A DNA stretch of 64,000 bases from Tropicimonas sp. IMCC34043. GTDB lineage: Bacteria; Pseudomonadota; Alphaproteobacteria; Rhodobacterales; Rhodobacteraceae. A program made the translations under genes and the position numbers. The notes below the pieces were generated by a model, which worked only from the letters and a program-made list of their open reading frames with translations, was not told the origin of the DNA and made no database searches. Below are positions 1-64,000 of the stretch, in pieces (the stretch's first letter is position 1; each line of letters starts with the position of its first letter). Where the stretch lies: contig NZ_QMEK01000009.1 of NCBI RefSeq assembly GCF_003390845.1, positions 1-64,000 on the forward strand. Reading direction: 5' to 3'.

Positions 1-2
1 CC

Positions 3-164
3 CGACATCGGGTCCTGCTGATGGATCACGACAAGATCGGTCGCTCGGCCCTGTACCGGATGGGCAGCGTGACCCTGTTCGACACGATCATCACCGACAA
101 CCCCCTGCAGCCCGACGAGATCGAGACGGCAGAGAAACTGGGCGTCGAGATCGTGGTGGCTTGA
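3..164 (+). CDS. DeoR-family transcriptional regulator, C-terminal end (partial)
   Basis: The frame is open from the window edge to a TGA at 162-164 and encodes about 53 residues. The sequence reads RHRVLLMDHDKIGRSAL, then a segment ending in the pattern F-D-T-I-I-T-D, then E-K-L-G-V-E-I-V-V-A. This is the usual end of the sugar-phosphate-sensing (DeoRC) domain, where 'D-x-S-K-x-G' and 'D-x-x-I-T-D' recur. The N-terminal helix-turn-helix lies outside the window, so the regulated pathway cannot be judged. It may belong to the core genome left of the integration junction. Family assignment is fairly sure; anything more specific is not. Confidence 0.75.
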   Translation, partial: RHRVLLMDHDKIGRSALYRMGSVTLFDTIITDNPLQPDEIETAEKLGVEIVVA

Positions 165-284
165 TCGCGGCGGCGCGGCAACGTCAGCCGAGGGCACGCC
201 AGAACAGGCCTTATGGCACCGGTCTGGCCGGTGCCGGCGGGCGGGCACCACAATGGCACGCCAGAACCTCCGCCAGCCGAAGCG

Positions 285-404
285 TCAGGTGCGATACCGG
301 ACCACGTAGCCTTTGCAGCCGCTCGGCAGCACGCGCAGCCCGAAGCCAGGGATCTCGCTGTCCCAGATTAAGTATTCGGCGGGGCGTTTGGTAATCTTCG
401 GCAT
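285..404 (-). pseudogene. Site-specific integrase 5' remnant (P4-type, DUF4102 N-terminus)
   Basis: Reading leftwards from an ATG at 404, the first 39 codons give [17 protein letters not shown] followed by [12 protein letters not shown] and Y-V-V-R-Y-R-T, then a TGA at 285-287. This is the typical start of P4-type tyrosine integrases, with a W/F-D-x-E-x-x-G-F-G-x-R-V core and a Y-x-x-x-Y-R motif. No continuing catalytic domain is visible further left, so only the arm-binding N-terminus survives. It sits about 340 bp from a tRNA-fMet 3' fragment, which fits the relic of an element that used that tRNA as attachment site. The protein is certainly non-functional. Confidence 0.7.
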
Positions 405-739
405 GGCGCTCTTCGGTGGTTCTGTCGAAGTTCCACAGTACCGAAGTGTGGGCGGCAGTCAGCTAACAAATTGAAAATGCAAGTAAAAATAAAATTTCGC
501 GCGTTCCCGCGCAAGGCGTTTCGGCGCGCTGGATGGTCGCTCACCGCCGCCTGATGGTCGTGTGACGGGAAAATCGGGTCTCGGCCCTTTGGAAACACTA
601 TGGAAGCACGAGGCCAAAAAACGCTGCGCAATGCCGACAGATCGTGCGCAGCGGGGTCGCTTCGCCGGGATCGGCAAGTGTCTGAAACTGCGCAAGAACT
701 CGCGTTACGGCGCAATCGTTCATGGTTCGCTCGGCGCAA

Positions 740-784
740 CTCAAAACCTGAAGGTCACAGGTTCAAATCCTGTCCCCGCAACCA
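740..784 (+). repeat. 3' fragment of initiator tRNA-fMet, probable att site
   Basis: Bases 745-784 match the 3' half of alphaproteobacterial initiator tRNA: the anticodon-stem 3' side AACCTGAAGG, then a T-arm CACAGGTTCAAATCCTGT, then the acceptor strand CCCCGCA, A and the encoded CCA. The match extends to the anticodon loop with one change (CTCAA where CTCAT is expected). The 5' half of the tRNA (a CGCGGGG start) is absent upstream, so this is not a functional gene. Displaced tRNA 3' ends of this kind are what integrases leave at the far end of an inserted element. Confidence 0.75.
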
Positions 785-1278
785 AATTCATACAGTAACA
801 AAAAATACTTACCTCCCGCCAAAAGTGGGGCATTTCTTTACCTGACGGTTGACTCAACACCGACTCAACAAAACCAGGCTGCGTCGGTGATCCGGGTCCT
901 AGGCCGAGGCGCAGCCGGCGATTGACCTGACTGCCCGAAATCCCAGAATGGAACGGAACCGATAAGCCGGGGTTCCACCGTGTCCGGTGCAGCATTTTGG
1001 CGGTGGAGTGACCGCAGTGCGGGACAAAGGTTGGACTGCACTTCGAGGTTGTCGCCTGCGCCGGAACAGAGGCGGGCATCGAACGTGTTAACAGGCATCC
1101 CTGCCAACCAAAGGTCTTCGTCCGGATGCGCTGCCCGACGATCCGGACCTCGTTCCCACCCGGAGAAGCTGCGCGCATGGACGATCTTTGCATCCGCCAC
1201 GCGCCAATAGATTCGAACCCTCTTGGCTTCAATAATATCGGCGCGCTCATCGCGTTTGGCCCGATCCTATGAAGAGCG

Positions 1279-2043
1279 TCATCCGCCGTTCGCTAGCAAC
1301 CGCAAGGCAGCGACAACAGGAACGGTGAAGACGATTACGTTTGCGATCTTCACCAATTCAAATGTCACGATCCTCGCGCCAAGCTTTGCGCCAACAAAGT
1401 TGCCGATTGATAGCAGGACGGCTATAGGCCAGTTTAAGAAACCCATACTCACGAGTATGGAGAGCGAAACAACGTTGACCGCCAACATGATCGGCTTGGT
1501 CCTGACAATCGCGTCGCGAAGCTCTGAGCGATAAAAGAAGCGATCCAGCGCGATCAAAAACGGGCCGGTGCCGATGCTGATCGAGCCGCCATACACACCT
1601 GCCACTGCCCAGATGGGTGCACCAACACGCCACTTGGAACTTGAGACTTCGCATGATTGAGACCGTTGCGGCAATATGGAATAGACGGCCACTGCGATCA
1701 GCACATAGGGCAGGATGGCCATCAGCAGACCTGTTTCGGCCATGTCCTTCAGAGCAAAGACGCCAAAAGCAGCTCCAATGCCCGCGAGGATCAAAAAGGG
1801 AAGGAGAATTCTCCAATCCAGCTTTTGGCTTGCGTTGAAGTAGCTGATCGCGGCAACGGTGCCGACGGTATTCTGGAATTTGTTGATCGCGATGGCGTTG
1901 ATGGGAGGTACACCGGTCAAAACCATCATTGGGATCAGAACCATCCCTCCGCCACCTGAGATCGCATTTAGTATTCCTGCGATAAACGAGCCGCCCAGGA
2001 GGATACCCAATTGGACGGCGGAGAAATCATCAAAAAGAAGCAT
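1279..2043 (-). CDS. TauE/SafE-family sulfite/anion permease
   Basis: A polytopic membrane protein of 254 residues with about eight hydrophobic segments. The signature early loop of the TauE/SafE family is present: GGGGMVLIPMMVLTGVP followed by I-N-A-I-A-I-N-K-F-Q-N-T. The family exports sulfite, sulfoacetate or related anions, or imports them in some members. I chose the ATG at 2043 because it overlaps the stop of the upstream dioxygenase as TGATG, implying translational coupling; a longer frame back to 2145 lies wholly inside that gene. The partner suggests handling of an anion released from a sulfonate or similar acid, but the substrate is inferred only. Confidence 0.85.
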   Translation of the reverse strand: MLLFDDFSAVQLGILLGGSFIAGILNAISGGGGMVLIPMMVLTGVPPINAIAINKFQNTVGTVAAISYFNASQKLDWRILLPFLILAGIGAAFGVFALKDMAETGLLMAILPYVLIAVAVYSILPQRSQSCEVSSSKWRVGAPIWAVAGVYGGSISIGTGPFLIALDRFFYRSELRDAIVRTKPIMLAVNVVSLSILVSMGFLNWPIAVLLSIGNFVGAKLGARIVTFELVKIANVIVFTVPVVAALRLLANGG

Positions 2044-2918
2044 CAACGGTGGGCCGTATTCGTTGGAAACGTGTCTGCGATGCTCAGGCGCAGCAGCAGT
2101 CGGTTCGGATCGTTGAACGCCTTTCTGGAATGCAGCGCCCGCCAATTGTTCACGATCAGGATTTGACCGCGTCCCAGGCGTACACCGCGCCCGTTCAAGT
2201 GTTGTTGGATAAAGTCGTTCAGCGCTTCGACCGCTTCAATCTTCTCTGGTGACGCAAGGTCCGGGCGGCGGCGGAAGCCTTCGCGGAGGGCCTTGATTTG
2301 AAACCGGACAATGCCACCGTCCAACAATACCGGGCCGCATTCCAAGGGAAGGTCCTTTTGCTCGTCTTTGTTGTGGAATGTCGGGGGCATGCCGAATGGG
2401 AACGTTTCCCGTTTCAGAACTTCAATAGCCGCACAGCCTGCTGCGCCGTTTGAAAATTCCGGCAACCTGTCAGGTATGCTGAACACCTGGTTTTCTCCGC
2501 CAATCTCAGCTGGTCGCACGGCAAGAAAGACCAGGTACTTCATCGGATTCGGATAATAGCTCGCGTCGGTGTGGAAAGGGGCGACATCATTGCTTTCGGA
2601 GTATGACTTGGGTGAGCCATCCGATTTCTTCGGCTCTACGTGCCATATTGGTGAGGAGCCGCCGCCTCGAATCTGAACTTCGCCAAGACGACGCCCGAAC
2701 GCGATAAATTTCTCGTATCTATCACCGTTACGCTCATTCAAGATGCTACCGTCACGAAAGGTGACAGCCCCGCAACCCGCGTCAAGCTCATGGCGGATCG
2801 CTTGGTATTTGATGTTGTTGATCGTTTCCCAGCCACCACTCAAGGGTGACGGCATTTGACGTACATCAAAAATCGTTTCCGACGCGCTTTTTGCGCCTAG
2901 TGTCGCTTGGTTCAGCAT
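2043..2918 (-). CDS. TauD/TfdA-type Fe(II)/2-oxoglutarate-dependent dioxygenase
   Basis: This 291-residue protein carries the facial-triad elements of the TauD/TfdA family: H116-T-D118 in F-H-T-D-A-S-Y, and a distal His in N-N-W-R-A-L-H263-S-R followed by arginines near 273-277 that would hold 2-oxoglutarate. Family members hydroxylate small acids (taurine, 2,4-D, carnitine precursors, amino acids) in the cytoplasm. The first ATG overlaps the small upstream gene by 7 bp and the stop overlaps tauE by 1 bp, so the three genes form one minus-strand operon facing away from a LysR gene. The substrate is unknown. The TauE neighbour makes a sulfonate possible, but no dedicated sulfonate transporter is nearby. 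Confidence 0.85.
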   Translation of the reverse strand: MLNQATLGAKSASETIFDVRQMPSPLSGGWETINNIKYQAIRHELDAGCGAVTFRDGSILNERNGDRYEKFIAFGRRLGEVQIRGGGSSPIWHVEPKKSDGSPKSYSESNDVAPFHTDASYYPNPMKYLVFLAVRPAEIGGENQVFSIPDRLPEFSNGAAGCAAIEVLKRETFPFGMPPTFHNKDEQKDLPLECGPVLLDGGIVRFQIKALREGFRRRPDLASPEKIEAVEALNDFIQQHLNGRGVRLGRGQILIVNNWRALHSRKAFNDPNRLLLRLSIADTFPTNTAHR

Positions 2919-3298
2919 TTTGGGTTTTCTTTCTCGACATGGCTACGGACTCGCGGCTCCGTTGTTTGTTCGATTTGGCGCAGCATGGTTAGAGCGTTGC
3001 CGACCCGCTCTTGGTAAGCCCGCAAGTTCTCGAAGGTATCCGCGTTGCCGCTGGTCTCTTGGAGGGCAACAAGCGCTCTTTCGATCTTTGAGAATCCGAC
3101 GGTGAGTTCGGCCTCACCCAATACGATGCACTCGGCGATGTCCTTCAAGTCGGGATCGGTCGACGTCAAAGACCTTTCAATGAATGGATCTCTGGCACAC
3201 TTTAGGCCCACGGCATCTTTGCGATGGGCGGCCAATCGGTCGCGTGAGAAACGAGTTAAGTTCCGAGGTTTTCCTGCCTGAGCACTTGCTGATTTCAT
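2912..3298 (-). CDS. Hypothetical protein, first gene of the tauD-tauE-like operon
   Basis: About 128 residues from an ATG at 3298, overlapping the dioxygenase start by 7 bp. The protein is polar and basic near the N-terminus (R-N-L-T-R-F-S-R-D-R), with predicted helices later, including a segment ending R-Q-I-E-Q-T-T-E. No transmembrane segment, signal peptide or cysteine cluster is visible, and I do not recognise a family. A longer frame to 3379 would overlap the divergent LysR promoter, so the internal start is preferred. Position suggests it is co-expressed with the dioxygenase and permease. Confidence 0.6.
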   Translation of the reverse strand: MKSASAQAGKPRNLTRFSRDRLAAHRKDAVGLKCARDPFIERSLTSTDPDLKDIAECIVLGEAELTVGFSKIERALVALQETSGNADTFENLRAYQERVGNALTMLRQIEQTTEPRVRSHVEKENPKC

Positions 3299-3397
3299 AA
3301 CGCTGCTTTCGTTGCACGGGGGGCGCGAATGCAAATTTATCGCTCGGCCTGCATATTCACTATTCCCTTTGAGGTGCATTTGTCATATCTTTTAGGT

Positions 3398-4303
3398 ATG
3401 GCTGACGTCAGGCTGATCAGATACTTCATAGCTGTTGTGGAAGAACGCAACATTACCCGCGCGGCGGAACGCTTGGGCATCCAACAACCACCGCTCAGCG
3501 TTCAATTGAAAAAGCTGGAGCAGATTGTTGGGGCACAGTTGCTTAAACGCATCCCTGGAGGTGTCGAGCCGACGGCTGCCGGGTTGGTCCTCTACTCTGA
3601 CTATCGTGTAATTCTCGAACAGCTTCAGGTGGCCGAACAAAATGCCAGGCGTGTTGATCGAGGGTTATCTGGGAGACTCGTCCTGGGGGTAACTCACTCA
3701 ACAATAAGCCATCCGCTGGTCAAGGAGCCCATCCGGAAATTCCTTGAACAGTACAGCGATGTGACGCTCGAAATCAAAACAGCTGGATCGCGCGAAGTAT
3801 ATCTCGGCATTGCCGAAAATCAGTTGGATCTTGGTTTTGTAAGACCTTTGAATTGGCATAGCGCGGAGGTTCGGGAAGATCATATCGTGTCTGAGCCAAT
3901 GGTTGTTGCTTTGCCTCAATCGGCACCTCACGAACCCAGGTGGGCGACTGACGGGCTTAGCTTGCAGGAGGTCTTGCAGTTCAAGCTGATTATGTATCGC
4001 GACTCCGCTGAACCTATGCTTTTTAATGCGACCACGGAGGCATTTTCGAAACAAGGTCTTAACTTGGACGATGTTCAACTATGTCCAACTGTGAACGCCA
4101 GCCTGGAACTGGTCTCAACCGGATTGGGGGCGGCAATCGTTCCGTCCTCCATGGCCGCTCGCATAATTCCGGAAGTCAGTTTCTTTAAGTTGAACGAGGT
4201 CGACCATGTGCCTTCAGAAATAGCCTTGGTGCGCCACAAAGCAGCATCGAGTATTGTGGCTAAAAATTTCCGAAGAATGGTCTTGGACCGCGTGAGCAGT
4301 TGA
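3398..4303 (+). CDS. LysR-family transcriptional regulator
   Basis: This 301-residue protein begins with a standard LysR winged helix (M-A-D-V-R-L-I-R-Y-F-I-A-V-V-E-E, then R-N-I-T-R-A-A-E-R-L-G-I-Q-Q-P-P-L-S) over residues 1-60, followed by a co-inducer domain to the end. The ATG at 3398 is chosen over an upstream in-frame start at 3329 because LysR proteins normally begin a few residues before the L-x-x-F motif. It is transcribed divergently from the 3298-1279 operon, the classic layout for an LTTR that controls its neighbour in response to the pathway substrate. That substrate is unknown. Confidence 0.9.
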   Translation: MADVRLIRYFIAVVEERNITRAAERLGIQQPPLSVQLKKLEQIVGAQLLKRIPGGVEPTAAGLVLYSDYRVILEQLQVAEQNARRVDRGLSGRLVLGVTHSTISHPLVKEPIRKFLEQYSDVTLEIKTAGSREVYLGIAENQLDLGFVRPLNWHSAEVREDHIVSEPMVVALPQSAPHEPRWATDGLSLQEVLQFKLIMYRDSAEPMLFNATTEAFSKQGLNLDDVQLCPTVNASLELVSTGLGAAIVPSSMAARIIPEVSFFKLNEVDHVPSEIALVRHKAASSIVAKNFRRMVLDRVSS

Positions 4304-4382
4304 AAATTCTTAGGGTGGCGTTGTTTTACAACTCTGACCCCGGACGATTCACATCGTGAAGCCATGCGGTTAGACGGGGCAC

Positions 4383-4918
4383 ATGAGCAAGCCTACACCC
4401 GCCCGCTACCGCACGACGAACTGGTCCGGCTACACCGCCTCGCTTGGCAAGCGAGGTCCGCTGTCGATCTGGTTGGACAAGGACATGACCTTGCTTGCGC
4501 CGCATGACGGTGGCCCCGGTCGCCCTGCGGTCTACTCTGATGCGGCAAGGCGAAGACATCGGCACGGTGACTGCCGACGGCGCCTACGACACGCGCCGCT
4601 GCCATACACGATCGCGAGGCTACTCCGATCATCCCCATCTGCAAAAACGGCCGACCGTGGAAAGAGGACTGCCAAGCAGCGATTGCCCGAAACCAAACCC
4701 TGCGCGCCACCGGGCACTATGGCAGAGCGTTCTGGAAGCGCTCGACCGGATACCACCTCCGAAGCCGGATCGAGGCGAAGATGCGTTGCCTCAAGGCCTT
4801 TGGCGAACGCATCGCCGCAAGAGACCCGGATCGCCAGACCGCTGAAATCCAGATCCGCATCGCGCTGATGAACCGCTTTGCGGCCCTCGGAGCAGCCGAG
4901 ATCGTTCGCGTTGCCTGA
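4383..4918 (+). pseudogene. IS5-family transposase, internally deleted and frameshifted
   Basis: The first about 50 codons (M-S-K-P-T-P-A-R-Y-R-T-T-N-W, later I-W-L-D-K-D-M-T) and the last about 60 codons (R-S-R-I-E-A-K-M-R-C-L-K-A-F-G-E-R, then R-D-P-D-R-Q-T-A-E-I, ending E-I-V-R-V-A stop) match IS5-type transposases common in Rhodobacteraceae. The middle, including the first catalytic Asp, is missing. A fragment V-T-A-D-G-A-Y-D-T-R-R appears in a different frame from the ends. The left insertion end probably lies near 4314 (GGGTGGCGTTGTTTTACAA). Not functional. It separates the TauD cluster from the M24 operons. Confidence 0.8.
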
Positions 4919-5029
4919 AATCGCCTGTTCTCCAGACACGGTGTTGCCGAATGAACCATGGGTCTAGCATAGCAAGTGCCGACCCAGTGAAACCCTGCTC
5001 ATTCTACCGGTTCTCGCTTGGGTGACGGG

Positions 5030-6163
5030 TCAGTTCGTGACTAGAAGGCGCCGTGGATACGTGGTGATCCGTTCCACGCCAGTCTTCGAGACGAGGATGG
5101 TTTCAGACATTCCGAATCCACGCGCCAGCACATAAGTGTGGAAAACCATGCCCTCCTCGAATGTCCACTCGGCTCCCGGGTGCGCCTCAAGCGGTTCGCC
5201 TCCATTCGGCTGAAGGATCAAGCCGACCGAATAAAACGTCTTGTTGGTGTAGGTTTCACGCAGTCCAGCGGAAAGCACGCCGTCGCGATAAATTGCATCG
5301 GGCACTGTGGCTGGGACGCCCGGTGCGACTTCCGCAATGGCGCGGTCCTGGATCTCGATGAGTGTTTCTGCCAGCCGATAGTCCTCGTCCTGTGCTTCGG
5401 CCACCCGGATCGGCCGCATGAAACGGGCGTGGTAGTGATGGTTATTCGGCGTGACTTCCAATTGAACGATGTCGCCTCGCTCCAGAACTCGGTTCGAATA
5501 TCCGCCGTGGAGGTGATAGGCCCGCTCCCCCGACGAGAGGACGCCTGGGCCGGGAAGATCGGATCCCGAACGGATCATCGCTGCGCAGATCTCGGCAGCC
5601 ATCTCACGCTCACTGACGCCCACACCAGCGGCATCCAGACCGGCCTGCATGCCTGCCTCGGCGGCACGGGCAGCGACGCGCTGATAGGCAATCTCGGCAT
5701 CCGACTTGATCAATCGCATCCCTGCGACGAGGTCGGTCTCGTCTGAAAACATGCAGTTGGGCATCGCAGTGCGGATCGCTTCCCAGCGGAGAGCGTTCAG
5801 CACCCAGGACCCCATCTCGACTCCAATGGCCGAGGCTTTGCCGATGCGGGACGTGATCGCCTGTACCGCTACTGCGGTTCGGTTGTCGCTGTCGGTCCAC
5901 ATGACCCGATCCGAAAAGACGCAGGTGCTGTCGAGGTAATATTCTTCTACATCGCGACAAAAGAGGGTCGGTTCGCCCTCGGCGGGAATGATGGCAAACT
6001 GGAAAGTGCCGTAGGCGCGGGTGAAATAACCGGTAACCCAGGTCACCGTCTCCGGTTGGAAAGCCAATAGCGCATCCAGGCCCCGAGCCCGCAGCTTTTC
6101 TTGCACACGCGCCAGCCGGGCGCGGTATTCCGCTGGCTTGAACCAATATTTCGTCTCGACCAT
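5030..6163 (-). CDS. M24 (creatinase/ectoine-hydrolase-like) hydrolase, paralogue 1
   Basis: A 377-residue two-domain protein: a creatinase N-terminal domain (about 10-135, with R-G-L-D-A-L-L-A-F and V-T-G-Y) and a pita-bread M24 domain (about 150-370). The aminopeptidase metal ligands are absent. The usual Asp..Asp stretch reads I-V-Q-L-E-V-T-P-N-N-H-H-Y, and the usual His stretch reads F-Y-S-V-G-L-I-L-Q-P-N-G-G-E. A late Glu in M-S-E-T-I-L-V is kept. Creatinase and ectoine hydrolase (DoeA/EutD) are the known metal-poor M24 enzymes and open C-N bonds in guanidino or cyclic amidine compounds. It is the last gene of an operon with a glutamine amidotransferase, an M20 hydrolase and gntR. Exact substrate unknown. 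Confidence 0.85.
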   Translation of the reverse strand: MVETKYWFKPAEYRARLARVQEKLRARGLDALLAFQPETVTWVTGYFTRAYGTFQFAIIPAEGEPTLFCRDVEEYYLDSTCVFSDRVMWTDSDNRTAVAVQAITSRIGKASAIGVEMGSWVLNALRWEAIRTAMPNCMFSDETDLVAGMRLIKSDAEIAYQRVAARAAEAGMQAGLDAAGVGVSEREMAAEICAAMIRSGSDLPGPGVLSSGERAYHLHGGYSNRVLERGDIVQLEVTPNNHHYHARFMRPIRVAEAQDEDYRLAETLIEIQDRAIAEVAPGVPATVPDAIYRDGVLSAGLRETYTNKTFYSVGLILQPNGGEPLEAHPGAEWTFEEGMVFHTYVLARGFGMSETILVSKTGVERITTYPRRLLVTN

Positions 6164-6180
6164 GGGGAATCCTTTCTGCG

Positions 6181-6885
6181 TCAGCCTTGCCGAACCATCT
6201 CGGCAAAGCGGGTGAGCATTGACTTGGCCTCTTGGGCCTCGTGGGCGCTGGCGATCAGATCGGATATCTCGGCGCCGTCCTTCTCCATCCGCTCCCGGTT
6301 CTGTTCAAACCAAACCGGCGCTTGTTCCTTCGTCACTTCGGGGTGCCCCTGGATACCCCAGGCCGGCGCCTTGGCGTAGCGCCATACCTGGTTCGGGCAG
6401 AGATCAGAGGAGGCCAGGATCACCATGTCGGGATGCTCGGCGCGCACCTCGTCATTGTGCCAGACGAACATGCTCACTGTGTCCTTCCATTCCGCGGCCA
6501 ACGGGTCCGTGGCGCAAGCATCGGTGACCGCGAGATCCTTGTAGCCGATTTCACAGAAAGACCGCCGGAAGACCTGATCCCGTCCGCAAAGTGCCGAGGC
6601 AAGGATTTGGCTGCCGAAGCAGATCCCGAGCATCGGGATTTCCCTTTCCGCCGCTTCCCTGATCAGATCGTGCTCGCGATCGATGAAGGGGATGTCTTCG
6701 TAGGCGCCATGCGGGCTGCCTGAGAGGAATATTCCATCATAGCCATCGAGGTTTTCGGGGAACTGCATGTCGTATGCCCAGTAACGATCGACGGCGAGTC
6801 CCCAGCCTTCGAAGCGCTCGTCGAGCTTTGCCACCGTTTGAAGACTGCGGCCATTGCCAAGGTAAAGAAGACGTTTGGGGGACAT
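6181..6885 (-). CDS. Class I glutamine amidotransferase-like hydrolase
   Basis: This 234-residue protein is a free-standing GATase1 domain. The nucleophile elbow is G-I-C89-F-G-S-Q and the catalytic His and Glu are in Q-G-H181-P-E183-V-T, so the triad is complete. It lacks a synthase partner domain, which places it with GMP-synthase-like amidotransferases and gamma-glutamyl hydrolases acting on small gamma-glutamyl or amide substrates. It lies 17 bp upstream of the M24 gene and downstream of an M20 hydrolase in the same operon, so a role in freeing ammonia or glutamate from a pathway intermediate is plausible but inferred. The ATG at 6885 starts the family's first beta strand directly. Confidence 0.85.
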   Translation of the reverse strand: MSPKRLLYLGNGRSLQTVAKLDERFEGWGLAVDRYWAYDMQFPENLDGYDGIFLSGSPHGAYEDIPFIDREHDLIREAAEREIPMLGICFGSQILASALCGRDQVFRRSFCEIGYKDLAVTDACATDPLAAEWKDTVSMFVWHNDEVRAEHPDMVILASSDLCPNQVWRYAKAPAWGIQGHPEVTKEQAPVWFEQNRERMEKDGAEISDLIASAHEAQEAKSMLTRFAEMVRQG

Positions 6886-6971
6886 TTGGTTTCCTTGAAA
6901 TTCTGGTCATTTTCGGTTTGACCACCCCATTTTCGGGGCAGCGTCGCGCGTCTGTGAGGAACGCACGGGTA

Positions 6972-8261
6972 TCAGTCAGGTTCAGGAGGACCCGACCAGC
7001 TTTCGCACAGAGCGCAGAGCAGGCGCGCCGCCTGTGCGAAATCATCAATATCCATGGACTCATCCGGGTTGTGGCTGCCGTTGCGGTTGCGAATGAAAAG
7101 CATCGCGGTTGGAATTCCTTGCCGCGCAAAGACGGCGGCGTCGTGGCCCGCGCCACTGGCCATGCGCCGAGCCGGGATGGCGAGCGCATCAGCGAGTTGC
7201 TCCATCTGGGCGAGAATGGCTTTGTTCATACGCGCGGGGTCGGATCCGGTTTCGTCTCCGAGATCAAAATTCGTGCCAGTTCGGAGTTCGATCTGTGCGA
7301 CTACCCGGCGGAGTTCTGCGCGCATCATGTCCAGGGTGGTGTCACATTCGCTGCGGATGTCGAGAGCGAAATCGACCCTACCGGCTACCTTGGAAAAGGC
7401 CGCTTCCTCGGCAACGGTATTGACCTGCCCAAAGGTTACGGAAAGATCGTGTCCTTCTGTCTCCAACCGGGCCCAAAGCTCGTCGAGTATCGAGACAAGT
7501 TCAGCCGTCGCCCGAACGGCGTCGCGCCGAGTTTTGCGCGGTGTCGCACCGGAATGAGCGTATTCGCCGAAGCAGGCGGCATGACGGTGGCGAAAACTTC
7601 CGCGGATTCCTGTCACGAGGCCGACCGGCAGCCTTTCGTCAATCAGCACCGGGCCCTGTTCGATATGGGTCTCGACAAAGAGGGCGACGCGCGCGGGATC
7701 GAGCGCTCTGTCACCGCGCCGCAGCGCATTTGGATCGCCGCCTGCCTGCTCTATCGCTGCTCCGAGTGGAATTCCGGTATCGGACCGGCAAACGCCGTCG
7801 AGTTCCTCATCTGTAAGTGTGCCGAATGCAGCGCGGCTCCCGATATAGGACGCTCCGAACCAAGTGCTTTCTTCCGCTCGGATGGCTGTTACGACCAGGT
7901 CAACCGGTGGGCGCTGCCCAGCACGGTGAAAGCCGGAAGCGACCGCCAAACCGGCCAATACCCCGGCAGCACCATCGAAGTTCCCGCCTGAAGGCACGGA
8001 ATCCAGATGCGAACCGATCATGATTGCAGGGCCGTCGCCGCGCCCCCTCATCACCATATAGAGGTTGCAGGCCGCATCGGTATGACATTCCATACCGATC
8101 TTCTCTGCTTCCATGCGAACAAGGTCATGGGCGAATTGCTCGCCCATGCCATAGGAATCCCGGGTAATTCCAGAGGAGTCGCCGGTCTTTGCGCCCAGTT
8201 CGTCGAAAAGACGTTCTGTAAGGGCGATGTCCGGCACTATTTGGAAAGCAATGCAGGTCAT
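6972..8261 (-). CDS. Zn-dependent M20 hydrolase, N-carbamoyl-amino-acid/allantoate amidohydrolase type
   Basis: A 429-residue member of the HyuC/AllC/UreQ branch of M20. All metal-site motifs are seen: G-S-H-L-D-S-V near residue 83, F-D-G-A-A-G, R-A-E-E-S, H-I-E-Q-G-P, and G-A-G-H-D-A-A with a final S-H-N-P-D-E. This branch hydrolyses the carbamoyl or ureido group of N-carbamoyl-L-amino acids, beta-ureidopropionate or allantoate in the cytoplasm. Its start overlaps the gntR stop by 4 bp, so it is co-translated with the regulator. A second gene of the same type (28007-29299) sits in operon D. Motifs do not distinguish carbamoylase from allantoate hydrolase. Confidence 0.88.
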   Translation of the reverse strand: MTCIAFQIVPDIALTERLFDELGAKTGDSSGITRDSYGMGEQFAHDLVRMEAEKIGMECHTDAACNLYMVMRGRGDGPAIMIGSHLDSVPSGGNFDGAAGVLAGLAVASGFHRAGQRPPVDLVVTAIRAEESTWFGASYIGSRAAFGTLTDEELDGVCRSDTGIPLGAAIEQAGGDPNALRRGDRALDPARVALFVETHIEQGPVLIDERLPVGLVTGIRGSFRHRHAACFGEYAHSGATPRKTRRDAVRATAELVSILDELWARLETEGHDLSVTFGQVNTVAEEAAFSKVAGRVDFALDIRSECDTTLDMMRAELRRVVAQIELRTGTNFDLGDETGSDPARMNKAILAQMEQLADALAIPARRMASGAGHDAAVFARQGIPTAMLFIRNRNGSHNPDESMDIDDFAQAARLLCALCESWSGPPEPD

Positions 8262-8929
8262 CGGCGCGTCAGCCTCTGAATAATACTGTCGCGCACCTTG
8301 TCGAGGTGGTCGCGCATGGCGTCACGGGCGGCATCGACATCGCTGGAGGAAAGCGCCTCGACAATGCGGAGATGCTCGTCACAGGTGTCCGCCAACCGCT
8401 CCGGCATTGCGCGCAGGTCGAACATCTGGGTCTGCCGGCGCAGGTTCCGAATGATCTGACCCAACTGCGGGTTTCCGGCGGCCTCCGCGATCATGTCGTG
8501 CAAATCTTCGTCGACGCTGCGGACAGTGGCGCGGTCGGCCCGTGCGCCGAGTTCTGTCGCACGCAGCGACTCGAGCCGGGCGCGGATACTCGCAAGTTCC
8601 TCGGTTCGAATCCGACCTGCAGCCATTCGGGCCATTTCCGGTTCGAGCAGCGACCGGATCTGGAGCGCATCCATGTAATCTTCTATGTGCATCTGCCGGA
8701 CTTGGAGCCCACGACCGTGGCGCATGAGCAACCCTTCGCCTTCTAGAATGAGCAGGGCATCCCTCACTGGCGTTCGCGTCATCTCCAGCAATTCGGCCAG
8801 GCGGCGTTCGTTTACGAACTCACCGGGGCGAATCTCTCCCTTCTGAATCAGTTCGAGAATCTGCTCGTAGGCTTGCAAAGCGAGCCGTTTGTCCGGGATA
8901 TTCAGCAATTTTCCGTCTCCCCGCTGCAA
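8258..8929 (-). CDS. GntR-family regulator, FCD subgroup (A)
   Basis: 223 residues: a GntR winged helix at about 12-75 (Q-A-Y-E-Q-I-L-E-L-I, then M-T-R-T-P-V-R-D-A-L) and an all-helical FCD ligand domain at about 90-215. The FCD metal/ligand residues are present in V-D-E-D-L-H, D-E-H-L-R and M-R-D-H-L. FCD regulators usually sense carboxylic acids or amino acid derivatives and repress adjacent catabolic genes. It is the first gene of the minus-strand operon A and diverges from operon B, with the operator-like TGGTATACTGAAA at 9026-9038 between them. It is one of three FCD regulators in the island. Confidence 0.92.
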   Translation of the reverse strand: MQRGDGKLLNIPDKRLALQAYEQILELIQKGEIRPGEFVNERRLAELLEMTRTPVRDALLILEGEGLLMRHGRGLQVRQMHIEDYMDALQIRSLLEPEMARMAAGRIRTEELASIRARLESLRATELGARADRATVRSVDEDLHDMIAEAAGNPQLGQIIRNLRRQTQMFDLRAMPERLADTCDEHLRIVEALSSSDVDAARDAMRDHLDKVRDSIIQRLTRR

Positions 8930-9117
8930 CTGTTGCTCAAGTTTTGAGCGTTCACTCCGGATCTTCGCTCAGGAGGCAATCAAAATCCAAAAATGTCGAC
9001 GCTTGGCATTTATTGGGTTGATGGCTGGTATACTGAAATCTAACGTAAATTCAAATCGAGATTTCATCCATTTCCGCCACGTCGAACGGCGCGCGGAAAA
9101 CCGAATGAGGAACGCCG
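8930..9117. promoter_or_regulatory. Divergent promoter region A/B with operator TGGTATACTGAAA at 9026-9038
   Basis: The 188-bp gap between gntR-A and the M24-2 gene holds TGGTATACTGAAA at 9026-9038, an incomplete dyad centred on GTATAC. The same 13 bases recur exactly at 23001-23013 and, reversed, at 32801-32813, always in divergent promoters of this island. E. coli UxuR/ExuR sites (TTGGTATACCAA) and NanR sites (GGTATA) show that FCD-GntR proteins favour this core. The operator assignment is an inference from position and repetition. Confidence 0.75.
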
Positions 9118-10296
9118 GTGAGCATCACAGCCGAAGCCCTTCTGCCATTCCCGCGCGAGGAACATCTTGCCCGGCAGGAGCGGCTGCGTGCCGCCCTGCG
9201 CGAGCGTGGCGTCGACGCGATGCTGGTTTTCTCCCAGGAAAGCCTGTTCTGGCTCACCGGTTACGATTCCGGCGGCTTTGTGTTTTTTCAATGCGCGGTG
9301 GTCACAGCTGGCGATCGCCCTATCGTCCTGCTGACGCGAAAGCCGGACCTGCTGCAGGCGCAGATGACCTCCACCATCCGCGATATCCGGATCTGGTGGG
9401 ATAGCGACGACGCGAACCCGGCAGCCGATTTAAAGGATATCCTCTCCGAACTCGGCCTTGCCGGTGGGCGTGTCGCCATCGAACTCAATACCCACGGGCT
9501 CACCGGCTGGAACCTCTGGCGTTGCCAGCAGACTTTTGGCGACTGGTGCCAGCTCGAGGATGATGGCCATCTTATCCGCAAATTGCGGGTGGTGAAATCT
9601 TCTGCCGAACTGGACATCATGCGGGAGGCGGGCAAGATCCTCGACCGTTCTCTCGAAGCAGTGATCGCCGCCGCCGCGCCCGGTCGGCTCGACAGCGACC
9701 TAAAGGCTGCCTACCTCACCTCGATCCTTGGCGACGGGGCGGACATGCCGCCCAACGCCCCGATCTTCAATTCTGGCGAGCGCGCGGTCTTCGGGCGCGG
9801 GGTCACCAAGCCCCGCAGGCTGGAGGCGATCGACCAGGTGCTCGTCGAGTACCCGGTGGCCTTCCGGCACTACAACGTGAAGACCGAGTGGACGATCCTG
9901 CTTGGAAACGTTCCCGACCAGCAGCGCCGCATGTACGACGTCGCGCGCGAGACACTGACCCGGATGACCGACCTTGCGCGCCCCGGCATATCGCTCGGCG
10001 AGATTTTCGATGCCTATGCCGATGGGCTCGACCGGGCCGGCTTTGCGAAATCGCGATATGGCGCAACGGGTTACTCGGTGGGAATTTCCTATGCGCCGAC
10101 CTCGATGGACGTACCGCCCATGATCTACGCCGGAAATGCTACAATCTGCGAACCGGGAATGACCTTGTTCTATCATGTGATGAACGGGGACGGAGACAGC
10201 GGCCTAACCATGGGGGTAGGGCATACGCTCGTCGTCACCGAGGGGGCGCCGGAGATCCTGACCGGACTTCCGGACGAACTGACCGTCATCACCTGA
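9118..10296 (+). CDS. M24 creatinase-like protein, paralogue 2
   Basis: 392 residues from a GTG start preceded by GAGGA. The N-terminal creatinase domain contains R-G-V-D-A-M-L-V-F-S-Q-E-S and W-L-T-G-Y-D-S-G-G; the C-terminal part has the M24 fold. None of the five aminopeptidase metal ligands is recognisable: the Asp stretch is V-L-V-E-Y-P-V-A-F-R-H-Y-N, the His stretch G-Y-S-V-G-I-S-Y, and the last Glu is replaced in G-V-G-H-T-L-V-V. It is most like paralogue 3 (16598-17812); both have D-V-P-P-M-I-Y plus G-N. It opens operon B ahead of a peptide-type ABC transporter, so it probably acts on the imported compound. A binding or scaffold role cannot be excluded. Confidence 0.85.
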   Translation: MSITAEALLPFPREEHLARQERLRAALRERGVDAMLVFSQESLFWLTGYDSGGFVFFQCAVVTAGDRPIVLLTRKPDLLQAQMTSTIRDIRIWWDSDDANPAADLKDILSELGLAGGRVAIELNTHGLTGWNLWRCQQTFGDWCQLEDDGHLIRKLRVVKSSAELDIMREAGKILDRSLEAVIAAAAPGRLDSDLKAAYLTSILGDGADMPPNAPIFNSGERAVFGRGVTKPRRLEAIDQVLVEYPVAFRHYNVKTEWTILLGNVPDQQRRMYDVARETLTRMTDLARPGISLGEIFDAYADGLDRAGFAKSRYGATGYSVGISYAPTSMDVPPMIYAGNATICEPGMTLFYHVMNGDGDSGLTMGVGHTLVVTEGAPEILTGLPDELTVIT

Positions 10297-10390
10297 GCCA
10301 CTCCATCCATACCCTACACGACCGCGTTCATCGCAAGCCCAACCGCCCGCCGCAGCGAACAGCGGCGACATCCAGCAAGGAATTGACCAA

Positions 10391-11932
10391 ATGTCCTATT
10401 TCACCCTGACACGCCGCCACGTCCTCATGGGCATGGCCGCAGCTGCGACGCTCCCGTCCGTGTCCTTCGGCCAGAGTGGAACGCCGATCTCCGGCGGCAC
10501 GCTCAAGATCAGCCATTCCACCCGGATCGCCACGCTGAACGTGCTCTCGCTCTCGGGCCCGGCGGAATACCCCTGTATCGACATGCTCTATTCCGGTCTC
10601 ACCCGGACCGGTCTGGACAACCAGCCGCATCCCGATCTCGCCACCTCCTGGGAGGCCAACGAGGATGCAACCGAATTCACCTTCTACCTGCGTGATGGCG
10701 TGACCTTCCATGACGGCACCCCATTCACCTCCGCGGATGTCGTTGCCACTTTCGAGGCGATCCTGAACCCCGACATCGCCTCCTCGGCCCGCTCGGTGCT
10801 GACCATGGTGGACAAGATCGAGGCGGTGGACGACCTGACGGTGAAGTTCATCCTTTCCGCGCCTTTTGCCGACCTGCCGTACTCCACCTCGCATGCCAAC
10901 GCGCGCATCCTGTCCAAGGCCGCGCTCGAGGGCGATCTGTCCGCGCTCGATACCACTGCCAACGGCACTGGCCCGTTCAAGCTGGAAACCTATGACAGCG
11001 CGCGGATTGTTCGTCTGGTGAAGAACGAGAACTACTACAAGCCCGGCCAGCCCTATCTGGACGCGGTGGAGATGATGCTCTTCCCCGATCTCGCCGCCGA
11101 GACTGCGAATTTCCTCTCCGGCACAACCGACGTGATGCTTACGGTGCAGCAGGCCGCCTATGCACGTATCGCCGAAAGCGCGGGGATCGAGGCGCAGCGC
11201 GTGAGTTCCGGCCGCTATGTCTGCATCGTGATGCGCCAGGATCAGGAACCCTGGAGCGACGTCCGCGTGCGCCAGGCTCTTGGGCTTGCCATCGACCGTC
11301 AGCTTCTGGTGGACATCATCCTCGAAGGTCTCGGGCGTCCGGCCTACGACTCGATCGTCGCGCCGGAAATCGAGTACTACACCGACAAGCCCGAGATCAT
11401 GTACGATCCCGAAGGCGCCAAGGCACTGCTGGCCGAAGCTGGTTATCCCGACGGGATCAAGGCCACGATTGTCGCCTCGGACCGCCCCGCGATCCGTGCC
11501 CAGACCGCCATCGCACTTCAGCAGACCGCGGCCGCAGCCGGCTTCGATCTCGAGATCAAGACCATGCCGCATGACACCTACCTCGCCGAGGAATGGATGA
11601 AGGGCGATTTCTACATCGGCTACTGGGGCATGCAGCCGACGATCGACGCGACCTACAACCTTCTTCTCACCTCGGAGGCGTCCTACCAGGACACCGAATG
11701 GAAGAATGCCGAGTTCGACTCGCTCGTTGCCGAAGGCCGCGCCACCATCGACCCGGCCAAGCGGGCCGAAATCTATGCCAAGGCGCAGGAGCTGGAGCTG
11801 GCTGACAAGCCCTATATCGTTCCGTTCTTCGAGGATGTCCTGACAGCCTCCAGTGAAGCGACGAAGGAGTGGAAGATCGCGCCGATCTCGCGCTTCTACT
11901 TCGTCGAAGACGTCTGGCTGGACAAAGCCTGA
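10391..11932 (+). CDS. ABC transporter solute-binding protein, dipeptide/nickel type (SBP family 5)
   Basis: A 513-residue periplasmic binding protein. It starts with a Tat-like signal, T-R-R-H-V-L-M-G-M-A-A-A-A-T-L-P, cleaved near S-F-G-Q. The mature part shows the family 5 hallmarks I-S-G-G-T-L-K, L-A-T-S-W-E, F-Y-L-R-D-G-V-T-F-H-D-G-T-P-F and W-S-D-V-R-V-R-Q-A-L-G-L-A-I-D-R. Such proteins capture di/oligopeptides, glycosides, opines or other polar solutes for the cognate permeases, which follow immediately. The substrate is unknown; neighbouring amidohydrolase-like genes favour a peptide-like or amide compound. The start has AAGGAA upstream. Confidence 0.92.
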   Translation: MSYFTLTRRHVLMGMAAAATLPSVSFGQSGTPISGGTLKISHSTRIATLNVLSLSGPAEYPCIDMLYSGLTRTGLDNQPHPDLATSWEANEDATEFTFYLRDGVTFHDGTPFTSADVVATFEAILNPDIASSARSVLTMVDKIEAVDDLTVKFILSAPFADLPYSTSHANARILSKAALEGDLSALDTTANGTGPFKLETYDSARIVRLVKNENYYKPGQPYLDAVEMMLFPDLAAETANFLSGTTDVMLTVQQAAYARIAESAGIEAQRVSSGRYVCIVMRQDQEPWSDVRVRQALGLAIDRQLLVDIILEGLGRPAYDSIVAPEIEYYTDKPEIMYDPEGAKALLAEAGYPDGIKATIVASDRPAIRAQTAIALQQTAAAAGFDLEIKTMPHDTYLAEEWMKGDFYIGYWGMQPTIDATYNLLLTSEASYQDTEWKNAEFDSLVAEGRATIDPAKRAEIYAKAQELELADKPYIVPFFEDVLTASSEATKEWKIAPISRFYFVEDVWLDKA

Positions 11933-11943
11933 GGTCCTGACCA

Positions 11944-12894
11944 GTGAGCCTCGCCTATCTTCTTCGCCGCCTCGGAGCGGTCCTGATCGTGCTTTGCGTC
12001 GTGTCTGTCACGGTGTTCGCGATCACCGCCGTGCTGCCGGGGAATGCCGCCCTGATGATCCTTGGCGAAAACGCCTCCGCCGAGAACCTCGCTGCAATGG
12101 AACGGCAGCTCGGTCTCGACCGGCCTGTGGTCGTCCAATATTTCGACTGGATCTCAGGTGTGGTTCAGGGAGATTTCGGCACGTCGCTGCGTTTGCAGCT
12201 GCCGGTTTCCCAAGTGGTGGGCGAGGCTTTCTGGAACTCCATGTCCCTTGCGGTCATCGCCCTTGTGGCGGTGACCCTCATCGCCATTCCGATGGGCACC
12301 TTTGCCGCGCTCAAGCGCGGCTCTATCTGGGACCTGTTCATCGGGCTCTTTTCCTATGTGGGAACGGCCTTGCCGGAGTTCGTGACCGCGACTCTGCTGC
12401 TCGTCTTCTTCGCCGCGCCGTCGCGGCAATACCTGCCGGCGGGCGGCTTCGTCGCTCCGGGCGAGGACCTTTCGGGCTTTTTCGTTCACGCGATCCTTCC
12501 CGCTACCACGCTCGGTCTGATCTTGATGGCGCATATCTCGCGGCAGGTCCGTAGCGAACTGGCGGACGTCCTGTCCTCGGATTTCGTTCGCGCAGCGCGT
12601 CTCAAGGGCATTCCCGAAGGCCGGGTAATCCGGCGCCATGCTCTGCCCAACTCCCTTACTCCGGCCATTGCCGTCATCTCGCTCGATATCGGCTACCTGC
12701 TCGGAGGCATCATCGTGGTCGAAGAGATCTTCGCCTGGCCCGGTCTCGGGCGGTTACTGATCTATGCGCTTCAGAACCGAGACCTGCCCGTGATCCAGGC
12801 CGTGACCCTGTTGTTGGCCGTCGTCTATGCGTTGTCGAACCTCGTTGCCGACATCGTTATCGCCAAACTCGACCCGCGGGTGCGTTATGCCTAG
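11944..12894 (+). CDS. ABC transporter permease, DppB type
   Basis: 316 residues from a GTG at 11944, 12 bp after the binding-protein stop. The protein has the DppB/OppB layout: an N-terminal membrane helix, a periplasmic domain (L-G-L-D-R-P-V-V-V-Q-Y) and a five-helix core. The cytoplasmic coupling loop is seen at R-A-A-R-L-K-G-I-P-E-G and the later G-G-I-I-V-V-E-E-I-F-A-W-P-G-L-G-R-L signature is complete. It forms the inner-membrane channel with the DppC-type protein that follows, with which its 3' end overlaps by 8 bp. Confidence 0.93.
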   Translation: MSLAYLLRRLGAVLIVLCVVSVTVFAITAVLPGNAALMILGENASAENLAAMERQLGLDRPVVVQYFDWISGVVQGDFGTSLRLQLPVSQVVGEAFWNSMSLAVIALVAVTLIAIPMGTFAALKRGSIWDLFIGLFSYVGTALPEFVTATLLLVFFAAPSRQYLPAGGFVAPGEDLSGFFVHAILPATTLGLILMAHISRQVRSELADVLSSDFVRAARLKGIPEGRVIRRHALPNSLTPAIAVISLDIGYLLGGIIVVEEIFAWPGLGRLLIYALQNRDLPVIQAVTLLLAVVYALSNLVADIVIAKLDPRVRYA

Positions 12895-13705
12895 AGCCCT
12901 GAAATCTCCGACCGGGCTTATCGGCACGGTCCTGCTTCTCATCGTCTTTACCGCAGCCCTGTTCGGGCCGCTCATCGCCCCCTACGATCCACAGTTGTTT
13001 CATGTCCAGGCCCGCCTTCAGGGGCCGAGCAGGGAATTTTGGCTCGGCACCGACCAATATGGCCGCGACCTGCTTTCGCGTTTGCTGAACGGCGCCCCGG
13101 CGACGGTTCTTTTCGGCCTCGGCGCGACGGTTCTCGGTGTCGGTGCGGGCTCGATCATCGGCGTGATCGCGGGCGTTGCCGGCGGCCGGACGGACAGCAT
13201 CGTCATGCGCATCCTTGACGGGATGCTGGCGATGCCGGAGCTACTATTCACGCTGTTGATCGTAAGTTTTCTAGGTGGCGGTACAGCCCAAGCCATGCTC
13301 GCGGTCGCAGTGACCTTCACGCCGGGCATGGCACGGATTTCCCGCTCGGCGGTCCTATCGGTGCGCACGCGCGAATACGTACTTGCCGCGCAAGCCCGGG
13401 GCGAGAGCCAAGCCTGGATCGTCGGTCGCGAAGTGCTTCCGAATGCTGTCGCTCCAATAATCGTCGAGGCAACGATCCGGGTGAGCTTTGCGATCATGAT
13501 CGGCGCAACCCTCGGCTTTCTTGGCCTCGGTGCACAGCCGCCCTCCACCGAGTGGGGGCTGATGGTGGCGGAGGCACGCCAGTTCATGTTCCGAAATCCC
13601 TGGTGCGTTGCGGTGCCCGGCCTTGCCATCGCCATCACTGCGATGGGCTTCAACCTGTTCGGCGACGCCTTGCGCGACGTCTTCGACCCGAAGAGGAACC
13701 ACTGA
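12887..13705 (+). CDS. ABC transporter permease, DppC type
   Basis: 272 residues. The ATG at 12887 lies inside the last codons of the previous permease gene (8-bp overlap), which supports coupling and rejects a longer upstream frame. It has the DppC N-terminal helix and the L-G-T-D-Q-Y-G-R-D-L-L-S-R motif after it, then the EAA-type loop (A-L-G fold region with A-Q-A-R-G-E-S) and the final L-G-F-L-G-L-G-A-Q-P-P plus E-W-G signature. It pairs with the DppB-type subunit to form the channel. Its stop overlaps the ATPase start as TGATG. Confidence 0.93.
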   Translation: MPRALKSPTGLIGTVLLLIVFTAALFGPLIAPYDPQLFHVQARLQGPSREFWLGTDQYGRDLLSRLLNGAPATVLFGLGATVLGVGAGSIIGVIAGVAGGRTDSIVMRILDGMLAMPELLFTLLIVSFLGGGTAQAMLAVAVTFTPGMARISRSAVLSVRTREYVLAAQARGESQAWIVGREVLPNAVAPIIVEATIRVSFAIMIGATLGFLGLGAQPPSTEWGLMVAEARQFMFRNPWCVAVPGLAIAITAMGFNLFGDALRDVFDPKRNH

Positions 13706-15381
13706 TGAGCGCCCTCATCCGGCCTGTCCTCGAGATCCATAAGTATTCACTCTCCTATCGCACGGATGCCGGCGAGGTCATGGCGCTCAAGGACGTCGAC
13801 CTGAAAATTCAGAAGGGAGAGACGCACGCCCTCGTCGGTGAAAGCGGCTCAGGGAAATCATCGCTCGCTTGGGCAGTCACGCGCTACTTGGCCGAGAATG
13901 CAAGAGATGCCGGCGGCGCAATCCTGCTCTCGGGCGAGGACATGATCGGCAAGTCCCGGGCCGAACTGGAAGCTCTGCGCGGAAAGCGTATCGCGATGGT
14001 GTTTCAGGATCCGGCCTCTTCACTAAACCCCACAATGCGGCTCGGCGAGCAGCTTGCCGAAGTGCTGATCCGCCACCGTGGTCTGTCCAAGGCCGAGGCA
14101 TGGAAGGAAGGCGAGGCCGCGCTCTCGCGAACCGGCATCGCCAAGCCCGCGCAGATGATGCAGCGGTTCCCGCACGAAGCCTCGGGCGGCGAGAAACAGC
14201 GGGTCGTCATTGCGGCGGCCTATGCCTGCAACCCGGAACTGATCATCTTCGACGAGCCCACGACTGCGCTCGACATCCTCACCGCGAACCAGATCCTAGA
14301 CCTTTTCGTCAAGCTGCGGGAGGAAACCGGCGTCGCCGCGCTCTACATCTCCCACGATCTCGGGCTTGTCTCCCGGATCGCGGATCGGGTCTCGGTCATT
14401 CACAAGGGAAAGATCGTGGAAACCGGCCCCGTCGAGGAGGTGTTCCACCGCCCGCAGGATCCCTATACCCGTCGTCTGCTGGCGGCCCTGCCGCGCCCCG
14501 AGGACCGGCTTGCGGTGTCGGCGCCGAGCACCGATGCCGCGATATTCAGGGCTGAGGGTATCACTGTCGAATACGGCAAGCCCGGTTTCCTGACCCGGTT
14601 GCTGGACAAGAATGCCGCCGCTCATGTCGGCGCACGGGATATCTCACTGAAAGTGCGGCCCGGTGAATTGCTGGGGATTGTCGGCGAAAGCGGCTCGGGC
14701 AAGTCGACCATTGCCAAGGCTGCCACGGGGCTCCACCCCTTCGCTGGCGCGGTGGAGTTCGATGGCCGTCGCTTCAATCGACGCGAGGATTTCGACCGGG
14801 CCTACCGGCGGGACGTGCAGATTGTTTTTCAGCACCCGGATGCGAGTCTCAACCCGCGCGAGACCATCGGCGGCATCCTTTCGAGACCTCTCAAGCTCTA
14901 CAACATCGTACCGCGCGCGGAAGTCGCCAAGAGGGTGGCGGAACTGCTCGAGATGGTGCTGTTGCCACGGGAATTTGCGCAGCGCTATCCGCACCAGCTC
15001 TCAGGCGGCGAGAAGCAGCGCGTTGCCATCGCCAGGGCCTTTGCTGCCGAACCGAAACTGGTGATCTGCGACGAGATCACGGCGGCGCTCGACGTTTCCG
15101 TTCAGGCCGCGGTGGCGCGGCTACTCGTCGATCTGCAGGAACGGTCCGGCGCCGCCTGTATCTTCATCACCCATGACCTGAACCTGATCCGCCAGCTTGC
15201 CCACCGTATCGTGGTCATGCAGCGCGGTGAACTGGTCGATACCTTCGACGTCGAAGAGGCCGAAAGCCCGGAACGCGCACCCTATACCCGCGCGTTGCTC
15301 GACGCCTTGCCCGTTCCCCATGACGTGACCGAAGTGGATCACCAGGCACGTGATTTCCTTACTGAAGGCCCAACCGCATGA
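13705..15381 (+). CDS. Dual-domain ABC transporter ATPase (DppD-DppF fusion type)
   Basis: 558 residues holding two complete ATPase modules. Module 1 has Walker A G-E-S-G-S-G-K-S-S (about 45-53), signature S-G-G-E-K-Q-R and Walker B L-I-I-F-D-E-P-T-T. Module 2 has G-E-S-G-S-G-K-S-T, S-G-G-E-K-Q-R and L-V-I-C-D-E-I-T. In module 2 the usual P after the catalytic Glu is Ile, a conservative change, and the His switch is present (F-I-T-H-D-L). A single fused polypeptide powers the transporter formed by the two permeases. Its stop overlaps the M20 gene by 4 bp. Confidence 0.93.
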   Translation: MSALIRPVLEIHKYSLSYRTDAGEVMALKDVDLKIQKGETHALVGESGSGKSSLAWAVTRYLAENARDAGGAILLSGEDMIGKSRAELEALRGKRIAMVFQDPASSLNPTMRLGEQLAEVLIRHRGLSKAEAWKEGEAALSRTGIAKPAQMMQRFPHEASGGEKQRVVIAAAYACNPELIIFDEPTTALDILTANQILDLFVKLREETGVAALYISHDLGLVSRIADRVSVIHKGKIVETGPVEEVFHRPQDPYTRRLLAALPRPEDRLAVSAPSTDAAIFRAEGITVEYGKPGFLTRLLDKNAAAHVGARDISLKVRPGELLGIVGESGSGKSTIAKAATGLHPFAGAVEFDGRRFNRREDFDRAYRRDVQIVFQHPDASLNPRETIGGILSRPLKLYNIVPRAEVAKRVAELLEMVLLPREFAQRYPHQLSGGEKQRVAIARAFAAEPKLVICDEITAALDVSVQAAVARLLVDLQERSGAACIFITHDLNLIRQLAHRIVVMQRGELVDTFDVEEAESPERAPYTRALLDALPVPHDVTEVDHQARDFLTEGPTA

Positions 15382-16601
15382 CCGACACCCTTTCGCTCGC
15401 CCGTTCCATCGACGAGGCGGCTTGCTTGGAAACTCTGGCCGACATGGTCCAGCACAAGAGCTACAGCGAGACGCCGGGCGAGCGGGCGCTGGCCGAGCAT
15501 ATGGTCGAGATCATGCGGGATATCGGTCTCGATGAGGCGTATTTGATGCCGGTCGAAGGAGACCGCGTGAACGCCATCGGCGTCTGGCGCGGCACGGGCG
15601 GCGGTAAGAGCCTGCTCTTCAATGGCCATCTCGATACCAACCCCGTGACCGAGGGGTGGACGGTGGACCCCTGGGCGGGGCTCATCGACGAGGAATTCAT
15701 TTACGGTATCGGCGTGTCCAACATGAAAGCCGGCGATGCCGCCTATCTGTGTGCGGTCCGTGAATTGATCCGGAAGGGCGTCCGGCTCAAGGGCGATGTG
15801 ATCCTTACCTTCGTCATAGGTGAGTTGCAGGGAGGCGTCGGTACGCTCGCGGCGGTGAAATCGGGCCTGCGGGCGGATTACTTCATCAATTCTGAGCCAT
15901 CGGACCTTCAGGCCATCACCATGCATGCCGCGGCCTTCACCTTCGTGATCGAACTGGAGGGCATCACGCGCCATCTGTCGAAACGCGAGGAAGCGGTGGA
16001 CGCGATCCGCGCGGCCTGCGACCTGATCCCGGAACTGACCGACCTCACATTCTCGGACGCCCCGACCGAAGAACACCGCTCGATCAACCGCGTCCATGTC
16101 GGCGTCATCAAGGGCGCACTTGGACGTGAGCTGCACGATTGGCGCCCGCCGCAGGTGGCTGATTTCGCGGAGTTGAAGGGGTCGGGGCGCTACGGTCCCG
16201 GTCAGACCGAAGAAAACGCCCTGGCGGATCTGCGCGTCGTCCTTGACCGGTTGATGAAACGCTGGCCCGGGCTCAAGGCAACAATCCGGACAGAAAAGGC
16301 CGCAGGCCGCCCGATCATGCCGGCCTTCGAAGTTTCGAAGGAGAGCCGTATTGTTAGCTCGATCAACGCTGCCTACAAGGCGCTGCGCGGCGTGGATCAG
16401 CCCACCGGGGCGATCCCGCCGCCCGGCTATTTCGGCACCGATGCCGGCCATCTCTATGCCGAGGGCGGCATGGAGGGCGTTGTCTGCGGGCCGGGCGGAA
16501 AATTCAACACCATGCCCGATGAACGGGTGGAGATCACCGATTACCTCGATTGCGTCCGGCTCTACCTCATGACCATCTGCGATATCTGCGAGGCGCAATG
16601 A
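15378..16601 (+). CDS. M20-family (ArgE/DapE-like) protein with altered metal ligands
   Basis: 407 residues with the M20 two-domain layout (catalytic about 1-180 and 300-407, lid in between). The first motif is intact (F-N-G-H-L-D-T), but the bridging-Asp motif, usually D-M-K-G-G, reads S-N-M-K-A-G. The D-E-E motif reads G-E-L-Q-G-G-V-G-T, keeping the catalytic Glu but losing the ligand Glu. The final His motif, usually A-H-x-P-D-E, reads N-T-M-P-D-E. So three of five expected ligands differ. It may be a metal-independent or single-metal hydrolase, or a non-catalytic relative. It is coupled to the ABC ATPase before it and the M24 gene after it (4-bp overlaps), implying a dedicated role in the same pathway. 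Confidence 0.85.
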   Translation: MTDTLSLARSIDEAACLETLADMVQHKSYSETPGERALAEHMVEIMRDIGLDEAYLMPVEGDRVNAIGVWRGTGGGKSLLFNGHLDTNPVTEGWTVDPWAGLIDEEFIYGIGVSNMKAGDAAYLCAVRELIRKGVRLKGDVILTFVIGELQGGVGTLAAVKSGLRADYFINSEPSDLQAITMHAAAFTFVIELEGITRHLSKREEAVDAIRAACDLIPELTDLTFSDAPTEEHRSINRVHVGVIKGALGRELHDWRPPQVADFAELKGSGRYGPGQTEENALADLRVVLDRLMKRWPGLKATIRTEKAAGRPIMPAFEVSKESRIVSSINAAYKALRGVDQPTGAIPPPGYFGTDAGHLYAEGGMEGVVCGPGGKFNTMPDERVEITDYLDCVRLYLMTICDICEAQ

Positions 16602-17812
16602 TCGACCTGGCCCAGGAGTATTCTGGCGCGACGCGCTCGGGGCGGACCGTCGCGCTCCGCTTTCCGGAGAGCGAGTATCGTGCGCGCCTTGCCAGGACCC
16701 GTACGCTAATGGTCGAACGCGGGCTCGATGCGCTTCTCGTTTTCGCGCAGGAGAGCCATTTCTACCTGACCGGTTTCGATACGGCGGGATACGTTTTCTT
16801 CCAGGTTGGCATTGTAACGGCAGACGACAGCCCGACGACAGTCCTGACGCGGACGCCCGACAAGCGGCAGGCCGAGACCAACTCGCTCTACGATGATGTG
16901 CGGATCTGGCTGAACACCGAGGATGCGAACCCGGCGGAGGATCTGCGCGGGATCTTGGCTGAAAAGGGTCTTGCGGGTGCGAAGATCGGCGTGGAATTCG
17001 CCACTTATGGCCTGACAGCCGCCAATGGACGGATGGTCGAGGCGGCGATGGTCGGGTTCTGCCAACTGGAGGATGCCTCGGACATCGTGCGTGGCCAGCG
17101 GCTGGTGAAATCCCCGCTGGAACTGGACTACACGCGCGCCGCGGGGGACCTCGCTGATGTCGCGACAATGGCCGCGATCGAGGCGGCGAAGCCCGGCGTC
17201 TACGATACCGCCCTGTCGGGAGCCGCCGTGACGGCGATGCTGTCGAAAGGGGCCGACATGCCCTCCGGCGGGCCGCTGGTCAACGTCGGCCCCCGAGCGC
17301 TCTACGGACGTGGCATCGGGGGCGCGCGGGCCATCGAACCCGACGATCAGGTACTGATCGAGCTCGCGGGCTCTGCCTGCCGGTATCACGTGGTGATCGA
17401 GCACACCGTTTCGATTGGCCGCACCGACCCGCGGCAACTTAGCCAGATGGGTGTCGCCATCGAGGCGCTGGAACGGATCAAGGAGGCCGCCGTGCCGGGC
17501 GAGCGGCTTGGTACGCTCGACGACATTCACCGCAAGGTGCTCGACGATGCCGGTTTCGCCAAGGCGCGCTACGCGGCCTGCGGCTATGCGCTTGGCTGTA
17601 CCTTCAAGCCGACATGGATGGACGTGCCTCCGATGATCTACACAGGGAACCCACTGGTTCTCGCACCCGGCATGGTCTTCTTCGTCCACATCATGATTCC
17701 GGATGGAGATACCGGTCTGGTCGCTGGCGTTGGGCAGACCTTCGCCATCGGCGAAGCGGGCAGGGGGGTAGAGACCTTCAGCGCTCTGCCACTGCAACTT
17801 TGGACCGTGTGA
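16598..17812 (+). CDS. M24 creatinase-like protein, paralogue 3
   Basis: 404 residues starting at an ATG that overlaps the M20 stop (ATGA). The creatinase N-domain shows R-G-L-D-A-L-L-V-F-A-Q-E-S and Y-L-T-G-F-D-T-A-G. In the M24 domain the Asp stretch is Q-V-L-I-E-L-A-G-S-A-C-R-Y-H, the His stretch G-Y-A-L-G-C-T-F and the last Glu is lost (G-V-G-Q-T-F-A-I), so no metal site is evident. It closely resembles paralogue 2 at the other end of the same operon, including D-V-P-P-M-I-Y-T-G-N. The pair may form a heterodimer, as M24 creatinases are dimers with shared active sites, but that is inference. Confidence 0.85.
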   Translation: MIDLAQEYSGATRSGRTVALRFPESEYRARLARTRTLMVERGLDALLVFAQESHFYLTGFDTAGYVFFQVGIVTADDSPTTVLTRTPDKRQAETNSLYDDVRIWLNTEDANPAEDLRGILAEKGLAGAKIGVEFATYGLTAANGRMVEAAMVGFCQLEDASDIVRGQRLVKSPLELDYTRAAGDLADVATMAAIEAAKPGVYDTALSGAAVTAMLSKGADMPSGGPLVNVGPRALYGRGIGGARAIEPDDQVLIELAGSACRYHVVIEHTVSIGRTDPRQLSQMGVAIEALERIKEAAVPGERLGTLDDIHRKVLDDAGFAKARYAACGYALGCTFKPTWMDVPPMIYTGNPLVLAPGMVFFVHIMIPDGDTGLVAGVGQTFAIGEAGRGVETFSALPLQLWTV

Positions 17813-17823
17813 TCGGGGTTTAC

Positions 17824-17879
17824 GCTCCCGTGATTCCCACGCCGCGTCGTTACGATGCGAATGCGTGAGACACGGGAGC
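17824..17879. terminator. Probable bidirectional terminator between operon B and the aminotransferase gene
   Basis: GCTCCCGTG (17824-17832) pairs with CACGGGAGC (17871-17879); smaller nested pairings lie inside (CACGC with GCGTG). It lies between convergent genes. There is no clear T-run, so termination strength is uncertain. Confidence 0.5.
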
Positions 17880-17898
17880 CCGCGCCTGCGACAGAGCC

Positions 17899-19116
17899 TC
17901 AGGCGCGGTATCTGTCCAGAAGCGTCGTCAAACGATCGACCGCAGCCACGGCGGCGTCGTGGTCTTGCGAGAAGTTGAGGCGAATGCTGTCGCCCGTATG
18001 AGGGCTGAACTCGGTTCCCGGCGTTACGATGACCCCGGCTTGCAGCCTCAGTGCCCGAACGAAGTCGGTAGGGTCTATGGTCAATGGAGGCAGTTGCGGG
18101 AACAGGTAGCTGCCTGCTTCCGGCATGCGCGCAGCGCAACCTCCAATTGTCCGAAAGCGAGTCAGAAGTTCATCCCGGATCGTTTGATGCTGGCGCGTCC
18201 TTTCGGTCATCCAGCCGTCGGGCTCATTGAACCATGTGTGCAGGACTGCCTGGGAATATCCGCTCGCGCGGAGCGAGACGATGGCCTGAAGCTGCTCCAT
18301 GCGGGAGATGATGGCACTCGAACCGAAAGCGACGCCGAGGCGAAAGCCGCTCAGCGATTCCGTTTTCGACGGACCCATGATCGTCACGACCTTCTCGGGA
18401 TCCACGTCCGACGCTCGCAAATGCGTGTAGCGTACGCCCTCGTAGCAGAGGCGGGAATAGAGCTGGTCCACGATCACTGTCGCCCCGTAGCGCGTGGCGA
18501 GCGCCGCGATCTGGCCGATCTCCTCCGGCGAATAGACAACTCCAGTCGGATTGTTCGGGTTGGAGAAAAGGAAGGTCTTCACGCCGGCGCGAAAGACATT
18601 CTGCAGTTCATCGAGGTCGATCCCCGCCGTCCCGGATGCCTGTTCGCCATAGCGCAGCTGAACTGGATGGATCTCGGCGCCAAGGAATACCGCGAGTTTT
18701 CGGTTGGCGAAGTAATCCGGCTGCACGATGGCAATCTTGTCGCCCGCGCCCACGGTGGCGGCAACTGCCAGGAACAGGGCTCCCTGCGTTCCGGGGGTGA
18801 CGATCAGCCCGTCGCCGGCATCGACTGTTGCTCCGGTGAATTCCGCCAGACGGACGGCAAGCGCGTCACGAATGCCCGCATCGCCCCGGTATTCCGTGTA
18901 GGCTTGCGCGCCGCCGCGTTCAAAACCGTTCACGAACGCACCAAGCGCGCCCGGTGTCGGCGCATGCGCATCGACGTCGCCATGCGAGAAATCGACCGGC
19001 CTCCCGGGAAGGGGGGGACCCTTGAGAAACGAACTGGCGTCCGCTGATGTCTGGCGGCTTTCCTGCCCCGGTGCGTTGTCCGTCGCAAGCTCTGCGAATT
19101 TCTCCAGGATCGACAT
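17899..19116 (-). CDS. PLP-dependent class I/II aminotransferase
   Basis: 405 residues with fold-type I features: the substrate strip N-P-N-N-P-T-G near 187-193, D217 (pyridine nitrogen) and Y220 in V-D-Q-L-Y, the Schiff-base lysine K251 in G-P-S-K-T-E-S, and R259 in G-F-R-L-G, with the C-terminal carboxylate Arg in S-I-R-L-N-F. This subgroup transfers amino groups from aspartate-like or aromatic amino acids. It is transcribed divergently from a LysR gene 105 bp away and lies among other amino acid genes, so it probably deaminates a product of the pathway. The precise donor is not predictable. Confidence 0.9.
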   Translation of the reverse strand: MSILEKFAELATDNAPGQESRQTSADASSFLKGPPLPGRPVDFSHGDVDAHAPTPGALGAFVNGFERGGAQAYTEYRGDAGIRDALAVRLAEFTGATVDAGDGLIVTPGTQGALFLAVAATVGAGDKIAIVQPDYFANRKLAVFLGAEIHPVQLRYGEQASGTAGIDLDELQNVFRAGVKTFLFSNPNNPTGVVYSPEEIGQIAALATRYGATVIVDQLYSRLCYEGVRYTHLRASDVDPEKVVTIMGPSKTESLSGFRLGVAFGSSAIISRMEQLQAIVSLRASGYSQAVLHTWFNEPDGWMTERTRQHQTIRDELLTRFRTIGGCAARMPEAGSYLFPQLPPLTIDPTDFVRALRLQAGVIVTPGTEFSPHTGDSIRLNFSQDHDAAVAAVDRLTTLLDRYRA

Positions 19117-19221
19117 GTTTTTCCCGTCCTTTGTCCCGACTGTCTCGACAACGGTCCTAGAACTGCTGAACCCAAAAAAAAACTGTTTTTATGCTTCTTC
19201 AGACAGTAGAGAATCTATCTT

Positions 19222-20106
19222 ATGGAGATCCGGAATCTCGAAACATTCCTGGAAGTCGTCGAGCGTGGCTCGGTCGCCGAGGCTGCCCGAAGGATGAACC
19301 TGACACCGGCCGCGCTCTCGCAGCGTCTGCTCGTTCTGGAACAGGAGTTGGGCCAAACGCTCGTGACGCGTGTCGGGCGCACGATGCAGCCAACCGAGGA
19401 AGGCCTCGCCATGCTTGCCGCTGCGCGCAGGGTCGTTTCCGGTGCGCGGGACCTTCGCGCTATCGCCGCCAATGGGGAACCAGCGGGACAACTTCGGCTG
19501 GGCGCCATCGCGACTTCAGTCACCGGCCTGCTGCCGGAGGTGATCGTCAACCTGAGCCAGGCGCATCCGTCCATCGAATACTTTGTTCAGCCCGGTTCTT
19601 CTGCGGATCTCTACCAATTCGTCATGGACGGCGATCTCGATGCTGCGATCATCGTCCGGCCCAACTTTGCGCTGCATAAGTCGTTGCACTGGCAGCGGCT
19701 GCGTACCGAACCGCTCGTCTTCCTTTCTCCCGAAGAGAGCGCTCCGGCGGACCCGCACGACCTGATGCGCGCAAAGCCTTTCATTCGGTATGATCGAAAT
19801 TCGTGGGGTGGGAGGATCATTGACCGTTACCTGCGCGCGCATGGCCTGGTCGTTAAGGAGTTCCTGGAACTCGACGGTCTCGAAGCGATTGCGGCCATGG
19901 TCAACCGTGGTGTGGGCGTCGCGCTCGTGCCGGATTGGATGCCGCCGTGGCCGGCGGGATTGCGTCTGCGCAAGACCATTGTGTCGGTCAGCGACAGTCG
20001 GGAAATTGGCGTTGTCTGGCGATCTGCTGGTGCCCGGAATGCCGCTGTCGGTGTATTCGTCGAAGCCTGCACGGCAGTAGTTGCTGATGCGACCTCACGC
20101 CTCTAG
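19222..20106 (+). CDS. LysR-family transcriptional regulator
   Basis: 294 residues. The N-terminal helix-turn-helix is M-E-I-R-N-L-E-T-F-L-E-V-V-E-R-G-S-V-A-E then A-A-R-R-M-N-L-T-P-A-A-L-S-Q-R-L, and the co-inducer domain follows from about residue 90. It faces away from the aminotransferase gene, with a 105-bp A/T-rich gap (a run of nine A, then CTGTTTTTATGC) likely to hold the shared promoters. It probably regulates the aminotransferase and perhaps the aspartate dehydrogenase downstream. Confidence 0.9.
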   Translation: MEIRNLETFLEVVERGSVAEAARRMNLTPAALSQRLLVLEQELGQTLVTRVGRTMQPTEEGLAMLAAARRVVSGARDLRAIAANGEPAGQLRLGAIATSVTGLLPEVIVNLSQAHPSIEYFVQPGSSADLYQFVMDGDLDAAIIVRPNFALHKSLHWQRLRTEPLVFLSPEESAPADPHDLMRAKPFIRYDRNSWGGRIIDRYLRAHGLVVKEFLELDGLEAIAAMVNRGVGVALVPDWMPPWPAGLRLRKTIVSVSDSREIGVVWRSAGARNAAVGVFVEACTAVVADATSRL

Positions 20107-20180
20107 GAACGTGTCTGTGTTGACCATTTCGCAGTGAGAACAAACCGCCTCAGCGCGGATGAAGATACAAGGGGGCAATC

Positions 20181-20993
20181 ATGAGTGCGGATCTGAAAGT
20201 CGGCATCGCCGGGCTTGGCGCAATTGGCCTGCCGGTGGCGCGTTGGCTCGACGCGGGAGTGCCCGGGCTCAGGCTCGCTGTCGTTTCTTCCTCCTCGATC
20301 GACAAGGCGCGGTCGCTGACGGAAAGTTTCACCAATCCACCCGAGGTCGTTGCGCTCGAGGAATTGCCCCGTCACGCAGACGTCGTGATCGAGGCACTGC
20401 CGCCGGATCGTTTCCGATCATTGGCAGTTCCGGCGATCGAGGCCGGGTCCACACTTGTCGTGGTCTCGCTCACGCAACTCCTTGCGAACATGGATCTCGT
20501 AGACCGGGCGCGTCAGACAGGCGGCCGGATCATCGCCGCCACCGGCGCCATCGCGGGACTGGACGCGGTCCGCGCCGCTGCGAAGAGCAACCTCATCCGC
20601 GCCGTGATGCGCACCCGAAAGCCTCCGGCGAGCCTCGCGGGGGCAGCATTTGTCCGGGAAGCGAATATCGATCTTTCGGAATTGACCGAACCGCTTTGCC
20701 TTTATAGCGGAACCGTCACTGAAGCGGCGCAGAAATTCCCGGCAAATGTGAACGTTGCGGTCGCCCTATCGCTGGCCGGATGGGGGCCTGAACGCACGGA
20801 TTACGAAGTCTGGGCCGATCCGGGCATTGACCGCAACACCCACGGCATCCTGATCGAAACGGATGCGATAAAGCTGGAGATTTCCGTCGCCAATGTGCCG
20901 AGTTCAGAGAACCCGGCGACTGGCAGGATTACACCGCTTTCCGTGATGGCTGCGCTCGAGCGTCTGGTGTCGCCTCTTACAGTCGGCTCCTGA
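20181..20993 (+). CDS. nadX: L-aspartate dehydrogenase
   Basis: 270 residues of the aspartate dehydrogenase family. The Rossmann start is V-G-I-A-G-L-G-A-I-G (7-16). The catalytic domain carries F-P-A-N-V-N-V-A-V-A-L-S-L-A-G (186-200) and the conserved His in N-T-H221-G, both diagnostic. The enzyme interconverts L-aspartate and iminoaspartate/oxaloacetate plus ammonia using NAD(P). In NAD synthesis it would sit near nadA/nadC, which are absent here, so a catabolic role within the island is more likely. It follows the LysR gene by 74 bp. The symbol reflects family membership, not proven pathway. Confidence 0.88.
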   Translation: MSADLKVGIAGLGAIGLPVARWLDAGVPGLRLAVVSSSSIDKARSLTESFTNPPEVVALEELPRHADVVIEALPPDRFRSLAVPAIEAGSTLVVVSLTQLLANMDLVDRARQTGGRIIAATGAIAGLDAVRAAAKSNLIRAVMRTRKPPASLAGAAFVREANIDLSELTEPLCLYSGTVTEAAQKFPANVNVAVALSLAGWGPERTDYEVWADPGIDRNTHGILIETDAIKLEISVANVPSSENPATGRITPLSVMAALERLVSPLTVGS

Positions 20994-20999
20994 GTCAAG

Positions 21000-21027
21000 G
21001 GCCGCCCCGACGTGAGCGGGGGCGGCC
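21000..21027. terminator. GC-rich hairpin between convergent aspartate dehydrogenase and SDR genes
   Basis: GGCCGCCCC (21000-21008) and GGGGCGGCC (21019-21027) form a perfect 9-bp stem with a 10-nt loop in the short gap between convergent genes. It could act for both strands. Flanking T-runs are weak. Confidence 0.6.
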
Positions 21028-21069
21028 GCATTCTTCATCGACTGTGGGCATGCGTTCATGCCCTGCCTG

Positions 21070-21855
21070 CTATAGGCTGCGGACCAGTCCGCCATCGACC
21101 CGAAGGCTGGTGCCGGTGATGTAGCCTGCTTTGCTGGAGCAAAGGAAGGCCGCGGCATCAGCGAATTCCTGTGGATCGCCGTAACGCCCGGCCGGGATCG
21201 TCGCCAGTGAGGCCGCGGCGACTTGCTGCGGTGTCTTTCCGGTCCGCTTTGCCGCCGCAAGGTCGAGTTGATCCACTCGGGCGGTATGAATGCGACCGGG
21301 GATCAGGCCGTTGACGGTAACGCCGTCGCCTGCGACTTCGGCCGAAAGCGTCTTCATCCATCCGACCAACGACAGGCGAAGCGTGTTGGAGAGCCCGAGG
21401 TTCGGTATCGGCTGTACGACTCCAGAAGAAAGAAGCGTCAGGATACGCCCCCATTTCCGTTCGCGCATGCCGGCCAGGAGAGCCGTGGCAATACGGATTG
21501 GCGATTCGACCATCGGACGCACCAGTGAAACGAGATCGTCCGTTTCGAGCTGTGCCATCGGCCCAGGCTTTGGCCCGCCGCCGTTCAGGACAACGATATC
21601 AACCTGATGATCCGCTTTCAGCGCGATGATCGCCCGGTCCACGGAAGCTGCATCCGCGAGGTCGACAGGCATCGCGGTAAGGTTGCCGTCGCTCTGCGGC
21701 TGCAGGCGGGCAACCGTTGCCTCAAGAGCATCGCTATTGCGCGCAGCCAGGATGACATTCGCGCCCTCTCTCGCAAGGGTTTCGGCGATTGCTTCGCCCA
21801 GCCCACTGGAGGCGCCGAGAACGAAAGCTGTTCGCCCTTTCAGTCCAAGATCCAT
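21070..21855 (-). CDS. Atypical short-chain dehydrogenase/reductase
   Basis: 261 residues with a clear NAD(P) site (G-A-S-S-G-L-G-E, 14-21) and the N-G-G-G structural motif. The canonical catalytic Y-x-x-x-K is not visible: where it is expected, after L-S-S-G-V-V-Q-P-I-P, the sequence reads G-L-S-N-T-L-R-L-S. A known atypical SDR subgroup shares this L-S-N-x-L-R pattern. It ends with the usual C-terminus, I-T-G-T-S-L-R-V-D-G-G. It is 21 bp downstream of the DapA-like gene in the same minus-strand operon, so it may reduce or bind the aldol product. Activity cannot be assumed. Confidence 0.85.
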   Translation of the reverse strand: MDLGLKGRTAFVLGASSGLGEAIAETLAREGANVILAARNSDALEATVARLQPQSDGNLTAMPVDLADAASVDRAIIALKADHQVDIVVLNGGGPKPGPMAQLETDDLVSLVRPMVESPIRIATALLAGMRERKWGRILTLLSSGVVQPIPNLGLSNTLRLSLVGWMKTLSAEVAGDGVTVNGLIPGRIHTARVDQLDLAAAKRTGKTPQQVAAASLATIPAGRYGDPQEFADAAAFLCSSKAGYITGTSLRVDGGLVRSL

Positions 21856-21876
21856 TTTCTTCTACCTTTCCGTAGG

Positions 21877-22824
21877 TTAGGCGGCCAGCTTGGCTTCGAG
21901 GCGACGCATCAGGCGATCGATCTCTGCAGCGTCGATGGATGAGAGGCGTGGGCCGGGCGCGCGAGCGCCGGCATGGGCGATGGCCCCACGCTTCATCAGG
22001 ATGTATTTACGGATCGCGAGGCCGAGGCCGATCTGTTGCTCGTGCCGAAGGATCGGGATGTAGCGGTCGAAGAGATCTTCAGCGGCGTCCGGATTACCTT
22101 GTTGATGCATCGCCACGGTCTGAACAAGTGCTTCCGGATACGCAAAACCTGTCATGGCTCCGTCCGCTCCACGCTGAAGTTCTTGTGGAAGGTAGAGGCC
22201 GCCATTTCCGCAAAGAATCGAAAGGCGTGGCGTCTCCCGTTCGGCCTCGTCCTGACGAAGCCGCGTAAGCTTCGGCATCCCTGGCCAGTCCTCATGTTTC
22301 AGCATAACGATTTGGGTCAGATCCTCGGTCAGTTTTCGGATCAATGCGGGAGAAACCGGAACGCCAGTTGACAGGGGGAAATCCTGGAAGACGACAGGAA
22401 CGTTCGTTCCGATCTGGTCGCAGACGGCATGGAAATAGCCTTCCACGCGATCCTCCCGCGCAGGACCGCGGGTTGGCGCGATCATAACGCCCGCGGCACC
22501 CTTGTCCATGGCGTAGGAGGTGAGTGCGGACAGGCCAGTCAATCCAGGGTTGGAAACGCCGACGACGACCGGGAGGTCGCCCGTGTGTGCGAGAACCGTG
22601 TCGATCACACCGCGCTGTTCATCGGCATCGAGCTTGTCGGCTTCGCCCATCATGCCGAGAATGGTCATGCCAGTGACTCCGTGCCCGATATAAAAGGCGA
22701 CGAGGCGAGCCAGGCTGTCGTGGTCCACTGTGCCATCTTCTTTGAACGGCGTTGCGCAAATGACGAAAACGCCGTTGGTCTGTCTATCGATTGGCCGTGA
22801 CAAGGCTGATCTCCTGTTGGTCAT
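21877..22824 (-). CDS. DapA/NAL-family aldolase (dihydrodipicolinate synthase-like)
   Basis: 315 residues of the class I (Schiff base) aldolase family that also includes N-acetylneuraminate lyase and KDG/hydroxyproline aldolases. Early motifs V-I-C-A-T-P-F and G-V-T-G-M-T-I-L-G-M-M-G-E are present (usually G-T-T-G-E, here altered), and the Schiff-base Lys is in I-V-M-L-K-H-E. It is not likely to be the housekeeping DapA, because the G-T-T-G-E motif is changed and the context is catabolic. I chose the ATG at 22824 over a TTG at 22857. It diverges from the TRAP operon, with the shared operator at 23001 in the gap. Confidence 0.85.
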   Translation of the reverse strand: MTNRRSALSRPIDRQTNGVFVICATPFKEDGTVDHDSLARLVAFYIGHGVTGMTILGMMGEADKLDADEQRGVIDTVLAHTGDLPVVVGVSNPGLTGLSALTSYAMDKGAAGVMIAPTRGPAREDRVEGYFHAVCDQIGTNVPVVFQDFPLSTGVPVSPALIRKLTEDLTQIVMLKHEDWPGMPKLTRLRQDEAERETPRLSILCGNGGLYLPQELQRGADGAMTGFAYPEALVQTVAMHQQGNPDAAEDLFDRYIPILRHEQQIGLGLAIRKYILMKRGAIAHAGARAPGPRLSSIDAAEIDRLMRRLEAKLAA

Positions 22825-23064
22825 GAGCTGATTCCGCTTCGGTGCCGCCGCTCTCAATTGGCGTTCCCGCGATGCCCGCTCCGATTTCTCTCAAATGGCG
22901 CCTGCCGAGTGTGCCAAGCCCGGTATTTTGTGCATAAAAAATGTGCAAAGTGATGGACGGACCGCAAATTTCTCGGCTAAGCTTACATATGGGATACTGT
23001 TGGTATACTGAAAATGCAAGCGACAACGGGCTTCCAAAGCACACCAACCAGAAAGAGATCTGCG
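22825..23064. promoter_or_regulatory. Divergent promoter region with operator TGGTATACTGAAA at 23001-23013
   Basis: The region separates the dapA-like/SDR operon from the TRAP operon. It contains the same 13 bases found at 9026 and 32801, 52 bp before the TRAP binding-protein start. A related half copy, GGATACTG at 22992-22999, sits directly beside it and could be a second contact site for the regulator. Confidence 0.75.
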
Positions 23065-24054
23065 ATGAAACAGAACTTGAAATTTGCAGCGGCGACGGCG
23101 GTCGCGTTCGCCATCGGAGCGACCGCGGTGTCGGCCCAGGTCAGCTGGGACATGTCTGTTGTCTGGCCAGAAGGCAATTTCCACACCAAGAACGCGATCC
23201 AATTTGCTGAAAAGGTGCGCGAGGTGACGGATGGCGAGGTGAACATCACCGTGCATTCCGGCGGTGCGCTTGGCATCAAGGGGCCCGAGGGTATGGCGGC
23301 CGTGCGCGACGGTTTGGTTCCGATCGCCGATATCCTGATGAGCCAGCAGGTCGGTGAGAACCCGGCCTTCGGCGTCGAGACGCTGCCGTATCTCGCGCCG
23401 ACGCTTCCCGATCTTGCGCTTCTGCACAAGTTCTATCGCCCGATGATCGAATCCATCGCCGAGGAGATGAACCAGAAGCTGCTCTACATGGTGCCATGGC
23501 CGGGACAGGCTGTCTATTCGCCAAACAAGATCGAGACCCTTGCCGACCTTGATGGTCTGACGATCCGTGTGGTCGATGCCAATGGCAACGCCTTCTTCGA
23601 CGCTCTTTCCGCTGCTCCGCTGCAAATGCCCTGGGGCGAGGTGGTGCCTTCGCTGGCGGCCGGCACGATCAAGGCTGTGACAACCTCGTCTTCCTCTGGT
23701 GTGGACGGTGCCTTCTGGGAGTTCATGGACAACATTAGCACCTTCAACTGGCAGGCTTCTTCCAACATCGTGACCGTGAACCTGGACGCTTGGAACGCAC
23801 TGTCCCCGGAAGATCAGATGGCAATCGAGAATGCCGCGGCCTCCCTCGAGGGGCAGTTCTGGCTGAATTCCGCCAATGAGGATTCGGCCAAGATCGCCAC
23901 GCTGGAAGAGAATGGCATGACCGTTTCCGTGCCCTCGCCGGAACTCAAGGCAGAACTGATCGAAAAGGCCATGCCGCTTTGGGAAGCGTTCAAGGAACGT
24001 GTTCCGGAAACTGCGCCGGTCATCGACTCCTACCTCGCGGTACGCGGCAAGTGA
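23065..24054 (+). CDS. TRAP transporter solute-binding protein (DctP family), copy 1
   Basis: 329 residues. The signal peptide is M-K-Q-N-L-K-F-A-A-A-T-A-V-A-F-A-I-G with cleavage near V-S-A-Q. The mature protein has the DctP pattern: F-H-T-K-N-A-I-Q-F-A-E-K-V, T-D-G-E-V-N-I-T-V-H-S-G-G, and L-D-G-L-T-I-R-V-V with the carboxylate-binding Arg. The ligand is probably an organic acid or amino acid derivative. It is followed by small and large TRAP permeases in one operon under the shared operator. The start is preceded by GAAAGAGAT. Confidence 0.92.
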   Translation: MKQNLKFAAATAVAFAIGATAVSAQVSWDMSVVWPEGNFHTKNAIQFAEKVREVTDGEVNITVHSGGALGIKGPEGMAAVRDGLVPIADILMSQQVGENPAFGVETLPYLAPTLPDLALLHKFYRPMIESIAEEMNQKLLYMVPWPGQAVYSPNKIETLADLDGLTIRVVDANGNAFFDALSAAPLQMPWGEVVPSLAAGTIKAVTTSSSSGVDGAFWEFMDNISTFNWQASSNIVTVNLDAWNALSPEDQMAIENAAASLEGQFWLNSANEDSAKIATLEENGMTVSVPSPELKAELIEKAMPLWEAFKERVPETAPVIDSYLAVRGK

Positions 24055-24163
24055 GTGTTCGTGGTGCGTGAGAGTTGGTCGTCACGCACCAATCCCGACC
24101 GGCATCGCACAGCTTCCTTTTTCTCCCGGGGACGCGGTGCCGGTCATCTCCAAGGAGACGGCA

Positions 24164-24703
24164 ATGGTCAAAGTGAACGAAGAATACGGCCCCTACCAGC
24201 GCCTGATCGCGGCAATCGACAGGTTGTCGGCCTTTGGAAACTACGTCGCTGGCCTGTCGTTGCTGGCGATATTGGTGATGATGTCTGGCGAGGTCCTGTC
24301 GCGAAATATCCTCGGGGTGTCGCTTGCCTTTTCATGGGAGTTCTCGGCCTATGCCATGGGGGCTGCCTTCATGCTGGCATCTGCCGGAGCAATGCGCGCG
24401 GGCGCCCATGTTCGGGTGACCGCAGTTCTCGAGGCGGTGCCCACGCCGGTCGCGCGACTTTTGGAATTCGCTGCCTGCATTGCCGGCGGGCTGGCTTGCC
24501 TGGCTCTGGCCTGGTCACTGTGCGAAATGACCTGGCTTTCCTTCCAGCGCGGCTCGACATCTTCGACAGTTATGCGCACGCCACTTGTCTGGCCTCAAGG
24601 CGTCGCTGCGTTCGGAGCTATTGTGCTCGTGTTGCAATGTCTCGCGCAATTCCTGCGACTGCTCCGCGGCGAAAGAATTGCCGTCGGCGTGGCGCTTGAA
24701 TGA
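24164..24703 (+). CDS. TRAP transporter small permease (DctQ family), copy 1
   Basis: 179 residues, four predicted membrane helices (about 30-50, 65-85, 105-125, 145-165). The S-R-N-I-L-G-V-S-L-A-F-S-W-E-F and M-R-A-G-A-H-V-R-V motifs are typical of DctQ. The ATG at 24164 has a strong AAGGAGA 6 bp upstream; a longer frame from 23999 overlaps the binding-protein gene and is rejected. Confidence 0.9.
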   Translation: MVKVNEEYGPYQRLIAAIDRLSAFGNYVAGLSLLAILVMMSGEVLSRNILGVSLAFSWEFSAYAMGAAFMLASAGAMRAGAHVRVTAVLEAVPTPVARLLEFAACIAGGLACLALAWSLCEMTWLSFQRGSTSSTVMRTPLVWPQGVAAFGAIVLVLQCLAQFLRLLRGERIAVGVALE

Positions 24704-24745
24704 TTGCCGGTCAAACCCGGCAATCAAAGCAATGAAAGACAATAG

Positions 24746-26044
24746 ATGACAAAGACCGCACTAACCCTCGTCGGCCTGATGGTGTTGCTGCTCGGTTCCG
24801 GCGTCTGGATCGGTGCCGGCCTGATTGGCAGCGGTGCCGGGATTCTGGCAATATTCCGCCCGCAAATGCCTTTCCTGAAGCTTCTGGCGCAGCAGGCGTG
24901 GAACGTGCTCTCCAGTCCGGAATTGCTGGCACTGCCGCTTTTCATCCTGATGGCCGAGGTCTTGTTCCGGACCGACATCGCCAAGTCGCTCTTCACCGGC
25001 TTGTCGCCCTGGTTGCGGCGTGTGCCCGGACGGCTCTGCCATATCAACGTGCTCGGGTGTACGCTTTTCGCGTCCGTATGCGGCTCGTCGGCGGCGACGA
25101 CGGTGACCGTCGGCCGGATCACCGCTGGTGAATTGCTGAAGCGCGGCTACGACCGGAAACTGGTCATCGGATCGCTTGCCGGGGCAGGGACGCTCGGTTT
25201 CCTGATCCCGCCTTCGACCATCATGATCATCTACGGCGTCATGGCGGAGGAATCGATCCTGCGGCTTTTCATCGCCGGCATCCTGCCCGGCCTGCTGCTC
25301 GCCGGGGCCTATATGGGCTATATCGGCGTTCGTGCCCTGATGGAACCCGATCACGTGGGAACCGCACCAGCTTCGACGACGCTGCGCGAGAAGATGGCCG
25401 CACTCGTAGGCCTCGGACCGCTGATACTGCTGATCCTTTTCGTTATCGGTTCCATGTATGGAGGGATTGCCTCGCCCACGGAAGCGGCCGCGGCGGGCGT
25501 TCTCGGTTCCATCGTCATCGGCGTCGCTCAACGCAAGCTCGATCTTCAGGGCTTGATCCTCGCGGCGCGTCAGGCCGCGGAAAACTGTGCCATGATCGGG
25601 CTTATCATCATCGGCGCGATGTTTCTTTCTACGGCCATCGGATATCTCGGACTGCCGCGCCACATCGCGCAGGTTATCGAGGGGTGGGGCCTCACGCCGC
25701 TGATGCTGATCGCGGTCCTGCTAGTGTTTTATATCCTGCTGGGGATGGTGATGGAAGGGATGGCGATCATCGTCATGACGCTGCCCATCACGTTGCCACT
25801 GGCGCAGGCCGCGGGTTACGACAAGATATGGTTCGGTATCTTCATCGTTATCGTGGTGGAAATGGCTCAGATCTCGCCACCGGTGGGGTTCAATCTGACG
25901 GTTATTCAGCGCCTGACAGGGGAGAGCATTGGGAGCGTGACCCGCGCTACGATGCCGTTCTTCCTGATCATGGCCGCATTCGTTCTGTTGATTGCAGTCT
26001 TTCCGGGTATTGTGAGCATCGTGCCCGATCTGATGCGCAACTGA
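24746..26044 (+). CDS. TRAP transporter large permease (DctM family), copy 1
   Basis: 432 residues with about 12 hydrophobic helices. Family landmarks are F-A-S-V-C-G-S-S-A-A-T-T-V-T-V-G, L-I-P-P-S-T-I-M-I-I-Y-G and I-S-P-P-V-G-F-N. It is the Na+-driven translocation subunit of the transporter started by the genes at 23065 and 24164. A strong palindromic terminator follows. Confidence 0.93.
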   Translation: MTKTALTLVGLMVLLLGSGVWIGAGLIGSGAGILAIFRPQMPFLKLLAQQAWNVLSSPELLALPLFILMAEVLFRTDIAKSLFTGLSPWLRRVPGRLCHINVLGCTLFASVCGSSAATTVTVGRITAGELLKRGYDRKLVIGSLAGAGTLGFLIPPSTIMIIYGVMAEESILRLFIAGILPGLLLAGAYMGYIGVRALMEPDHVGTAPASTTLREKMAALVGLGPLILLILFVIGSMYGGIASPTEAAAAGVLGSIVIGVAQRKLDLQGLILAARQAAENCAMIGLIIIGAMFLSTAIGYLGLPRHIAQVIEGWGLTPLMLIAVLLVFYILLGMVMEGMAIIVMTLPITLPLAQAAGYDKIWFGIFIVIVVEMAQISPPVGFNLTVIQRLTGESIGSVTRATMPFFLIMAAFVLLIAVFPGIVSIVPDLMRN

Positions 26045-26062
26045 TCGGCTGAGAAAACGAAA

Positions 26063-26100
26063 CGAAAGACGCCCGCCCTTCGAAGGGCGGGCGTCTTTCG
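26063..26100. terminator. Strong bidirectional terminator
   Basis: A perfect 38-bp palindrome with 19-base arms (CGAAAGACGCCCGCCCTTC and its complement) centred at TTCGAA, with A-run on one side and TTT on the other. It lies between the convergent TRAP operon and the M24-4 operon and should stop transcription from both. Confidence 0.9.
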
Positions 26101-26185
26101 TCGCGCCTCCAGAAAACTCCAAAAAAAACGCCCGGTCGGTATGGCAGTTCCTCGGACTCGAAACCCCATGGGTTCCCGGTCGCGG

Positions 26186-27367
26186 TCAGCGAAGAGTCAT
26201 CTGACGGGGAAGACTGGACAGGGTTTCTGCACCCGACGGCGTCACGATGACCGTCTCCGAAACGCCCACGGTGAACTGGCCGTAATCTCGTAATGTTACT
26301 GGCAGGTGGAATACCATGCCCGGCTCCAGGCGCCGCGTGACGTCGGAGAAGAGAGACAGGATTGCACCCTCTCCCCAGTCGGGGGCGAAAGCGACCCCCA
26401 TGGAATAGCCGACGCGTTTGCGGAAGGCAGCGGTATACCCATCGGAATCGATCACGGCCTGGGCCGTGTTGTGGATTTCCGCACAGGGCACATCGGGTTT
26501 CATTGCGGCGAGTGCCGCATCCAGGGCCCTTTCGGCGCAACTCATCATGCGCCGGGCAGCTTTGGGCGGTTGCCCGATCCAGGCCGAGCGCATCAATGCG
26601 GCGTGATAGCGGTCGTGGCTCGCGGCCAGTTCGAGGAAGATGCCGTCGCCGTCCACGAGTTCGCGACGTCGCCACGTGGCGTGGGGTATGCCCGAACGCG
26701 GACCGGAGGACACCAACGGTTCCATCGCCATTGCCTCGGAGCCGGCCGCGATCGCACCCGCCATCATTGCGGCTGCGACGTCGTTCTCCGAAACACCGGA
26801 TGCGCAGACAGCTATGGCTGCTTCCATCCCTGACTGTGCGTAGGATGCCGCCTTTCGGATTGCGTCGAGTTCGCGTGGCGATTTCACTGCTCGCAGATCT
26901 TCCACCCAGCCGGAGCCATCCACCAGCGCGATGCCGGAGAGTCCCCGGGAGAGACGTTCCGACATTTCCGGGCTGACGAACCAGCCCTGTCGTTCCAAAG
27001 CGAGACGCTTCGGTGCCAAGCTGCGCAACAGGGCGGATAGTGCCGTGGCGGGGTGTTCGCCATCTTGGTAGGCGCGGATATCTGTCAGCCAGGTCGATGC
27101 GCGGGCGCCGGTGGTCTCAAGCTGGCGAACCAGCAAGACCGGTTCGCCGCCGGAGGGCACGACCAGTGCCTGGAATGCGAAATAGCCGGCGGTCTGGCGA
27201 CCGCACGCCCAGAAGATGTTTTCCGGGCCAGTAAGCAGAAGGGCGTCGGCCCCCTCGGCCACGATCCGTTTCTGCAGAGCTGCAATTCGGGCTGCGAATT
27301 CGGCCTGGGGAAAGACGGCTTCGCGGCCCGCTCCAAGAAAAGCGCCGCTTTCGATCAAATCTGACAT
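26186..27367 (-). CDS. M24 (creatinase/ectoine-hydrolase-like) hydrolase, paralogue 4
   Basis: 393 residues. The creatinase N-domain has G-A-D-A-L-L-L-T-G-P-E-N-I-F-W. In the M24 domain the metal Asp stretch reads I-F-L-E-L-A-A-S-H-D-R-Y-H, while V-G-Y-S-M-G-V-A-F-A-P-D-W-G-E strongly resembles the matching region of ectoine hydrolases, and a late Glu is kept in V-S-E-T-V-I-V. Of the four paralogues this is the one I would place closest to DoeA/EutD, but the ectoine partner genes (deacetylase doeB/eutE, ectoine transporter) are not in the window. It is the last gene of operon D, 7 bp after gntR-B. Confidence 0.85.
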   Translation of the reverse strand: MSDLIESGAFLGAGREAVFPQAEFAARIAALQKRIVAEGADALLLTGPENIFWACGRQTAGYFAFQALVVPSGGEPVLLVRQLETTGARASTWLTDIRAYQDGEHPATALSALLRSLAPKRLALERQGWFVSPEMSERLSRGLSGIALVDGSGWVEDLRAVKSPRELDAIRKAASYAQSGMEAAIAVCASGVSENDVAAAMMAGAIAAGSEAMAMEPLVSSGPRSGIPHATWRRRELVDGDGIFLELAASHDRYHAALMRSAWIGQPPKAARRMMSCAERALDAALAAMKPDVPCAEIHNTAQAVIDSDGYTAAFRKRVGYSMGVAFAPDWGEGAILSLFSDVTRRLEPGMVFHLPVTLRDYGQFTVGVSETVIVTPSGAETLSSLPRQMTLR

Positions 27368-27374
27368 GGGCCTG

Positions 27375-28010
27375 TCAACCTCTGGAAAACGTACTGAGGA
27401 AGCGTTGCTTCACATGGTCGAAGTGGCGCGACATGGCATCCCGTGCGGCGTCCGGATCATGGCGTTCGATTGCGTCGATGATCTCGACATGTTCGCGTGC
27501 CTGGTCGGTGAAGGTGTCGTATGTCCGGGTGAGGGTGCATCGCCGCGCAATGGCCCGTTGTTCTTCGAGGATCCGTGGGAGCAGGGTGAGCCTCGCGGCG
27601 AGCGCGACCTCCATGTGAAAGCGCTCGTCGGCCTTCCAGAATGCATCGAAGGTGGTATCACTTGCCTTGACGATTTCCTTCATTTCGGAGCGGATCGCCT
27701 CCAGTTCTTCGGTCAGGCCGAATTCCGCCGCCCGCGCCGCGGCGGCGCTCTCGAGCTTCTGGCGGAGCTTCACGATTTCCAGCAATTGTTCGATATTCAC
27801 CGACCGCACGAGGATGACTCCATTCTGGAGCCGGTCGATCAGCCCTTCCTGTTCAAGACGTGAAATGGCCGTGCGCAGGGGCGTTCTGGAAATGCCCAGA
27901 TCTTCGGACAGGCCGCGTTCGGAAAGCACGGATTCCGCTGTGACGCGGCCATCGAGGATCTGTTCCTTGAGTTGGCGGTAGGCCGAATTCGAGAGGGTTT
28001 CCCCGGTCAT
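27375..28010 (-). CDS. GntR-family regulator, FCD subgroup (B)
   Basis: 211 residues: winged helix about 8-70 (S-A-Y-R-Q-L-K-E-Q-I-L, then I-S-R-T-P-L-R-T-A-I-S) and an FCD domain about 80-205 with A-D-E-R-F-H-M-E-V, A-R-E-H-V-E-I and M-S-R-H-F-D at the ligand positions. It lies inside operon D, with its start overlapping the M20-B stop by 4 bp, rather than at the operon head, so it is probably expressed with the pathway genes. A second FCD regulator is encoded upstream in the same operon. Confidence 0.92.
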   Translation of the reverse strand: MTGETLSNSAYRQLKEQILDGRVTAESVLSERGLSEDLGISRTPLRTAISRLEQEGLIDRLQNGVILVRSVNIEQLLEIVKLRQKLESAAAARAAEFGLTEELEAIRSEMKEIVKASDTTFDAFWKADERFHMEVALAARLTLLPRILEEQRAIARRCTLTRTYDTFTDQAREHVEIIDAIERHDPDAARDAMSRHFDHVKQRFLSTFSRG

Positions 28011-29299
28011 GAAGTCGCTCCTGCGGCTATGGACAAGAAGACCGCCTCGGCAGCGGCCGCGAGGTCGGCCTCATTCATGGCTTCATCCGGGCAATGACTG
28101 CCGTTCCAGTTGCGGATGAAAACCATCACGCTCTTCCAGTCGGCCGTGGCAAAAGCGGCTGCGTCGTGCCCGCCGCCCGAGAGCATGCGTCTCGGCTTGT
28201 CGCCCCGCAGTCCCGCGCCGCGATCAACGAAATCGGCCATCTCTGATGAGAGCTTCGCAGGTTTCGAGCGGCTTTGCGTGCCAAGTGCGAACCTTATGCC
28301 TCGATGAGCCTCCTCGATCTTCGCGATCTCGGTCTTGAGTTCGCGATCCGCATGTTCGAGCACGGCTTCGTCGTCGGAGCGCATATCGAGGCAGAAGCCC
28401 GCTTCCCCAGCGACCTTGGCCATGGCGTGCTGGGGAGAGGCTGCGTCCACCTTGCCGAAGGTCACGGTGAGATCCGCGCCTGTGGAACGGATGCGATCCC
28501 AAACCTTGTTCATGGCGACGATCAGTTCGGCCAGCGCAACGACCGCATCGGCCCGGCCTTCTCGTGGCGCCGCGCCGGAATGCGCCCAGGTGCCGTGAAC
28601 TTGCGCCGCGCGGTACCGCATTCCACCGCGTATTGCCGTGACGATGCCGTAGGGCTCGCCGGCTTCGTACAGCATCGGTCCCTGTTCGATATGGAATTCG
28701 AGAAATCTTGCCGGGGAAGGTGGCGTCTGCGCGAGAACCTCATCGGCCCGGTAACCTTGTTGCGCCATGTGCTCGGCCAGCGTGAGACCGGTATCCGCAC
28801 GCTTCGCCTGAAATTCCTCGGCCGTCAGTAGCCCTAGCGCAGAGCGCGAGCCGACATAGGAGACAGGAAACCAGACGCTCTCTTCGGCGCGGGTCACCGT
28901 GAGCACGATATCCGTCGCCGGGGTGATTCCTTCTGCACGGATAGCAGCCAGAATGGCGAGCGCCCCGGCCACGCCGGCCTGTCCGTCATAGGCGCCGCCC
29001 TGGCTCACCGTGTCCAGGTGCGATCCCATGTAGAGGGCGGGGGCGGTGCGATCGGAGCCTGCCATGCGGGCAAACAGATTGCCCGCAGCGTCGCGACTGA
29101 TCTCAAGCCCAAGCTCAAGGGCCTCGTCCTCAATTATCAGGTGTGCCTCGGACTCCAGGTTGCTGTAGGAAGGACGGGTCCAGCCCGGTCCATCCTCCGA
29201 AAGCGTGTTCACCCGGGAAATGACACGAGCGATAGTTTCCCGGATTGTCGCTGCGGCATGGTCGCTTACGCGAACTGCGCAAGGGGACAGCGTTTTCAT
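28007..29299 (-). CDS. Zn-dependent M20 hydrolase, N-carbamoyl-amino-acid/allantoate amidohydrolase type (second copy)
   Basis: 430 residues, the same family as 6972-8261. Metal motifs are intact: G-S-H-L-D-T-V, Y-D-G-Q-A-G, R-A-E-E-S, H-I-E-Q-G-P, G-G-G-H-D-A-A and S-H-C-P-D-E. It overlaps its neighbours on both sides by 4 bp in operon D. A 2-hydroxyacid dehydrogenase precedes it. Hydrolysis of an N-carbamoyl or ureido acid in the cytoplasm is the family expectation; two non-identical copies suggest two related substrates or stereoisomers. Confidence 0.88.
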   Translation of the reverse strand: MKTLSPCAVRVSDHAAATIRETIARVISRVNTLSEDGPGWTRPSYSNLESEAHLIIEDEALELGLEISRDAAGNLFARMAGSDRTAPALYMGSHLDTVSQGGAYDGQAGVAGALAILAAIRAEGITPATDIVLTVTRAEESVWFPVSYVGSRSALGLLTAEEFQAKRADTGLTLAEHMAQQGYRADEVLAQTPPSPARFLEFHIEQGPMLYEAGEPYGIVTAIRGGMRYRAAQVHGTWAHSGAAPREGRADAVVALAELIVAMNKVWDRIRSTGADLTVTFGKVDAASPQHAMAKVAGEAGFCLDMRSDDEAVLEHADRELKTEIAKIEEAHRGIRFALGTQSRSKPAKLSSEMADFVDRGAGLRGDKPRRMLSGGGHDAAAFATADWKSVMVFIRNWNGSHCPDEAMNEADLAAAAEAVFLSIAAGATS

Positions 29300-30246
29300 G
29301 CTGGCGTCCTTCGAATTTCGGGGTTGAGCGTGGTATCGGGCAGTCTGCCCGCAAGCGCCGTAAGAACGTGGCCTGCGGCCCCCAGAGCTACTCGGCTCAG
29401 CGCCTCCTCGGTGGTGGCTCCGAGATGTGGAGTAAAGATCACATTCGGGAATTTCGCCAGCGGACCCATCGGTGCCTCAGGGCTGTAGACATCCAACGCA
29501 GCGCCGCCGAGATGACCGCTTTCCAGAGCGCCGAGCAGCGCGGTCTCGTCGACAAGCCCGGCGCGGGCAACATTGATCAGGAACGCGCCGGGTTTCATCG
29601 CTGCAAAGCGCTCGGCGTTCATCATGTGCCGGGTTTCGGGACGCATCGGCGTGTGAAGAGTTACGAAGTCCGCTTCGGCCAGCCCAGATTCCAACGAAGC
29701 TACGCGCTCGAAACCATTCAGGTCCGGCGCGTTCGGTGAATGGACGAGCACATTCATGCCAAATGCGGAATCTGCCATCCGTCCGAATTGGCCACCGATC
29801 GCGCCCCAACCGACGACCAGCGCGGTTTTTCCGTCAAGTTCATGAAATGATGCGGATTCGCGAAAGTTCGGCCGGCCGGACCGTTCGGCCCGATCGGCCG
29901 CAGGGATGCCACGGCCGAGCGCCAATGCCAGCCCGAGTGTCAACTCGGCGACCGAACGCGCATTGGCTCGGGGCGTGTTCGCAACCAGCACACCTTTTGC
30001 GGCCGCGGCTTCCTTGTCGACTGCGTCATGCCCGGTGCCATGAACGACCACAATCTGAAGTCCGGCGGCGGCCGCGAACGCAGCCGCGGGAAAACCGGCA
30101 TCCCGGGTGATGACGGCATCGCAACCGGGGATCATGCGGACCATCGTCTCCACATCAGGGCTTGGGCACAGGATGGGCTCAACCCCCTTGCTTCTCAGCA
30201 ACGCGTAGCCGTCCTCATGCATCGGTTGGACGATCAGACATTTCAT
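29296..30246 (-). CDS. D-isomer-specific 2-hydroxyacid dehydrogenase (PGDH-like)
   Basis: 316 residues. The NAD-binding motif is V-V-G-W-G-A-I-G-G near 143-151. Catalytic residues are visible: Arg in N-V-A-R-A-G-L-V-D, Glu in S-P-E-A-P and His in F-T-P-H-L-G-A-T-T-E. The G-T-x-x-A/G segment is H-G-T-G-H-D-A-V. Family members oxidise D-2-hydroxyacids or reduce 2-oxoacids, and 2-oxoacids are what the aminotransferases in this island would produce. It overlaps gntR-C upstream and the M20 gene downstream by 4 bp each. Confidence 0.9.
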   Translation of the reverse strand: MKCLIVQPMHEDGYALLRSKGVEPILCPSPDVETMVRMIPGCDAVITRDAGFPAAAFAAAAGLQIVVVHGTGHDAVDKEAAAAKGVLVANTPRANARSVAELTLGLALALGRGIPAADRAERSGRPNFRESASFHELDGKTALVVGWGAIGGQFGRMADSAFGMNVLVHSPNAPDLNGFERVASLESGLAEADFVTLHTPMRPETRHMMNAERFAAMKPGAFLINVARAGLVDETALLGALESGHLGGAALDVYSPEAPMGPLAKFPNVIFTPHLGATTEEALSRVALGAAGHVLTALAGRLPDTTLNPEIRRTPA

Positions 30247-30896
30247 CTGTCTTGTTCCTCCACAGTCTGAAAACCGTCCAGGCGCTTGAGGATTGCATCC
30301 CGCGCATTCTCCAGATGGTCGCGCATCTTTTCCGAAGCAGCTGCCGTGTCGTTCCGGCGCAATGCATCAATGATCTCCAGATGCTCTTCGCAGCCTTTCA
30401 GAAACCGCTCCGGGACCACCCGATGGTCGAAAATGCAGGTCCGCCTGTGCAGGTCCGAGATGACCTTCGCGACCGTTCGATTGCCAGCGGCGTCCGCGAT
30501 CATGGCGTGGAACTTGCCGTCAATATGCCATTGTCTGTCGCTCTCGCCGGGCCCTTCGCGCATTATCGCGCGGGTGAGAGCTTCTATCTCGTCGAGTGCT
30601 TCCGGCGGGACCGCACTTGCCGCGTTGGCACAGTCCGGCTCGAGCGAGAGACGAATGAAGAAGATTTCTTCCACCTCTTCGGGTTCAACGCGTCGCAACC
30701 GGGTAAAACGCCCTTGCAGTTCCGCCAGACCCTCACTTTCGATCCGCTTGATTGCCTCGCGAACCGGCGTGCGCGACACGTCCAGAAGGTTGCCCAAAGC
30801 CGCCTCCTGCAGGATCTCGCCGGGTTTGAGTCTCCCGTCGATGATCATGTCGAGTATCTTGGAATAGGCCTCTCTGGCCAGGTTGGAAGAGGTCAT
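30243..30896 (-). CDS. GntR-family regulator, FCD subgroup (C)
   Basis: 217 residues: winged helix about 5-70 (A-Y-S-K-I-L-D-M-I-I-D-G-R-L, then V-S-R-T-P-V-R-E-A-I-K-R) and FCD domain about 80-205 with D-G-K-F-H-A-M-I, C-E-E-H-L-E-I and M-R-D-H-L-E at the conserved positions. It stands between pxpC and the dehydrogenase in operon D. Similar in layout to regulator A. Which of the three FCD proteins binds the TGGTATAC operator is not decided by sequence. Confidence 0.92.
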   Translation of the reverse strand: MTSSNLAREAYSKILDMIIDGRLKPGEILQEAALGNLLDVSRTPVREAIKRIESEGLAELQGRFTRLRRVEPEEVEEIFFIRLSLEPDCANAASAVPPEALDEIEALTRAIMREGPGESDRQWHIDGKFHAMIADAAGNRTVAKVISDLHRRTCIFDHRVVPERFLKGCEEHLEIIDALRRNDTAAASEKMRDHLENARDAILKRLDGFQTVEEQDR

Positions 30897-30919
30897 ATCG
30901 TTGAAAATCCATTCATCGA

Positions 30920-31951
30920 TTAGTCGTCACCGATTATTTGTTCAGGAGTTGAGAAGCCACCGATCAGATCGCAGGAGAGCAGGTAGTCCGCAGACAGCGC
31001 ACAATCCGATTTGATCACCAGGTTGCCGAGCATCCGATTGAGCCGGGCCGCTTCCTCAATTGCGATCTCTTCGGCCGTGTCGCGGTCCACCACGGCGAAA
31101 CGGAACTGCGTTCCTGTGACCATTTGGGCCAGGCGGGGTAGGTCGGCCGAAATGACTGTCGCGATCTTGGGGTAACCTCCGGTCGTCTGCGCTTCGGCCA
31201 TTAACACCATGGGCTGTCCCGAACCCGGAACCTGGATCGCCCCGGCGATTGTCCCGTCGGAGACGATGTCGTGGCCACGTTCAGCGGGCAGGGGCGGGCC
31301 TTCGAGCACGGTTGCCATTCGGTCCCGCTTCGGAGTGATCGAGAATGCTTCTTCTGTCAGGCGCGCCTTCACTTCGTCGCTGAAGTATCCGTCCTGTGGG
31401 CCCAAAACAATGCGGATGGGACGGTCACTGCACGACGAATCCACCATTGGCGCGTTCAAACGCAGGCAAATCTGTTTCCTTGGCGGCGGTCCCAACGGAA
31501 GGCGGTCTCCTGCCCTGAGCCTACGACCTTCGTGCCCACCCAATCCGAAACGCAGGTGGGTGGCGCGCGCATTCAGAACTTCCGGCACGTCGATCCCGCC
31601 GGAAATAGCCAGGTAGCCCCAGGTTGCGCCGCGAAGGAAACCTAGCCGCAAATCCTCGCCTGGTTCCAGGCGGTGGCATTCTCCGGTCGGACGATACCGG
31701 TTGCCCACCTTGATCTCGCAATCGCCGCCAGTGACTGCGAAGTGGATCGGGCGGTTGGCACGAAAGCTTCCCCCGGCGCCTGCGAATTCCAGCCCCGCAG
31801 CTGCGGTCGGGTTGCCGCAGAGCGCATTGGCCAGAGCAAGCGAGGGGGCATCCATCGGTCCCGCGGCGGACACGCCAAAATGCCGCAAACCGGACCGGCC
31901 CTGGTCCTGGACAGAAAGCATCGGGCCTGTGTCGATCACTTCAAGCGTCAT
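30920..31951 (-). CDS. pxpC: 5-oxoprolinase subunit C / biotin-dependent carboxyltransferase-like (PxpC, KipA)
   Basis: 343 residues. The start matches the family: I-D-T-G-P-M-L-S-V-Q-D-Q-G-R-S-G with F-G-V-S-A-A-G-P-M-D just after, then N-A-L-C-G-N, and later M-V-L-M-A-E-A-Q-T-T-G-G-Y-P-K. With PxpA and PxpB it makes ATP-dependent 5-oxoprolinase (5-oxo-L-proline to glutamate). Its start overlaps the pxpB stop by 4 bp, while pxpA lies across the divergent promoter, so the three subunits are split between two transcription units. Confidence 0.92.
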   Translation of the reverse strand: MTLEVIDTGPMLSVQDQGRSGLRHFGVSAAGPMDAPSLALANALCGNPTAAAGLEFAGAGGSFRANRPIHFAVTGGDCEIKVGNRYRPTGECHRLEPGEDLRLGFLRGATWGYLAISGGIDVPEVLNARATHLRFGLGGHEGRRLRAGDRLPLGPPPRKQICLRLNAPMVDSSCSDRPIRIVLGPQDGYFSDEVKARLTEEAFSITPKRDRMATVLEGPPLPAERGHDIVSDGTIAGAIQVPGSGQPMVLMAEAQTTGGYPKIATVISADLPRLAQMVTGTQFRFAVVDRDTAEEIAIEEAARLNRMLGNLVIKSDCALSADYLLSCDLIGGFSTPEQIIGDD

Positions 31952-32667
31952 GGCGTGTCATCTGGCCTTGCTATGTCTTCGCCCGCAGCGATGCGCCCGG
32001 CCATCTCCTGAGCCTCTTCGATCGAGACCGGGGTGAATTGCACGCGATCTCCAGCCTCAAACAGGAACGGGCGAGGGCGATTGGGGTCGAAAGCGCGCCA
32101 CGGTGTCCAGCCGAGGAAACGCCAACCGGAAGGGCCGGGAACCGAGTTGATGCTAGCCTGCTGACCACCCAGGCCAATTGCCCCGGCGGGAATCGCCTGG
32201 CGCGGCTGCGGCAGGCGCGGCGTGTGCAACGCTCTGGGGACCCCGCCCAGATAGGCAAAACCCGGCGCAAAGCCGATCATGTAAACTCGGTATTCGGCGC
32301 TTGAATGGAGCATGATCAACTCGGCTGTCGTCATGCCCTTCGTCTCGGCAAGTTCCTCCAGATCCTGTCCAATCTCGCCCCCGTAGGCAACCGGCACCCG
32401 CCAGCGCCGCGCAGGCCGTTCCGCCAGTTCGATGCTGGTCAGTCTCGCCAGGACTTCGCCTTCCAGCACCAACCCTCGCAGTCGCGTTGGGTCGTACAGG
32501 ATTTGCAGCGAGCGGTAAGTCGGCACGACTTCCGTCACCCCAGATACCGGCATGGCTTGGAAACTGGCGCCGAGGGCGATGACGTGATCATTCGCGGTTG
32601 CGTCAACTTCTTCGCTGAACTCAACCACGAGCGCTCGGTCGCCAAGAGGATGAAAGGTCGGCTTCAT
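31948..32667 (-). CDS. pxpB: 5-oxoprolinase subunit B (PxpB, KipI)
   Basis: 239 residues. Family signatures: L-G-D-R-A-L-V-V-E-F near the start, then Y-M-I-G-F-A-P-G-F-A-Y-L-G and P-A-G-A-I-G-L-G-G-Q-Q-A, ending with F-L-G-W-T-P and F-E-A-G-D-R-V-Q-F. It partners with PxpC. It is the first gene of the seven-gene operon D; a run of nine A precedes the ATG. Confidence 0.93.
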   Translation of the reverse strand: MKPTFHPLGDRALVVEFSEEVDATANDHVIALGASFQAMPVSGVTEVVPTYRSLQILYDPTRLRGLVLEGEVLARLTSIELAERPARRWRVPVAYGGEIGQDLEELAETKGMTTAELIMLHSSAEYRVYMIGFAPGFAYLGGVPRALHTPRLPQPRQAIPAGAIGLGGQQASINSVPGPSGWRFLGWTPWRAFDPNRPRPFLFEAGDRVQFTPVSIEEAQEMAGRIAAGEDIARPDDTP

Positions 32668-32939
32668 TTTTTTTTAGCTTCCCGGCGCGCACTGCCCGTT
32701 CATGGGCGGTCGTTGATCGCGGAGAAATTCCTTTCTGTCTGTTCGTCCTGCGTCCATCAATTGGATCTGCGAGCGATCGTGTTCGAGAGGCCGCTTGCCA
32801 TTTCAGTATACCACCTGTATTCGGAAGTGAAGCGTCAAGGTGGCAGATTCCGAAACTGGCTGACTCTGAAGACGAGAAAACAAGCGACTACAGACTTCTG
32901 CCGCACCCTCTTAAGCATCTTCTTGAAAGGATCGAGTTG
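32668..32939. promoter_or_regulatory. Divergent promoter region pxpB/pxpA with operator TTTCAGTATACCA at 32801-32813
   Basis: The 272-bp gap contains the reverse complement of the island motif TGGTATACTGAAA, about midway between the two starts. No gene is seen in it. A shared operator here would control the whole oxoprolinase set although its subunits are on both strands. Confidence 0.75.
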
Positions 32940-33710
32940 ATGACCCGAACACTGGATTTCAATTGCGACATGGGCGAGAGCTTCGGTGCATGGACGATCG
33001 GCGATGACGCAGCCATGCTAGAGCTTGTCAGCACGGCAAACATTGCCTGCGGTTTCCATGCCGGCGATCCGGCGGTGATGCGCCGGACGATCCGCATGGC
33101 AAAGGCCAATGGCGTCTCAGTCGGGGCGCATCCCTCTTTCAACGATTTGTACGGCTTCGGCCGCCGCCGCATCTCTGGCGAACGCCCGGAGGATCTGGAA
33201 GCACAACTGATTTACCAGATTGCTGCTGTGCAGGGGATGTGTGCTGCCGAAGGGCACACCATGACCCACGTCAAGACCCACGGCTCGCTCGGCAATATGG
33301 CGGCCGTGGATCCGGACCTTGCCAGGCTCTGCGCGCGAGCCGTCAAGCTGGTTGACCCGTCGTTGGTATACGTGTCGCTTCCCTATTCGGAGACCTATGC
33401 TGCTGCAGAAAAGGCGGGCTTGCGCGTGGCCTGCGAAATCTATGCCGACCGCAGCTATACGGACGCGGGCGAGTTGACCCCAAGGAACGAACCCGACGCG
33501 GTGATTCACGATCCACAGGAAAGCTTGGATCAGGTGTTGGAGATGGTGGTCAACGGTGTGATACCCACCACCGGCGGGAAGCGTCTGCCGGTAGAACCGG
33601 CAACCCTCTGTGTTCATGGCGACACGCCCGGTGCCGCCATCATTGCTACCCGCCTGCGCAAGGCACTGGAAGAAAACGGTGTGGTTATCGCGCCCTTTGC
33701 GAAAAGTTGA
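32940..33710 (+). CDS. pxpA: 5-oxoprolinase subunit A (PxpA, LamB/YcsF family)
   Basis: 256 residues. The N-terminus, L-D-F-N-C-D-M-G-E-S-F-G, is diagnostic, followed by N-I-A-C-G-F-H-A-G-D-P and V-G-A-H-P-S-F-N-D with the conserved His/Asp residues, and V-K-T-H-G-S-L. I take the ATG at 32940 rather than the TTG one codon earlier. It completes 5-oxoprolinase with the divergent pxpB-pxpC and is followed by a D-amino-acid aminotransferase 7 bp later. Confidence 0.93.
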   Translation: MTRTLDFNCDMGESFGAWTIGDDAAMLELVSTANIACGFHAGDPAVMRRTIRMAKANGVSVGAHPSFNDLYGFGRRRISGERPEDLEAQLIYQIAAVQGMCAAEGHTMTHVKTHGSLGNMAAVDPDLARLCARAVKLVDPSLVYVSLPYSETYAAAEKAGLRVACEIYADRSYTDAGELTPRNEPDAVIHDPQESLDQVLEMVVNGVIPTTGGKRLPVEPATLCVHGDTPGAAIIATRLRKALEENGVVIAPFAKS

Positions 33711-33717
33711 ACATCTG

Positions 33718-34575
33718 ATGTCACGCATTGTCTATCTGAACGGCGAGTGGCTGCCGGAGGCCGAGGCCAAGGTTTCCGTCTTCGACCGCGGGTTCCTGAT
33801 GGCGGACGCCATCTATGAAGTAACCTGCGTGCTCGACGGAAAACTGGTTGAATACGCCGGGCACGCCGCCCGACTGCAGCGTTCGGCACGCGAACTTAAA
33901 CTCGCACTGCCTCTGGATGATGACGAACTTCTCTCTGTTCACCGTGAAATCGTCGCGCGCAACAGCGTCGATCAGGGAATGATCTACCTCCAACTAACGC
34001 GCGGTGTTGCTGAGCGGGACTTTGTGTTTCCACCTGAAGGCACGCCGACGACACTGGTACTGTTCACGCAAACCAAGAACGTGCTCGTGAACCGCGCGGC
34101 GGAGACAGGCATCTCGGTGGCGCTCCTCCCCGATCTTCGTTGGGCGCGTCGTGACATCAAGACGGTGCAGCTTCTCTATCCGTCCATGGCGAAGATGGAA
34201 GCAAAGGCCCGAGGCGCCGATGATGCGTGGCTCTACGAAGATGGCATGGTCACCGAAGGAAGCGCAGCGACCGCACATATCGTTACTTCCGACGGTCGGC
34301 TAGTAACACGGGATCTGTCTCGCGCGTTGTTGGCTGGTGTTACCCGCGCATCCATTCTGGAGCTCGCAAAGGCCCACGGAATGATTGTCGAGGAACGGGC
34401 GTTCTCTCCCCAGGAAGCTCTTCAGGCGAGGGAGGCATTTATCACGTCTGCCACGAATTTCGTGGTGTCAGTCGTGAAGGTCGACGATGCAACCATTGGC
34501 GATGGCACTCCGGGGGAATTCGCGCGGGTACTTCGAAATCACTACGTGGAAACTCGCCGGGCGGCGGCGATCTGA
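33718..34575 (+). CDS. D-amino-acid aminotransferase-like class IV transaminase
   Basis: 285 residues of the branched-chain/D-alanine aminotransferase fold (fold type IV). It has F-D-R-G-F-L-M-A-D-A near the start and the PLP lysine in D-I-K-T-V-Q-L-L, then Y-E-D-G-M-V-T-E-G-S and G-V-T-R. The pattern fits D-amino acid transaminase better than IlvE, which has different residues around the lysine (S-x-G-N-x-E-G). It would move amino groups between D-amino acids and 2-oxoacids. Co-transcription with pxpA suggests that the pathway yields D-configured products. Confidence 0.88.
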   Translation: MSRIVYLNGEWLPEAEAKVSVFDRGFLMADAIYEVTCVLDGKLVEYAGHAARLQRSARELKLALPLDDDELLSVHREIVARNSVDQGMIYLQLTRGVAERDFVFPPEGTPTTLVLFTQTKNVLVNRAAETGISVALLPDLRWARRDIKTVQLLYPSMAKMEAKARGADDAWLYEDGMVTEGSAATAHIVTSDGRLVTRDLSRALLAGVTRASILELAKAHGMIVEERAFSPQEALQAREAFITSATNFVVSVVKVDDATIGDGTPGEFARVLRNHYVETRRAAAI

Positions 34576-34962
34576 GATAGGGAACATCCGGTCTGGCTCA
34601 GACCCCTGCCGCTTCCACAGCGGCCGGATCCTGCAGCGAGTTGGGTGTTCCGAAAATCCAGAGCCGGGCGCTGCTCACTGCTGGGGATCTGCAACCCAAG
34701 GCGCGGACCCGCGGACCCAAAGTGCGGACCCAAAGTGCGGACCCAAATTGCTTCTCTGTCACTGGCGGACTTGAGGGCAAAAGCCCCCCGCATAGCGTGA
34801 CCGGCCGCGAAGGACCCAAGCACGGAGAGGGGATCGGGCGCCGGGAGCCTCGCATCGGCCTCCCTCCCGATCATGCCATGAATATGCCCGCAATATGCAT
34901 GAGCGTACCTGACAGAGACGCATCTCTGCCGTTCGCCGCGAGAGCACGATCTAGGTGCGAAC
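34576..34962. other. Gene-poor junction with tandem repeat and 41-bp direct repeat
   Basis: No gene is supported in these 387 bp. It contains three and a half tandem copies of GCGGACCCAAAGT (about 34704-34748), and one copy of a 41-bp repeat (34853-34893) that recurs at 53979-54019. It marks the left edge of the mosaic region. Confidence 0.6.
34853..34893 (+). repeat. 41-bp direct repeat, copy 1
   Basis: CATCGGC, one variable base, then TCCCTCCCGATCATGCCATG and AATATGCCCGCAA. The same bases with a single mismatch occur at 53979-54019 in the same orientation, 19.1 kb away. Possibly the terminus of an insertion element or a recombination scar. Confidence 0.75.
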
Positions 34963-36498
34963 TCAGTGTTCGCGTGCGGTCTGAGCGACTTGCAGCGATG
35001 GCCAAATGTTCAAAGCCCTATCCGCTAGCGCCTCGCCTCTCTCCCTGATTTGGTCCTCGTTCCAGTCGTCCCTCTTCAGGAACCATTTGTTCAGAAACAG
35101 GCCTGTGTGCTCTTCCAGCTTGCCACGCTTTTCGATGAAACCTTTGTTTCCAGAAGAGATATTCAGGCTACCCGTCAAAAGGGTAAGGTTCCCGAGGGTG
35201 TGAAGAACCCTGTTTCGGGTTTCAGATTTGGCGTCGTTCGACCAACGTTCGACGAACTCGCCATCCGCAAAAGGCCACTCCTCAGTCCAAGAAACCGGCA
35301 AGACATGCTCGGTCCACAAGCCTGAAGGCATGGCGGTCTTCTCCGAAAACTTCGTCCGGCTGGCTTCTTCCAGTTCCCACAAGACGTCCTTGATCCTCGT
35401 CTGCGGTGCCAGTGTGTAGGCCGGCTTGGATAGTATCCCCTGACGGAATTCTTCGTTGCCAGGAAAGCGGGTACTATCGCCTGTGCGCTGCGCAAAATAG
35501 CTTTCCATCGCTTCGACTGAGGGGCCGGTCTCTAGGAAGACCTGCGAAAGGCTCTGAAAGACTCGGTTGAGGTTCTTGGCGGTCAATCCTGACAACGCCC
35601 GGCGCACGACGTAGGAATAGACAAGCCTGTAAAGCTTTCTTTTTGCGTCCGCATTCATCTCGGCTGCGTTGATTTGCATGGCGACGGGATATGCAGTCGT
35701 GACTTGCCAAGCCGCCAACTTGCGCCCGAGCCAGTGCAGATCAGGATCTTCTTCCAAGCGGCCTTCGAGCGTCTCGTAGAACGGTGAGTACTTGCCGAGC
35801 AGTTGAAGCTCATCTTCGACCTTTTCAAAGCGCGGCTTGCCTCTAGGCACAGCGAATGCTCGATATTCGGCATAGAGCTCCCGCATCGAGATTTTCTGGC
35901 CAGTCTCGGCGGCAAGCACATGTGTTAGGAAATGATCAATCCGGGGTCTCGTGGGACGGGCGAAAGGAGCGGGCTCCTTCCACCACGCATGATCGAAGGG
36001 GTCCCAAAGGTCATGGTAGAGGTCTTCGACCTCGGCCTCCTCCTTCTCCGCCCGATAGAAGATGTTGTTGCGCACGAGATCCATCGCAAGCAGCGGCTCA
36101 CCCTTGGAGTTTAGTGTCTCGAAAATTACTTGCGCGTCGTCGTCTTCGCCCAAGGTGATGACAACAAGCTTCATTCGATTCAGAAGCGCTGTCAGCATGG
36201 CCTCCAAACGTTCTCGGATCGCCTCGCCGGTATCGGTCTCGTCCGAGATGGTTGGCATTTCGCCGTCCACCTCATCATCCTGGCTCAATTCGGCCGAACC
36301 GAATTGGGCGAAATGGTCGATGAGGCCATAGAACTCCTCGTAGGCGCGCAAAGCGCGAAACTGGGTGTTCTTCGGAACACGACCACCCCAATAGTGCTTG
36401 CCGTATCGGTTTCTGATCGTGCTGTGCTCCGCCTCCAAGATGTCGTGGAAGATCTCTTGATCCGAAGGCGTTGGGGTTAACTTGAAGCGGGTTAGCTT
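34963..36498 (-). pseudogene. GmrSD-type (DUF262/DUF1524) restriction endonuclease, N-terminus missing
   Basis: About 511 residues of a GmrSD-family protein. The C-terminal HNH-like DUF1524 part is well preserved: W-T-E-H-V-L-P-V-S-W, then R-N-R-V-L-H-T-L-G-N-L-T-L-L-T with N-I-S-S-G-N-K-G-F following. The end of the DUF262 part is seen in I-F-E-T-L-N-S-K-G-E-P-L-L-A-M-D-L-V-R. The first DUF262 segment, with the D-G-Q-Q-R/P-x-Y-Q-R nucleotide-binding motif, is absent; the frame instead runs directly into an IS110 transposase fragment at 36499. GmrSD enzymes cut modified phage DNA; this copy is probably dead or altered because the NTPase motif is lost. Confidence 0.8.
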
Positions 36499-37100
36499 GA
36501 TCTCAGCATCCAAGGCCTCGATTTGATCGTCGAGCTGGGCGAGCGTTGCGGTCAGGACCTTCAGTGAGGCCCGTGCCGTCGTTGGCAGATCCGACTCGTC
36601 GTCCGCGACCAACGCAATCAGGCGCCGGGCATTCGTCGCGCCCTGCGGCACGACCTGACCGTATTCGGTGAGGTGTCCGCGGAGCGCGTTGATGGCCTGG
36701 GTGCGCTGCCGGATGAGCAATTCTCGGACGCGGAAGACGCTGGCCGCCCCCTGCGCTTCTTCGCTCTTCACGGGCACGAAGCGCATGTTCGGTCTCTGCG
36801 CAGCTTCGCAGATCGCCTCCGCGTCAGCCGCATCGTTCTTTTGCCGCTTGACGAACGGCTTCACGTAGGCGGGCGGGATTAGCCTGATGTCATGGCCGAG
36901 CCGTGCCAGCTCCCGCCCCCAGAAATGGGTGCCACCGCAGGCTTCCATCGCCACGAGGCAGGGCGGCAGCTTACTGAAGAACTCCAGCACCGCGGACCTT
37001 CTGAGCTTCTTGTGAAAGACCACGCCGCCTCTGGCGTCAGCACGTGGACCTGGAACACACTCTTCGCGAGATCCAATCCGACCGTGGTAATCTCCGACAT
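36499..37100 (-). pseudogene. IS110-family transposase fragment, frameshifted
   Basis: The ATG at 37100 opens M-S-E-I-T-T-V-G-L-D-L-A-K-S-V-F-Q-V-H, the DEDD-domain start of IS110 transposases with the first catalytic Asp. The frame is broken near 37030, and continues in another frame with K-K-L-R-R-S-A-V-L-E-F-F, V-A-M-E-A-C-G-G-T-H-F-W-G, R-Q-K-N-D-A-A-D-A-E-A-I-C and A-R-A-S-L-K-V-L. It ends at the join to the GmrSD fragment; the C-terminal Tnp20 domain with the catalytic Ser is missing. Non-functional as a transposase. Confidence 0.85.
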
Positions 37101-37219
37101 GACCGCCTCCCAAATGGGTTGTTGCGATCCCACCTTGGCACGTTGATGCCGTCGGGGGGCGGTTACAGCATCAGAGCCCTCCCGCTCTACAATAGTAGGG
37201 CAGCGCGCTGTCTGGGCTG
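37101..37219 (-). other. IS110 left-end non-coding region, possible bridge-RNA locus
   Basis: These bases precede the IS110 transposase start and carry no gene. In IS110-group elements the left-end region upstream of the recombinase encodes the bridge RNA that specifies target and donor. I cannot fold or confirm an RNA here. The element end probably lies within or just beyond this region, close to the 3' end of the LysR gene. Confidence 0.35.
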
Positions 37220-38185
37220 TCACGTAGACCCATCTGCGCCATTGTGGTCCCCAGTTACCGAATAACTGCCGTTTCGTGCTCCGGGGGCTCCGTTAGGGCA
37301 TTTTTCGAGGTGCTCAAGAGTGGACTTCAGCCAGTCGATAAAACGGCGCACCTTGCGGCGGTTCAGGTGGGGGCTGGGGCAGACCAGCCAGAGAGACTGC
37401 TGCCAGACGTTCTTCAGGCCCGGCCTCATTGGGCAGATCAGCCTGCCGCTTGCAAGCTCCGCCGATGCGGTAAGCCGGGATTCAAGTGCAATGCCGAAAC
37501 CGCTTGCAGCCATGTCGATTGACATATGCGCCCGGTCGAACAGCGTTCGGCGAAGCGGCTTGCCCGGTTCGAAGCCCTGTATCTCAAACCACCTTGCCCA
37601 TTGCGTCACGTTCTTCACCGAGTGAATCAGCCGATGGTCCGGTAGGTCCTCGATATCAAGGCTTGCAGGCGCGGCATATTCCGGCGCGCAAAGCACTTGC
37701 ACCGGTTCATCGGCAAGACATTCCACATACATGCCGCGCCAATCCCCAGCTCCGTGGCGGATTTCGAGGTCGATATTCTCGCGCGCAAAGTCCGGTGGAT
37801 CATTGGTTGCATCGAGACGAAGCTCAATATCAGGGTGCTTTTCGATGAAATCAGGCAGACGTGGTAGAACCCACTTGTTGGCGAAGGTCGGCGCCACGCG
37901 GATGTTCAGCACAGTGAATGAGTTCAGACCGCGCATCTGCTCGGTCGCTACGGTGATGCGCTCGATCTCGTCCCGGATCAGTTCATAATAGCGTTCGCCC
38001 GCTTCGGTCAGCACCACTTTACGGCCGGTGCGGCTGAACAGTCGGACCCCGATATGCGCCTCGATAGCATGGATCTGTTGGCTGACTGCTGAGGGGGTCA
38101 CGCCCAGCACCTCCGAAGCCCCCTGCATGCTGCCGGTTCTGGCGGTGGCGTGAAAGGCGGTTATGGCACGGAACGGAGGATGCAT
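37220..38185 (-). CDS. LysR-family regulator (GcvA-like)
   Basis: 321 residues from the ATG at 38185 (an in-frame start at 38242 would add an unlikely 19-residue leader). The helix-turn-helix is F-R-A-I-T-A-F-H-A-T-A-R-T-G-S then A-S-E-V-L-G-V-T-P-S-A-V-S-Q-Q, and the co-inducer domain follows. The tail after I-D-W-L-K-S-T-L-E is longer than usual for the family and abuts the IS110 left end, so the last residues may come from the insertion. It diverges from the TRAP/acid-sugar operon and is its likely regulator. Confidence 0.88.
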   Translation of the reverse strand: MHPPFRAITAFHATARTGSMQGASEVLGVTPSAVSQQIHAIEAHIGVRLFSRTGRKVVLTEAGERYYELIRDEIERITVATEQMRGLNSFTVLNIRVAPTFANKWVLPRLPDFIEKHPDIELRLDATNDPPDFARENIDLEIRHGAGDWRGMYVECLADEPVQVLCAPEYAAPASLDIEDLPDHRLIHSVKNVTQWARWFEIQGFEPGKPLRRTLFDRAHMSIDMAASGFGIALESRLTASAELASGRLICPMRPGLKNVWQQSLWLVCPSPHLNRRKVRRFIDWLKSTLEHLEKCPNGAPGARNGSYSVTGDHNGADGST

Positions 38186-38344
38186 ACGGTTAAGGTAGAC
38201 TAATGATTCATGAGGTAAAAGTCGTTTGAACTTTATCGTCATGGGAGCTTACGGTGCCATCATGCCACCGATTATGGCTTCGGAGGAGAAAGCCAATCGG
38301 TGGCCATTTATCAACGCCCGTCCGGGCGCTTTGGGAGGAAATCA

Positions 38345-39334
38345 ATGAAACTCAATTATCTGGCGCTTTCTGCGGTGTCTCTTGTTATGTCCACAGCCGC
38401 GGTGCACGCCCGCGAAATCCACCTTGGTCACGCATCGGCGGAAACCAACCCGCGCCACGATGCCGCACTCTTCTTTGCCGAGAAGGTTGAAGAGCTGTCC
38501 GGCGGCGAAATGACCGTCTCGGTCGCCTCTAACGCCCAGCTTGGCGACGATGCCGAGATGATGACCGCTCTGCGCCTGGGCACGCTCGACATGTCGATCT
38601 CCAGCCAGGGCGCTATGGCAAGCATCATCGAAGAAGCCACCGTCGTCGGCCTTCCCTTCCTCTTCGACAGCGCCGACGCGGCCTGGTCGGTGATGGATGG
38701 TGAGGTCGGGGATATGCTGACCGACCGCGCCGAGGAAAAGGGCGTGATCGTTCTGGGCTACTGGGACAACGGAATCCGGCTAATTACCAACAATGTTCGT
38801 CCCATCATCGAGCCGGCCGACCTTCAGGGGCTCAAGATCCGTATTCCGTCGGACCCCATGGCGAATGACATCTTCTCGACGCTCGGCGCGAACCCGGTGC
38901 CGATCCCCTTCGCGGAAACGTACGTGGCGCTCCAGCAGGGCGTGGCCGACGGGCAGGAAAATCCCGCCGTGAACATCGAAAGCCAGAAGTTCCAGGAAGT
39001 GCAGGACTATATCTCGCTGTCCTACCACAAGTGGGAGTTCCTGCCGCTGTTGGCCAGCAAGGTGACCTGGGCGCAGTTCACGGAGGAGGAGAAGGGCTGG
39101 CTGTCCGAAGCCGCGACCGCCGCGACCGAGTACCAGCGCAACAATGCCAACGAAGCCAACGAGACATCGCTCGCGATCATCTCCGAAGCTGCGGAGGTAA
39201 ACGAGATCGACACCGAGGCGTTCCGCGAAGCGACCGCCCCTGTCTATGACAAGTGGCGCGAGAAATACGGCGATTTCGTCGATGCCTTGGTCAGCCAGTC
39301 GCAGGCCTATTCCTCCGCGGCCGTGTCGCAATGA
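38345..39334 (+). CDS. TRAP transporter solute-binding protein (DctP family), copy 2
   Basis: 329 residues with a signal peptide (M-K-L-N-Y-L-A-L-S-A-V-S-L-V-M-S, cleavage near V-H-A-R). The mature protein has G-H-A-S-A-E-T-N-P-R-H-D, A-Q-L-G-D-D-A-E-M-M and L-K-I-R-I-P, the conserved Arg that pairs with a ligand carboxylate. Followed by overlapping small and large permeases and a four-carbon acid-sugar pathway, so the ligand is probably a sugar acid such as a tetronate. Confidence 0.92.
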   Translation: MKLNYLALSAVSLVMSTAAVHAREIHLGHASAETNPRHDAALFFAEKVEELSGGEMTVSVASNAQLGDDAEMMTALRLGTLDMSISSQGAMASIIEEATVVGLPFLFDSADAAWSVMDGEVGDMLTDRAEEKGVIVLGYWDNGIRLITNNVRPIIEPADLQGLKIRIPSDPMANDIFSTLGANPVPIPFAETYVALQQGVADGQENPAVNIESQKFQEVQDYISLSYHKWEFLPLLASKVTWAQFTEEEKGWLSEAATAATEYQRNNANEANETSLAIISEAAEVNEIDTEAFREATAPVYDKWREKYGDFVDALVSQSQAYSSAAVSQ

Positions 39335-39924
39335 CCGACCGCAGCGCGGCCTGTCCCGGCGCGCGTGATCCGGGCATTGCCCGAATCACGTGGCGTCTCG
39401 CCGAAGGAACGGACGCGATCATCACGCGCCTGACCCAGATCACCGGTATTCTTTCCCTGGTCGGACTGTTCGTGGCCATCTTCGCCGGGGTCGCGCTGCG
39501 CTATCTGACTGAACAGGGGGCGGGCTGGGTGAACGAGGTTCCCTATCTCCTGTTCCCCTGGCTCTGCGCGAGCGCCTTCGTGCTCGCGGCCCAGGCCGGT
39601 GGCCATATCTGCGTCGAAGCGATGCAGTCGTCTTTGCCGCGCCGCGCCGCCGCGCTCATGTCCCTGCTTGTCCACGTGATCGCCATGCTGCTTTTTGCCT
39701 GGCTGACCCGCGCGGGGCTGACGGTGATCGAAGTGACCATGTCCGAGTTCTATCCGATCCTGCGCATCCCAACCGCATGGGGCTATGGCGGGCTGACCGT
39801 GGCCTGCGCGCTACTTTCCCTGACTGCCCTGACCGGCATCATGCGAACCCTCCTGACCGGTGAGGATGCCATCCAGCAACGCCGCGACATTGCCGCCGGC
39901 ACCGAAACGGAGGTGACGCTGTGA
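39331..39924 (+). CDS. TRAP transporter small permease (DctQ family), copy 2
   Basis: 197 residues, four predicted membrane helices. Start at the ATG that overlaps the binding-protein stop (ATGA); the longer frame from 39253 lies inside that gene. V-A-L-R-Y-L-T-E-Q-G-A-G-W-V-N-E and the later G-G-H-I-C-V-E-A are DctQ-like. The stop overlaps the large permease start (GTGA). Confidence 0.9.
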   Translation: MTDRSAACPGARDPGIARITWRLAEGTDAIITRLTQITGILSLVGLFVAIFAGVALRYLTEQGAGWVNEVPYLLFPWLCASAFVLAAQAGGHICVEAMQSSLPRRAAALMSLLVHVIAMLLFAWLTRAGLTVIEVTMSEFYPILRIPTAWGYGGLTVACALLSLTALTGIMRTLLTGEDAIQQRRDIAAGTETEVTL

Positions 39925-41180
39925 GCATTGCCCTTCTTGTCGCCTTCGGGCTTCTCATGCTGACCGGTCTGCCTATCGGCTTTTCGCTGATCCTTGCCGC
40001 CGCCATCGCCCTTGTCGGGTTCGGCGGCCTGCCGGACACCATCGTCATGCTGCGCTTCTACCAGCCGACGCAGAATTTCGTGATGATCGCCATTCCGTTC
40101 TTCATCCTCTCGGGGATGCTGATGATGACCGGTGCGCTCGGGCAGCGACTGATCGACTTCGCCACGCGGCTGGTGGGGCGATTCCGCGGGGGGCTCGGGC
40201 AGGTCAACGTCATGGGCTCGACCCTGTTCGGCGGGGTCTCCGGCTCTGCGGTGGCCGATGCCTCGGCCATGGGCGGGATGATGATCCCCTGGATGACTCG
40301 CGAAGGCTATCCGGCGGCGTTCTCGGCGGCGATTACCGCGTCGTCTTCGATCATCGCCGTGCTCATCCCGCCCTCTATCCCGCTGATCCTATTTGCCACC
40401 GTCTCGAATGAATCCGTGGCCGACCTGTTCACCGCCGGGGTGGTGCCCGCGCTGGCGCTGTCCTTCGGACTGATGTTCACCTGCTGGCTGATCGCCAAGC
40501 GCCGGGGCTTCCAGGTTTTCGAGGGCGGTGCCGATGGCCCGGCCATCGGGCGGGTGATCCTCGCGGCGCTTCCGGCGATCTCGCTGCCGGTGCTGATCGT
40601 GATCTCGCTGCGCTTCGGCATCGCCACCCCGACCGAGGTCAGCGTCCTGGCGACCGGCTACGCCCTGCTGCTGCGCGCGGTTCTCTACCGCGACTTGACA
40701 TGGGCCTCGATCGCGGCGGCGCTAATCGGCACGGTGATCACCACGGGCGTCGTCATGTTGGTGATCGCGGCATCGAACCTGGTGAGCTTCGTGCTGGCCT
40801 TCGACAACGTGCCGGGTCAGATTGCCGACTGGGCGACCAGCAACTTCAGCGAGCCCTGGCAGATCATCCTGCTGATGAACGTCTCGATGCTTGTCGTGGG
40901 CATGTTCATCGACCTCTCGGCAGCCATGCTGCTCATGGCGCCGCTCTTCGTCGCGCTGGCCAATGCCATCGGTCTCAACCTTACCCAGCTGGGCGTGATG
41001 ATGACCATCAACCTCGGGATCGGCCTGTTCACCCCGCCGGTGGGAACGACGCTGTTTATCTCGTCCGCCATTGCGCGCGTTCCAGTCGGATCGGTCGTCC
41101 GCGAGATGTGGCCCTTCTACTTGGTCGCGGCCTCGGTTCTTGGCCTGACCGCCTTTGTCCCTGCCTTCACCGTCTTCTGA
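39921..41180 (+). CDS. TRAP transporter large permease (DctM family), copy 2
   Basis: 419 residues from a GTG start. About 12 membrane helices with the family's F-G-G-V-S-G-S-A-V-A-D-A, L-I-P-P-S-I-P-L-I-L-F and F-T-P-P-V-G-T-T motifs. It completes the second TRAP system of the window. Confidence 0.93.
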   Translation: MSIALLVAFGLLMLTGLPIGFSLILAAAIALVGFGGLPDTIVMLRFYQPTQNFVMIAIPFFILSGMLMMTGALGQRLIDFATRLVGRFRGGLGQVNVMGSTLFGGVSGSAVADASAMGGMMIPWMTREGYPAAFSAAITASSSIIAVLIPPSIPLILFATVSNESVADLFTAGVVPALALSFGLMFTCWLIAKRRGFQVFEGGADGPAIGRVILAALPAISLPVLIVISLRFGIATPTEVSVLATGYALLLRAVLYRDLTWASIAAALIGTVITTGVVMLVIAASNLVSFVLAFDNVPGQIADWATSNFSEPWQIILLMNVSMLVVGMFIDLSAAMLLMAPLFVALANAIGLNLTQLGVMMTINLGIGLFTPPVGTTLFISSAIARVPVGSVVREMWPFYLVAASVLGLTAFVPAFTVF

Positions 41181-41191
41181 GGAGAATAGAC

Positions 41192-42565
41192 ATGAACCTT
41201 TATACCAAACTGATGCAGCGCCAGAACGACGGAAACCCCGTGCGCGTTGGCCTCATCGGGGCCGGCAAGTTCGGCTCGATGTTCCTGAGCCAGGTGCGTC
41301 ACATTCCCGGCATGCACCTCGTCGGCATCGCGGATCTGTCGGCCGAGCGGGCCCGCAAGGCGATGGTCAACACTGGCTGGGATGCCGATGCCGCGATCAC
41401 GAAGGATCTTGGCGATGCCATGAACACCGGCAGGACCTGCCTGACCGAAGACAGCTCCGCGCTGATCGCGACGCCGGGTCTCGACGTGGTGATCGACGCG
41501 ACCGGCAGTCCCGCCGCTGGCATCCGCCACGCGCTTCTGGCAGCCGGGAACGGCTGCCACATGGTCATGGTCAATGTCGAGGCCGACGTTCTGGCCGGCG
41601 CCTACCTCGTGCAGGAGTTCGACAAGGCGGGCCTCGTCTATTCGATGGCCTATGGCGATCAGCCCGCGCTGGTCTGCGAACAGATCGACTGGGCGCGCAC
41701 CTGCGGCTTCAAGGTCGTCGCGGCGGGCAAGGGCACCAAGTATCTGCCCAAGTTCGCCGCATCGACCCCTGACACCGTGTGGGACTACTATGGCCTGACC
41801 CCGGAAGAGGCGGCCGAGGGCGGAATGAACCCGCAGATGTTCAACTCCTTCCTCGACGGCACCAAGTCGGCGCTGGAGATGGCGGCGATTTCGAACGCAG
41901 CGGGTCTGCTCGCGCCACGCGACGGGCTGCTCTTCCCGCCCGCCGGCACCCATGACTTGCCCGAGGTGCTCAAGCCCAAGGCTCATGGCGGAATACTGGA
42001 AGAGGCGGGCATGGTCGAGGTGGTCTCGAGCCTCGAGCGCGATGGCCGTCAGGTCATCGGCGATCTGCGCTGGGGGGTTTATGTGACGCTCGAAGCGCAT
42101 GAAGAAAGCGGCCTCGGTGCCGACTACGTGCGCCGCTGCTTCAAGGAATACGGCGTGACCACCGACAGCTCGGGGCGCTATGCCACGCTCTACCGTCCGT
42201 CGCACCTGATCGGGCTCGAGCTTGGCGTCAGCGTCGCTAGCGCCGCGCTGCGCGGCGAGCCGACGGGCCGCACCAATGGCTTGACCTCGGACGTGGTGGC
42301 GGTGGCCAAGAAGGCCCTGAAGCCCGGCGAAATGCTCGACGGCGAGGGCGGCTTCACCGTCTGGGGCCGGATCGCCCGCGCCGAGGATTCCCTGAAGAAC
42401 CACGGTCTGCCCATCGGCCTGGCCCATGGCATGAAGCTCAAGCGCGACGTTGCGGAAGGCGCCATGCTGACCTGGGACGATGTCGAAGCCACGGACAGCC
42501 AGGCGGTGACCGTACGCCGCGCTATGGAACACATGTTCCGAGCGCGGCTGAAAAGCGCAGCCTGA
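41192..42565 (+). CDS. NAD(P)-dependent oxidoreductase with C-terminal SAF domain
   Basis: 457 residues. The Rossmann motif is V-G-L-I-G-A-G-K-F-G (18-27), followed by a Gfo/Idh-homoserine-dehydrogenase-like core and a C-terminal SAF-type region around residues 380-450. The ATG at 41192 has GGAG 9 bp upstream. Proteins of this kind recur in acid-sugar operons and are often labelled FlgA-like because of the SAF domain; nothing here suggests flagella. Its likely job is to oxidise or isomerise the imported four-carbon acid before phosphorylation. The exact step is unknown. Confidence 0.8.
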   Translation: MNLYTKLMQRQNDGNPVRVGLIGAGKFGSMFLSQVRHIPGMHLVGIADLSAERARKAMVNTGWDADAAITKDLGDAMNTGRTCLTEDSSALIATPGLDVVIDATGSPAAGIRHALLAAGNGCHMVMVNVEADVLAGAYLVQEFDKAGLVYSMAYGDQPALVCEQIDWARTCGFKVVAAGKGTKYLPKFAASTPDTVWDYYGLTPEEAAEGGMNPQMFNSFLDGTKSALEMAAISNAAGLLAPRDGLLFPPAGTHDLPEVLKPKAHGGILEEAGMVEVVSSLERDGRQVIGDLRWGVYVTLEAHEESGLGADYVRRCFKEYGVTTDSSGRYATLYRPSHLIGLELGVSVASAALRGEPTGRTNGLTSDVVAVAKKALKPGEMLDGEGGFTVWGRIARAEDSLKNHGLPIGLAHGMKLKRDVAEGAMLTWDDVEATDSQAVTVRRAMEHMFRARLKSAA

Positions 42566-42575
42566 TACCTATTTC

Positions 42576-42598
42576 CGGCACCCGTGACGCGGGTGCCG
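42576..42598 (+). terminator. Intercistronic hairpin after the SAF oxidoreductase gene
   Basis: CGGCACCCG and CGGGTGCCG form a perfect 9-bp stem with a 5-nt loop in the 52-bp gap before the monooxygenase gene. No T-run follows, so it may act as an attenuator or mRNA-stabilising element rather than a full stop. Confidence 0.5.
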
Positions 42599-42617
42599 CC
42601 CCCTCGGAGACGCCCCC

Positions 42618-42902
42618 ATGATCCACCTCGTTGCCATGCAACTTGCCCGCCCCGGCTATGAAGACAAGCTGCGCCAGTCGTTGAAGGACCTCATCGAACC
42701 GACACGGGCCGAGGCCGGCTGCGTGCAATACGACCTGCATGAATCCAGCGCCGAGCCGGGGCGTTTCCTGTTCTACGAGATCTGGGAAACCCAGGCGCAT
42801 CTCGACGCCCACGCGGCCTCGGACCACCTGACCGCCCAAATCGAGGCAAGCCGGGACTGGGCCGCACAAACAGAACTGCTGCCGCTCGACCTGATCGGCT
42901 GA
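42618..42902 (+). CDS. Putative quinol monooxygenase (ABM family)
   Basis: 94 residues with the antibiotic-biosynthesis-monooxygenase fold. Typical landmarks are L-I-E-P-T-R-A-E-A-G-C-V-Q-Y-D-L-H, then F-L-F-Y-E-I-W-E-T-Q-A-H-L-D-A-H. The family acts as small dimeric cofactor-free monooxygenases or, as in LsrG, isomerases of phospho-sugars. The latter role would fit the phosphorylated acid-sugar pathway around it, but that is inference. Confidence 0.85.
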   Translation: MIHLVAMQLARPGYEDKLRQSLKDLIEPTRAEAGCVQYDLHESSAEPGRFLFYEIWETQAHLDAHAASDHLTAQIEASRDWAAQTELLPLDLIG

Positions 42903-42916
42903 GAAAGGAGAGACTG

Positions 42917-44038
42917 TTGCTTCTGGGCTGCATCGCCGATGATTTCACCGGGGCGAGCGACCTTGGCAACACGCTGACCCGCGCCGGTCTTCGCACCACG
43001 CTGATGACCGGGCTGCCCGCAAGCCATGATGCTGTGGATTGCGAGGCGGGCGTCATCGCGCTTAAGACCCGGCCGATCCCGGTGGCGGAGGCGCTGATGC
43101 AGGCGCTCGGCACCGACCGCACCGTGTTCGTCCCCACATTCCCAAGCACTGGGCGGAGGGTGTTCATGGGGCATCTCTTCGTCAATGACACGCTGCTGAA
43201 CGAATGCGGGACGCAGGACCATCCGCTAACTCCCATGAAGGATGCCGACATCCGCCGGGTTTTGGCCTCCCAATCGAAGGCCGGCGTGGGGCATCTGCCC
43301 CTGGCCGACCTGCGCGCCTGCGCAGCGGCGGACCGTCTTGGCGCCGAGGCCAGGGCCGGTCGCCCGCTGATCGTCTGCGACGCCATCGAGGACAGCGACC
43401 TGATCGGCATTGCCGAAGAGGTGGCCGACTGGCCACTGATCACCGGGGGCTCCGGTATCGGGCGCGGGCTCGCCGCGAATTTCCGCAAGACCGGGGTCGC
43501 CACCTCTTCGCCTCCAATCCGTCCGGCGGAAAACGGGCCGGCGGTGGTGCTTTCGGGGTCGTGTTCGCGCATGTCGAACCTGCAGGTGGCCCACGCGCCG
43601 AGGCACATGCCGGGCTTTGCCATCGACCCTACTGCGCTGATGTCGGTTGCGCTGGATCTCGACAGCGTCAAGGCCTTCGTGCGCGCCTCCGGCGACGGGC
43701 CAAAAATCATCTATTCCACTGCGGACCACGATGGGCTGGAAACCGGCCGCGCCTCTTATGACCACGCGGAGTTGGCCAAGAAGATCGAAGATTTCTTCGG
43801 TGATCTCGCCCGGGACCTGGTTGCCGAGGGGCATCGCAGGATCGTCGTCGGCGGGGGCGAGACCTCGGGCGCGGTGGTCGGTGCACTGGGTCGCGAACAG
43901 TTCGATATCGGTCCCGAGATCGACCCCGGCGTGCCTGCTCTGGTGGCGCGCGACGGGTTGCGTATCACTTTGAAAAGCGGAAATTTCGGTCAAGAAGATT
44001 TCTATGACCGCGCCCTTCGCGTCTCGGAAACCGCATGA
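42917..44038 (+). CDS. otnK: Four-carbon acid sugar kinase (DUF1537, OtnK-like), apparently shortened
   Basis: 373 residues from a TTG start with AAGGAG upstream. The N-terminus L-G-C-I-A-D-D-F-T-G-A-S-D-L-G and the C-terminal nucleotide-site motif V-G-G-G-E-T-S-G-A-V match OtnK/DtnK, which phosphorylate 3-oxo-tetronates. Known members are about 420 residues. Between I-A-L-K-T-R-P-I-P-V-A-E-A and L-M-Q-A-L-G-T-D-R-T about 40 residues are missing, including the K-Y-C-S-T-F-D-S-T motif that I expect in this family. The deletion is in frame. Activity is therefore doubtful. Symbol given by family and by the otnC-otnI neighbours. Confidence 0.85.
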   Translation: MLLGCIADDFTGASDLGNTLTRAGLRTTLMTGLPASHDAVDCEAGVIALKTRPIPVAEALMQALGTDRTVFVPTFPSTGRRVFMGHLFVNDTLLNECGTQDHPLTPMKDADIRRVLASQSKAGVGHLPLADLRACAAADRLGAEARAGRPLIVCDAIEDSDLIGIAEEVADWPLITGGSGIGRGLAANFRKTGVATSSPPIRPAENGPAVVLSGSCSRMSNLQVAHAPRHMPGFAIDPTALMSVALDLDSVKAFVRASGDGPKIIYSTADHDGLETGRASYDHAELAKKIEDFFGDLARDLVAEGHRRIVVGGGETSGAVVGALGREQFDIGPEIDPGVPALVARDGLRITLKSGNFGQEDFYDRALRVSETA

Positions 44039-44673
44039 CAGAAGACCAGCTTCGCGCGGATATCGTCCGCTTCGCCAAATCCCTGTTCGACCGCAGCTAC
44101 ACCGCCGGGTCCTCGGGCAACATCTCGGTCAAGCTCGAGGACGGGTTCATCGTAACCCCGACGAATGCCTGCATGGGCTTTCTCGACCCGGACTGCCTGA
44201 CGCGGCTGGACAAGACCGGCACGCCTCTGTCCGGCGACAAGCCCACCAAGGAATTGCCGCTGCATTTCGCCATGTACAAGGCGCGTCCCACCGCCCGCGC
44301 CGTGGTGCATCTGCATTCGACGTACGCCACGCTTCTGTCCTGCCTCGAAGGCACCGATCCGGGCAGGACCCTCGCGCCGATCACGCCCTATGCTGTGATG
44401 CGGCTTGGCGATGTACCTATGGTGCCGTACACGAGACCGGGTGCCGATACGGAGATCCCCCACATCGAGAAGGCCGAGGAAGAGCATCCGGCCGTCCTGA
44501 TTGGCAACCACGGCCCCGAGGTCAGCGCAGACAGCCTCGAAAAGGCAGTTTTCGCCTCCGAAGAACTCAAGGACACCGCGAAGCCGATCGTCCTTGCCGG
44601 GGACCGCCCGGTGCGCCTCCTAGACCAGGACGACATCGACGAGTTGAATGCAACCTTCCGTCTGAGGGGCTGA
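44035..44673 (+). CDS. otnC: Class II aldolase/adducin-family 3-oxo-tetronate 4-phosphate decarboxylase
   Basis: 212 residues. The family zinc/phosphate motifs are present: T-A-G-S-S-G-N-I-S-V, then A-V-V-H-L-H-S-T-Y-A-T with two of the zinc His, and later N-H-G-P-E with the third. OtnC decarboxylates 3-oxo-tetronate 4-phosphate to dihydroxyacetone phosphate. It overlaps the kinase stop by 4 bp, and otnI-like follows 1 bp later, the arrangement described for DUF1537 acid-sugar pathways. Confidence 0.88.
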   Translation: MTEDQLRADIVRFAKSLFDRSYTAGSSGNISVKLEDGFIVTPTNACMGFLDPDCLTRLDKTGTPLSGDKPTKELPLHFAMYKARPTARAVVHLHSTYATLLSCLEGTDPGRTLAPITPYAVMRLGDVPMVPYTRPGADTEIPHIEKAEEEHPAVLIGNHGPEVSADSLEKAVFASEELKDTAKPIVLAGDRPVRLLDQDDIDELNATFRLRG

Positions 44674-44674
44674 T

Positions 44675-45478
44675 ATGAAAAGACTTTCCGCAAATCTTGG
44701 CTTTCTCTGGAACGAGCTGGACCTGCTCGACCGGATCAGGGCCGCGGCAGACGCAGGCTTCAAAGCTGTCGAACTGCACTGGCCCTATGATGTCCCGGCC
44801 CAGGACATCCTGCGCTGCTGCCAGGATACCGGCGTTCGGCTCCTGGCGATGAACTCGCCGCGGGGCGATCTGTCGAAGGGCGAAAACGGTCTGGCGGCGC
44901 TGCAAGGCCGCGAGAGAGAGTTCCGCGAGGGCCTTCTGCGTGCCGCCGAGTTCGCCATCACCGCTGGCGCACAGCGGATGCACATCATGGCTGGGGTAAC
45001 GCCCAATACGCCCGCAGCACGGGCAACCCTTGGCGAAAACCTGCGCTGGGCCGAGGCGACGGTTCCCGAGCTGAGATTCCTTCTTGAGCCCCTGAACAAT
45101 TTCGACGCGCCGGGCTATCTCTATCATCTGCCAGAACAAACCGTCCGAGTCATCGAAGAGGAGAGGCTGGGACGCACGCAACTCATATTCGATATCTACC
45201 ATGTGGGGCGTGAGGGGCTAAGCCCCGCGAAAGAATTCGACCGCTTCCGCGAAAATGTGGGCCACGTCCAGATCGCCGCCGTCCCAAACCGGACCGAACC
45301 ACATGCGGGCTCCGTCGACATCGCGGCTACCCTAAACCACCTACTCCGCAGCGGTTACTCGGGTTGGATCGGCTGCGAATACAAGCCTGAACGCACGGTT
45401 TTGGCCGGTTTGCCCCACCTGATTCAGCTTATCTCCTGCCTTGGCGCAGATCCTGGGAAGGCGGCACCAAGCTCATGA
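44675..45478 (+). CDS. otnI: Hydroxypyruvate isomerase family, 2-oxo-tetronate isomerase
   Basis: 267 residues, a TIM-barrel sugar isomerase. It has N-L-G-F-L-W-N-E, F-K-A-V-E-L-H-W-P-Y, the metal-ligand Glu in L-L-E-P-L-N and Asp/His in F-D-I-Y-H-V, and the final Glu in I-G-C-E-Y-K-P. OtnI converts 2-oxo- to 3-oxo-tetronate in the same pathway. It is the last gene of the TRAP/acid-sugar operon. Confidence 0.88.
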   Translation: MKRLSANLGFLWNELDLLDRIRAAADAGFKAVELHWPYDVPAQDILRCCQDTGVRLLAMNSPRGDLSKGENGLAALQGREREFREGLLRAAEFAITAGAQRMHIMAGVTPNTPAARATLGENLRWAEATVPELRFLLEPLNNFDAPGYLYHLPEQTVRVIEEERLGRTQLIFDIYHVGREGLSPAKEFDRFRENVGHVQIAAVPNRTEPHAGSVDIAATLNHLLRSGYSGWIGCEYKPERTVLAGLPHLIQLISCLGADPGKAAPSS

Positions 45479-45762
45479 TCTCTTGATTCGGCATTCGCCA
45501 TATATGGTTAGTTCACAGAGAATGTACGGAAATGATATCAGAATCTTATACGCTAGTGTTTGGGTTCTCAATAATAGAAACGTAGTTGTGAAATATCTAG
45601 AGAAGAGCATCATTTATACGAGTTTGCCACCCGGGGCCACCGGATCGAAAGTGTTCCACGACGTCCGGATCTCGCCGCAGAGTTGTCGAAACCTTCGGTG
45701 ATGGATGTTCTGGCCGTGGCCTGACCGCTTTGGGAGATGAGGTCTGTAAGCTGGTTCACGCT
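45479..45762. other. A/T-rich intergenic stretch
   Basis: Bases about 45490-45620 are markedly richer in A/T than the surrounding genes. I see no gene here; it may be foreign DNA left by the IS insertion that follows. Confidence 0.4.
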
Positions 45763-45819
45763 CCTGAGCCCCGACTCTCCTCCGATCTTTCGGAGAGTCC
45801 GCGGGTTGAATTTCTGGGG

Positions 45820-46668
45820 CTACGCGACGCGCCTCTCCAGCCCCTTCTTTGCCATGAACTCGGCTGGCGGGATGTTCCCGAGGCCGGAGTGCGGGCGGTG
45901 GTGGTTGTAGTCGTGTTGCCAGGCGCGGATCGTCTCCCGGGCCTCGCCGAGCGTCGAGAACAGGGTCTCGTTCAACAGCTCATCGCGGAGCCGGCCGTTG
46001 AAGCTCTCCACGAAGCCGTTCTGCATGGGCTTGCCCGGCGCGATGTAGTGCCATTCGACGCCGGTCCGTTGGCACCATGACAGGATCGCCATGGAGGTCA
46101 GCTCCGTGCCGTTGTCGGAAACTACCATGGTAGGGCGCCCCCTGCGGGCGATCAGGCTATCGAATTCCCGAACGACGCGATGCCCTGATAGCGACGTATC
46201 GGCCACCAGTGCCAGGCATTCCCGGCTGTAGTCGTCTACCACGGCCAGAACGCGGAACCGGCGCCCGTCCGTCAGCGCGTCGCTTACGAAGTCGAGGCTC
46301 CAGCGGGTGTTGGGCGCAACCGGGAGCAACATCGGGCGACGCGTGCCGAGGGCCCGCTTGCGGCCGCCCCTACGGCGCATCTGGAGCTTCTCCTCGCGGT
46401 AGAGCCGCCTCAGCTTCTTGAGGCTCATCACAATCCCCTGCCGTTCGAGCATGACGTGGATGCGCCGGTATCCGAAGCGACGGCGCTCGGCGGCCACCGC
46501 CTTCATCGCGGCCCGAGCTTCACCGTCGTCCGGGCGCACGCTGCGATACCGCACGCTCGACCTGTCTATGGCCAGAGCCTTGCACGCCCGGCGCTGGCTC
46601 ACCCCGTGGGCCTCCACGACATGCGCCACCGCGTCCCGCCTTGCGCCGGGCGCTACCATTTTTTTGCC
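45820..46668 (-). CDS. IS3-family transposase OrfB (integrase domain)
   Basis: Read by frameshift from OrfA at the A7 run; a free ATG follows at about 46659. The DDE residues are seen in [15 protein letters not shown] and [12 protein letters not shown], and the C-terminus has [12 protein letters not shown]. All catalytic residues are intact, so the element may still be mobile. Confidence 0.92.
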
Positions 46669-46919
46669 GCCACATCCTTCAGGATCGCGTTGTCGAGCAT
46701 CGCTTCCGCCAGAAGCTTCTTGAGCCTGGCGTTCTCGTCCTCGAGCGCCTTCAGCCGCCGGGCCTCCGAGACCTCGAGCCCGCCATATCGGGCCTTCCAC
46801 TTGTAGAACGTCGCAGAACTCACGCCGTGCTTCCGGCACACATCGGCCGTCGCCATCCCGGCTTCCTGTTCCTTCAGGATGCCGATGATCTGCTCATCGC
46901 TGAACCTCGATCGCTTCAT
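46653..46919 (-). CDS. IS3-family transposase OrfA
   Basis: 88 residues from the ATG at 46919: [15 protein letters not shown], helix-turn-helix [16 protein letters not shown], and a leucine-zipper-like tail. It ends with A-A-K-K-W just after a run of seven A (46659-46665 on this strand), the expected -1 frameshift site that joins OrfA to OrfB. Confidence 0.93.
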
Positions 46920-46979
46920 CGTCCGTCTCCTCGTTGGAGCGGACTCTACCAAAAACTGGAGGAAGATACGGGGCTCAGG

Positions 46980-47691
46980 TCATCGCCATTGGTCCGGGCG
47001 ACAATGGCGACTGCGTGAAGCGCGACGCGGTCGCGCATCCGAGGTCCCTGCTCGGGTTCTCGGAAAGGCGGGCGGGTTTACCGGGGCAAGCGACATTCAA
47101 GCTCGAAAGGAGCCAGTTCGTCGCAGAGTGTAAGCGCTGAATACTGCGGATCCCATCCGGGACTTCCGTGAACGATCCCACGGGGCAGCGGCACGGTGTT
47201 TGCGCGCTGCGATGACCCGCTTGCCTACGCGCAATTCCCGCACACGCACCTGACCCGAGTCGGTAGGTTCCGCTAATATATTGAAATATTGCGTGAAATT
47301 GTGCGCCACGCCGGGTGATGATGAGAACTATGTCTACGCCATAGCCCTCTAAATTCCAGCAGTGTTTCTGAGGACAACACATTGGAATAAAAAGTAATTC
47401 TATCTCGTTGGCGGGTAGGTGACATTTCGAGCCGTTGCTGGCCGCCAAGGTGCGGCAGCCAGACCCCATGGACTCTCGATACAGTATGGAGGGCCAAAGC
47501 CTCCATCTGTCGACGACGGCGCTCGCACGGCCGCACGTTTGTGATCGGCGATTTTGGGGCCGGGAGCCGTCGGCCCGCTTGTGGAACGTAACGGGCTGGA
47601 AGTGGACATTCCGCCCGTCGAGAAGAGGTCTTCTCCATGCTCGCTATATCGGCTGCCGCAGAATAGGCTGAGAGAACGGTCACCGCTTTAT
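46980..47691. other. Intergenic region upstream of the AraC gene
   Basis: 712 bp with only short overlapping frames and no recognisable domain. A small frame ending at 47140 (E-R-S-Q-F-V-A-E-C-K-R) has no family I know. The last part must hold the AraC promoter. Confidence 0.4.
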
Positions 47692-48714
47692 ATGGTACGA
47701 GCTCTCATGATGGTCACGATTGACGCTTCCCCAGCAGCGCAAGACCGTGCTGCCTTTGGCAACGAGTTGCGCGCGAAGGCAATCGGGGATGCCGCCACAC
47801 AGGCGACCATGCAGCCTTGGGTTGCCATGAAGTGCTATCAGCTCAGTCGCGGCGGTCGGGTGTCGCAGATGCATACTCTGGACCTGGGAAGCCAGCAGAT
47901 CGTTCAGGAGCACCAGTTTGCTGCCGTCCAGAAGCTAGGCTCCACTCCTGCGAATTTCTGCACAATTTCATACTCTACGCCGAGTATGGCGTTCCGTTTT
48001 TCCGACCACGCGACTAGCTGTTCGGAGAGCATATTCTTTATGCCTGAGCGAACCGATTTTGACATCTACGTGCCCGCAGGCACTCAGACGGCCTATATAG
48101 GGTTCTCACAACGGGAGTTCCTTGAGGCTGCGCGAGCGCTTAATCCCGCGGCGTGGGACTTGCCGTCGAGACAAGTCTCTCAGTTCCAATGTGCACAACT
48201 TGGGGAGCTCAAAGCAGCCGTGGCTCACTGGCTTTGCGCCGCGGAAACGGCTGCGAGCGCAGGAGACATACTGGCCCCTGAGGTCCTGCGCGCCATTATC
48301 CTTGAGACCGTGCTGCGCGTCTTAACCGCCAGCGCAAGCGACAAAACTATCCTATCCCCGTTGTCCGCGAGGTCCCGCGCCGTAAAGATCTGCCGCATGG
48401 CCCGAGAATATGTTGATGAGCGTTTGGCAGCGCATGAGATGCCAACCATCGTGGACATCTGCGTGTCGCTCTCGGTTTCGGAGCGAGCGCTTCTCTACGC
48501 ATTCCACTCATATGTCGACATGTCTCCCCAAGCCTATCTGCGTCTCTGTCGCCTAAACCACGTCCGCACAACCTTGCTGGCGGGAAATCCGACGACTACG
48601 ACGGTGACGCATGCCGCCATGCAGATGGGTTTTCTGCATCTCAGTCGATTTGCTGGCGACTACAGGCAAGTCTTCGAAGAAACGCCCAAGGTAACGCTCG
48701 CGCGGCGCTCGTAG
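47692..48714 (+). CDS. AraC-family transcriptional regulator
   Basis: About 340 residues from the ATG at 47692 (47707 and 47710 are alternative starts). The N-terminal two thirds form an unassigned sensor domain of the AraC_binding_2 style (a double-stranded beta-helix followed by helices). The C-terminal DNA-binding domain is about 245-335: I-V-D-I-C-V-S-L-S-V-S-E-R-A-L-L-Y-A-F, then G-F-L-H-L-S-R-F-A-G-D-Y-R-Q-V-F. It may regulate the carbonic anhydrase and hydrolase genes downstream, but no site is evident. Confidence 0.88.
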   Translation: MVRALMMVTIDASPAAQDRAAFGNELRAKAIGDAATQATMQPWVAMKCYQLSRGGRVSQMHTLDLGSQQIVQEHQFAAVQKLGSTPANFCTISYSTPSMAFRFSDHATSCSESIFFMPERTDFDIYVPAGTQTAYIGFSQREFLEAARALNPAAWDLPSRQVSQFQCAQLGELKAAVAHWLCAAETAASAGDILAPEVLRAIILETVLRVLTASASDKTILSPLSARSRAVKICRMAREYVDERLAAHEMPTIVDICVSLSVSERALLYAFHSYVDMSPQAYLRLCRLNHVRTTLLAGNPTTTTVTHAAMQMGFLHLSRFAGDYRQVFEETPKVTLARRS

Positions 48715-48912
48715 CTCCATTGGGAAGGGCCATACTCAGTATTTGCGGATATCGGATAGCGGGGGCGATTCTTCGCGTTTAAGTTGTCCAGACGGCGAGA
48801 ACGTGAGCCTTAGAAAGGGCCCGTTCCCTTTGCTCCAAGCGGCAATGATCCAGCCGGCCGCGCTGTATGCGTCCGACTGCAACAGCGGCAGACAGAAACA
48901 CTTTTTGGGAGA

Positions 48913-49629
48913 ATGCGCATGTGCCAAAATTGCCCGACGGGAACAGTTAGTCGGCGTGGCCTCATCGCCGGGGGGCTCGCTCTCACTTTAGCGTCGCCCT
49001 TGATTGTATCGGCCGCCGCTCAGGAGAGCGTCGAGGCCGCGCCTGTCTCACCTGAGGCGGCGCTGCAGCGTCTGATGGATGGCAATGCGCGCTATGTCGA
49101 CAATGCGGCGGTCAATGCGGATCACTCCGTCACACGTACGGCCCGCACCCAAGGGCAGCAGCCTTTCGCAGCCATTGTCACTTGCTCGGATTCCCGCGTG
49201 GCGCCTGAGCTCATTTTTGATCAGGGGCCAGGAGAGCTTTTCATCATTCGCGTGGCGGGCAATTTCATCAGCGAAGAGGGTCTGGCGACGCTCGAATACG
49301 GCGTGGCTGTACTGGGTATCAAGACCATCGTGGTGCTTGGCCATACAGCGTGCGGCGCAGTTGAGGCTACGATCGCTTCAATCAACAACCGTGAACTCCC
49401 CCCGGGCCACCTGCCCAGTCTCGTCAACGCGATCCGACCGGCCGTCTATGAGGTGATGGACAGCGCACCCGATGACCTGCTGGCAGCGGCGACGGCCCAA
49501 AACGCCAGGCGCAACGCCGAACTCGCAAAGACAGAAGGTCCGATCCTGTCGGAAGCCTATGCCGCCGGCACACTCAACGCCGTGGCCGGAATCTATGACA
49601 TTGCCACTGGCAGGGTGACAATGCTCTAG
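48913..49629 (+). CDS. Beta-carbonic anhydrase with Tat signal
   Basis: 238 residues. The leader T-V-S-R-R-G-L-I-A-G-G-L-A-L-T-L-A is a twin-arginine signal with a cleavage region near S-A-A-A-Q, so the enzyme should be exported folded to the periplasm. The zinc ligands of beta carbonic anhydrase are present: C-S-D-S-R (Cys, Asp, Arg) and G-H-T-A-C-G-A (His, Cys). It interconverts CO2 and bicarbonate. The start could also be the ATG two codons later. Periplasmic beta-type enzymes are less common than cytoplasmic ones. Confidence 0.9.
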   Translation: MRMCQNCPTGTVSRRGLIAGGLALTLASPLIVSAAAQESVEAAPVSPEAALQRLMDGNARYVDNAAVNADHSVTRTARTQGQQPFAAIVTCSDSRVAPELIFDQGPGELFIIRVAGNFISEEGLATLEYGVAVLGIKTIVVLGHTACGAVEATIASINNRELPPGHLPSLVNAIRPAVYEVMDSAPDDLLAAATAQNARRNAELAKTEGPILSEAYAAGTLNAVAGIYDIATGRVTML

Positions 49630-49675
49630 GTTGCTCTGATAGCATCGCCGCTCATACCCAAACCCCGGATTGACG

Positions 49676-50785
49676 ATGAAACTGTTCTGTGCCGCTGCCG
49701 CCGTTGCGATTCTGGCCGCCACTCCGACATCCGCGGAGGATGCACTGCTGAACGAGACGGTGGCGTTCACCGGCCAGATATTCCATCTCGACAGTGGCGT
49801 TCCGGGGCTGGTCATCGCCGCAGTGCGAGACGGTGAGTACGCGGTCTTCGGCTTCGGCGAGGTCAGGAAAGGCAGCGGCCGGGAGCCGGACGGCGACACA
49901 CAGATCGGCGTCGGCTCTATCAGCAAGACTTTCACCGGTCTCGCGCTCGCCCATACGGTCGCCGCCGGCAATGCCGCTCTGACCGATCCCGCCGGACCGC
50001 ATGTCGGGATCGTCGAGGCTTTACCCGAGCGCGAAGGGCGCGAGATCCGCCTGATCGACCTCGTCACCCACTCCAGCGGGTTGCCGCGCGAACTCGTGCC
50101 GGTCGCGGGCGTCGCGCGCTACAGCGACGAATCCTTTGCGGCCAACCTCGCGGGCGATCCGTTGCTGTTCCCCCCCCAGACCGGCATCCTCTATTCCAAC
50201 ATCGGCTTCGATGTGCTGGCGATGGCGCTCTCGGGACTGTCCGGAATACCCTATTCCGACCTCCTTCAGGAGACGGTGCTCGGTCCGATCGGCCTTGAGG
50301 CCACTGGATTTCCCCGGCCCCGCGGAGACAATGTCATGACGGGCTATGACTGGAACGGCGTCGAAATGGATCCGGGCGAGCCGATCCCGAACCGCTTCGG
50401 CGCCTCGTCGCTGCACACCACGGCCAACGATATGGTCAAATATCTTCAATGGAACCTCGATCGCTTCGGGCAGGATGGCGCCGAGGCCCGCGTCCTCAGC
50501 CACGCCGCCTGGCTGATGCGGGACGGACTGGTTCCGGTCTCAGGCATGGATGAATCCGGGCATATGGACGCCATGGGGCTCGGGTGGGTAATCATGATGC
50601 CGGACGGCGACCGTCCGCTGGTGATCCAGAAGGCAGGTGGAACCGACGGCGTATTTAGTTACATTGCTTTCGCTCCCTCACATGGCGTCGGTGTGTTCAT
50701 CGCCATCAACCAGTTCGACTTCTCCGCGGCAACGGCAATGGCCCGTGTTGCAAATCGGCTGATTGCTACGCTCGCCCCTCGCTAA
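49676..50785 (+). CDS. Secreted serine hydrolase, class C beta-lactamase/DD-peptidase type
   Basis: 369 residues. The signal peptide is M-K-L-F-C-A-A-A-A-V-A-I-L-A-A-T with cleavage near S-A-E-D. Active-site motifs: S-I-S-K (SxxK) in G-V-G-S-I-S-K-T-F-T-G, Y-S-N (YxN) in I-L-Y-S-N-I-G, and K-A-G-G-T-D in place of the H/K-T-G. It resembles AmpC- and esterase-like penicillin-binding proteins; the substrate may be beta-lactam, D-peptide or ester. I chose the ATG at 49676 over a TTG at 49670. Confidence 0.87.
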   Translation: MKLFCAAAAVAILAATPTSAEDALLNETVAFTGQIFHLDSGVPGLVIAAVRDGEYAVFGFGEVRKGSGREPDGDTQIGVGSISKTFTGLALAHTVAAGNAALTDPAGPHVGIVEALPEREGREIRLIDLVTHSSGLPRELVPVAGVARYSDESFAANLAGDPLLFPPQTGILYSNIGFDVLAMALSGLSGIPYSDLLQETVLGPIGLEATGFPRPRGDNVMTGYDWNGVEMDPGEPIPNRFGASSLHTTANDMVKYLQWNLDRFGQDGAEARVLSHAAWLMRDGLVPVSGMDESGHMDAMGLGWVIMMPDGDRPLVIQKAGGTDGVFSYIAFAPSHGVGVFIAINQFDFSAATAMARVANRLIATLAPR

Positions 50786-50965
50786 GCAGCGGCGCAGTGC
50801 CTGCAGGCGCGCCAAGGACATCGCCGCGGGGTCATGGACCAAACGGGAACGGCAGGGTCTGCGATCCGGAAACACGTCACTGAATGGCGACAATGAACCG
50901 GCCCGGGTTTGCCGGAGGCTGGTTGAGATGAGCTACGCGGCCATGGTTTGAGTTTCCAGAGCTGC

Positions 50966-51500
50966 TGAGGTGCCCCTAGTTTCCTGGACACCTGCCTCGT
51001 TCAGTTTCTGCTGTCTGATTTCGAAGTCAACGGGCGACAGCATGCCGTTGTTCGTATGTTTGCGTTTCGGGCTGTAGAAGAGTTCGATGTATTCGAGCAC
51101 GTCCTGCCTTGCCGCGCCGCTTCTCTGGTCGGATAGGTGCGACGTCTGACCCGCTCCCGTTTCAGCAACTGGAAGAAGCTTTCGGCGACCGCGTTGTCAT
51201 GGCAATTGCCGCGCCGGCTCATGCTGGGTTCGAGGCCGTGCTGACGGAGGAAGGTCTGCCATTCGCGGCTGGTGAACTGGGAGCCCTGGTCTGAATGCAC
51301 CATGACCCGGTCAGCCGGCTTTCGTCGCCAGATGGCCATCGGAAGCGCTTGGAGCGCCAGGTCCGTCGTCATGCGGGATTGCGCGGACCAACCGACGACA
51401 CGGCGGCAGAACAGGTCGATGACGACACAGAGATACAACCAGCCTTCATGCGTCCGCAGAACTGAACGAGGCAGGTGTCTAGGAAACTAGGGGCACCTCA
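50966..51500 (-). mobile_element. IS3-family element, internally deleted remnant with both ends
   Basis: The outer 39 bases are near-perfect inverted repeats beginning TGAGGTGCCCCTAGTTTCCT on each side (50966 and, reversed, 51500). Inside is only the middle and 3' part of an OrfB. OrfA and the first catalytic Asp are missing, so it could only move if helped by a full copy elsewhere. Confidence 0.85.
51001..51438 (-). pseudogene. IS3-family OrfB fragment
   Basis: The reading includes Y-L-C-V-V-I-D-L-F-C-R-R, H-S-D-Q-G-S-Q-F-T-S and N-C-H-D-N-A-V-A-E-S-F-F, the second and third catalytic positions of the DDE domain. A frameshift near 51110 garbles the C-terminus, and the N-terminal part is deleted. 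Confidence 0.85.
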
Positions 51501-51512
51501 TCGCTCATTTCT

Positions 51513-52694
51513 TCAGGCGGTGGTGGGTAGCGGATCGGTACCCTCGTTGAGGATGGTCAGATAGGCGCGATAGCTAAAAACACGCCCTCGCTTTCGCCCA
51601 GTAATCTCCTCAAGGATTCCGAAGCGTTCGAGGTCGGCGAGCGCTGCATTGACCGTTGGCGCCGACAGACCGGTGTGCTCGACCAGCTGGTTCGCGTTCA
51701 GGAACGGGTGCTGCTGGAACAATTCATGGATGCGCAGTGACGAACCGGCGCGGTCGCTTTCTGCTGTGATGCGCTCGCGATCCTCCTTGAACAGGTCGAC
51801 AATCCGTGTGGCGGCATCGAATGCCCGGTTCGCCGTTTCGGCCACGCCGGCAAGGAAGAAGTCGAGCCAGGCTTCCCAGTGGCCGTGCTCGCGCACCTCT
51901 TGAAGGAGCTGGTAATAGTCAGCGCGGTGCGTCTTGAGAAACAGGCTGAGATAAAGCAGCGGCTTTTGCAGCACGCCATTGACGCAGAGATACAGCGTGA
52001 CCAGCAGGCGGCCGATGCGGCCGTTGCCGTCGAGAAACGGGTGGATGGTCTCGAACTGGACGTGCAACAGCCCGGCCTTGATGAGCGCCGGAAGGCGAGA
52101 CTGATCCTCGTGCATGAAGCGTTCAAATGCGCCGAGGCATTCGTCCAGTTCGGTGACCGGTGGCGGCACATATAGCGCGTTGCCCGGACGTGTGCCGCCG
52201 ATCCAGTTCTGCGAGCGCCGAAATTCACCGGGGTCCTTGGTGCCGCCACGCCCGCTTTGCAGCAGGCGCGCATGCATCTCGCGGATCAGTCGCAGGGACA
52301 GCGGCAGTTCCTGCAGCCGTTCCAGTCCATACATCATCGCATCGACGTAATTCGAGACCTCGCGGATGTCGTCGATCGGCTGACCGGCCTGTGCTTCGGT
52401 CTCGAAGCGCAGCAGATCGGTCAGTGTCGATTGCGTCCCTTCGATCTGCGAGGAAAGCACCGCCTCCTTGCGGACATACATATAGAGAAACAGTTCCTGA
52501 CGCGGCAGCAGCATCGTGATGCCGTCCAGCCGCCCCAGGGCGCGCTCTGCAAGGCTGAGACGGTCCAGAAGTACCAGCACGTCGATCGTCGGCACCGGCG
52601 GTAGAGGCGGAGGCACGAAAGCGCGCACGGTCTCCCCCGCAACGGGTGTTTCTATGAAGCGGCCAAGGCGTTGGTTGGGGTCGGAATCGCTCAT
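51513..52694 (-). CDS. Fic-family protein with N-terminal inhibitory helix and C-terminal winged helix
   Basis: 393 residues. The Fic core motif H-P-F-L-D-G-N-G-R-I-G-R is complete, so AMP transfer to a protein target is possible. The inhibitory-helix motif S-x-x-x-E-G is present near residue 83 (S-S-Q-I-E-G-T), making it a class II, self-inhibited Fic. A C-terminal winged-helix region (about 330-385, ending with R-K-R-G-R-V-F) suggests DNA binding and autoregulation. It diverges from a CxxC protein across a palindrome-rich promoter. Confidence 0.9.
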   Translation of the reverse strand: MSDSDPNQRLGRFIETPVAGETVRAFVPPPLPPVPTIDVLVLLDRLSLAERALGRLDGITMLLPRQELFLYMYVRKEAVLSSQIEGTQSTLTDLLRFETEAQAGQPIDDIREVSNYVDAMMYGLERLQELPLSLRLIREMHARLLQSGRGGTKDPGEFRRSQNWIGGTRPGNALYVPPPVTELDECLGAFERFMHEDQSRLPALIKAGLLHVQFETIHPFLDGNGRIGRLLVTLYLCVNGVLQKPLLYLSLFLKTHRADYYQLLQEVREHGHWEAWLDFFLAGVAETANRAFDAATRIVDLFKEDRERITAESDRAGSSLRIHELFQQHPFLNANQLVEHTGLSAPTVNAALADLERFGILEEITGRKRGRVFSYRAYLTILNEGTDPLPTTA

Positions 52695-52794
52695 GCCCCA
52701 TTATGATGTCCAACGCTTATTTAAGCAATACGGGCTTCACTTAAATAGCGGACGGGCTAAGATAAGCGGGCTTAACTAGCGAATTGAGGGTCGT
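52695..52794. promoter_or_regulatory. Divergent promoter with GCTTA/TAAGC palindromes
   Basis: The gap between fic and the CxxC gene contains GCTTA-TT-TAAGC (52715-52726), CTTAAATAGC (52740-52749) and TAAGC-GG-GCTTA (52763-52774). The same 5-base arms are used in both dyads, as expected for an operator, perhaps for the winged-helix part of the Fic protein. Confidence 0.5.
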
Positions 52795-53421
52795 ATGAGC
52801 GGGTATACTCAGCGGGTTCGTGACAGCATCCTGCCGCTCTCCGTAGTCGGAATCCTCCCCGATGCTTTCGCGGAATGGTCATTTACAGAGAATACCATCG
52901 ATCACGAAGCGCCGGTCGAAACCTGTCAGCTCTGCGGACAGCAGGAGCTACGCTATCATTTCGAGATCGCCAATGCCTACACCAATGGTCGGCTGTGGGT
53001 CGGGTCGCACTGCATTCTTCAGTTCGACGTCGCCGTGCTGGAGGATGGACGCCGGCTATCCCCGACCGAAGCGAAGCGCCATCTTACCAAGCTCACGCAG
53101 AAGATGCAGATGGAGTCCTGCATCCGCGCGCTGGAGCAACTCGCACGGTCCGAAAACAATCCGATCCTCTCGGGCGCCCTCGATTACTACCGGCGAAAGA
53201 AAAAGCTGACGCCGAAATATGCCGCCGTGGTCTTTTGGAAGCTCCAGGCTTTCAACATCGATCATCACCCGTCCTTCTTCCAGGTCGAGCTACGACGGGC
53301 CCAGCATATCGCGGATCTCCGTCAGATGCCGACATCGCGCGTACCCCGGTTCTGGAGCGCATTGTCGACAGCACAACGCCGAAAAGCAGTTGAGCTCGGT
53401 CACCAGCCGCCCACAGGATGA
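52795..53421 (+). CDS. Hypothetical protein with CxxC motif, divergent from fic
   Basis: 208 residues. It has C-Q-L-C-G near residue 44, then L-R-Y-H-F-E-I-A-N and L-W-V-G-S-H-C-I-L-Q-F. The spaced Cys (CxxC and a later HCI) could bind zinc. The C-terminal half is helical and basic. I recall similar proteins in plasmid and phage contexts but cannot assign a function. Its partner across the promoter is the Fic protein. Confidence 0.7.
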   Translation: MSGYTQRVRDSILPLSVVGILPDAFAEWSFTENTIDHEAPVETCQLCGQQELRYHFEIANAYTNGRLWVGSHCILQFDVAVLEDGRRLSPTEAKRHLTKLTQKMQMESCIRALEQLARSENNPILSGALDYYRRKKKLTPKYAAVVFWKLQAFNIDHHPSFFQVELRRAQHIADLRQMPTSRVPRFWSALSTAQRRKAVELGHQPPTG

Positions 53422-53445
53422 CCACCAATATCGGCTGACTGAAAG

Positions 53446-53862
53446 TCAACGCGCCGCCAATTGGAACTTCACAGACCGATTTCTGAAGGATCGGGAGGGG
53501 AATGCCTTCCCCTGCGGCCGAGCCTGTAGTCTCGGCCGACCCCTTCGAGGCGGGGGATCCCGCGACCACGCCTCGGCGCGATGGTCCTTGCCCTGCGCGT
53601 CCCGGAACCGCACCTCGTGGGTGCCGCTGGACTGCACCTCCGCCACGACCTTGGCGATGGTCGTGCCGTCATCCTCCGCCAGGCGGTCGACGCACCTCCG
53701 GACCAGGAAGCCGGTACCGAGTTCCTCGGCCAGGAAGTAGAGCTCGTAGATGTCGCTCTCGCGGTCGCCGACATGCACGCAGCCCCCCCGCGCGCCCGCC
53801 ATCTCGGTGGACAGGCGCAGATTGTCGAGCCAGCGCGTGCTTTCCTTCAGCTCAATGGGCAC
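53446..53862 (-). pseudogene. IS4-family (Tn5-like) transposase fragment
   Basis: K-E-S-T-R-W-L-D-N-L-R, then V-H-V-G-D-R-E-S-D-I-Y-E-L and G-F-L-V-R-R-C-V-D-R-L-A match the central part of IS4/Tn5-type transposases, including the catalytic Asp of the G-D-R-E-S-D motif. Beyond about 53540 the frame no longer resembles a transposase. It abuts the IS3 end at 53887, so it was cut by that insertion. Confidence 0.8.
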
Positions 53863-53886
53863 GCGGGTCGGGTTGATCCTGCGTGA

Positions 53887-53988
53887 CCTGAGCCCCGTAA
53901 CTTCCTCCAGTTTTTGGTAGAGTCCGCTCCAACGAGGAGACGGACGATGAAGCGATCAAGGTTCAGCGAGGAGCAGATCATCGGCATC
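53887..53988 (+). mobile_element. IS3-family (IS407-like) terminal fragment
   Basis: This starts CCTGAGCCCCGTA and continues into the OrfA start M-K-R-S-R-F-S-E-E-Q-I-I-G-I, nearly identical to the right end of the complete element at 45763-46979 but on the opposite strand. It stops after about 15 codons of OrfA at the 41-bp direct repeat. Confidence 0.85.
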
Positions 53989-54019
53989 CCTCCCGATCAT
54001 GCCATGAATATGCCCGCAA
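53979..54019 (+). repeat. 41-bp direct repeat, copy 2
   Basis: One mismatch to 34853-34893, same orientation. It begins within the truncated OrfA end and runs into unrelated sequence. The two copies bracket 19.1 kb of mosaic accessory DNA. Confidence 0.75.
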
Positions 54020-54142
54020 AACCGGCGGTTTGTCGCGCCGTTTGTGCTGCGCGCTGCGCCGTCCGAGCGACGGATCGGACCCACGCAGAGCCGTCGAAGC
54101 GGCGGCCGAATCCGGGGGCTCTCGGCCATGGCGCTGAGCAGA

Positions 54143-56194
54143 TCATCGTTTCTCCTCTGTCGAAGCTTGCCGTTCGGAGTCTCCGCGAACCGTACCGATC
54201 GGCGGCGGAAGCAGGACCGTGGCTGTGATGCCCGGGAGATCGTGCAGGGCATCGAGGCGCGAGATGTTTTTGGCGAAGGTGACGGCTAGGTCTGCGCGTC
54301 CATGGCGTGAGAGGGCGTTCGGGCCGCGAAGCCGCCAGTCGACGGATCGGGCCCACGCCTGTGTCAGGCCCGCTGGCTCCAGACCTTCTGAAACGGCGAG
54401 GAGCGCCGGAGCAGGATTGTATCGGGGAGAGATTCCGTTGGAAACAATTGCGGCCTGCAAGTCCCGCCAAGCCGGGGTCCAGGGCAGGTCCCTAAAGGTT
54501 CGAAGGGAGCGCAGATCTTTCACGTAGCATTGCATCTGATTGTTATGACGGTTCCAGTCGAGCGCTTCCGGAACAAGGCGAAGAAGTCCCTCAAGAGTCG
54601 CCTGGTTCTGGCCGCTATCAACTGCCACCTCTGCGAGTGCCCGAACGGCCATGCGAGCCGCACGTTTGCTGCTGTCGGCGCCCCCGCGGAGTGACAGAAG
54701 CCACTCGAGGTCCCGGGCCACGCAATCCGTCAGGTCCCCGGCGTTCCGTCTACGATCCGGCAGGCGGCGCAAGGGCCGGAGCGGCAGAAATGGTACGAGT
54801 TTCGGGTCAGAACGCATTTCGTTCATGAGCCGGAGCGCCAATGCGATCTTAGTCCCGTCTGACCGGCTGGCTTTGTCACGTAAGGCCAGAATGCGGGCTT
54901 GGTCCAACTCCGTTGGGGCGAGCCCAGCGTTGAGGGCCGCCGACTTCAATGCATAGAGCGGGTGCAGCTGCGTGACGCGCAGGTAGAGGGGATCTTCCGG
55001 CGTGGCCGCTGCGACCGCCCGTTCCACGCGTCGGTAGGAGAGGGCAACGGGGGCAGGTTTGCACCCGAGGTCGGCGGCGGCCTTGAGGATCCGGTTCAGA
55101 CCGTCCCGGTTGCGCTTGATGGTCCGCAGGGTCAACCGCGGTGTGAGCCGCTCTGACAACAGCGCGCGCTTCTCGGTGTCGGAGATGTGGTTCATGCCCC
55201 GGATCTGCTCGATGATCTCGGCATCGGCGCTGTCTGCATCGGCGATCTCGTCGTTCTTGGTTCGCTGGTACTTCGACGGATCCATCGGTGCGGTTCGGCA
55301 ATAGCGGTTCTTTCCATGGCTCTTGCCATGTTTCTTGGGAAGCCGGGCCATCCAGACGAAGAATGCGTCCTGGTCCTTTTCGGTGATCGCCGAGACCGGG
55401 ATGTCGCCGAAGAAGGCGACCAGAAGCTGCGCGGGTGCGTCGATGTTCCCCTTCATGCTCTTTGTCGGGTAGAGTTCGAGCGTCCGCTTCCAGGCTGCAG
55501 AGATCAGCACCGGTTCGGCGACGAATTCCTCGACCGAGGCGCCCGAATGACGTTCGACGACTGTCGCAGCAACGCTGCGAACGTCTCCTCCGTCGAGCAC
55601 ATGGGCCTCGAGGTCCAGAATCTCTCGGGCCAGGTCGATCGCGCGCCGACCGATGGCCGGGGGCAAGGGGGCTTCGAGCGGTACACCGACGGCCATGGCC
55701 GCGTCCACAACTTGCTTCTCAACCTGTGAGAAATCATTCCGTCGGGCCGCGCGCCGCTGTTGGCTTGAGGCTGTTTCGAGCCCCTCGATTCGGGTGTCGA
55801 TCTCCTCGTCGGTTCGGGCGATTGCCATGTCCTGCTCGTGCAGGATCCGGGCGAGTTCTCTCCGGAGCACTTCCGCCAGGATCGTGGTTGCCTTCTCTTC
55901 CGTGAGCGTCTGGTTGTTCAGATCTTGCATCAGTTTCGCCTCTTCGCGTTGCCAGGCGGCGAGAAGCCGGGAGGCCCGGCCCATCGCCCCCGCGCGGAGA
56001 GGGGTTCGAAGCGAAAGACAAAAGAATTCTTTCGTGCAGTTTCTTGCGATGACGTTGGGTAAGCGCTTTCGGAAATAGAAGATGTCGCCCCGGCGAAGCA
56101 AGTAAGGGCCGGCTGGACGACGCCGGCCGAAAGAGCGGGCTGACTGGCGCGCCGCGGGCCGGTTCGGCAGGGCATGTGTCACAGTTTGTGTCAC
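54143..56194 (-). CDS. Large integrase-like protein with DUF6538-type N-terminus
   Basis: About 683 residues if started at the GTG at 56194 (56182 is equally possible). An open frame back to 56341 only exists because the tRNA-Gln gene is open in that frame. The early segment Y-L-L-R-R-G-D-I-F-Y-F-R-K-R-L-P is the DUF6538 signature found at the start of Rhodobacterales tyrosine recombinases. A core-binding-like region with F-F-G-D-I-P-V-S-A-I-T-E-K-D follows at about 240-300. The R, H-x-x-R and Tyr motifs of a catalytic domain are not visible in the C-terminal 250 residues, which have no family I recognise. Position next to the 3' end of tRNA-Gln supports an integration function. Confidence 0.65.
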   Translation of the reverse strand: MTQTVTHALPNRPAARQSARSFGRRRPAGPYLLRRGDIFYFRKRLPNVIARNCTKEFFCLSLRTPLRAGAMGRASRLLAAWQREEAKLMQDLNNQTLTEEKATTILAEVLRRELARILHEQDMAIARTDEEIDTRIEGLETASSQQRRAARRNDFSQVEKQVVDAAMAVGVPLEAPLPPAIGRRAIDLAREILDLEAHVLDGGDVRSVAATVVERHSGASVEEFVAEPVLISAAWKRTLELYPTKSMKGNIDAPAQLLVAFFGDIPVSAITEKDQDAFFVWMARLPKKHGKSHGKNRYCRTAPMDPSKYQRTKNDEIADADSADAEIIEQIRGMNHISDTEKRALLSERLTPRLTLRTIKRNRDGLNRILKAAADLGCKPAPVALSYRRVERAVAAATPEDPLYLRVTQLHPLYALKSAALNAGLAPTELDQARILALRDKASRSDGTKIALALRLMNEMRSDPKLVPFLPLRPLRRLPDRRRNAGDLTDCVARDLEWLLSLRGGADSSKRAARMAVRALAEVAVDSGQNQATLEGLLRLVPEALDWNRHNNQMQCYVKDLRSLRTFRDLPWTPAWRDLQAAIVSNGISPRYNPAPALLAVSEGLEPAGLTQAWARSVDWRLRGPNALSRHGRADLAVTFAKNISRLDALHDLPGITATVLLPPPIGTVRGDSERQASTEEKR

Positions 56195-56280
56195 ACTCTG
56201 GTCGGGTTGTGACAAACCCAAATCAGGCCCCGAGATGGGGCTATGATTTGGTTGTATTTTTTGGATTGTGCGCGGTTTCC

Positions 56281-56355
56281 TGGCTGGGGTGGTAGGATTC
56301 GAACCTACGGTACACGGTACCAAAAACCGCTGCCTTACCACTTGGCTACACCCCA
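56281..56355 (-). tRNA. tRNA-Gln (anticodon TTG)
   Basis: 75 bases including the encoded CCA. The acceptor stem is TGGGGTG with CACCCCA, discriminator G, then CCA. The D-arm is A-G-C-C-A-A-G-T-G-G-T-A-A-G-G-C, the anticodon arm GCGGTTTTTGGTACCGT with anticodon TTG, and the T-arm GTAGGTTCGAATCCTAC. The 3' end faces the integrase-like gene, which starts within 90 bp, so this tRNA is the likely attachment site for the accessory region on its left. Confidence 0.96.
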
Positions 56356-56417
56356 GCAGCGGAGCGGTTCATACTGGCAGGACGGGGGGGCCGCAAGTCC
56401 CTTCGGTCAAAATTCCG

Positions 56418-57272
56418 TCACGAATGTCCCTGCGCGGGCGGCAGGCGCAGAGGATGCGCCTTGGCCAGCCGGTCGAAAGCCATCAGCGTTTCAACAAGTG
56501 CGGGCATTTCCGACAGTGGGATCATGTTCGGCCCGTCCGATGGCGCGGTGTCCGGCGCTTCGTGGGTTTCGATGAAAACCGCCGCGATGCCGAGGCTGAC
56601 GGCGGCGCGTGCCAGCACCGGTGCGAATTCGCGCTGACCGCCGCTCGCCCCGCCAAGCCCGCCCGGCTGCTGCACCGCGTGGGTCGCGTCCATGACCACG
56701 GGGAACCCGGTCTGCGCCATCCTTGGCAGCCCGCGCATGTCGGTCACCAGCGTATTGTAGCCGAAGGAACTGCCGCGTTCGGTCAGCAGGATCCGGCGAT
56801 TGCCGGTGCTTTCGACCTTGGCCGCGACATGGTCCATGTCCCAGGGCGCCAGGAACTGGCCCTTCTTGATGTTGACGACCGCGCCGGTTTCGCCCGCCGC
56901 GACCAGCAGGTCGGTCTGGCGACACAGAAAGGCGGGGATCTGCAGGATGTCGACCGCCTCGGCCGCGATGGCGCATTGTTCGGGCGAATGCACGTCGGTC
57001 AGAACCGGGCAGCCGACAGCCTCGCGAACGGCGGCAAGCATCTCGAGCCCCGCCGCCACGCCGGGGCCGCGCCGTCCGGCGACCGAGGTGCGGTTCGCCT
57101 TGTCATAGGAGGCCTTGAACACATAGCCCGCGCCCGCCGCGGCGCAGGCCTCGGCCATCGCGCGTGCGATCATCAGCGCGTGATCGAGCGATTCGAGCTG
57201 GCAGGGACCGGCGATCACGGTCAGCGGACGCGCGTTGCCGATCGTCACCTTGCCCACATTGACATCCGTCAT
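56418..57272 (-). CDS. kdsA: 3-deoxy-8-phosphooctulonate synthase
   Basis: 284 residues from the ATG at 57272, which has AGGAGG just upstream; an in-frame start at 57332 is rejected. Motifs: V-I-A-G-P-C-Q-L-E-S, F-K-A-S-Y-D-K-A-N-R-T-S, V-L-T-D-V-H, and F-L-C-R-Q-T-D-L-L. The enzyme condenses arabinose 5-phosphate and PEP to KDO 8-phosphate for lipid A/core lipopolysaccharide. This is the first clearly core gene right of the integration edge. Confidence 0.96.
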   Translation of the reverse strand: MTDVNVGKVTIGNARPLTVIAGPCQLESLDHALMIARAMAEACAAAGAGYVFKASYDKANRTSVAGRRGPGVAAGLEMLAAVREAVGCPVLTDVHSPEQCAIAAEAVDILQIPAFLCRQTDLLVAAGETGAVVNIKKGQFLAPWDMDHVAAKVESTGNRRILLTERGSSFGYNTLVTDMRGLPRMAQTGFPVVMDATHAVQQPGGLGGASGGQREFAPVLARAAVSLGIAAVFIETHEAPDTAPSDGPNMIPLSEMPALVETLMAFDRLAKAHPLRLPPAQGHS

Positions 57273-57402
57273 CGCATCCTCCTGTCGCGGTCCTGCCGGC
57301 CCTCGCCGGTGCGGGCGTGACGATAGCGTCATCAGCGGCGAATGCCAGTGGACTTGCAGGCGGGGCTTTCGTTCCGGCGGGCCATCGGCCTAAAACCCTG
57401 GG

Positions 57403-57996
57403 ATGACCGACGATCTGGCGCACCGCATCGCCGCCTGCCGGCTTTGTGCCGACCGCTTTGCCGCAACCGCGACGGCCCATGCGCCGCGCCCGGTGGTCTG
57501 GTTCCGCAAGGACGTGCGGATCCTGATCGCGGGTCAGGCGCCCGGGGCGCGGGTGCATGCCGCCGGGATCCCGTTCCACGATCCCTCGGGCGACAGGTTG
57601 CGCGACTGGCTGGGGCTGTCGCCCGAAGTCTTCTATGACCGCGATCGGGTGGCGATCGTGCCGATGGCCTTCTGCTTTCCGGGATATGACGCCAAGGGCG
57701 CCGACCTGCCGCCGCCGCGGCTCTGCGCCGAGACCTGGCATGACGCGGTGATGGCAGAGCTGGGCGAGGTCCCGCTCAGGATCCTCGTTGGCGGCCACGC
57801 CCATCGCTATCACCTTGGCGCGCTGTCGGCGGGCGGTGTAACGCGGACCGTGGCGCGCTGGCGCGACCTTGCGCCCGCGGTCTTCCCCTTGCCCCATCCG
57901 TCCTGGCGCAATACGGCGTGGCTGAAACGGAATCCCTGGTTCGAGGCCGATCTGGTGCCGCGGCTCAGGCAATGTGTGGCAGAGGTGATGGCATGA
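57403..57996 (+). CDS. Uracil-DNA glycosylase-family protein
   Basis: 197 residues. The family motifs I-A-G-Q-A-P-G and P-L-P-H-P-S-W-R-N are present, and four Cys at the ends (C-R-L-C near 13, others later) are not in a clear FeS pattern. It belongs to the broad UDG-like group; a true uracil-excising activity is not proven. The stop overlaps the next gene (ATGA). Confidence 0.85.
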   Translation: MTDDLAHRIAACRLCADRFAATATAHAPRPVVWFRKDVRILIAGQAPGARVHAAGIPFHDPSGDRLRDWLGLSPEVFYDRDRVAIVPMAFCFPGYDAKGADLPPPRLCAETWHDAVMAELGEVPLRILVGGHAHRYHLGALSAGGVTRTVARWRDLAPAVFPLPHPSWRNTAWLKRNPWFEADLVPRLRQCVAEVMA

Positions 57997-58787
57997 GCGA
58001 AGACCCGACCATCCTCGATCAGGCGCGACGCGCGATGGAGGCATCCCCCGACGATGCGGGCGCGCGTCTGCGATTCTATGAACGCCTCGCCGACGGCGAG
58101 CTGTTCTTGCTGCTCGAATCCGAATCGGATGGCGACAGCATCACGCCGCAGGTGTTTCCGATGGACGCCGGCAATGTGGTGCTGGTCTTCGACCGCGAGG
58201 AGCGGTTGGCGGCCTTCCTTGGCGGGCCGGCGCATTTCGCAGCTTTGTCGGGCCGGCATGTGGTGCGGATGCTGGCGGGGCAGGGGATCGGGCTTGGCGT
58301 CAATTTCGGCGTCGAGGGCGTCGAGATCGCGATCCCAGCCGAGGCGGTCGACTGGCTGGCCGAGACGCTGGCCCATCGGCCCGAAGTGGCCGAGGAGATC
58401 CCGCGTGAGGTGTCATCCCCGGGCGAGGTGCCCGAACGGCTGCTGATCGGGCTCGATGCCAAGCTGGCAGGGGCCGCGGGTCTGGCCCGCTTCGCCTATC
58501 TCGCCGGGGTCAGCTATGACAGCGGCCGCCGTGGCCATCTGCTTGCGTTCATCGACGCCTTGCCCGGCGCCGAGGATTCCCTTGCGCTCGCGGCTGGCGA
58601 GGCGCTGACCTTCTCGGGGCTGGAAGCGGGCGAGATCGACGTCGCCTTCTTTGCCGCAAGCGATGCCATTGCCGGGCGGCTTGCCAAGGTCGGGCTGCGC
58701 TTTGATCTGCCCGACCTGCCGCGGCAGGAGATGACCGAGGTCAAGGCCCCGGGCATGGACCCGGACGAGCCGCCGATCCTGCACTGA
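57993..58787 (+). CDS. SseB-family protein
   Basis: 264 residues. An N-terminal SseB-like domain: about 10-110 with A-R-L-R-F-Y-E-R-L-A-D-G-E-L-F-L, then P-V-F..L-V-F-D-R-E-E-R-L-A-A-F. The start overlaps the glycosylase-like gene. Function in alphaproteobacteria is not defined; the name comes from an enterobacterial protein and may mislead. Confidence 0.8.
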   Translation: MSEDPTILDQARRAMEASPDDAGARLRFYERLADGELFLLLESESDGDSITPQVFPMDAGNVVLVFDREERLAAFLGGPAHFAALSGRHVVRMLAGQGIGLGVNFGVEGVEIAIPAEAVDWLAETLAHRPEVAEEIPREVSSPGEVPERLLIGLDAKLAGAAGLARFAYLAGVSYDSGRRGHLLAFIDALPGAEDSLALAAGEALTFSGLEAGEIDVAFFAASDAIAGRLAKVGLRFDLPDLPRQEMTEVKAPGMDPDEPPILH

Positions 58788-58991
58788 GCGGTTCCCTGTG
58801 ACCGGGTTGCCCCCGGAGCCGGAGATCGTTCCTGTTTCGATACCGCGGGCGGGCGTTTTCCCCGAAAGCAGGCGGTGCAAAGCCGCCCGGCGCCGCTGCC
58901 GCCGGTCTGGCGGCGAGGGCTGCGCCTTGACATCCCCGCCCCCGCGCGCTTTCTCGGCGCCGACCGTGATACCGCCGAAAGGGCCCCCGAC

Positions 58992-60767
58992 ATGCACGCC
59001 TATCGCAGCAAGACCTGCGCCGATCTGACCCGCGCCAATGTGGGCGAAACCGTTCGCCTGTCGGGTTGGGTGCACCGCGTGCGAGATCACGGCGGGATCC
59101 TGTTCCTCGACCTGCGCGACCACTACGGTGTGACCCAGGTGCTAGCCGATCCCGACAGCCCGGTCTTCGCCGAGATCGAAAAGGTGCGCTCGGAATGGTG
59201 CATCCGGATCGACGGCGAAGTGAAGGCGCGCGATGCCGCCCTGATCAACCCCAAGATCCCGACCGGCGAGGTCGAGGTCTTCGTGCGCGATATCGAGGTG
59301 CTGGGCGCGGCCGAGGAACTGCCGCTGATGGTGTTCGGCGATCAGGAATACCCCGAGGAAACCCGCCTGCGCTATCGTTTCCTCGATCTGCGCCGCGAGG
59401 CGATGCAGGAGAACATGAAGCTGCGCTCGGACGTCGTCGCCTCTATGCGCCGCCGGATGTGGGATCAGGGGTTCCGCGAATACCAGACGCCGATCATCAC
59501 CGCGTCGAGCCCCGAGGGCGCGCGCGACTTTCTGGTGCCGTCGCGGCTGCATCCGGGCAAGTTCTATGCCCTGCCGCAGGCGCCCCAGCAGTTCAAGCAG
59601 CTGATGATGGTGGCGGGCTTCGACCGCTATTTCCAGATCGCGCCGTGTTTCCGCGACGAGGACCCGCGCGCCGACCGCTCGCCCACCGATTTCTACCAGC
59701 TCGACATGGAGATGTCCTTTGTCACCCAGCAGGACGTGTTCGACACGATCCAGCCGGTGCTGTCGGGCGTTTTCGAGGAATTCGGCAAGGGCGCGAAGGT
59801 CGATACCGACTGGCCGCAGATTTCCTATCGCGATGCGGCGCTCTGGTACGGCACCGACAAGCCGGACCTCAGGAACCCGATCAAGATGCAGGACGTGTCC
59901 GAGCATTTCCGTGGCTCGGGTTTCGCGATCTTCGCCAAGCTGCTGGAGCAGGAGGGCACCGAGATCCGCGCCCTTCCCGCCCCCAAGGGCGGCAGCCGCA
60001 AGTTCTGCGACCGGATGAACAAGTTCGCCCAGGAACAGGGCCTGCCGGGGATGGGGTATATCTTCTGGCGGGAAACGAATGGCGAGATGGAGGCCGCAGG
60101 CCCCCTCGCCAAGAACATCGGCCCGGAACGCACCGAAGCCATCCGCCAGCAGCTTGGCCTCGAGGTCGGCGACGCGGCCTTCTTCCTTGGCGGCAAGCCC
60201 GCGGCATTCGAGACCGTCGCCGGCAAGGCGCGCACGGTGATCGGCGATGAACTGGGCCTGACCGACAAGGATCGCTTTGCCTTTTGCTGGATCGTCGATT
60301 TCCCGATCTACGAGAAAGACGCCGAGACCGGGAAGATCGACTTCGAGCACAACCCGTTCTCGATGCCCCAGGGCGGCATGGAGGCGCTGGAGGGCGATCC
60401 GCTGAAAGTGCTGGGCTTCCAGTACGACTGCGCCTGCAACGGCTACGAGATCCTGTCGGGTGCGATCCGCAACCACCGCCCCGAGATCATGTTCAAGGCT
60501 TTCGAGATCGCGGGTTACCCGAAGGAAGAGGTGACCAAGCGTTTCGGCGGCATGGTCAACGCCTTCCGCTTTGGCGCCCCGCCCCACGGCGGCTGTGCGG
60601 CCGGGATCGACCGGATCGTCATGCTGCTGGCCGACGAGGCCAACATCCGCGAGGTCATCCTGTTCCCGATGAACCAGCGGGCCGAGGATCTGATGATGGG
60701 CGCGCCGTCCGAGCCCACCAACGAACAGCTTCGCGACCTGTCGCTGCGGGTTGTCCTGCCCGACTAG
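58992..60767 (+). CDS. aspS: Aspartate-tRNA ligase
   Basis: 591 residues. An OB-fold anticodon domain opens [12 protein letters not shown] and [15 protein letters not shown]; class II motifs 2 and 3 are [10 protein letters not shown] and G-I-D-R-I-V-M-L. The GAD insert and the S-P-Q-Q-F-K-Q-like motif (here A-P-Q-Q-F-K-Q) are bacterial. It charges tRNA-Asp (and possibly tRNA-Asn if the organism uses the GatCAB route). The ATG at 58992 fits the family start. Confidence 0.97.
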
Positions 60768-60789
60768 GCGCGACAGCCCTGGGCGAGCC

Positions 60790-61509
60790 TCAGAACGGCC
60801 CGGTGCCGGTCAGCCGGGTCTCGACAAGGCTTGCGACGTGTCCCAGCGCGTGGTCGAAATCTGGCCCGCCACCGATGCCGCGCAGCGCGGTGGCGGCCTC
60901 TGCCAGCCGCTCGTCGCGTGCGGCATGGGCGACCGAGGACAGGAATTGTGCGGCATAGCCCAGTCGCGTCCGGTCGACCGGGCCTGCGAGGATCGAAGCG
61001 ACCTGGCTCAGATCGTCCCGCAGCGCCAGCAGATCGGGCGTGATCTGATCGGACGTGACGGCGCGCGGGCCGGCCGGGCGTACCTCGACCGGCAGATGTT
61101 CGAGGATCGCGTGCTGGAATCCGGCCAGCGTCGGCACTGGCTTGCCGATAAATCCGTGGGCACCGGCGGCAATGGCCTGCGCCTCGGCCTCCGGGCTGCC
61201 GCTGGTGGCAAGGATCACGGGCACCGCCGCGTCGGCGCGCGCAAGCTCGGCAATCAGATCCGTGCCGGAGCCGTCGGGCAACCCCAGATCGACGATCGCC
61301 ACCGAGGGGCGATAGGTTGCAAGGTGACGCCGCGCCGAGGCGAGGCAGTCGGCCCGCCGCAGCCGGGCGCCGGAGCGCAGGCAGAGCAGCCGGAATGCCT
61401 CGCAGGCATAGCGGCTGTCCTCGACCAGCAGGATCGTCAGGCCCTGCAGCGGGCGCTCGCGCGTCGGCCGGTGCTGGGGGGGAAGGGAAGCGAATTCTTC
61501 GTTCATCAT
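60790..61509 (-). CDS. Response regulator with receiver domain
   Basis: 239 residues. Receiver domain about 23-135: L-L-V-E-D-S at the acidic pocket, phospho-acceptor Asp in V-A-I-V-D-L-G-L-P-D-G-S-G, then A-T-S-G-S and F-I-G-K-P. The remaining 100 residues are helical without an obvious DNA-binding or catalytic domain, perhaps an Hpt-like or protein-binding tail. No histidine kinase lies next to it. Confidence 0.88.
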   Translation of the reverse strand: MMNEEFASLPPQHRPTRERPLQGLTILLVEDSRYACEAFRLLCLRSGARLRRADCLASARRHLATYRPSVAIVDLGLPDGSGTDLIAELARADAAVPVILATSGSPEAEAQAIAAGAHGFIGKPVPTLAGFQHAILEHLPVEVRPAGPRAVTSDQITPDLLALRDDLSQVASILAGPVDRTRLGYAAQFLSSVAHAARDERLAEAATALRGIGGGPDFDHALGHVASLVETRLTGTGPF

Positions 61510-61654
61510 CCGTCCTTTCTAGCTTTGCGTCAAATTTGCGGCGAATCAGGCTAACGGTCGGTAAACGGTCCATGCGTCGCACGAGGCGGCCTTGCCCAGC
61601 CCCTCCGACGGCGCGATAACCGCGCGCGAATGATCAGGCACAAGGAGCCCCAGC

Positions 61655-62059
61655 ATGATCGGTCGTCTCAACCACGTCGCAATTGCCGTCCCCGATCTCG
61701 AGGCGGCCTCGGCGCAATATCGCTCGACGCTCGGCGCCGAAGTGGGCGCGCCGCAGGACGAACCCGATCACGGGGTGACGGTTGTCTTCATTCAACTGCC
61801 CAATACCAAGATCGAGTTGCTCTATCCGCTGGGCGAAAACTCTCCGATCACAGGCTTTCTGGAGAAAAACCCCTCGGGCGGCATCCATCACATGTGCTTC
61901 GAGGTCGACGATATCCTCGCCGCTCGCGACAAGCTGAAGGCCGAGGGCGCACGGGTGCTGGGAAATGGCGAACCGAAGATCGGCGCCCACAAGAAGCCGG
62001 TCCTGTTCCTGCATCCCAAGGATTTCAACGGCTGCCTGATCGAACTCGAGCAGGTCTGA
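61655..62059 (+). CDS. mce: Methylmalonyl-CoA epimerase
   Basis: 134 residues of the vicinal-oxygen-chelate fold. Metal ligands are visible: His in L-N-H-V-A-I-A-V, Glu/Gln in mid-chain, His in G-I-H-H-M-C-F-E-V and the final Glu in L-I-E-L-E-Q-V. It epimerises (2R)/(2S)-methylmalonyl-CoA in propionate metabolism. Often next to a DUF1467 gene in Rhodobacterales, as here. Confidence 0.94.
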   Translation: MIGRLNHVAIAVPDLEAASAQYRSTLGAEVGAPQDEPDHGVTVVFIQLPNTKIELLYPLGENSPITGFLEKNPSGGIHHMCFEVDDILAARDKLKAEGARVLGNGEPKIGAHKKPVLFLHPKDFNGCLIELEQV

Positions 62060-62062
62060 GCC

Positions 62063-62527
62063 ATGCCGATAGCTTCGGCCCTGGTCGTTCTGGCGGTCAT
62101 CTGGTTTTTGGTGCTGTTCATCGTGCTGCCGCTGCGGTTGAAAACGCAGCGCGAGGCAGGCGAGGTCGTACCGGGCACCCCGGTTTCCGCCCCGACCGAT
62201 CCGCAGCTTGGGCGCAAGGCCAGGATCGTCACGCTGATCGCCCTGCCGATCTGGGCGATCATCTGTGCGATCATCATCAGCGGCGCCATCACGATCGACG
62301 ATATCGACATATTCCATCGCCACGGGATGGTGTCGACGGCGCCGCTGCCTGCCGCGAACGGGGTGGGCATGGCCGATCCTGCGGCGGTGTTCTGCATCGC
62401 ACAGGGCGGCGAATTCCTGACCCGCGAGACCGAAGCGGGCAGCCAAGGACTATGCCGGCTGGCGGACGGGCAGGAGGTGGACGCGTGGGAGAATTTCCGC
62501 GCCAACCACCAGAGCAGGGGCGACTGA
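62063..62527 (+). CDS. DUF1467-family membrane protein
   Basis: 154 residues with two membrane helices (about 3-23 and 55-75), the V-L-P-L-R-L-K-T-Q-R-E motif after the first helix, and a DUF333-like C-terminal part with C-I-A-Q-G-G-E and L-C-R-L-A-D-G. It begins 3 bp after mce, so it is probably co-transcribed. Function unknown. Confidence 0.85.
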   Translation: MPIASALVVLAVIWFLVLFIVLPLRLKTQREAGEVVPGTPVSAPTDPQLGRKARIVTLIALPIWAIICAIIISGAITIDDIDIFHRHGMVSTAPLPAANGVGMADPAAVFCIAQGGEFLTRETEAGSQGLCRLADGQEVDAWENFRANHQSRGD

Positions 62528-62544
62528 CCGCCGGGCGGTGCGGT

Positions 62545-63249
62545 TCAGCCGCGCCGCGGCGTGCCGGATTCCAGCCGGTGATAGAGATGGGTGAAGGTCG
62601 CGGCGCCCAGGATCGGCACGAACAGGTTGAGGATCGGCACCGACAGCGGTGCCACCATCAGCACGCCCGCGAGCCAGATCTGCCCGGCGTGACGCCGTCG
62701 CGCCGCCCGGGCGCCGGCCGGGCCGACCCGGCGCAGTGCAACGAGTTGGAAGTATTCCCGCCCCAGCAGATAGCCGTTGACGACCCAGAACAGGATCGGC
62801 GCGAAGGGCCCGACGAAGAAATACAGGATCAGCGCCACCAGGTTGACCGCGATCACCACGCAGAGGAACCCGAGCGCATCGCGCAGGGTCACAACGAAGG
62901 GTGTGCCGGCAACCGGGGCGAGCCAGGGATAGTGCCGCGCCTCGACCGCCTCGGCCACATCGTCCAGGAAGATACCGGTGAAGGCCGCCGCGACCGGAAC
63001 CATCAGGAACACCGACAGCCCGAGAACCGCCAGCACCGAGGCGATCGAGGCCACCGCATCGAGATGGCCGAGCGACAGACCGAAGGGCAGGGCGACGCTG
63101 TCGGGCACCAGCCACTCTACCAGCCAGACGAAGCCCGCCGTGACCGCGATGAGCAGCAACACGGTCAGCCCCAGCCCGAGCAGCAGCACCCGCAGGAACC
63201 GCCGGTCGGTCATCTGGCCGATGGCCTTCGCGAAATCCGACAGGATCAT
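62545..63249 (-). CDS. EI24/CysZ-like membrane protein
   Basis: 234 residues with about six hydrophobic segments. Start M-I-L-S-D-F-A-K-A-I-G-Q, which overlaps the nitroreductase stop as TGATG. The pattern N-G-Y-L-L-G-R-E-Y-F and a long central hairpin match EI24/CysZ-type proteins. CysZ imports sulfate in enterobacteria; here function is not established. Confidence 0.85.
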   Translation of the reverse strand: MILSDFAKAIGQMTDRRFLRVLLLGLGLTVLLLIAVTAGFVWLVEWLVPDSVALPFGLSLGHLDAVASIASVLAVLGLSVFLMVPVAAAFTGIFLDDVAEAVEARHYPWLAPVAGTPFVVTLRDALGFLCVVIAVNLVALILYFFVGPFAPILFWVVNGYLLGREYFQLVALRRVGPAGARAARRRHAGQIWLAGVLMVAPLSVPILNLFVPILGAATFTHLYHRLESGTPRRG

Positions 63250-63827
63250 CAGGCGCGTACCCATTCGGTGATCTGGTCGAGCATCGGCCGCGGCCGTTCG
63301 GGCGGGGCAATCGTCTCGGTGCCGATGTGCAGGAAGCCCGCAACGAATTCGTGCGGTTTCAGGTTCAGCCCGGCTTCCAGGAACGGTCGGTCGAAGGCGG
63401 GCCAGCCGCTGAGCCAGTTCGCCCCCCAGCCGGCCGCCAGCGCCGCGGCCAGCAGGCCGTAGCAGACGGCGCCCGCCGAAAGCACCTGTTCGATCTCGGG
63501 AACCTTGTCGGAGGGCTTCGGGCTTGCCACCACGGCGACCACGAGATCGGCATCGGCGAATTCGCGAACGGTCTTTTCGACCCGCTCGGGGTCGAGCGCC
63601 AGCGCGAGCCCGCGGTCGCGCACCTCGCCTGCCAGCCGTTCGAGTGCGGGCTTTTCGATTACCAGAAAGCGCCATGGCTCGAGCTTGCCGTGGTCGGGGG
63701 TGCGGGCGGCAATGGTCAGCAGAACCTGCAGGGCCTCGGCGTCGGGCACCGGACCCGCAAGCGTCCGTGCCGGACGCGAGCGGCGGGTCTGCATGAAATC
63801 GAGGGCGGCCTGGTTCGGATCGGGCAT
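63249..63827 (-). CDS. Nitroreductase-family FMN oxidoreductase
   Basis: 192 residues: R-R-S-R near the start for FMN phosphate, A-A-R-T-P-D-H-G-K-L-E-P-W-R, and a C-terminal H-I-G-T-E. It reduces nitro- or quinone-like compounds with NAD(P)H. It is coupled to the EI24-like gene. Confidence 0.9.
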   Translation of the reverse strand: MPDPNQAALDFMQTRRSRPARTLAGPVPDAEALQVLLTIAARTPDHGKLEPWRFLVIEKPALERLAGEVRDRGLALALDPERVEKTVREFADADLVVAVVASPKPSDKVPEIEQVLSAGAVCYGLLAAALAAGWGANWLSGWPAFDRPFLEAGLNLKPHEFVAGFLHIGTETIAPPERPRPMLDQITEWVRA

Positions 63828-63947
63828 GGGGGTTCCTTCCTGGTGTCGCCGCTTTATGTAGGCGGTGCGGCACGAATGCTCCAGATCGGATCTTCGGGGA
63901 TGGCGTGCGGGCCGGAAGGTCAGGGGCGGAACGGCAAGGGGGCGGCG

Positions 63948-64000
63948 ATGGCACGGGCGGAACTGGCGGATATGGCAGTGCCAGGGGCAGAGATCGCGGT
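63948..64000 (+). CDS. Possible start of a gene cut by the window edge
   Basis: An ATG at 63948 follows AAGGGGG by a few bases and stays open to the end: M-A-R-A-E-L-A-D-M-A-V-P-G-A-E-I-A. Too short to identify. Confidence 0.3.
   Translation, partial: MARAELADMAVPGAEIA

Follow-up and report, generated by a model that had tools for sequence, protein, structure and literature searches.

NanR is an FCD-type GntR regulator, and the palindromic form of the UxuR/ExuR operator is TGGTATACCA. The closest described systems are outlined first. Sites of the FadR subfamily follow the consensus TKGT-N2/3-ACMA, with 2 nt for UxuR and 3 nt for ExuR, and TGGTATAW repeats are given for NanR (PMC4494728). UxuR and ExuR of E. 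coli are paralogous GntR regulators, for which homo- or heterodimers were reported (PMC12842492). The operator of E. coli NanR is repeated in three operons and consists of GGTATA direct repeats, three of which are bound by three NanR homodimers (PMC8012715). Atu1419 of Agrobacterium fabrum is a VanR-type FCD GntR repressor with bound zinc (PMC7797058). PxpR of Corynebacterium glutamicum is a GntR-type repressor of the pxp 5-oxoprolinase and transporter genes (PMC13274462).

The 13-mer in the window and in the genome

The DNA analysed here, in the following called the window, comprises 64,000 nucleotides (contig C16:1-64000) of a 4.6-Mb genome in 16 contigs. A scan of the window revealed exact copies of the 13-mer TGGTATACTGAAA at 9026-9038 (+), 23001-23013 (+) and 32801-32813 (-), which are referred to as sites 1 to 3. 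A sequence-only reading had reported three copies with these coordinates and strands, placed each island copy between divergent genes and given T or A as the base that follows AAA, all of which was confirmed (the bases are T, A and T). Gene families of operons A to E were assigned by HMM scans, and the features of the island are as follows.

5030-8261, minus strand: structural genes of operon A (M20 hydantoinase/carbamoylase family, class I glutamine amidotransferase-like, M24 peptidase family)
8258-8929, minus strand: FCD1 (with operon A), GntR and FCD domains
9018-9023, plus strand: predicted -35 (TTGATG) of the operon B promoter, by consensus match
9026-9038, plus strand: site 1, 13-mer in the divergent region of FCD1 and operon B, pointing to operon B
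9041-9046, plus strand: predicted -10 (TAACGT) of the operon B promoter, 17 bp from the -35, by consensus match
9118-17812, plus strand: operon B (M24-type, DoeA-like; Opp/Dpp-type ABC transporter; M20 deacylase; M24)
22991-23019, minus strand: predicted promoter to the DHDPS/SDR genes (TTGCAT, 17 bp, TATCCC), by consensus match
22994-23020, plus strand: site 2 block (ATACTG...TGGTATACTGAAA...CAAG), before the TRAP operon and divergent from a DHDPS-family gene
23065-26044, plus strand: operon C (TRAP transporter: binding protein, small protein, large permease)
26186-32667, minus strand: operon D (PxpB, PxpC, FCD3, 2-hydroxyacid dehydrogenase family, M20, FCD2, M24-type)
27375-28010, minus strand: FCD2, GntR and FCD domains
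30243-30896, minus strand: FCD3, GntR and FCD domains
32794-32820, minus strand: site 3 block, between pxpB (-) and pxpA (+)
32795-32823, plus strand: predicted promoter to pxpA (TTGCCA, 17 bp holding the operator, TATTCG), by consensus match
32937-34575, plus strand: operon E (PxpA, LamB/YcsF; class IV aminotransferase)

The HMM scan assigned a double ATPase to the ABC transporter of operon B. The gene at 24055-24699, which has no NCBIfam match, is taken as the TRAP small permease due to its position, and the start of operon C was read from the sequence as ATG 23065 rather than 23014. Between operons B and C an aminotransferase gene and a divergent LysR gene (17899-20106) are encoded, which may form a regulatory pair of their own; the same pair is found near the C/D modules of G006, G058, G146, Mesorhizobium, P. 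aminovorans and P. denitrificans. Downstream of operon E a 716-aa ORF (34963-37113, minus strand) matches GmrSD_N and GmrSD_C (type IV restriction) and contains an IS110-transposase-like DEDD stretch at residues 47-151. This unusual combination may be a fusion, or the start may be placed too far upstream.

At up to two mismatches the mean expected number of matches in the window is 0.18. Three or more matches at this threshold occurred in 0 of 100 shuffles, and the 64,000-nt window holds no fourth copy at up to two mismatches. The three sites are identical in 13 of 13 core positions. Beyond the conserved block described below they are pairwise alike in only 12-23 of 54 positions on each flank, which indicates that they are not copies of one long repeat. 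The 13-mer at 9026 sits in a different longer sequence than the copies at 23001 and 32801, and the 20-bp sequence ATACWGNTGGTRTACYGAAA finds, at up to three mismatches, sites 2 and 3 alone in the genome (one match for the reversed control).

All three exact copies of the genome are located in the island, and at up to two mismatches the scan added one copy with one mismatch and 13 with two. The reversed pattern, searched as a control in the 4.6-Mb genome, gave 13 matches at up to two mismatches, so that the inexact matches are about background; with 14 outside the island versus 13 for the control they were rejected as extra regulon members. Thirteen of these 14 overlap a mechanical ORF of at least 120 aa, although in a GC-rich genome this counts for little. 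The one-mismatch copy and TGGTATACCAAAA, both on contig C5, were likewise rejected, as both overlap mechanical ORFs.

Many copies outside promoters were what the sequence-only reading had named as speaking against it. None of the exact kind exists in the own genome. The exact 13-mer is found in 48 of 394 family genomes, with 55 copies versus 11 of the control. Classed from their flanks, the 30 fetched loci comprise 21 in one shared coding context, 3 at island genes and 6 elsewhere, the loci matching island proteins being L108, L116 and L117. The shared context (L105-L107, L112-L114, L118-L131, L133) has the form TATCC..TGGTATACTGAAA..TTGAC within a long open frame and reads, by eye, GIPWYTE. 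This conserved coding sequence inflates naive motif counts, and with 21 of the 30 fetched loci in an unrelated coding context the family-wide excess was discarded as evidence for a regulon.

Conservation of the site with FCD2 and FCD3

As proposed earlier, the island encodes three FCD regulators; the Pfam families PF00392 and PF07729 score above the gathering thresholds in FCD1, FCD2 and FCD3, as is typical of the FadR subfamily of GntR proteins. The Asp/His set of the FCD metal site is invariant in the alignments of FCD1 (D140, H144, H186, H208; 7 rows), FCD2 (D128, H132, H174, H196; 9 rows) and FCD3 (D126, H130, H172, H194; 9 rows). The nearest solved structures by sequence are the GntR-family entries 7xp0, 7u5q, 3fms and 6z74. 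In the regulator tree (n=50) FCD2 and FCD3 form clean groups (19 rows each, SH-aLRT 100), and FCD1 lies on the FCD3 side.

The motif was searched in 9 genomes of the genus and FCD1 in 120 relatives; 394 family genomes were searched with FCD3 and with an FCD1 alignment and 385 genomes of the class with FCD3. Named genomes and plasmids were also searched (13 plasmid matches, H9, H11 and H13 being outside the fetched set). The fetched modules with both FCD2 and FCD3 number 21 and come from Rhodobacterales and Hyphomicrobiales: the window, G006, G058, G146, G386, G318, G205, G204, G313, Mangrovicoccus, a Mesorhizobium, Paracoccus aminovorans, P. denitrificans, Salipiger CCB-MM3, Rhizobium lusitanum, R. 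tumorigenes, R. rhododendri, R. sullae, Agrobacterium tumefaciens AF1/95 and two Shinella. They are not independent, as near copies are included (window/G006, R. tumorigenes/R. rhododendri, the two Shinella), and they were chosen by regulator apart from L057 of G006, which was chosen by motif.

FCD2 and FCD3 are paired in all 21 modules, and each divergent pxpA region holds the 13-mer at up to two mismatches: 14 sites are exact, 5 have one mismatch (G318, G313, P. aminovorans, two Shinella) and 2 have two (G205, Mesorhizobium). The conservation in relatives on which the sequence-only reading had made its proposal depend is thus found for operons C, D and E. Outside G006 the module regulators are only about 46-65% identical to those of the window, yet the site is kept. 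The 24 stretches around the modules (477 kb) contain 19 exact copies and 10 dinucleotide shuffles of them none. FCD3 was found at 50% identity or more in 8 of the 394 family genomes, six of which have the exact 13-mer in or beside the module; in G313 it is at the A/B site. The site follows the genes, as in Salipiger, which has two exact copies, one at pxpA/pxpB and one at a TRAP operon placed elsewhere.

G204 keeps pxpA, FCD2 and FCD3, and an exact site lies upstream of its FCD3 gene. In the 32 kb around its module no TRAP, PxpB, PxpC, M20 or M24 relative was found at E<=1e-8, and an aminotransferase relative is about 10 kb away from the module, which is perhaps in decay or reuse. Its FCD3 (module at L140 11449-13788) is on a long branch of the regulator tree. 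The class-wide FCD3 search returned 5 of 385 genomes at the cut-off, namely the window, G086, G580, G654 and G731; the fetched stretches of the latter four contain no FCD2 and FCD3 module. In G086 an FCD1-like gene, an M20 gene and the site TGGTATACCGCGA were seen.

Due to their constant occurrence in the 21 modules, and to G204, which keeps both with an exact site, FCD2 and FCD3 are the likeliest proteins to bind sites 2 and 3. These two sites share the conserved 27-bp block ATACwGnTGGTATACTGAAAtnnCAAG, which is absent from site 1. Twenty C/D-class sites were aligned, 4 near-duplicates having been dropped from 24. The core columns are partly fixed by the choice of sites with few mismatches; columns outside the 13-mer, which had no part in that choice, show ATAC at -6..-3 in 20 of 20 sites, G at -1 in 19 of 20, and CAA at +17..19 in 19, 18 and 18 of 20. 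The information falls mainly on ATAC-W-G-N-TGGTATACTGAAA-t-NN-CAAG, and columns -17, -16 and -11 to -8 contribute less. The shown columns beyond +20 reach at most 0.39 bit and columns -29 to -18 at most 0.24 bit. ATACwG, 11 bp from the ATACTG of the core, is a repeat of it.

On its opposite strand the block has the sigma70-like form TTGnnn, 17 bp, TATnnn, directed towards pxpA or DHDPS and with GTATAC within the spacer. These -35 and -10 boxes are consensus matches picked after the alignment had been viewed, and for the predicted -10 boxes towards pxpA the match to TATAAT is mostly limited to its first three bases. CAA at +17..19 is present at 22 of 23 sites with a divergent pathway gene (the exception is G204) and at 0 of 7 without one, 6 of these 7 being from related rhizobia and a weaker R. 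rhododendri site with 4 mismatches being left out. With near-duplicates removed the counts are 18 of 19 versus 0 of 6 (Fisher p 4e-5), in a comparison framed post hoc. This distribution indicates that CAA is probably part of the divergent promoter. We had considered CAAG and ATAC as operator parts alike, which was given up since CAA tracks the divergent pathway gene and fits its -35. ATAC, which is kept with or without a divergent gene (without one, ATAC in 5 of 7 sites and ACAC in 2), is more likely an operator element.

Site 1 and the modules of operons A and B

Site 1 lacks ATACwG and CAAG, unlike sites 2 and 3, and the predicted promoter of operon B has the putative operator within its -35/-10 spacer. 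Sites of this class consist of a fixed TTGA, 17 or 18 bp and a TA-hexamer, with GTATAC in the spacer (15 of 15 sites). The TTGA is at -7 in 8 of 8 A/B sites and at -10 in 7 of 7 second sites of rhizobial modules. Those modules have a second divergent region between an M24 gene and an amino-acid ABC transporter (L241 16944-17149, L242 17624-17793, L244 16292-16449, L246 17585-17754, L247 17425-17617) with two operator-like sites, one per class, 145-193 bp apart, which resembles the 190 bp between the looping sites of Atu1419.

Five A/B modules outside the clade of the window (G047, G256, G294, Rhizobium SSA_523 and Terrarubrum) have GGTATACC without TGAAA. The right half is TGAAA in the window and G313 and CAAAA in G318. 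Ending in AAA, it is found in 3 of 3 A/B modules whose genome also carries C/D, compared with 0 of 5 others; of these five, two were seen as the plasmid only, and three lack C/D as judged by the FCD3 search. The A/B modules of the window, G313 and G318 form one clade (100/100 support), so the AAA right half counts as one event. G313 has an exact A/B site and a C/D site with one mismatch. The A/B modules of G294, G256, SSA_523 and Terrarubrum include PxpBC and dehydrogenase relatives of their own, in that of G047 the 40 kb seen hold a dehydrogenase relative and no PxpBC, and neither was found within A/B of the window, G313 and G318. Genus searches for more A/B modules gave one of two genomes for G318 and one of three for G047, both being the query genomes themselves.

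In G047, G256 and G294 FCD1 stays with A/B, and at E<=1e-25 the FCD3 search returns nothing but FCD1 itself. This linkage makes FCD1 the best candidate for binding site 1.

Comparison with known operators and scope of the regulon

We consider the 13-mer, with a probability of about 0.76, to be the core of an operator for the FCD-type GntR repressors of the island itself, FCD2 with FCD3 and FCD1. In operons C, D and E it would be read within the 27-bp block by the co-encoded FCD2 and FCD3, with GTATAC in the predicted -35/-10 spacer of at least the pxpA promoter and, at site 2, of that of the DHDPS gene. RNA polymerase would be blocked there as long as the repressor is bound, and a metabolite of the imported substrate would release it. 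In A/B the same core would be read by the paralogue FCD1 at a TTGA-N17/18-TA promoter. The location of GTATAC within a predicted sigma70 spacer in both site classes is expected of a steric repressor. The sequences themselves show that the site is conserved and linked to these genes, that it comes in two classes and that FCD2 is paired with FCD3. Binding, repression, the pairing of proteins with sites, the promoter boxes and the inducer are what we infer from them; as PxpABC, M20/M24 hydrolases and transporters are encoded, our guess for the inducer is a 5-oxoproline-like or N-carbamoyl/peptide-like compound.

The sequence-only reading had likened GTATAC to the operators of UxuR/ExuR and NanR. 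This holds for the 2-nt GT-AC spacing of UxuR, but neither for the 3 nt of ExuR nor for the direct repeats of NanR (PMC4494728), and UxuR and ExuR serve hexuronate genes. At sites 1 to 3 the left TGGT and the N2 spacing match TKGT-N2/3-ACMA and the right ACTG does not, so the site is not a clean palindrome; ACCA is the right half in some FCD1-class relatives (G318, G047, G256, SSA_523, Terrarubrum). NanR has three GGTATA repeats (PMC8012715). Each window site has one GGTATA, with an upstream ATAC unit at sites 2 and 3, GGATAC at site 2 and GAATAC at site 3; two or more GGTATA direct repeats were found at none of the window sites. Atu1419 is alike in that a single catabolic region has identical GTATAC-core palindromes ATGTATACAT at several of its promoters, one of them placed between -10 and -35 and others overlapping -10 (PMC7797058). 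It differs in its genes and in being one regulator with a clean 10-bp palindrome (PMC7797058), compared with an asymmetric 27-bp block and two FCD proteins encoded together in the island. PxpR is a single regulator of the pxpTABC operon only, with an APC-type transporter and the inverted repeat agattgttcaacaatct as operator (PMC13274462), to which sites 1 to 3 show by eye no resemblance. Among the titles and abstract beginnings returned by the literature search, no description of the motif or of the gene set with a GntR regulator was found. The kind of regulator and operator is already known, and the regulon itself appears to be new as far as that search reached.

Other explanations have to be weighed against this operator. 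Chance hardly deserves consideration in view of the shuffles and the conservation across species. A decayed repeat or an old duplication of intergenic DNA, neither having a regulatory role, would account for the ATAC and CAAGCG flanks common to sites 2 and 3; both are nevertheless very improbable, since similarity ends at the block (12-23 of 54 positions per side) and the block, not its surroundings, is conserved across orders. We also regard it as improbable that the 13-mer is only a promoter element, with TGGTATACT as an extended -10 (TGnTATAMT) reading away from pxpA. TGn with a 5/6 match to TATAAT, the orientation away from pxpA in 21 of 21 modules and the weakly T-rich columns -17, -16 (12 and 10 of 20) and -11 (13 of 20), which might represent a poor -35 with a spacing of just 15 bp, fit such an element. 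On the other hand, G10 and AAA past the hexamer are as fixed as the hexamer, whose last T (position 9) is among the less fixed (16 of 20), no clear -35 is seen 16-18 bp upstream, in the FCD1 class the site is enclosed by TTGA and a TA-hexamer that are 17 or 18 bp apart (15 of 15), and the exact 13-mer is confined to the island within its own genome. The roles of promoter element and operator are compatible with each other.

The most serious alternative, although we think it unlikely, is that all three sites are served by a single regulator (one FCD protein or the pair), so that the 13-mer is the whole operator and A to E are one regulon. The identity of the three window sites, the exact A/B site of G313 beside a C/D site with one mismatch, and the lack of own PxpBC and dehydrogenase genes in A/B of the window, G313 and G318, as opposed to G294, G256, SSA_523 and Terrarubrum, point in this direction. 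The contrast in gene content is, however, incomplete due to G047, FCD1 keeps its linkage with A/B and the GGTATACC site in other lineages, site 1 is without ATACwG and CAAG, and the change of the A/B right half is limited to a single clade. Operons C, D and E are thus probably one regulon of the FCD2 and FCD3 pair, conserved together with its regulators. The claim that A to D form one regulatory system stands to this extent; A/B, having FCD1 and another operator class, would only possibly join, by virtue of the 13-mer shared in a single clade. A more speculative version of the operator reading, which we hold to be doubtful, makes FCD2 and FCD3 an obligate hetero-oligomer on the composite of ATACwG and TGGTATACTGAAA, one helical turn apart, and supposes that FCD1-controlled A/B lost its pxp genes and had its operator converted to the 13-mer, merging two circuits in the lineage of the window.

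The analysis offers a concrete, testable regulon, with operator, regulators and target operons, for a module of PxpABC, M20/M24 enzymes and TRAP/ABC transporters, which is located on chromosomes and large plasmids in Alphaproteobacteria of two orders. It also offers two natural cases, one in which two FCD paralogues are kept together with one asymmetric operator in every fetched module, and one in which the operators of two modules look alike where the genome is shared.
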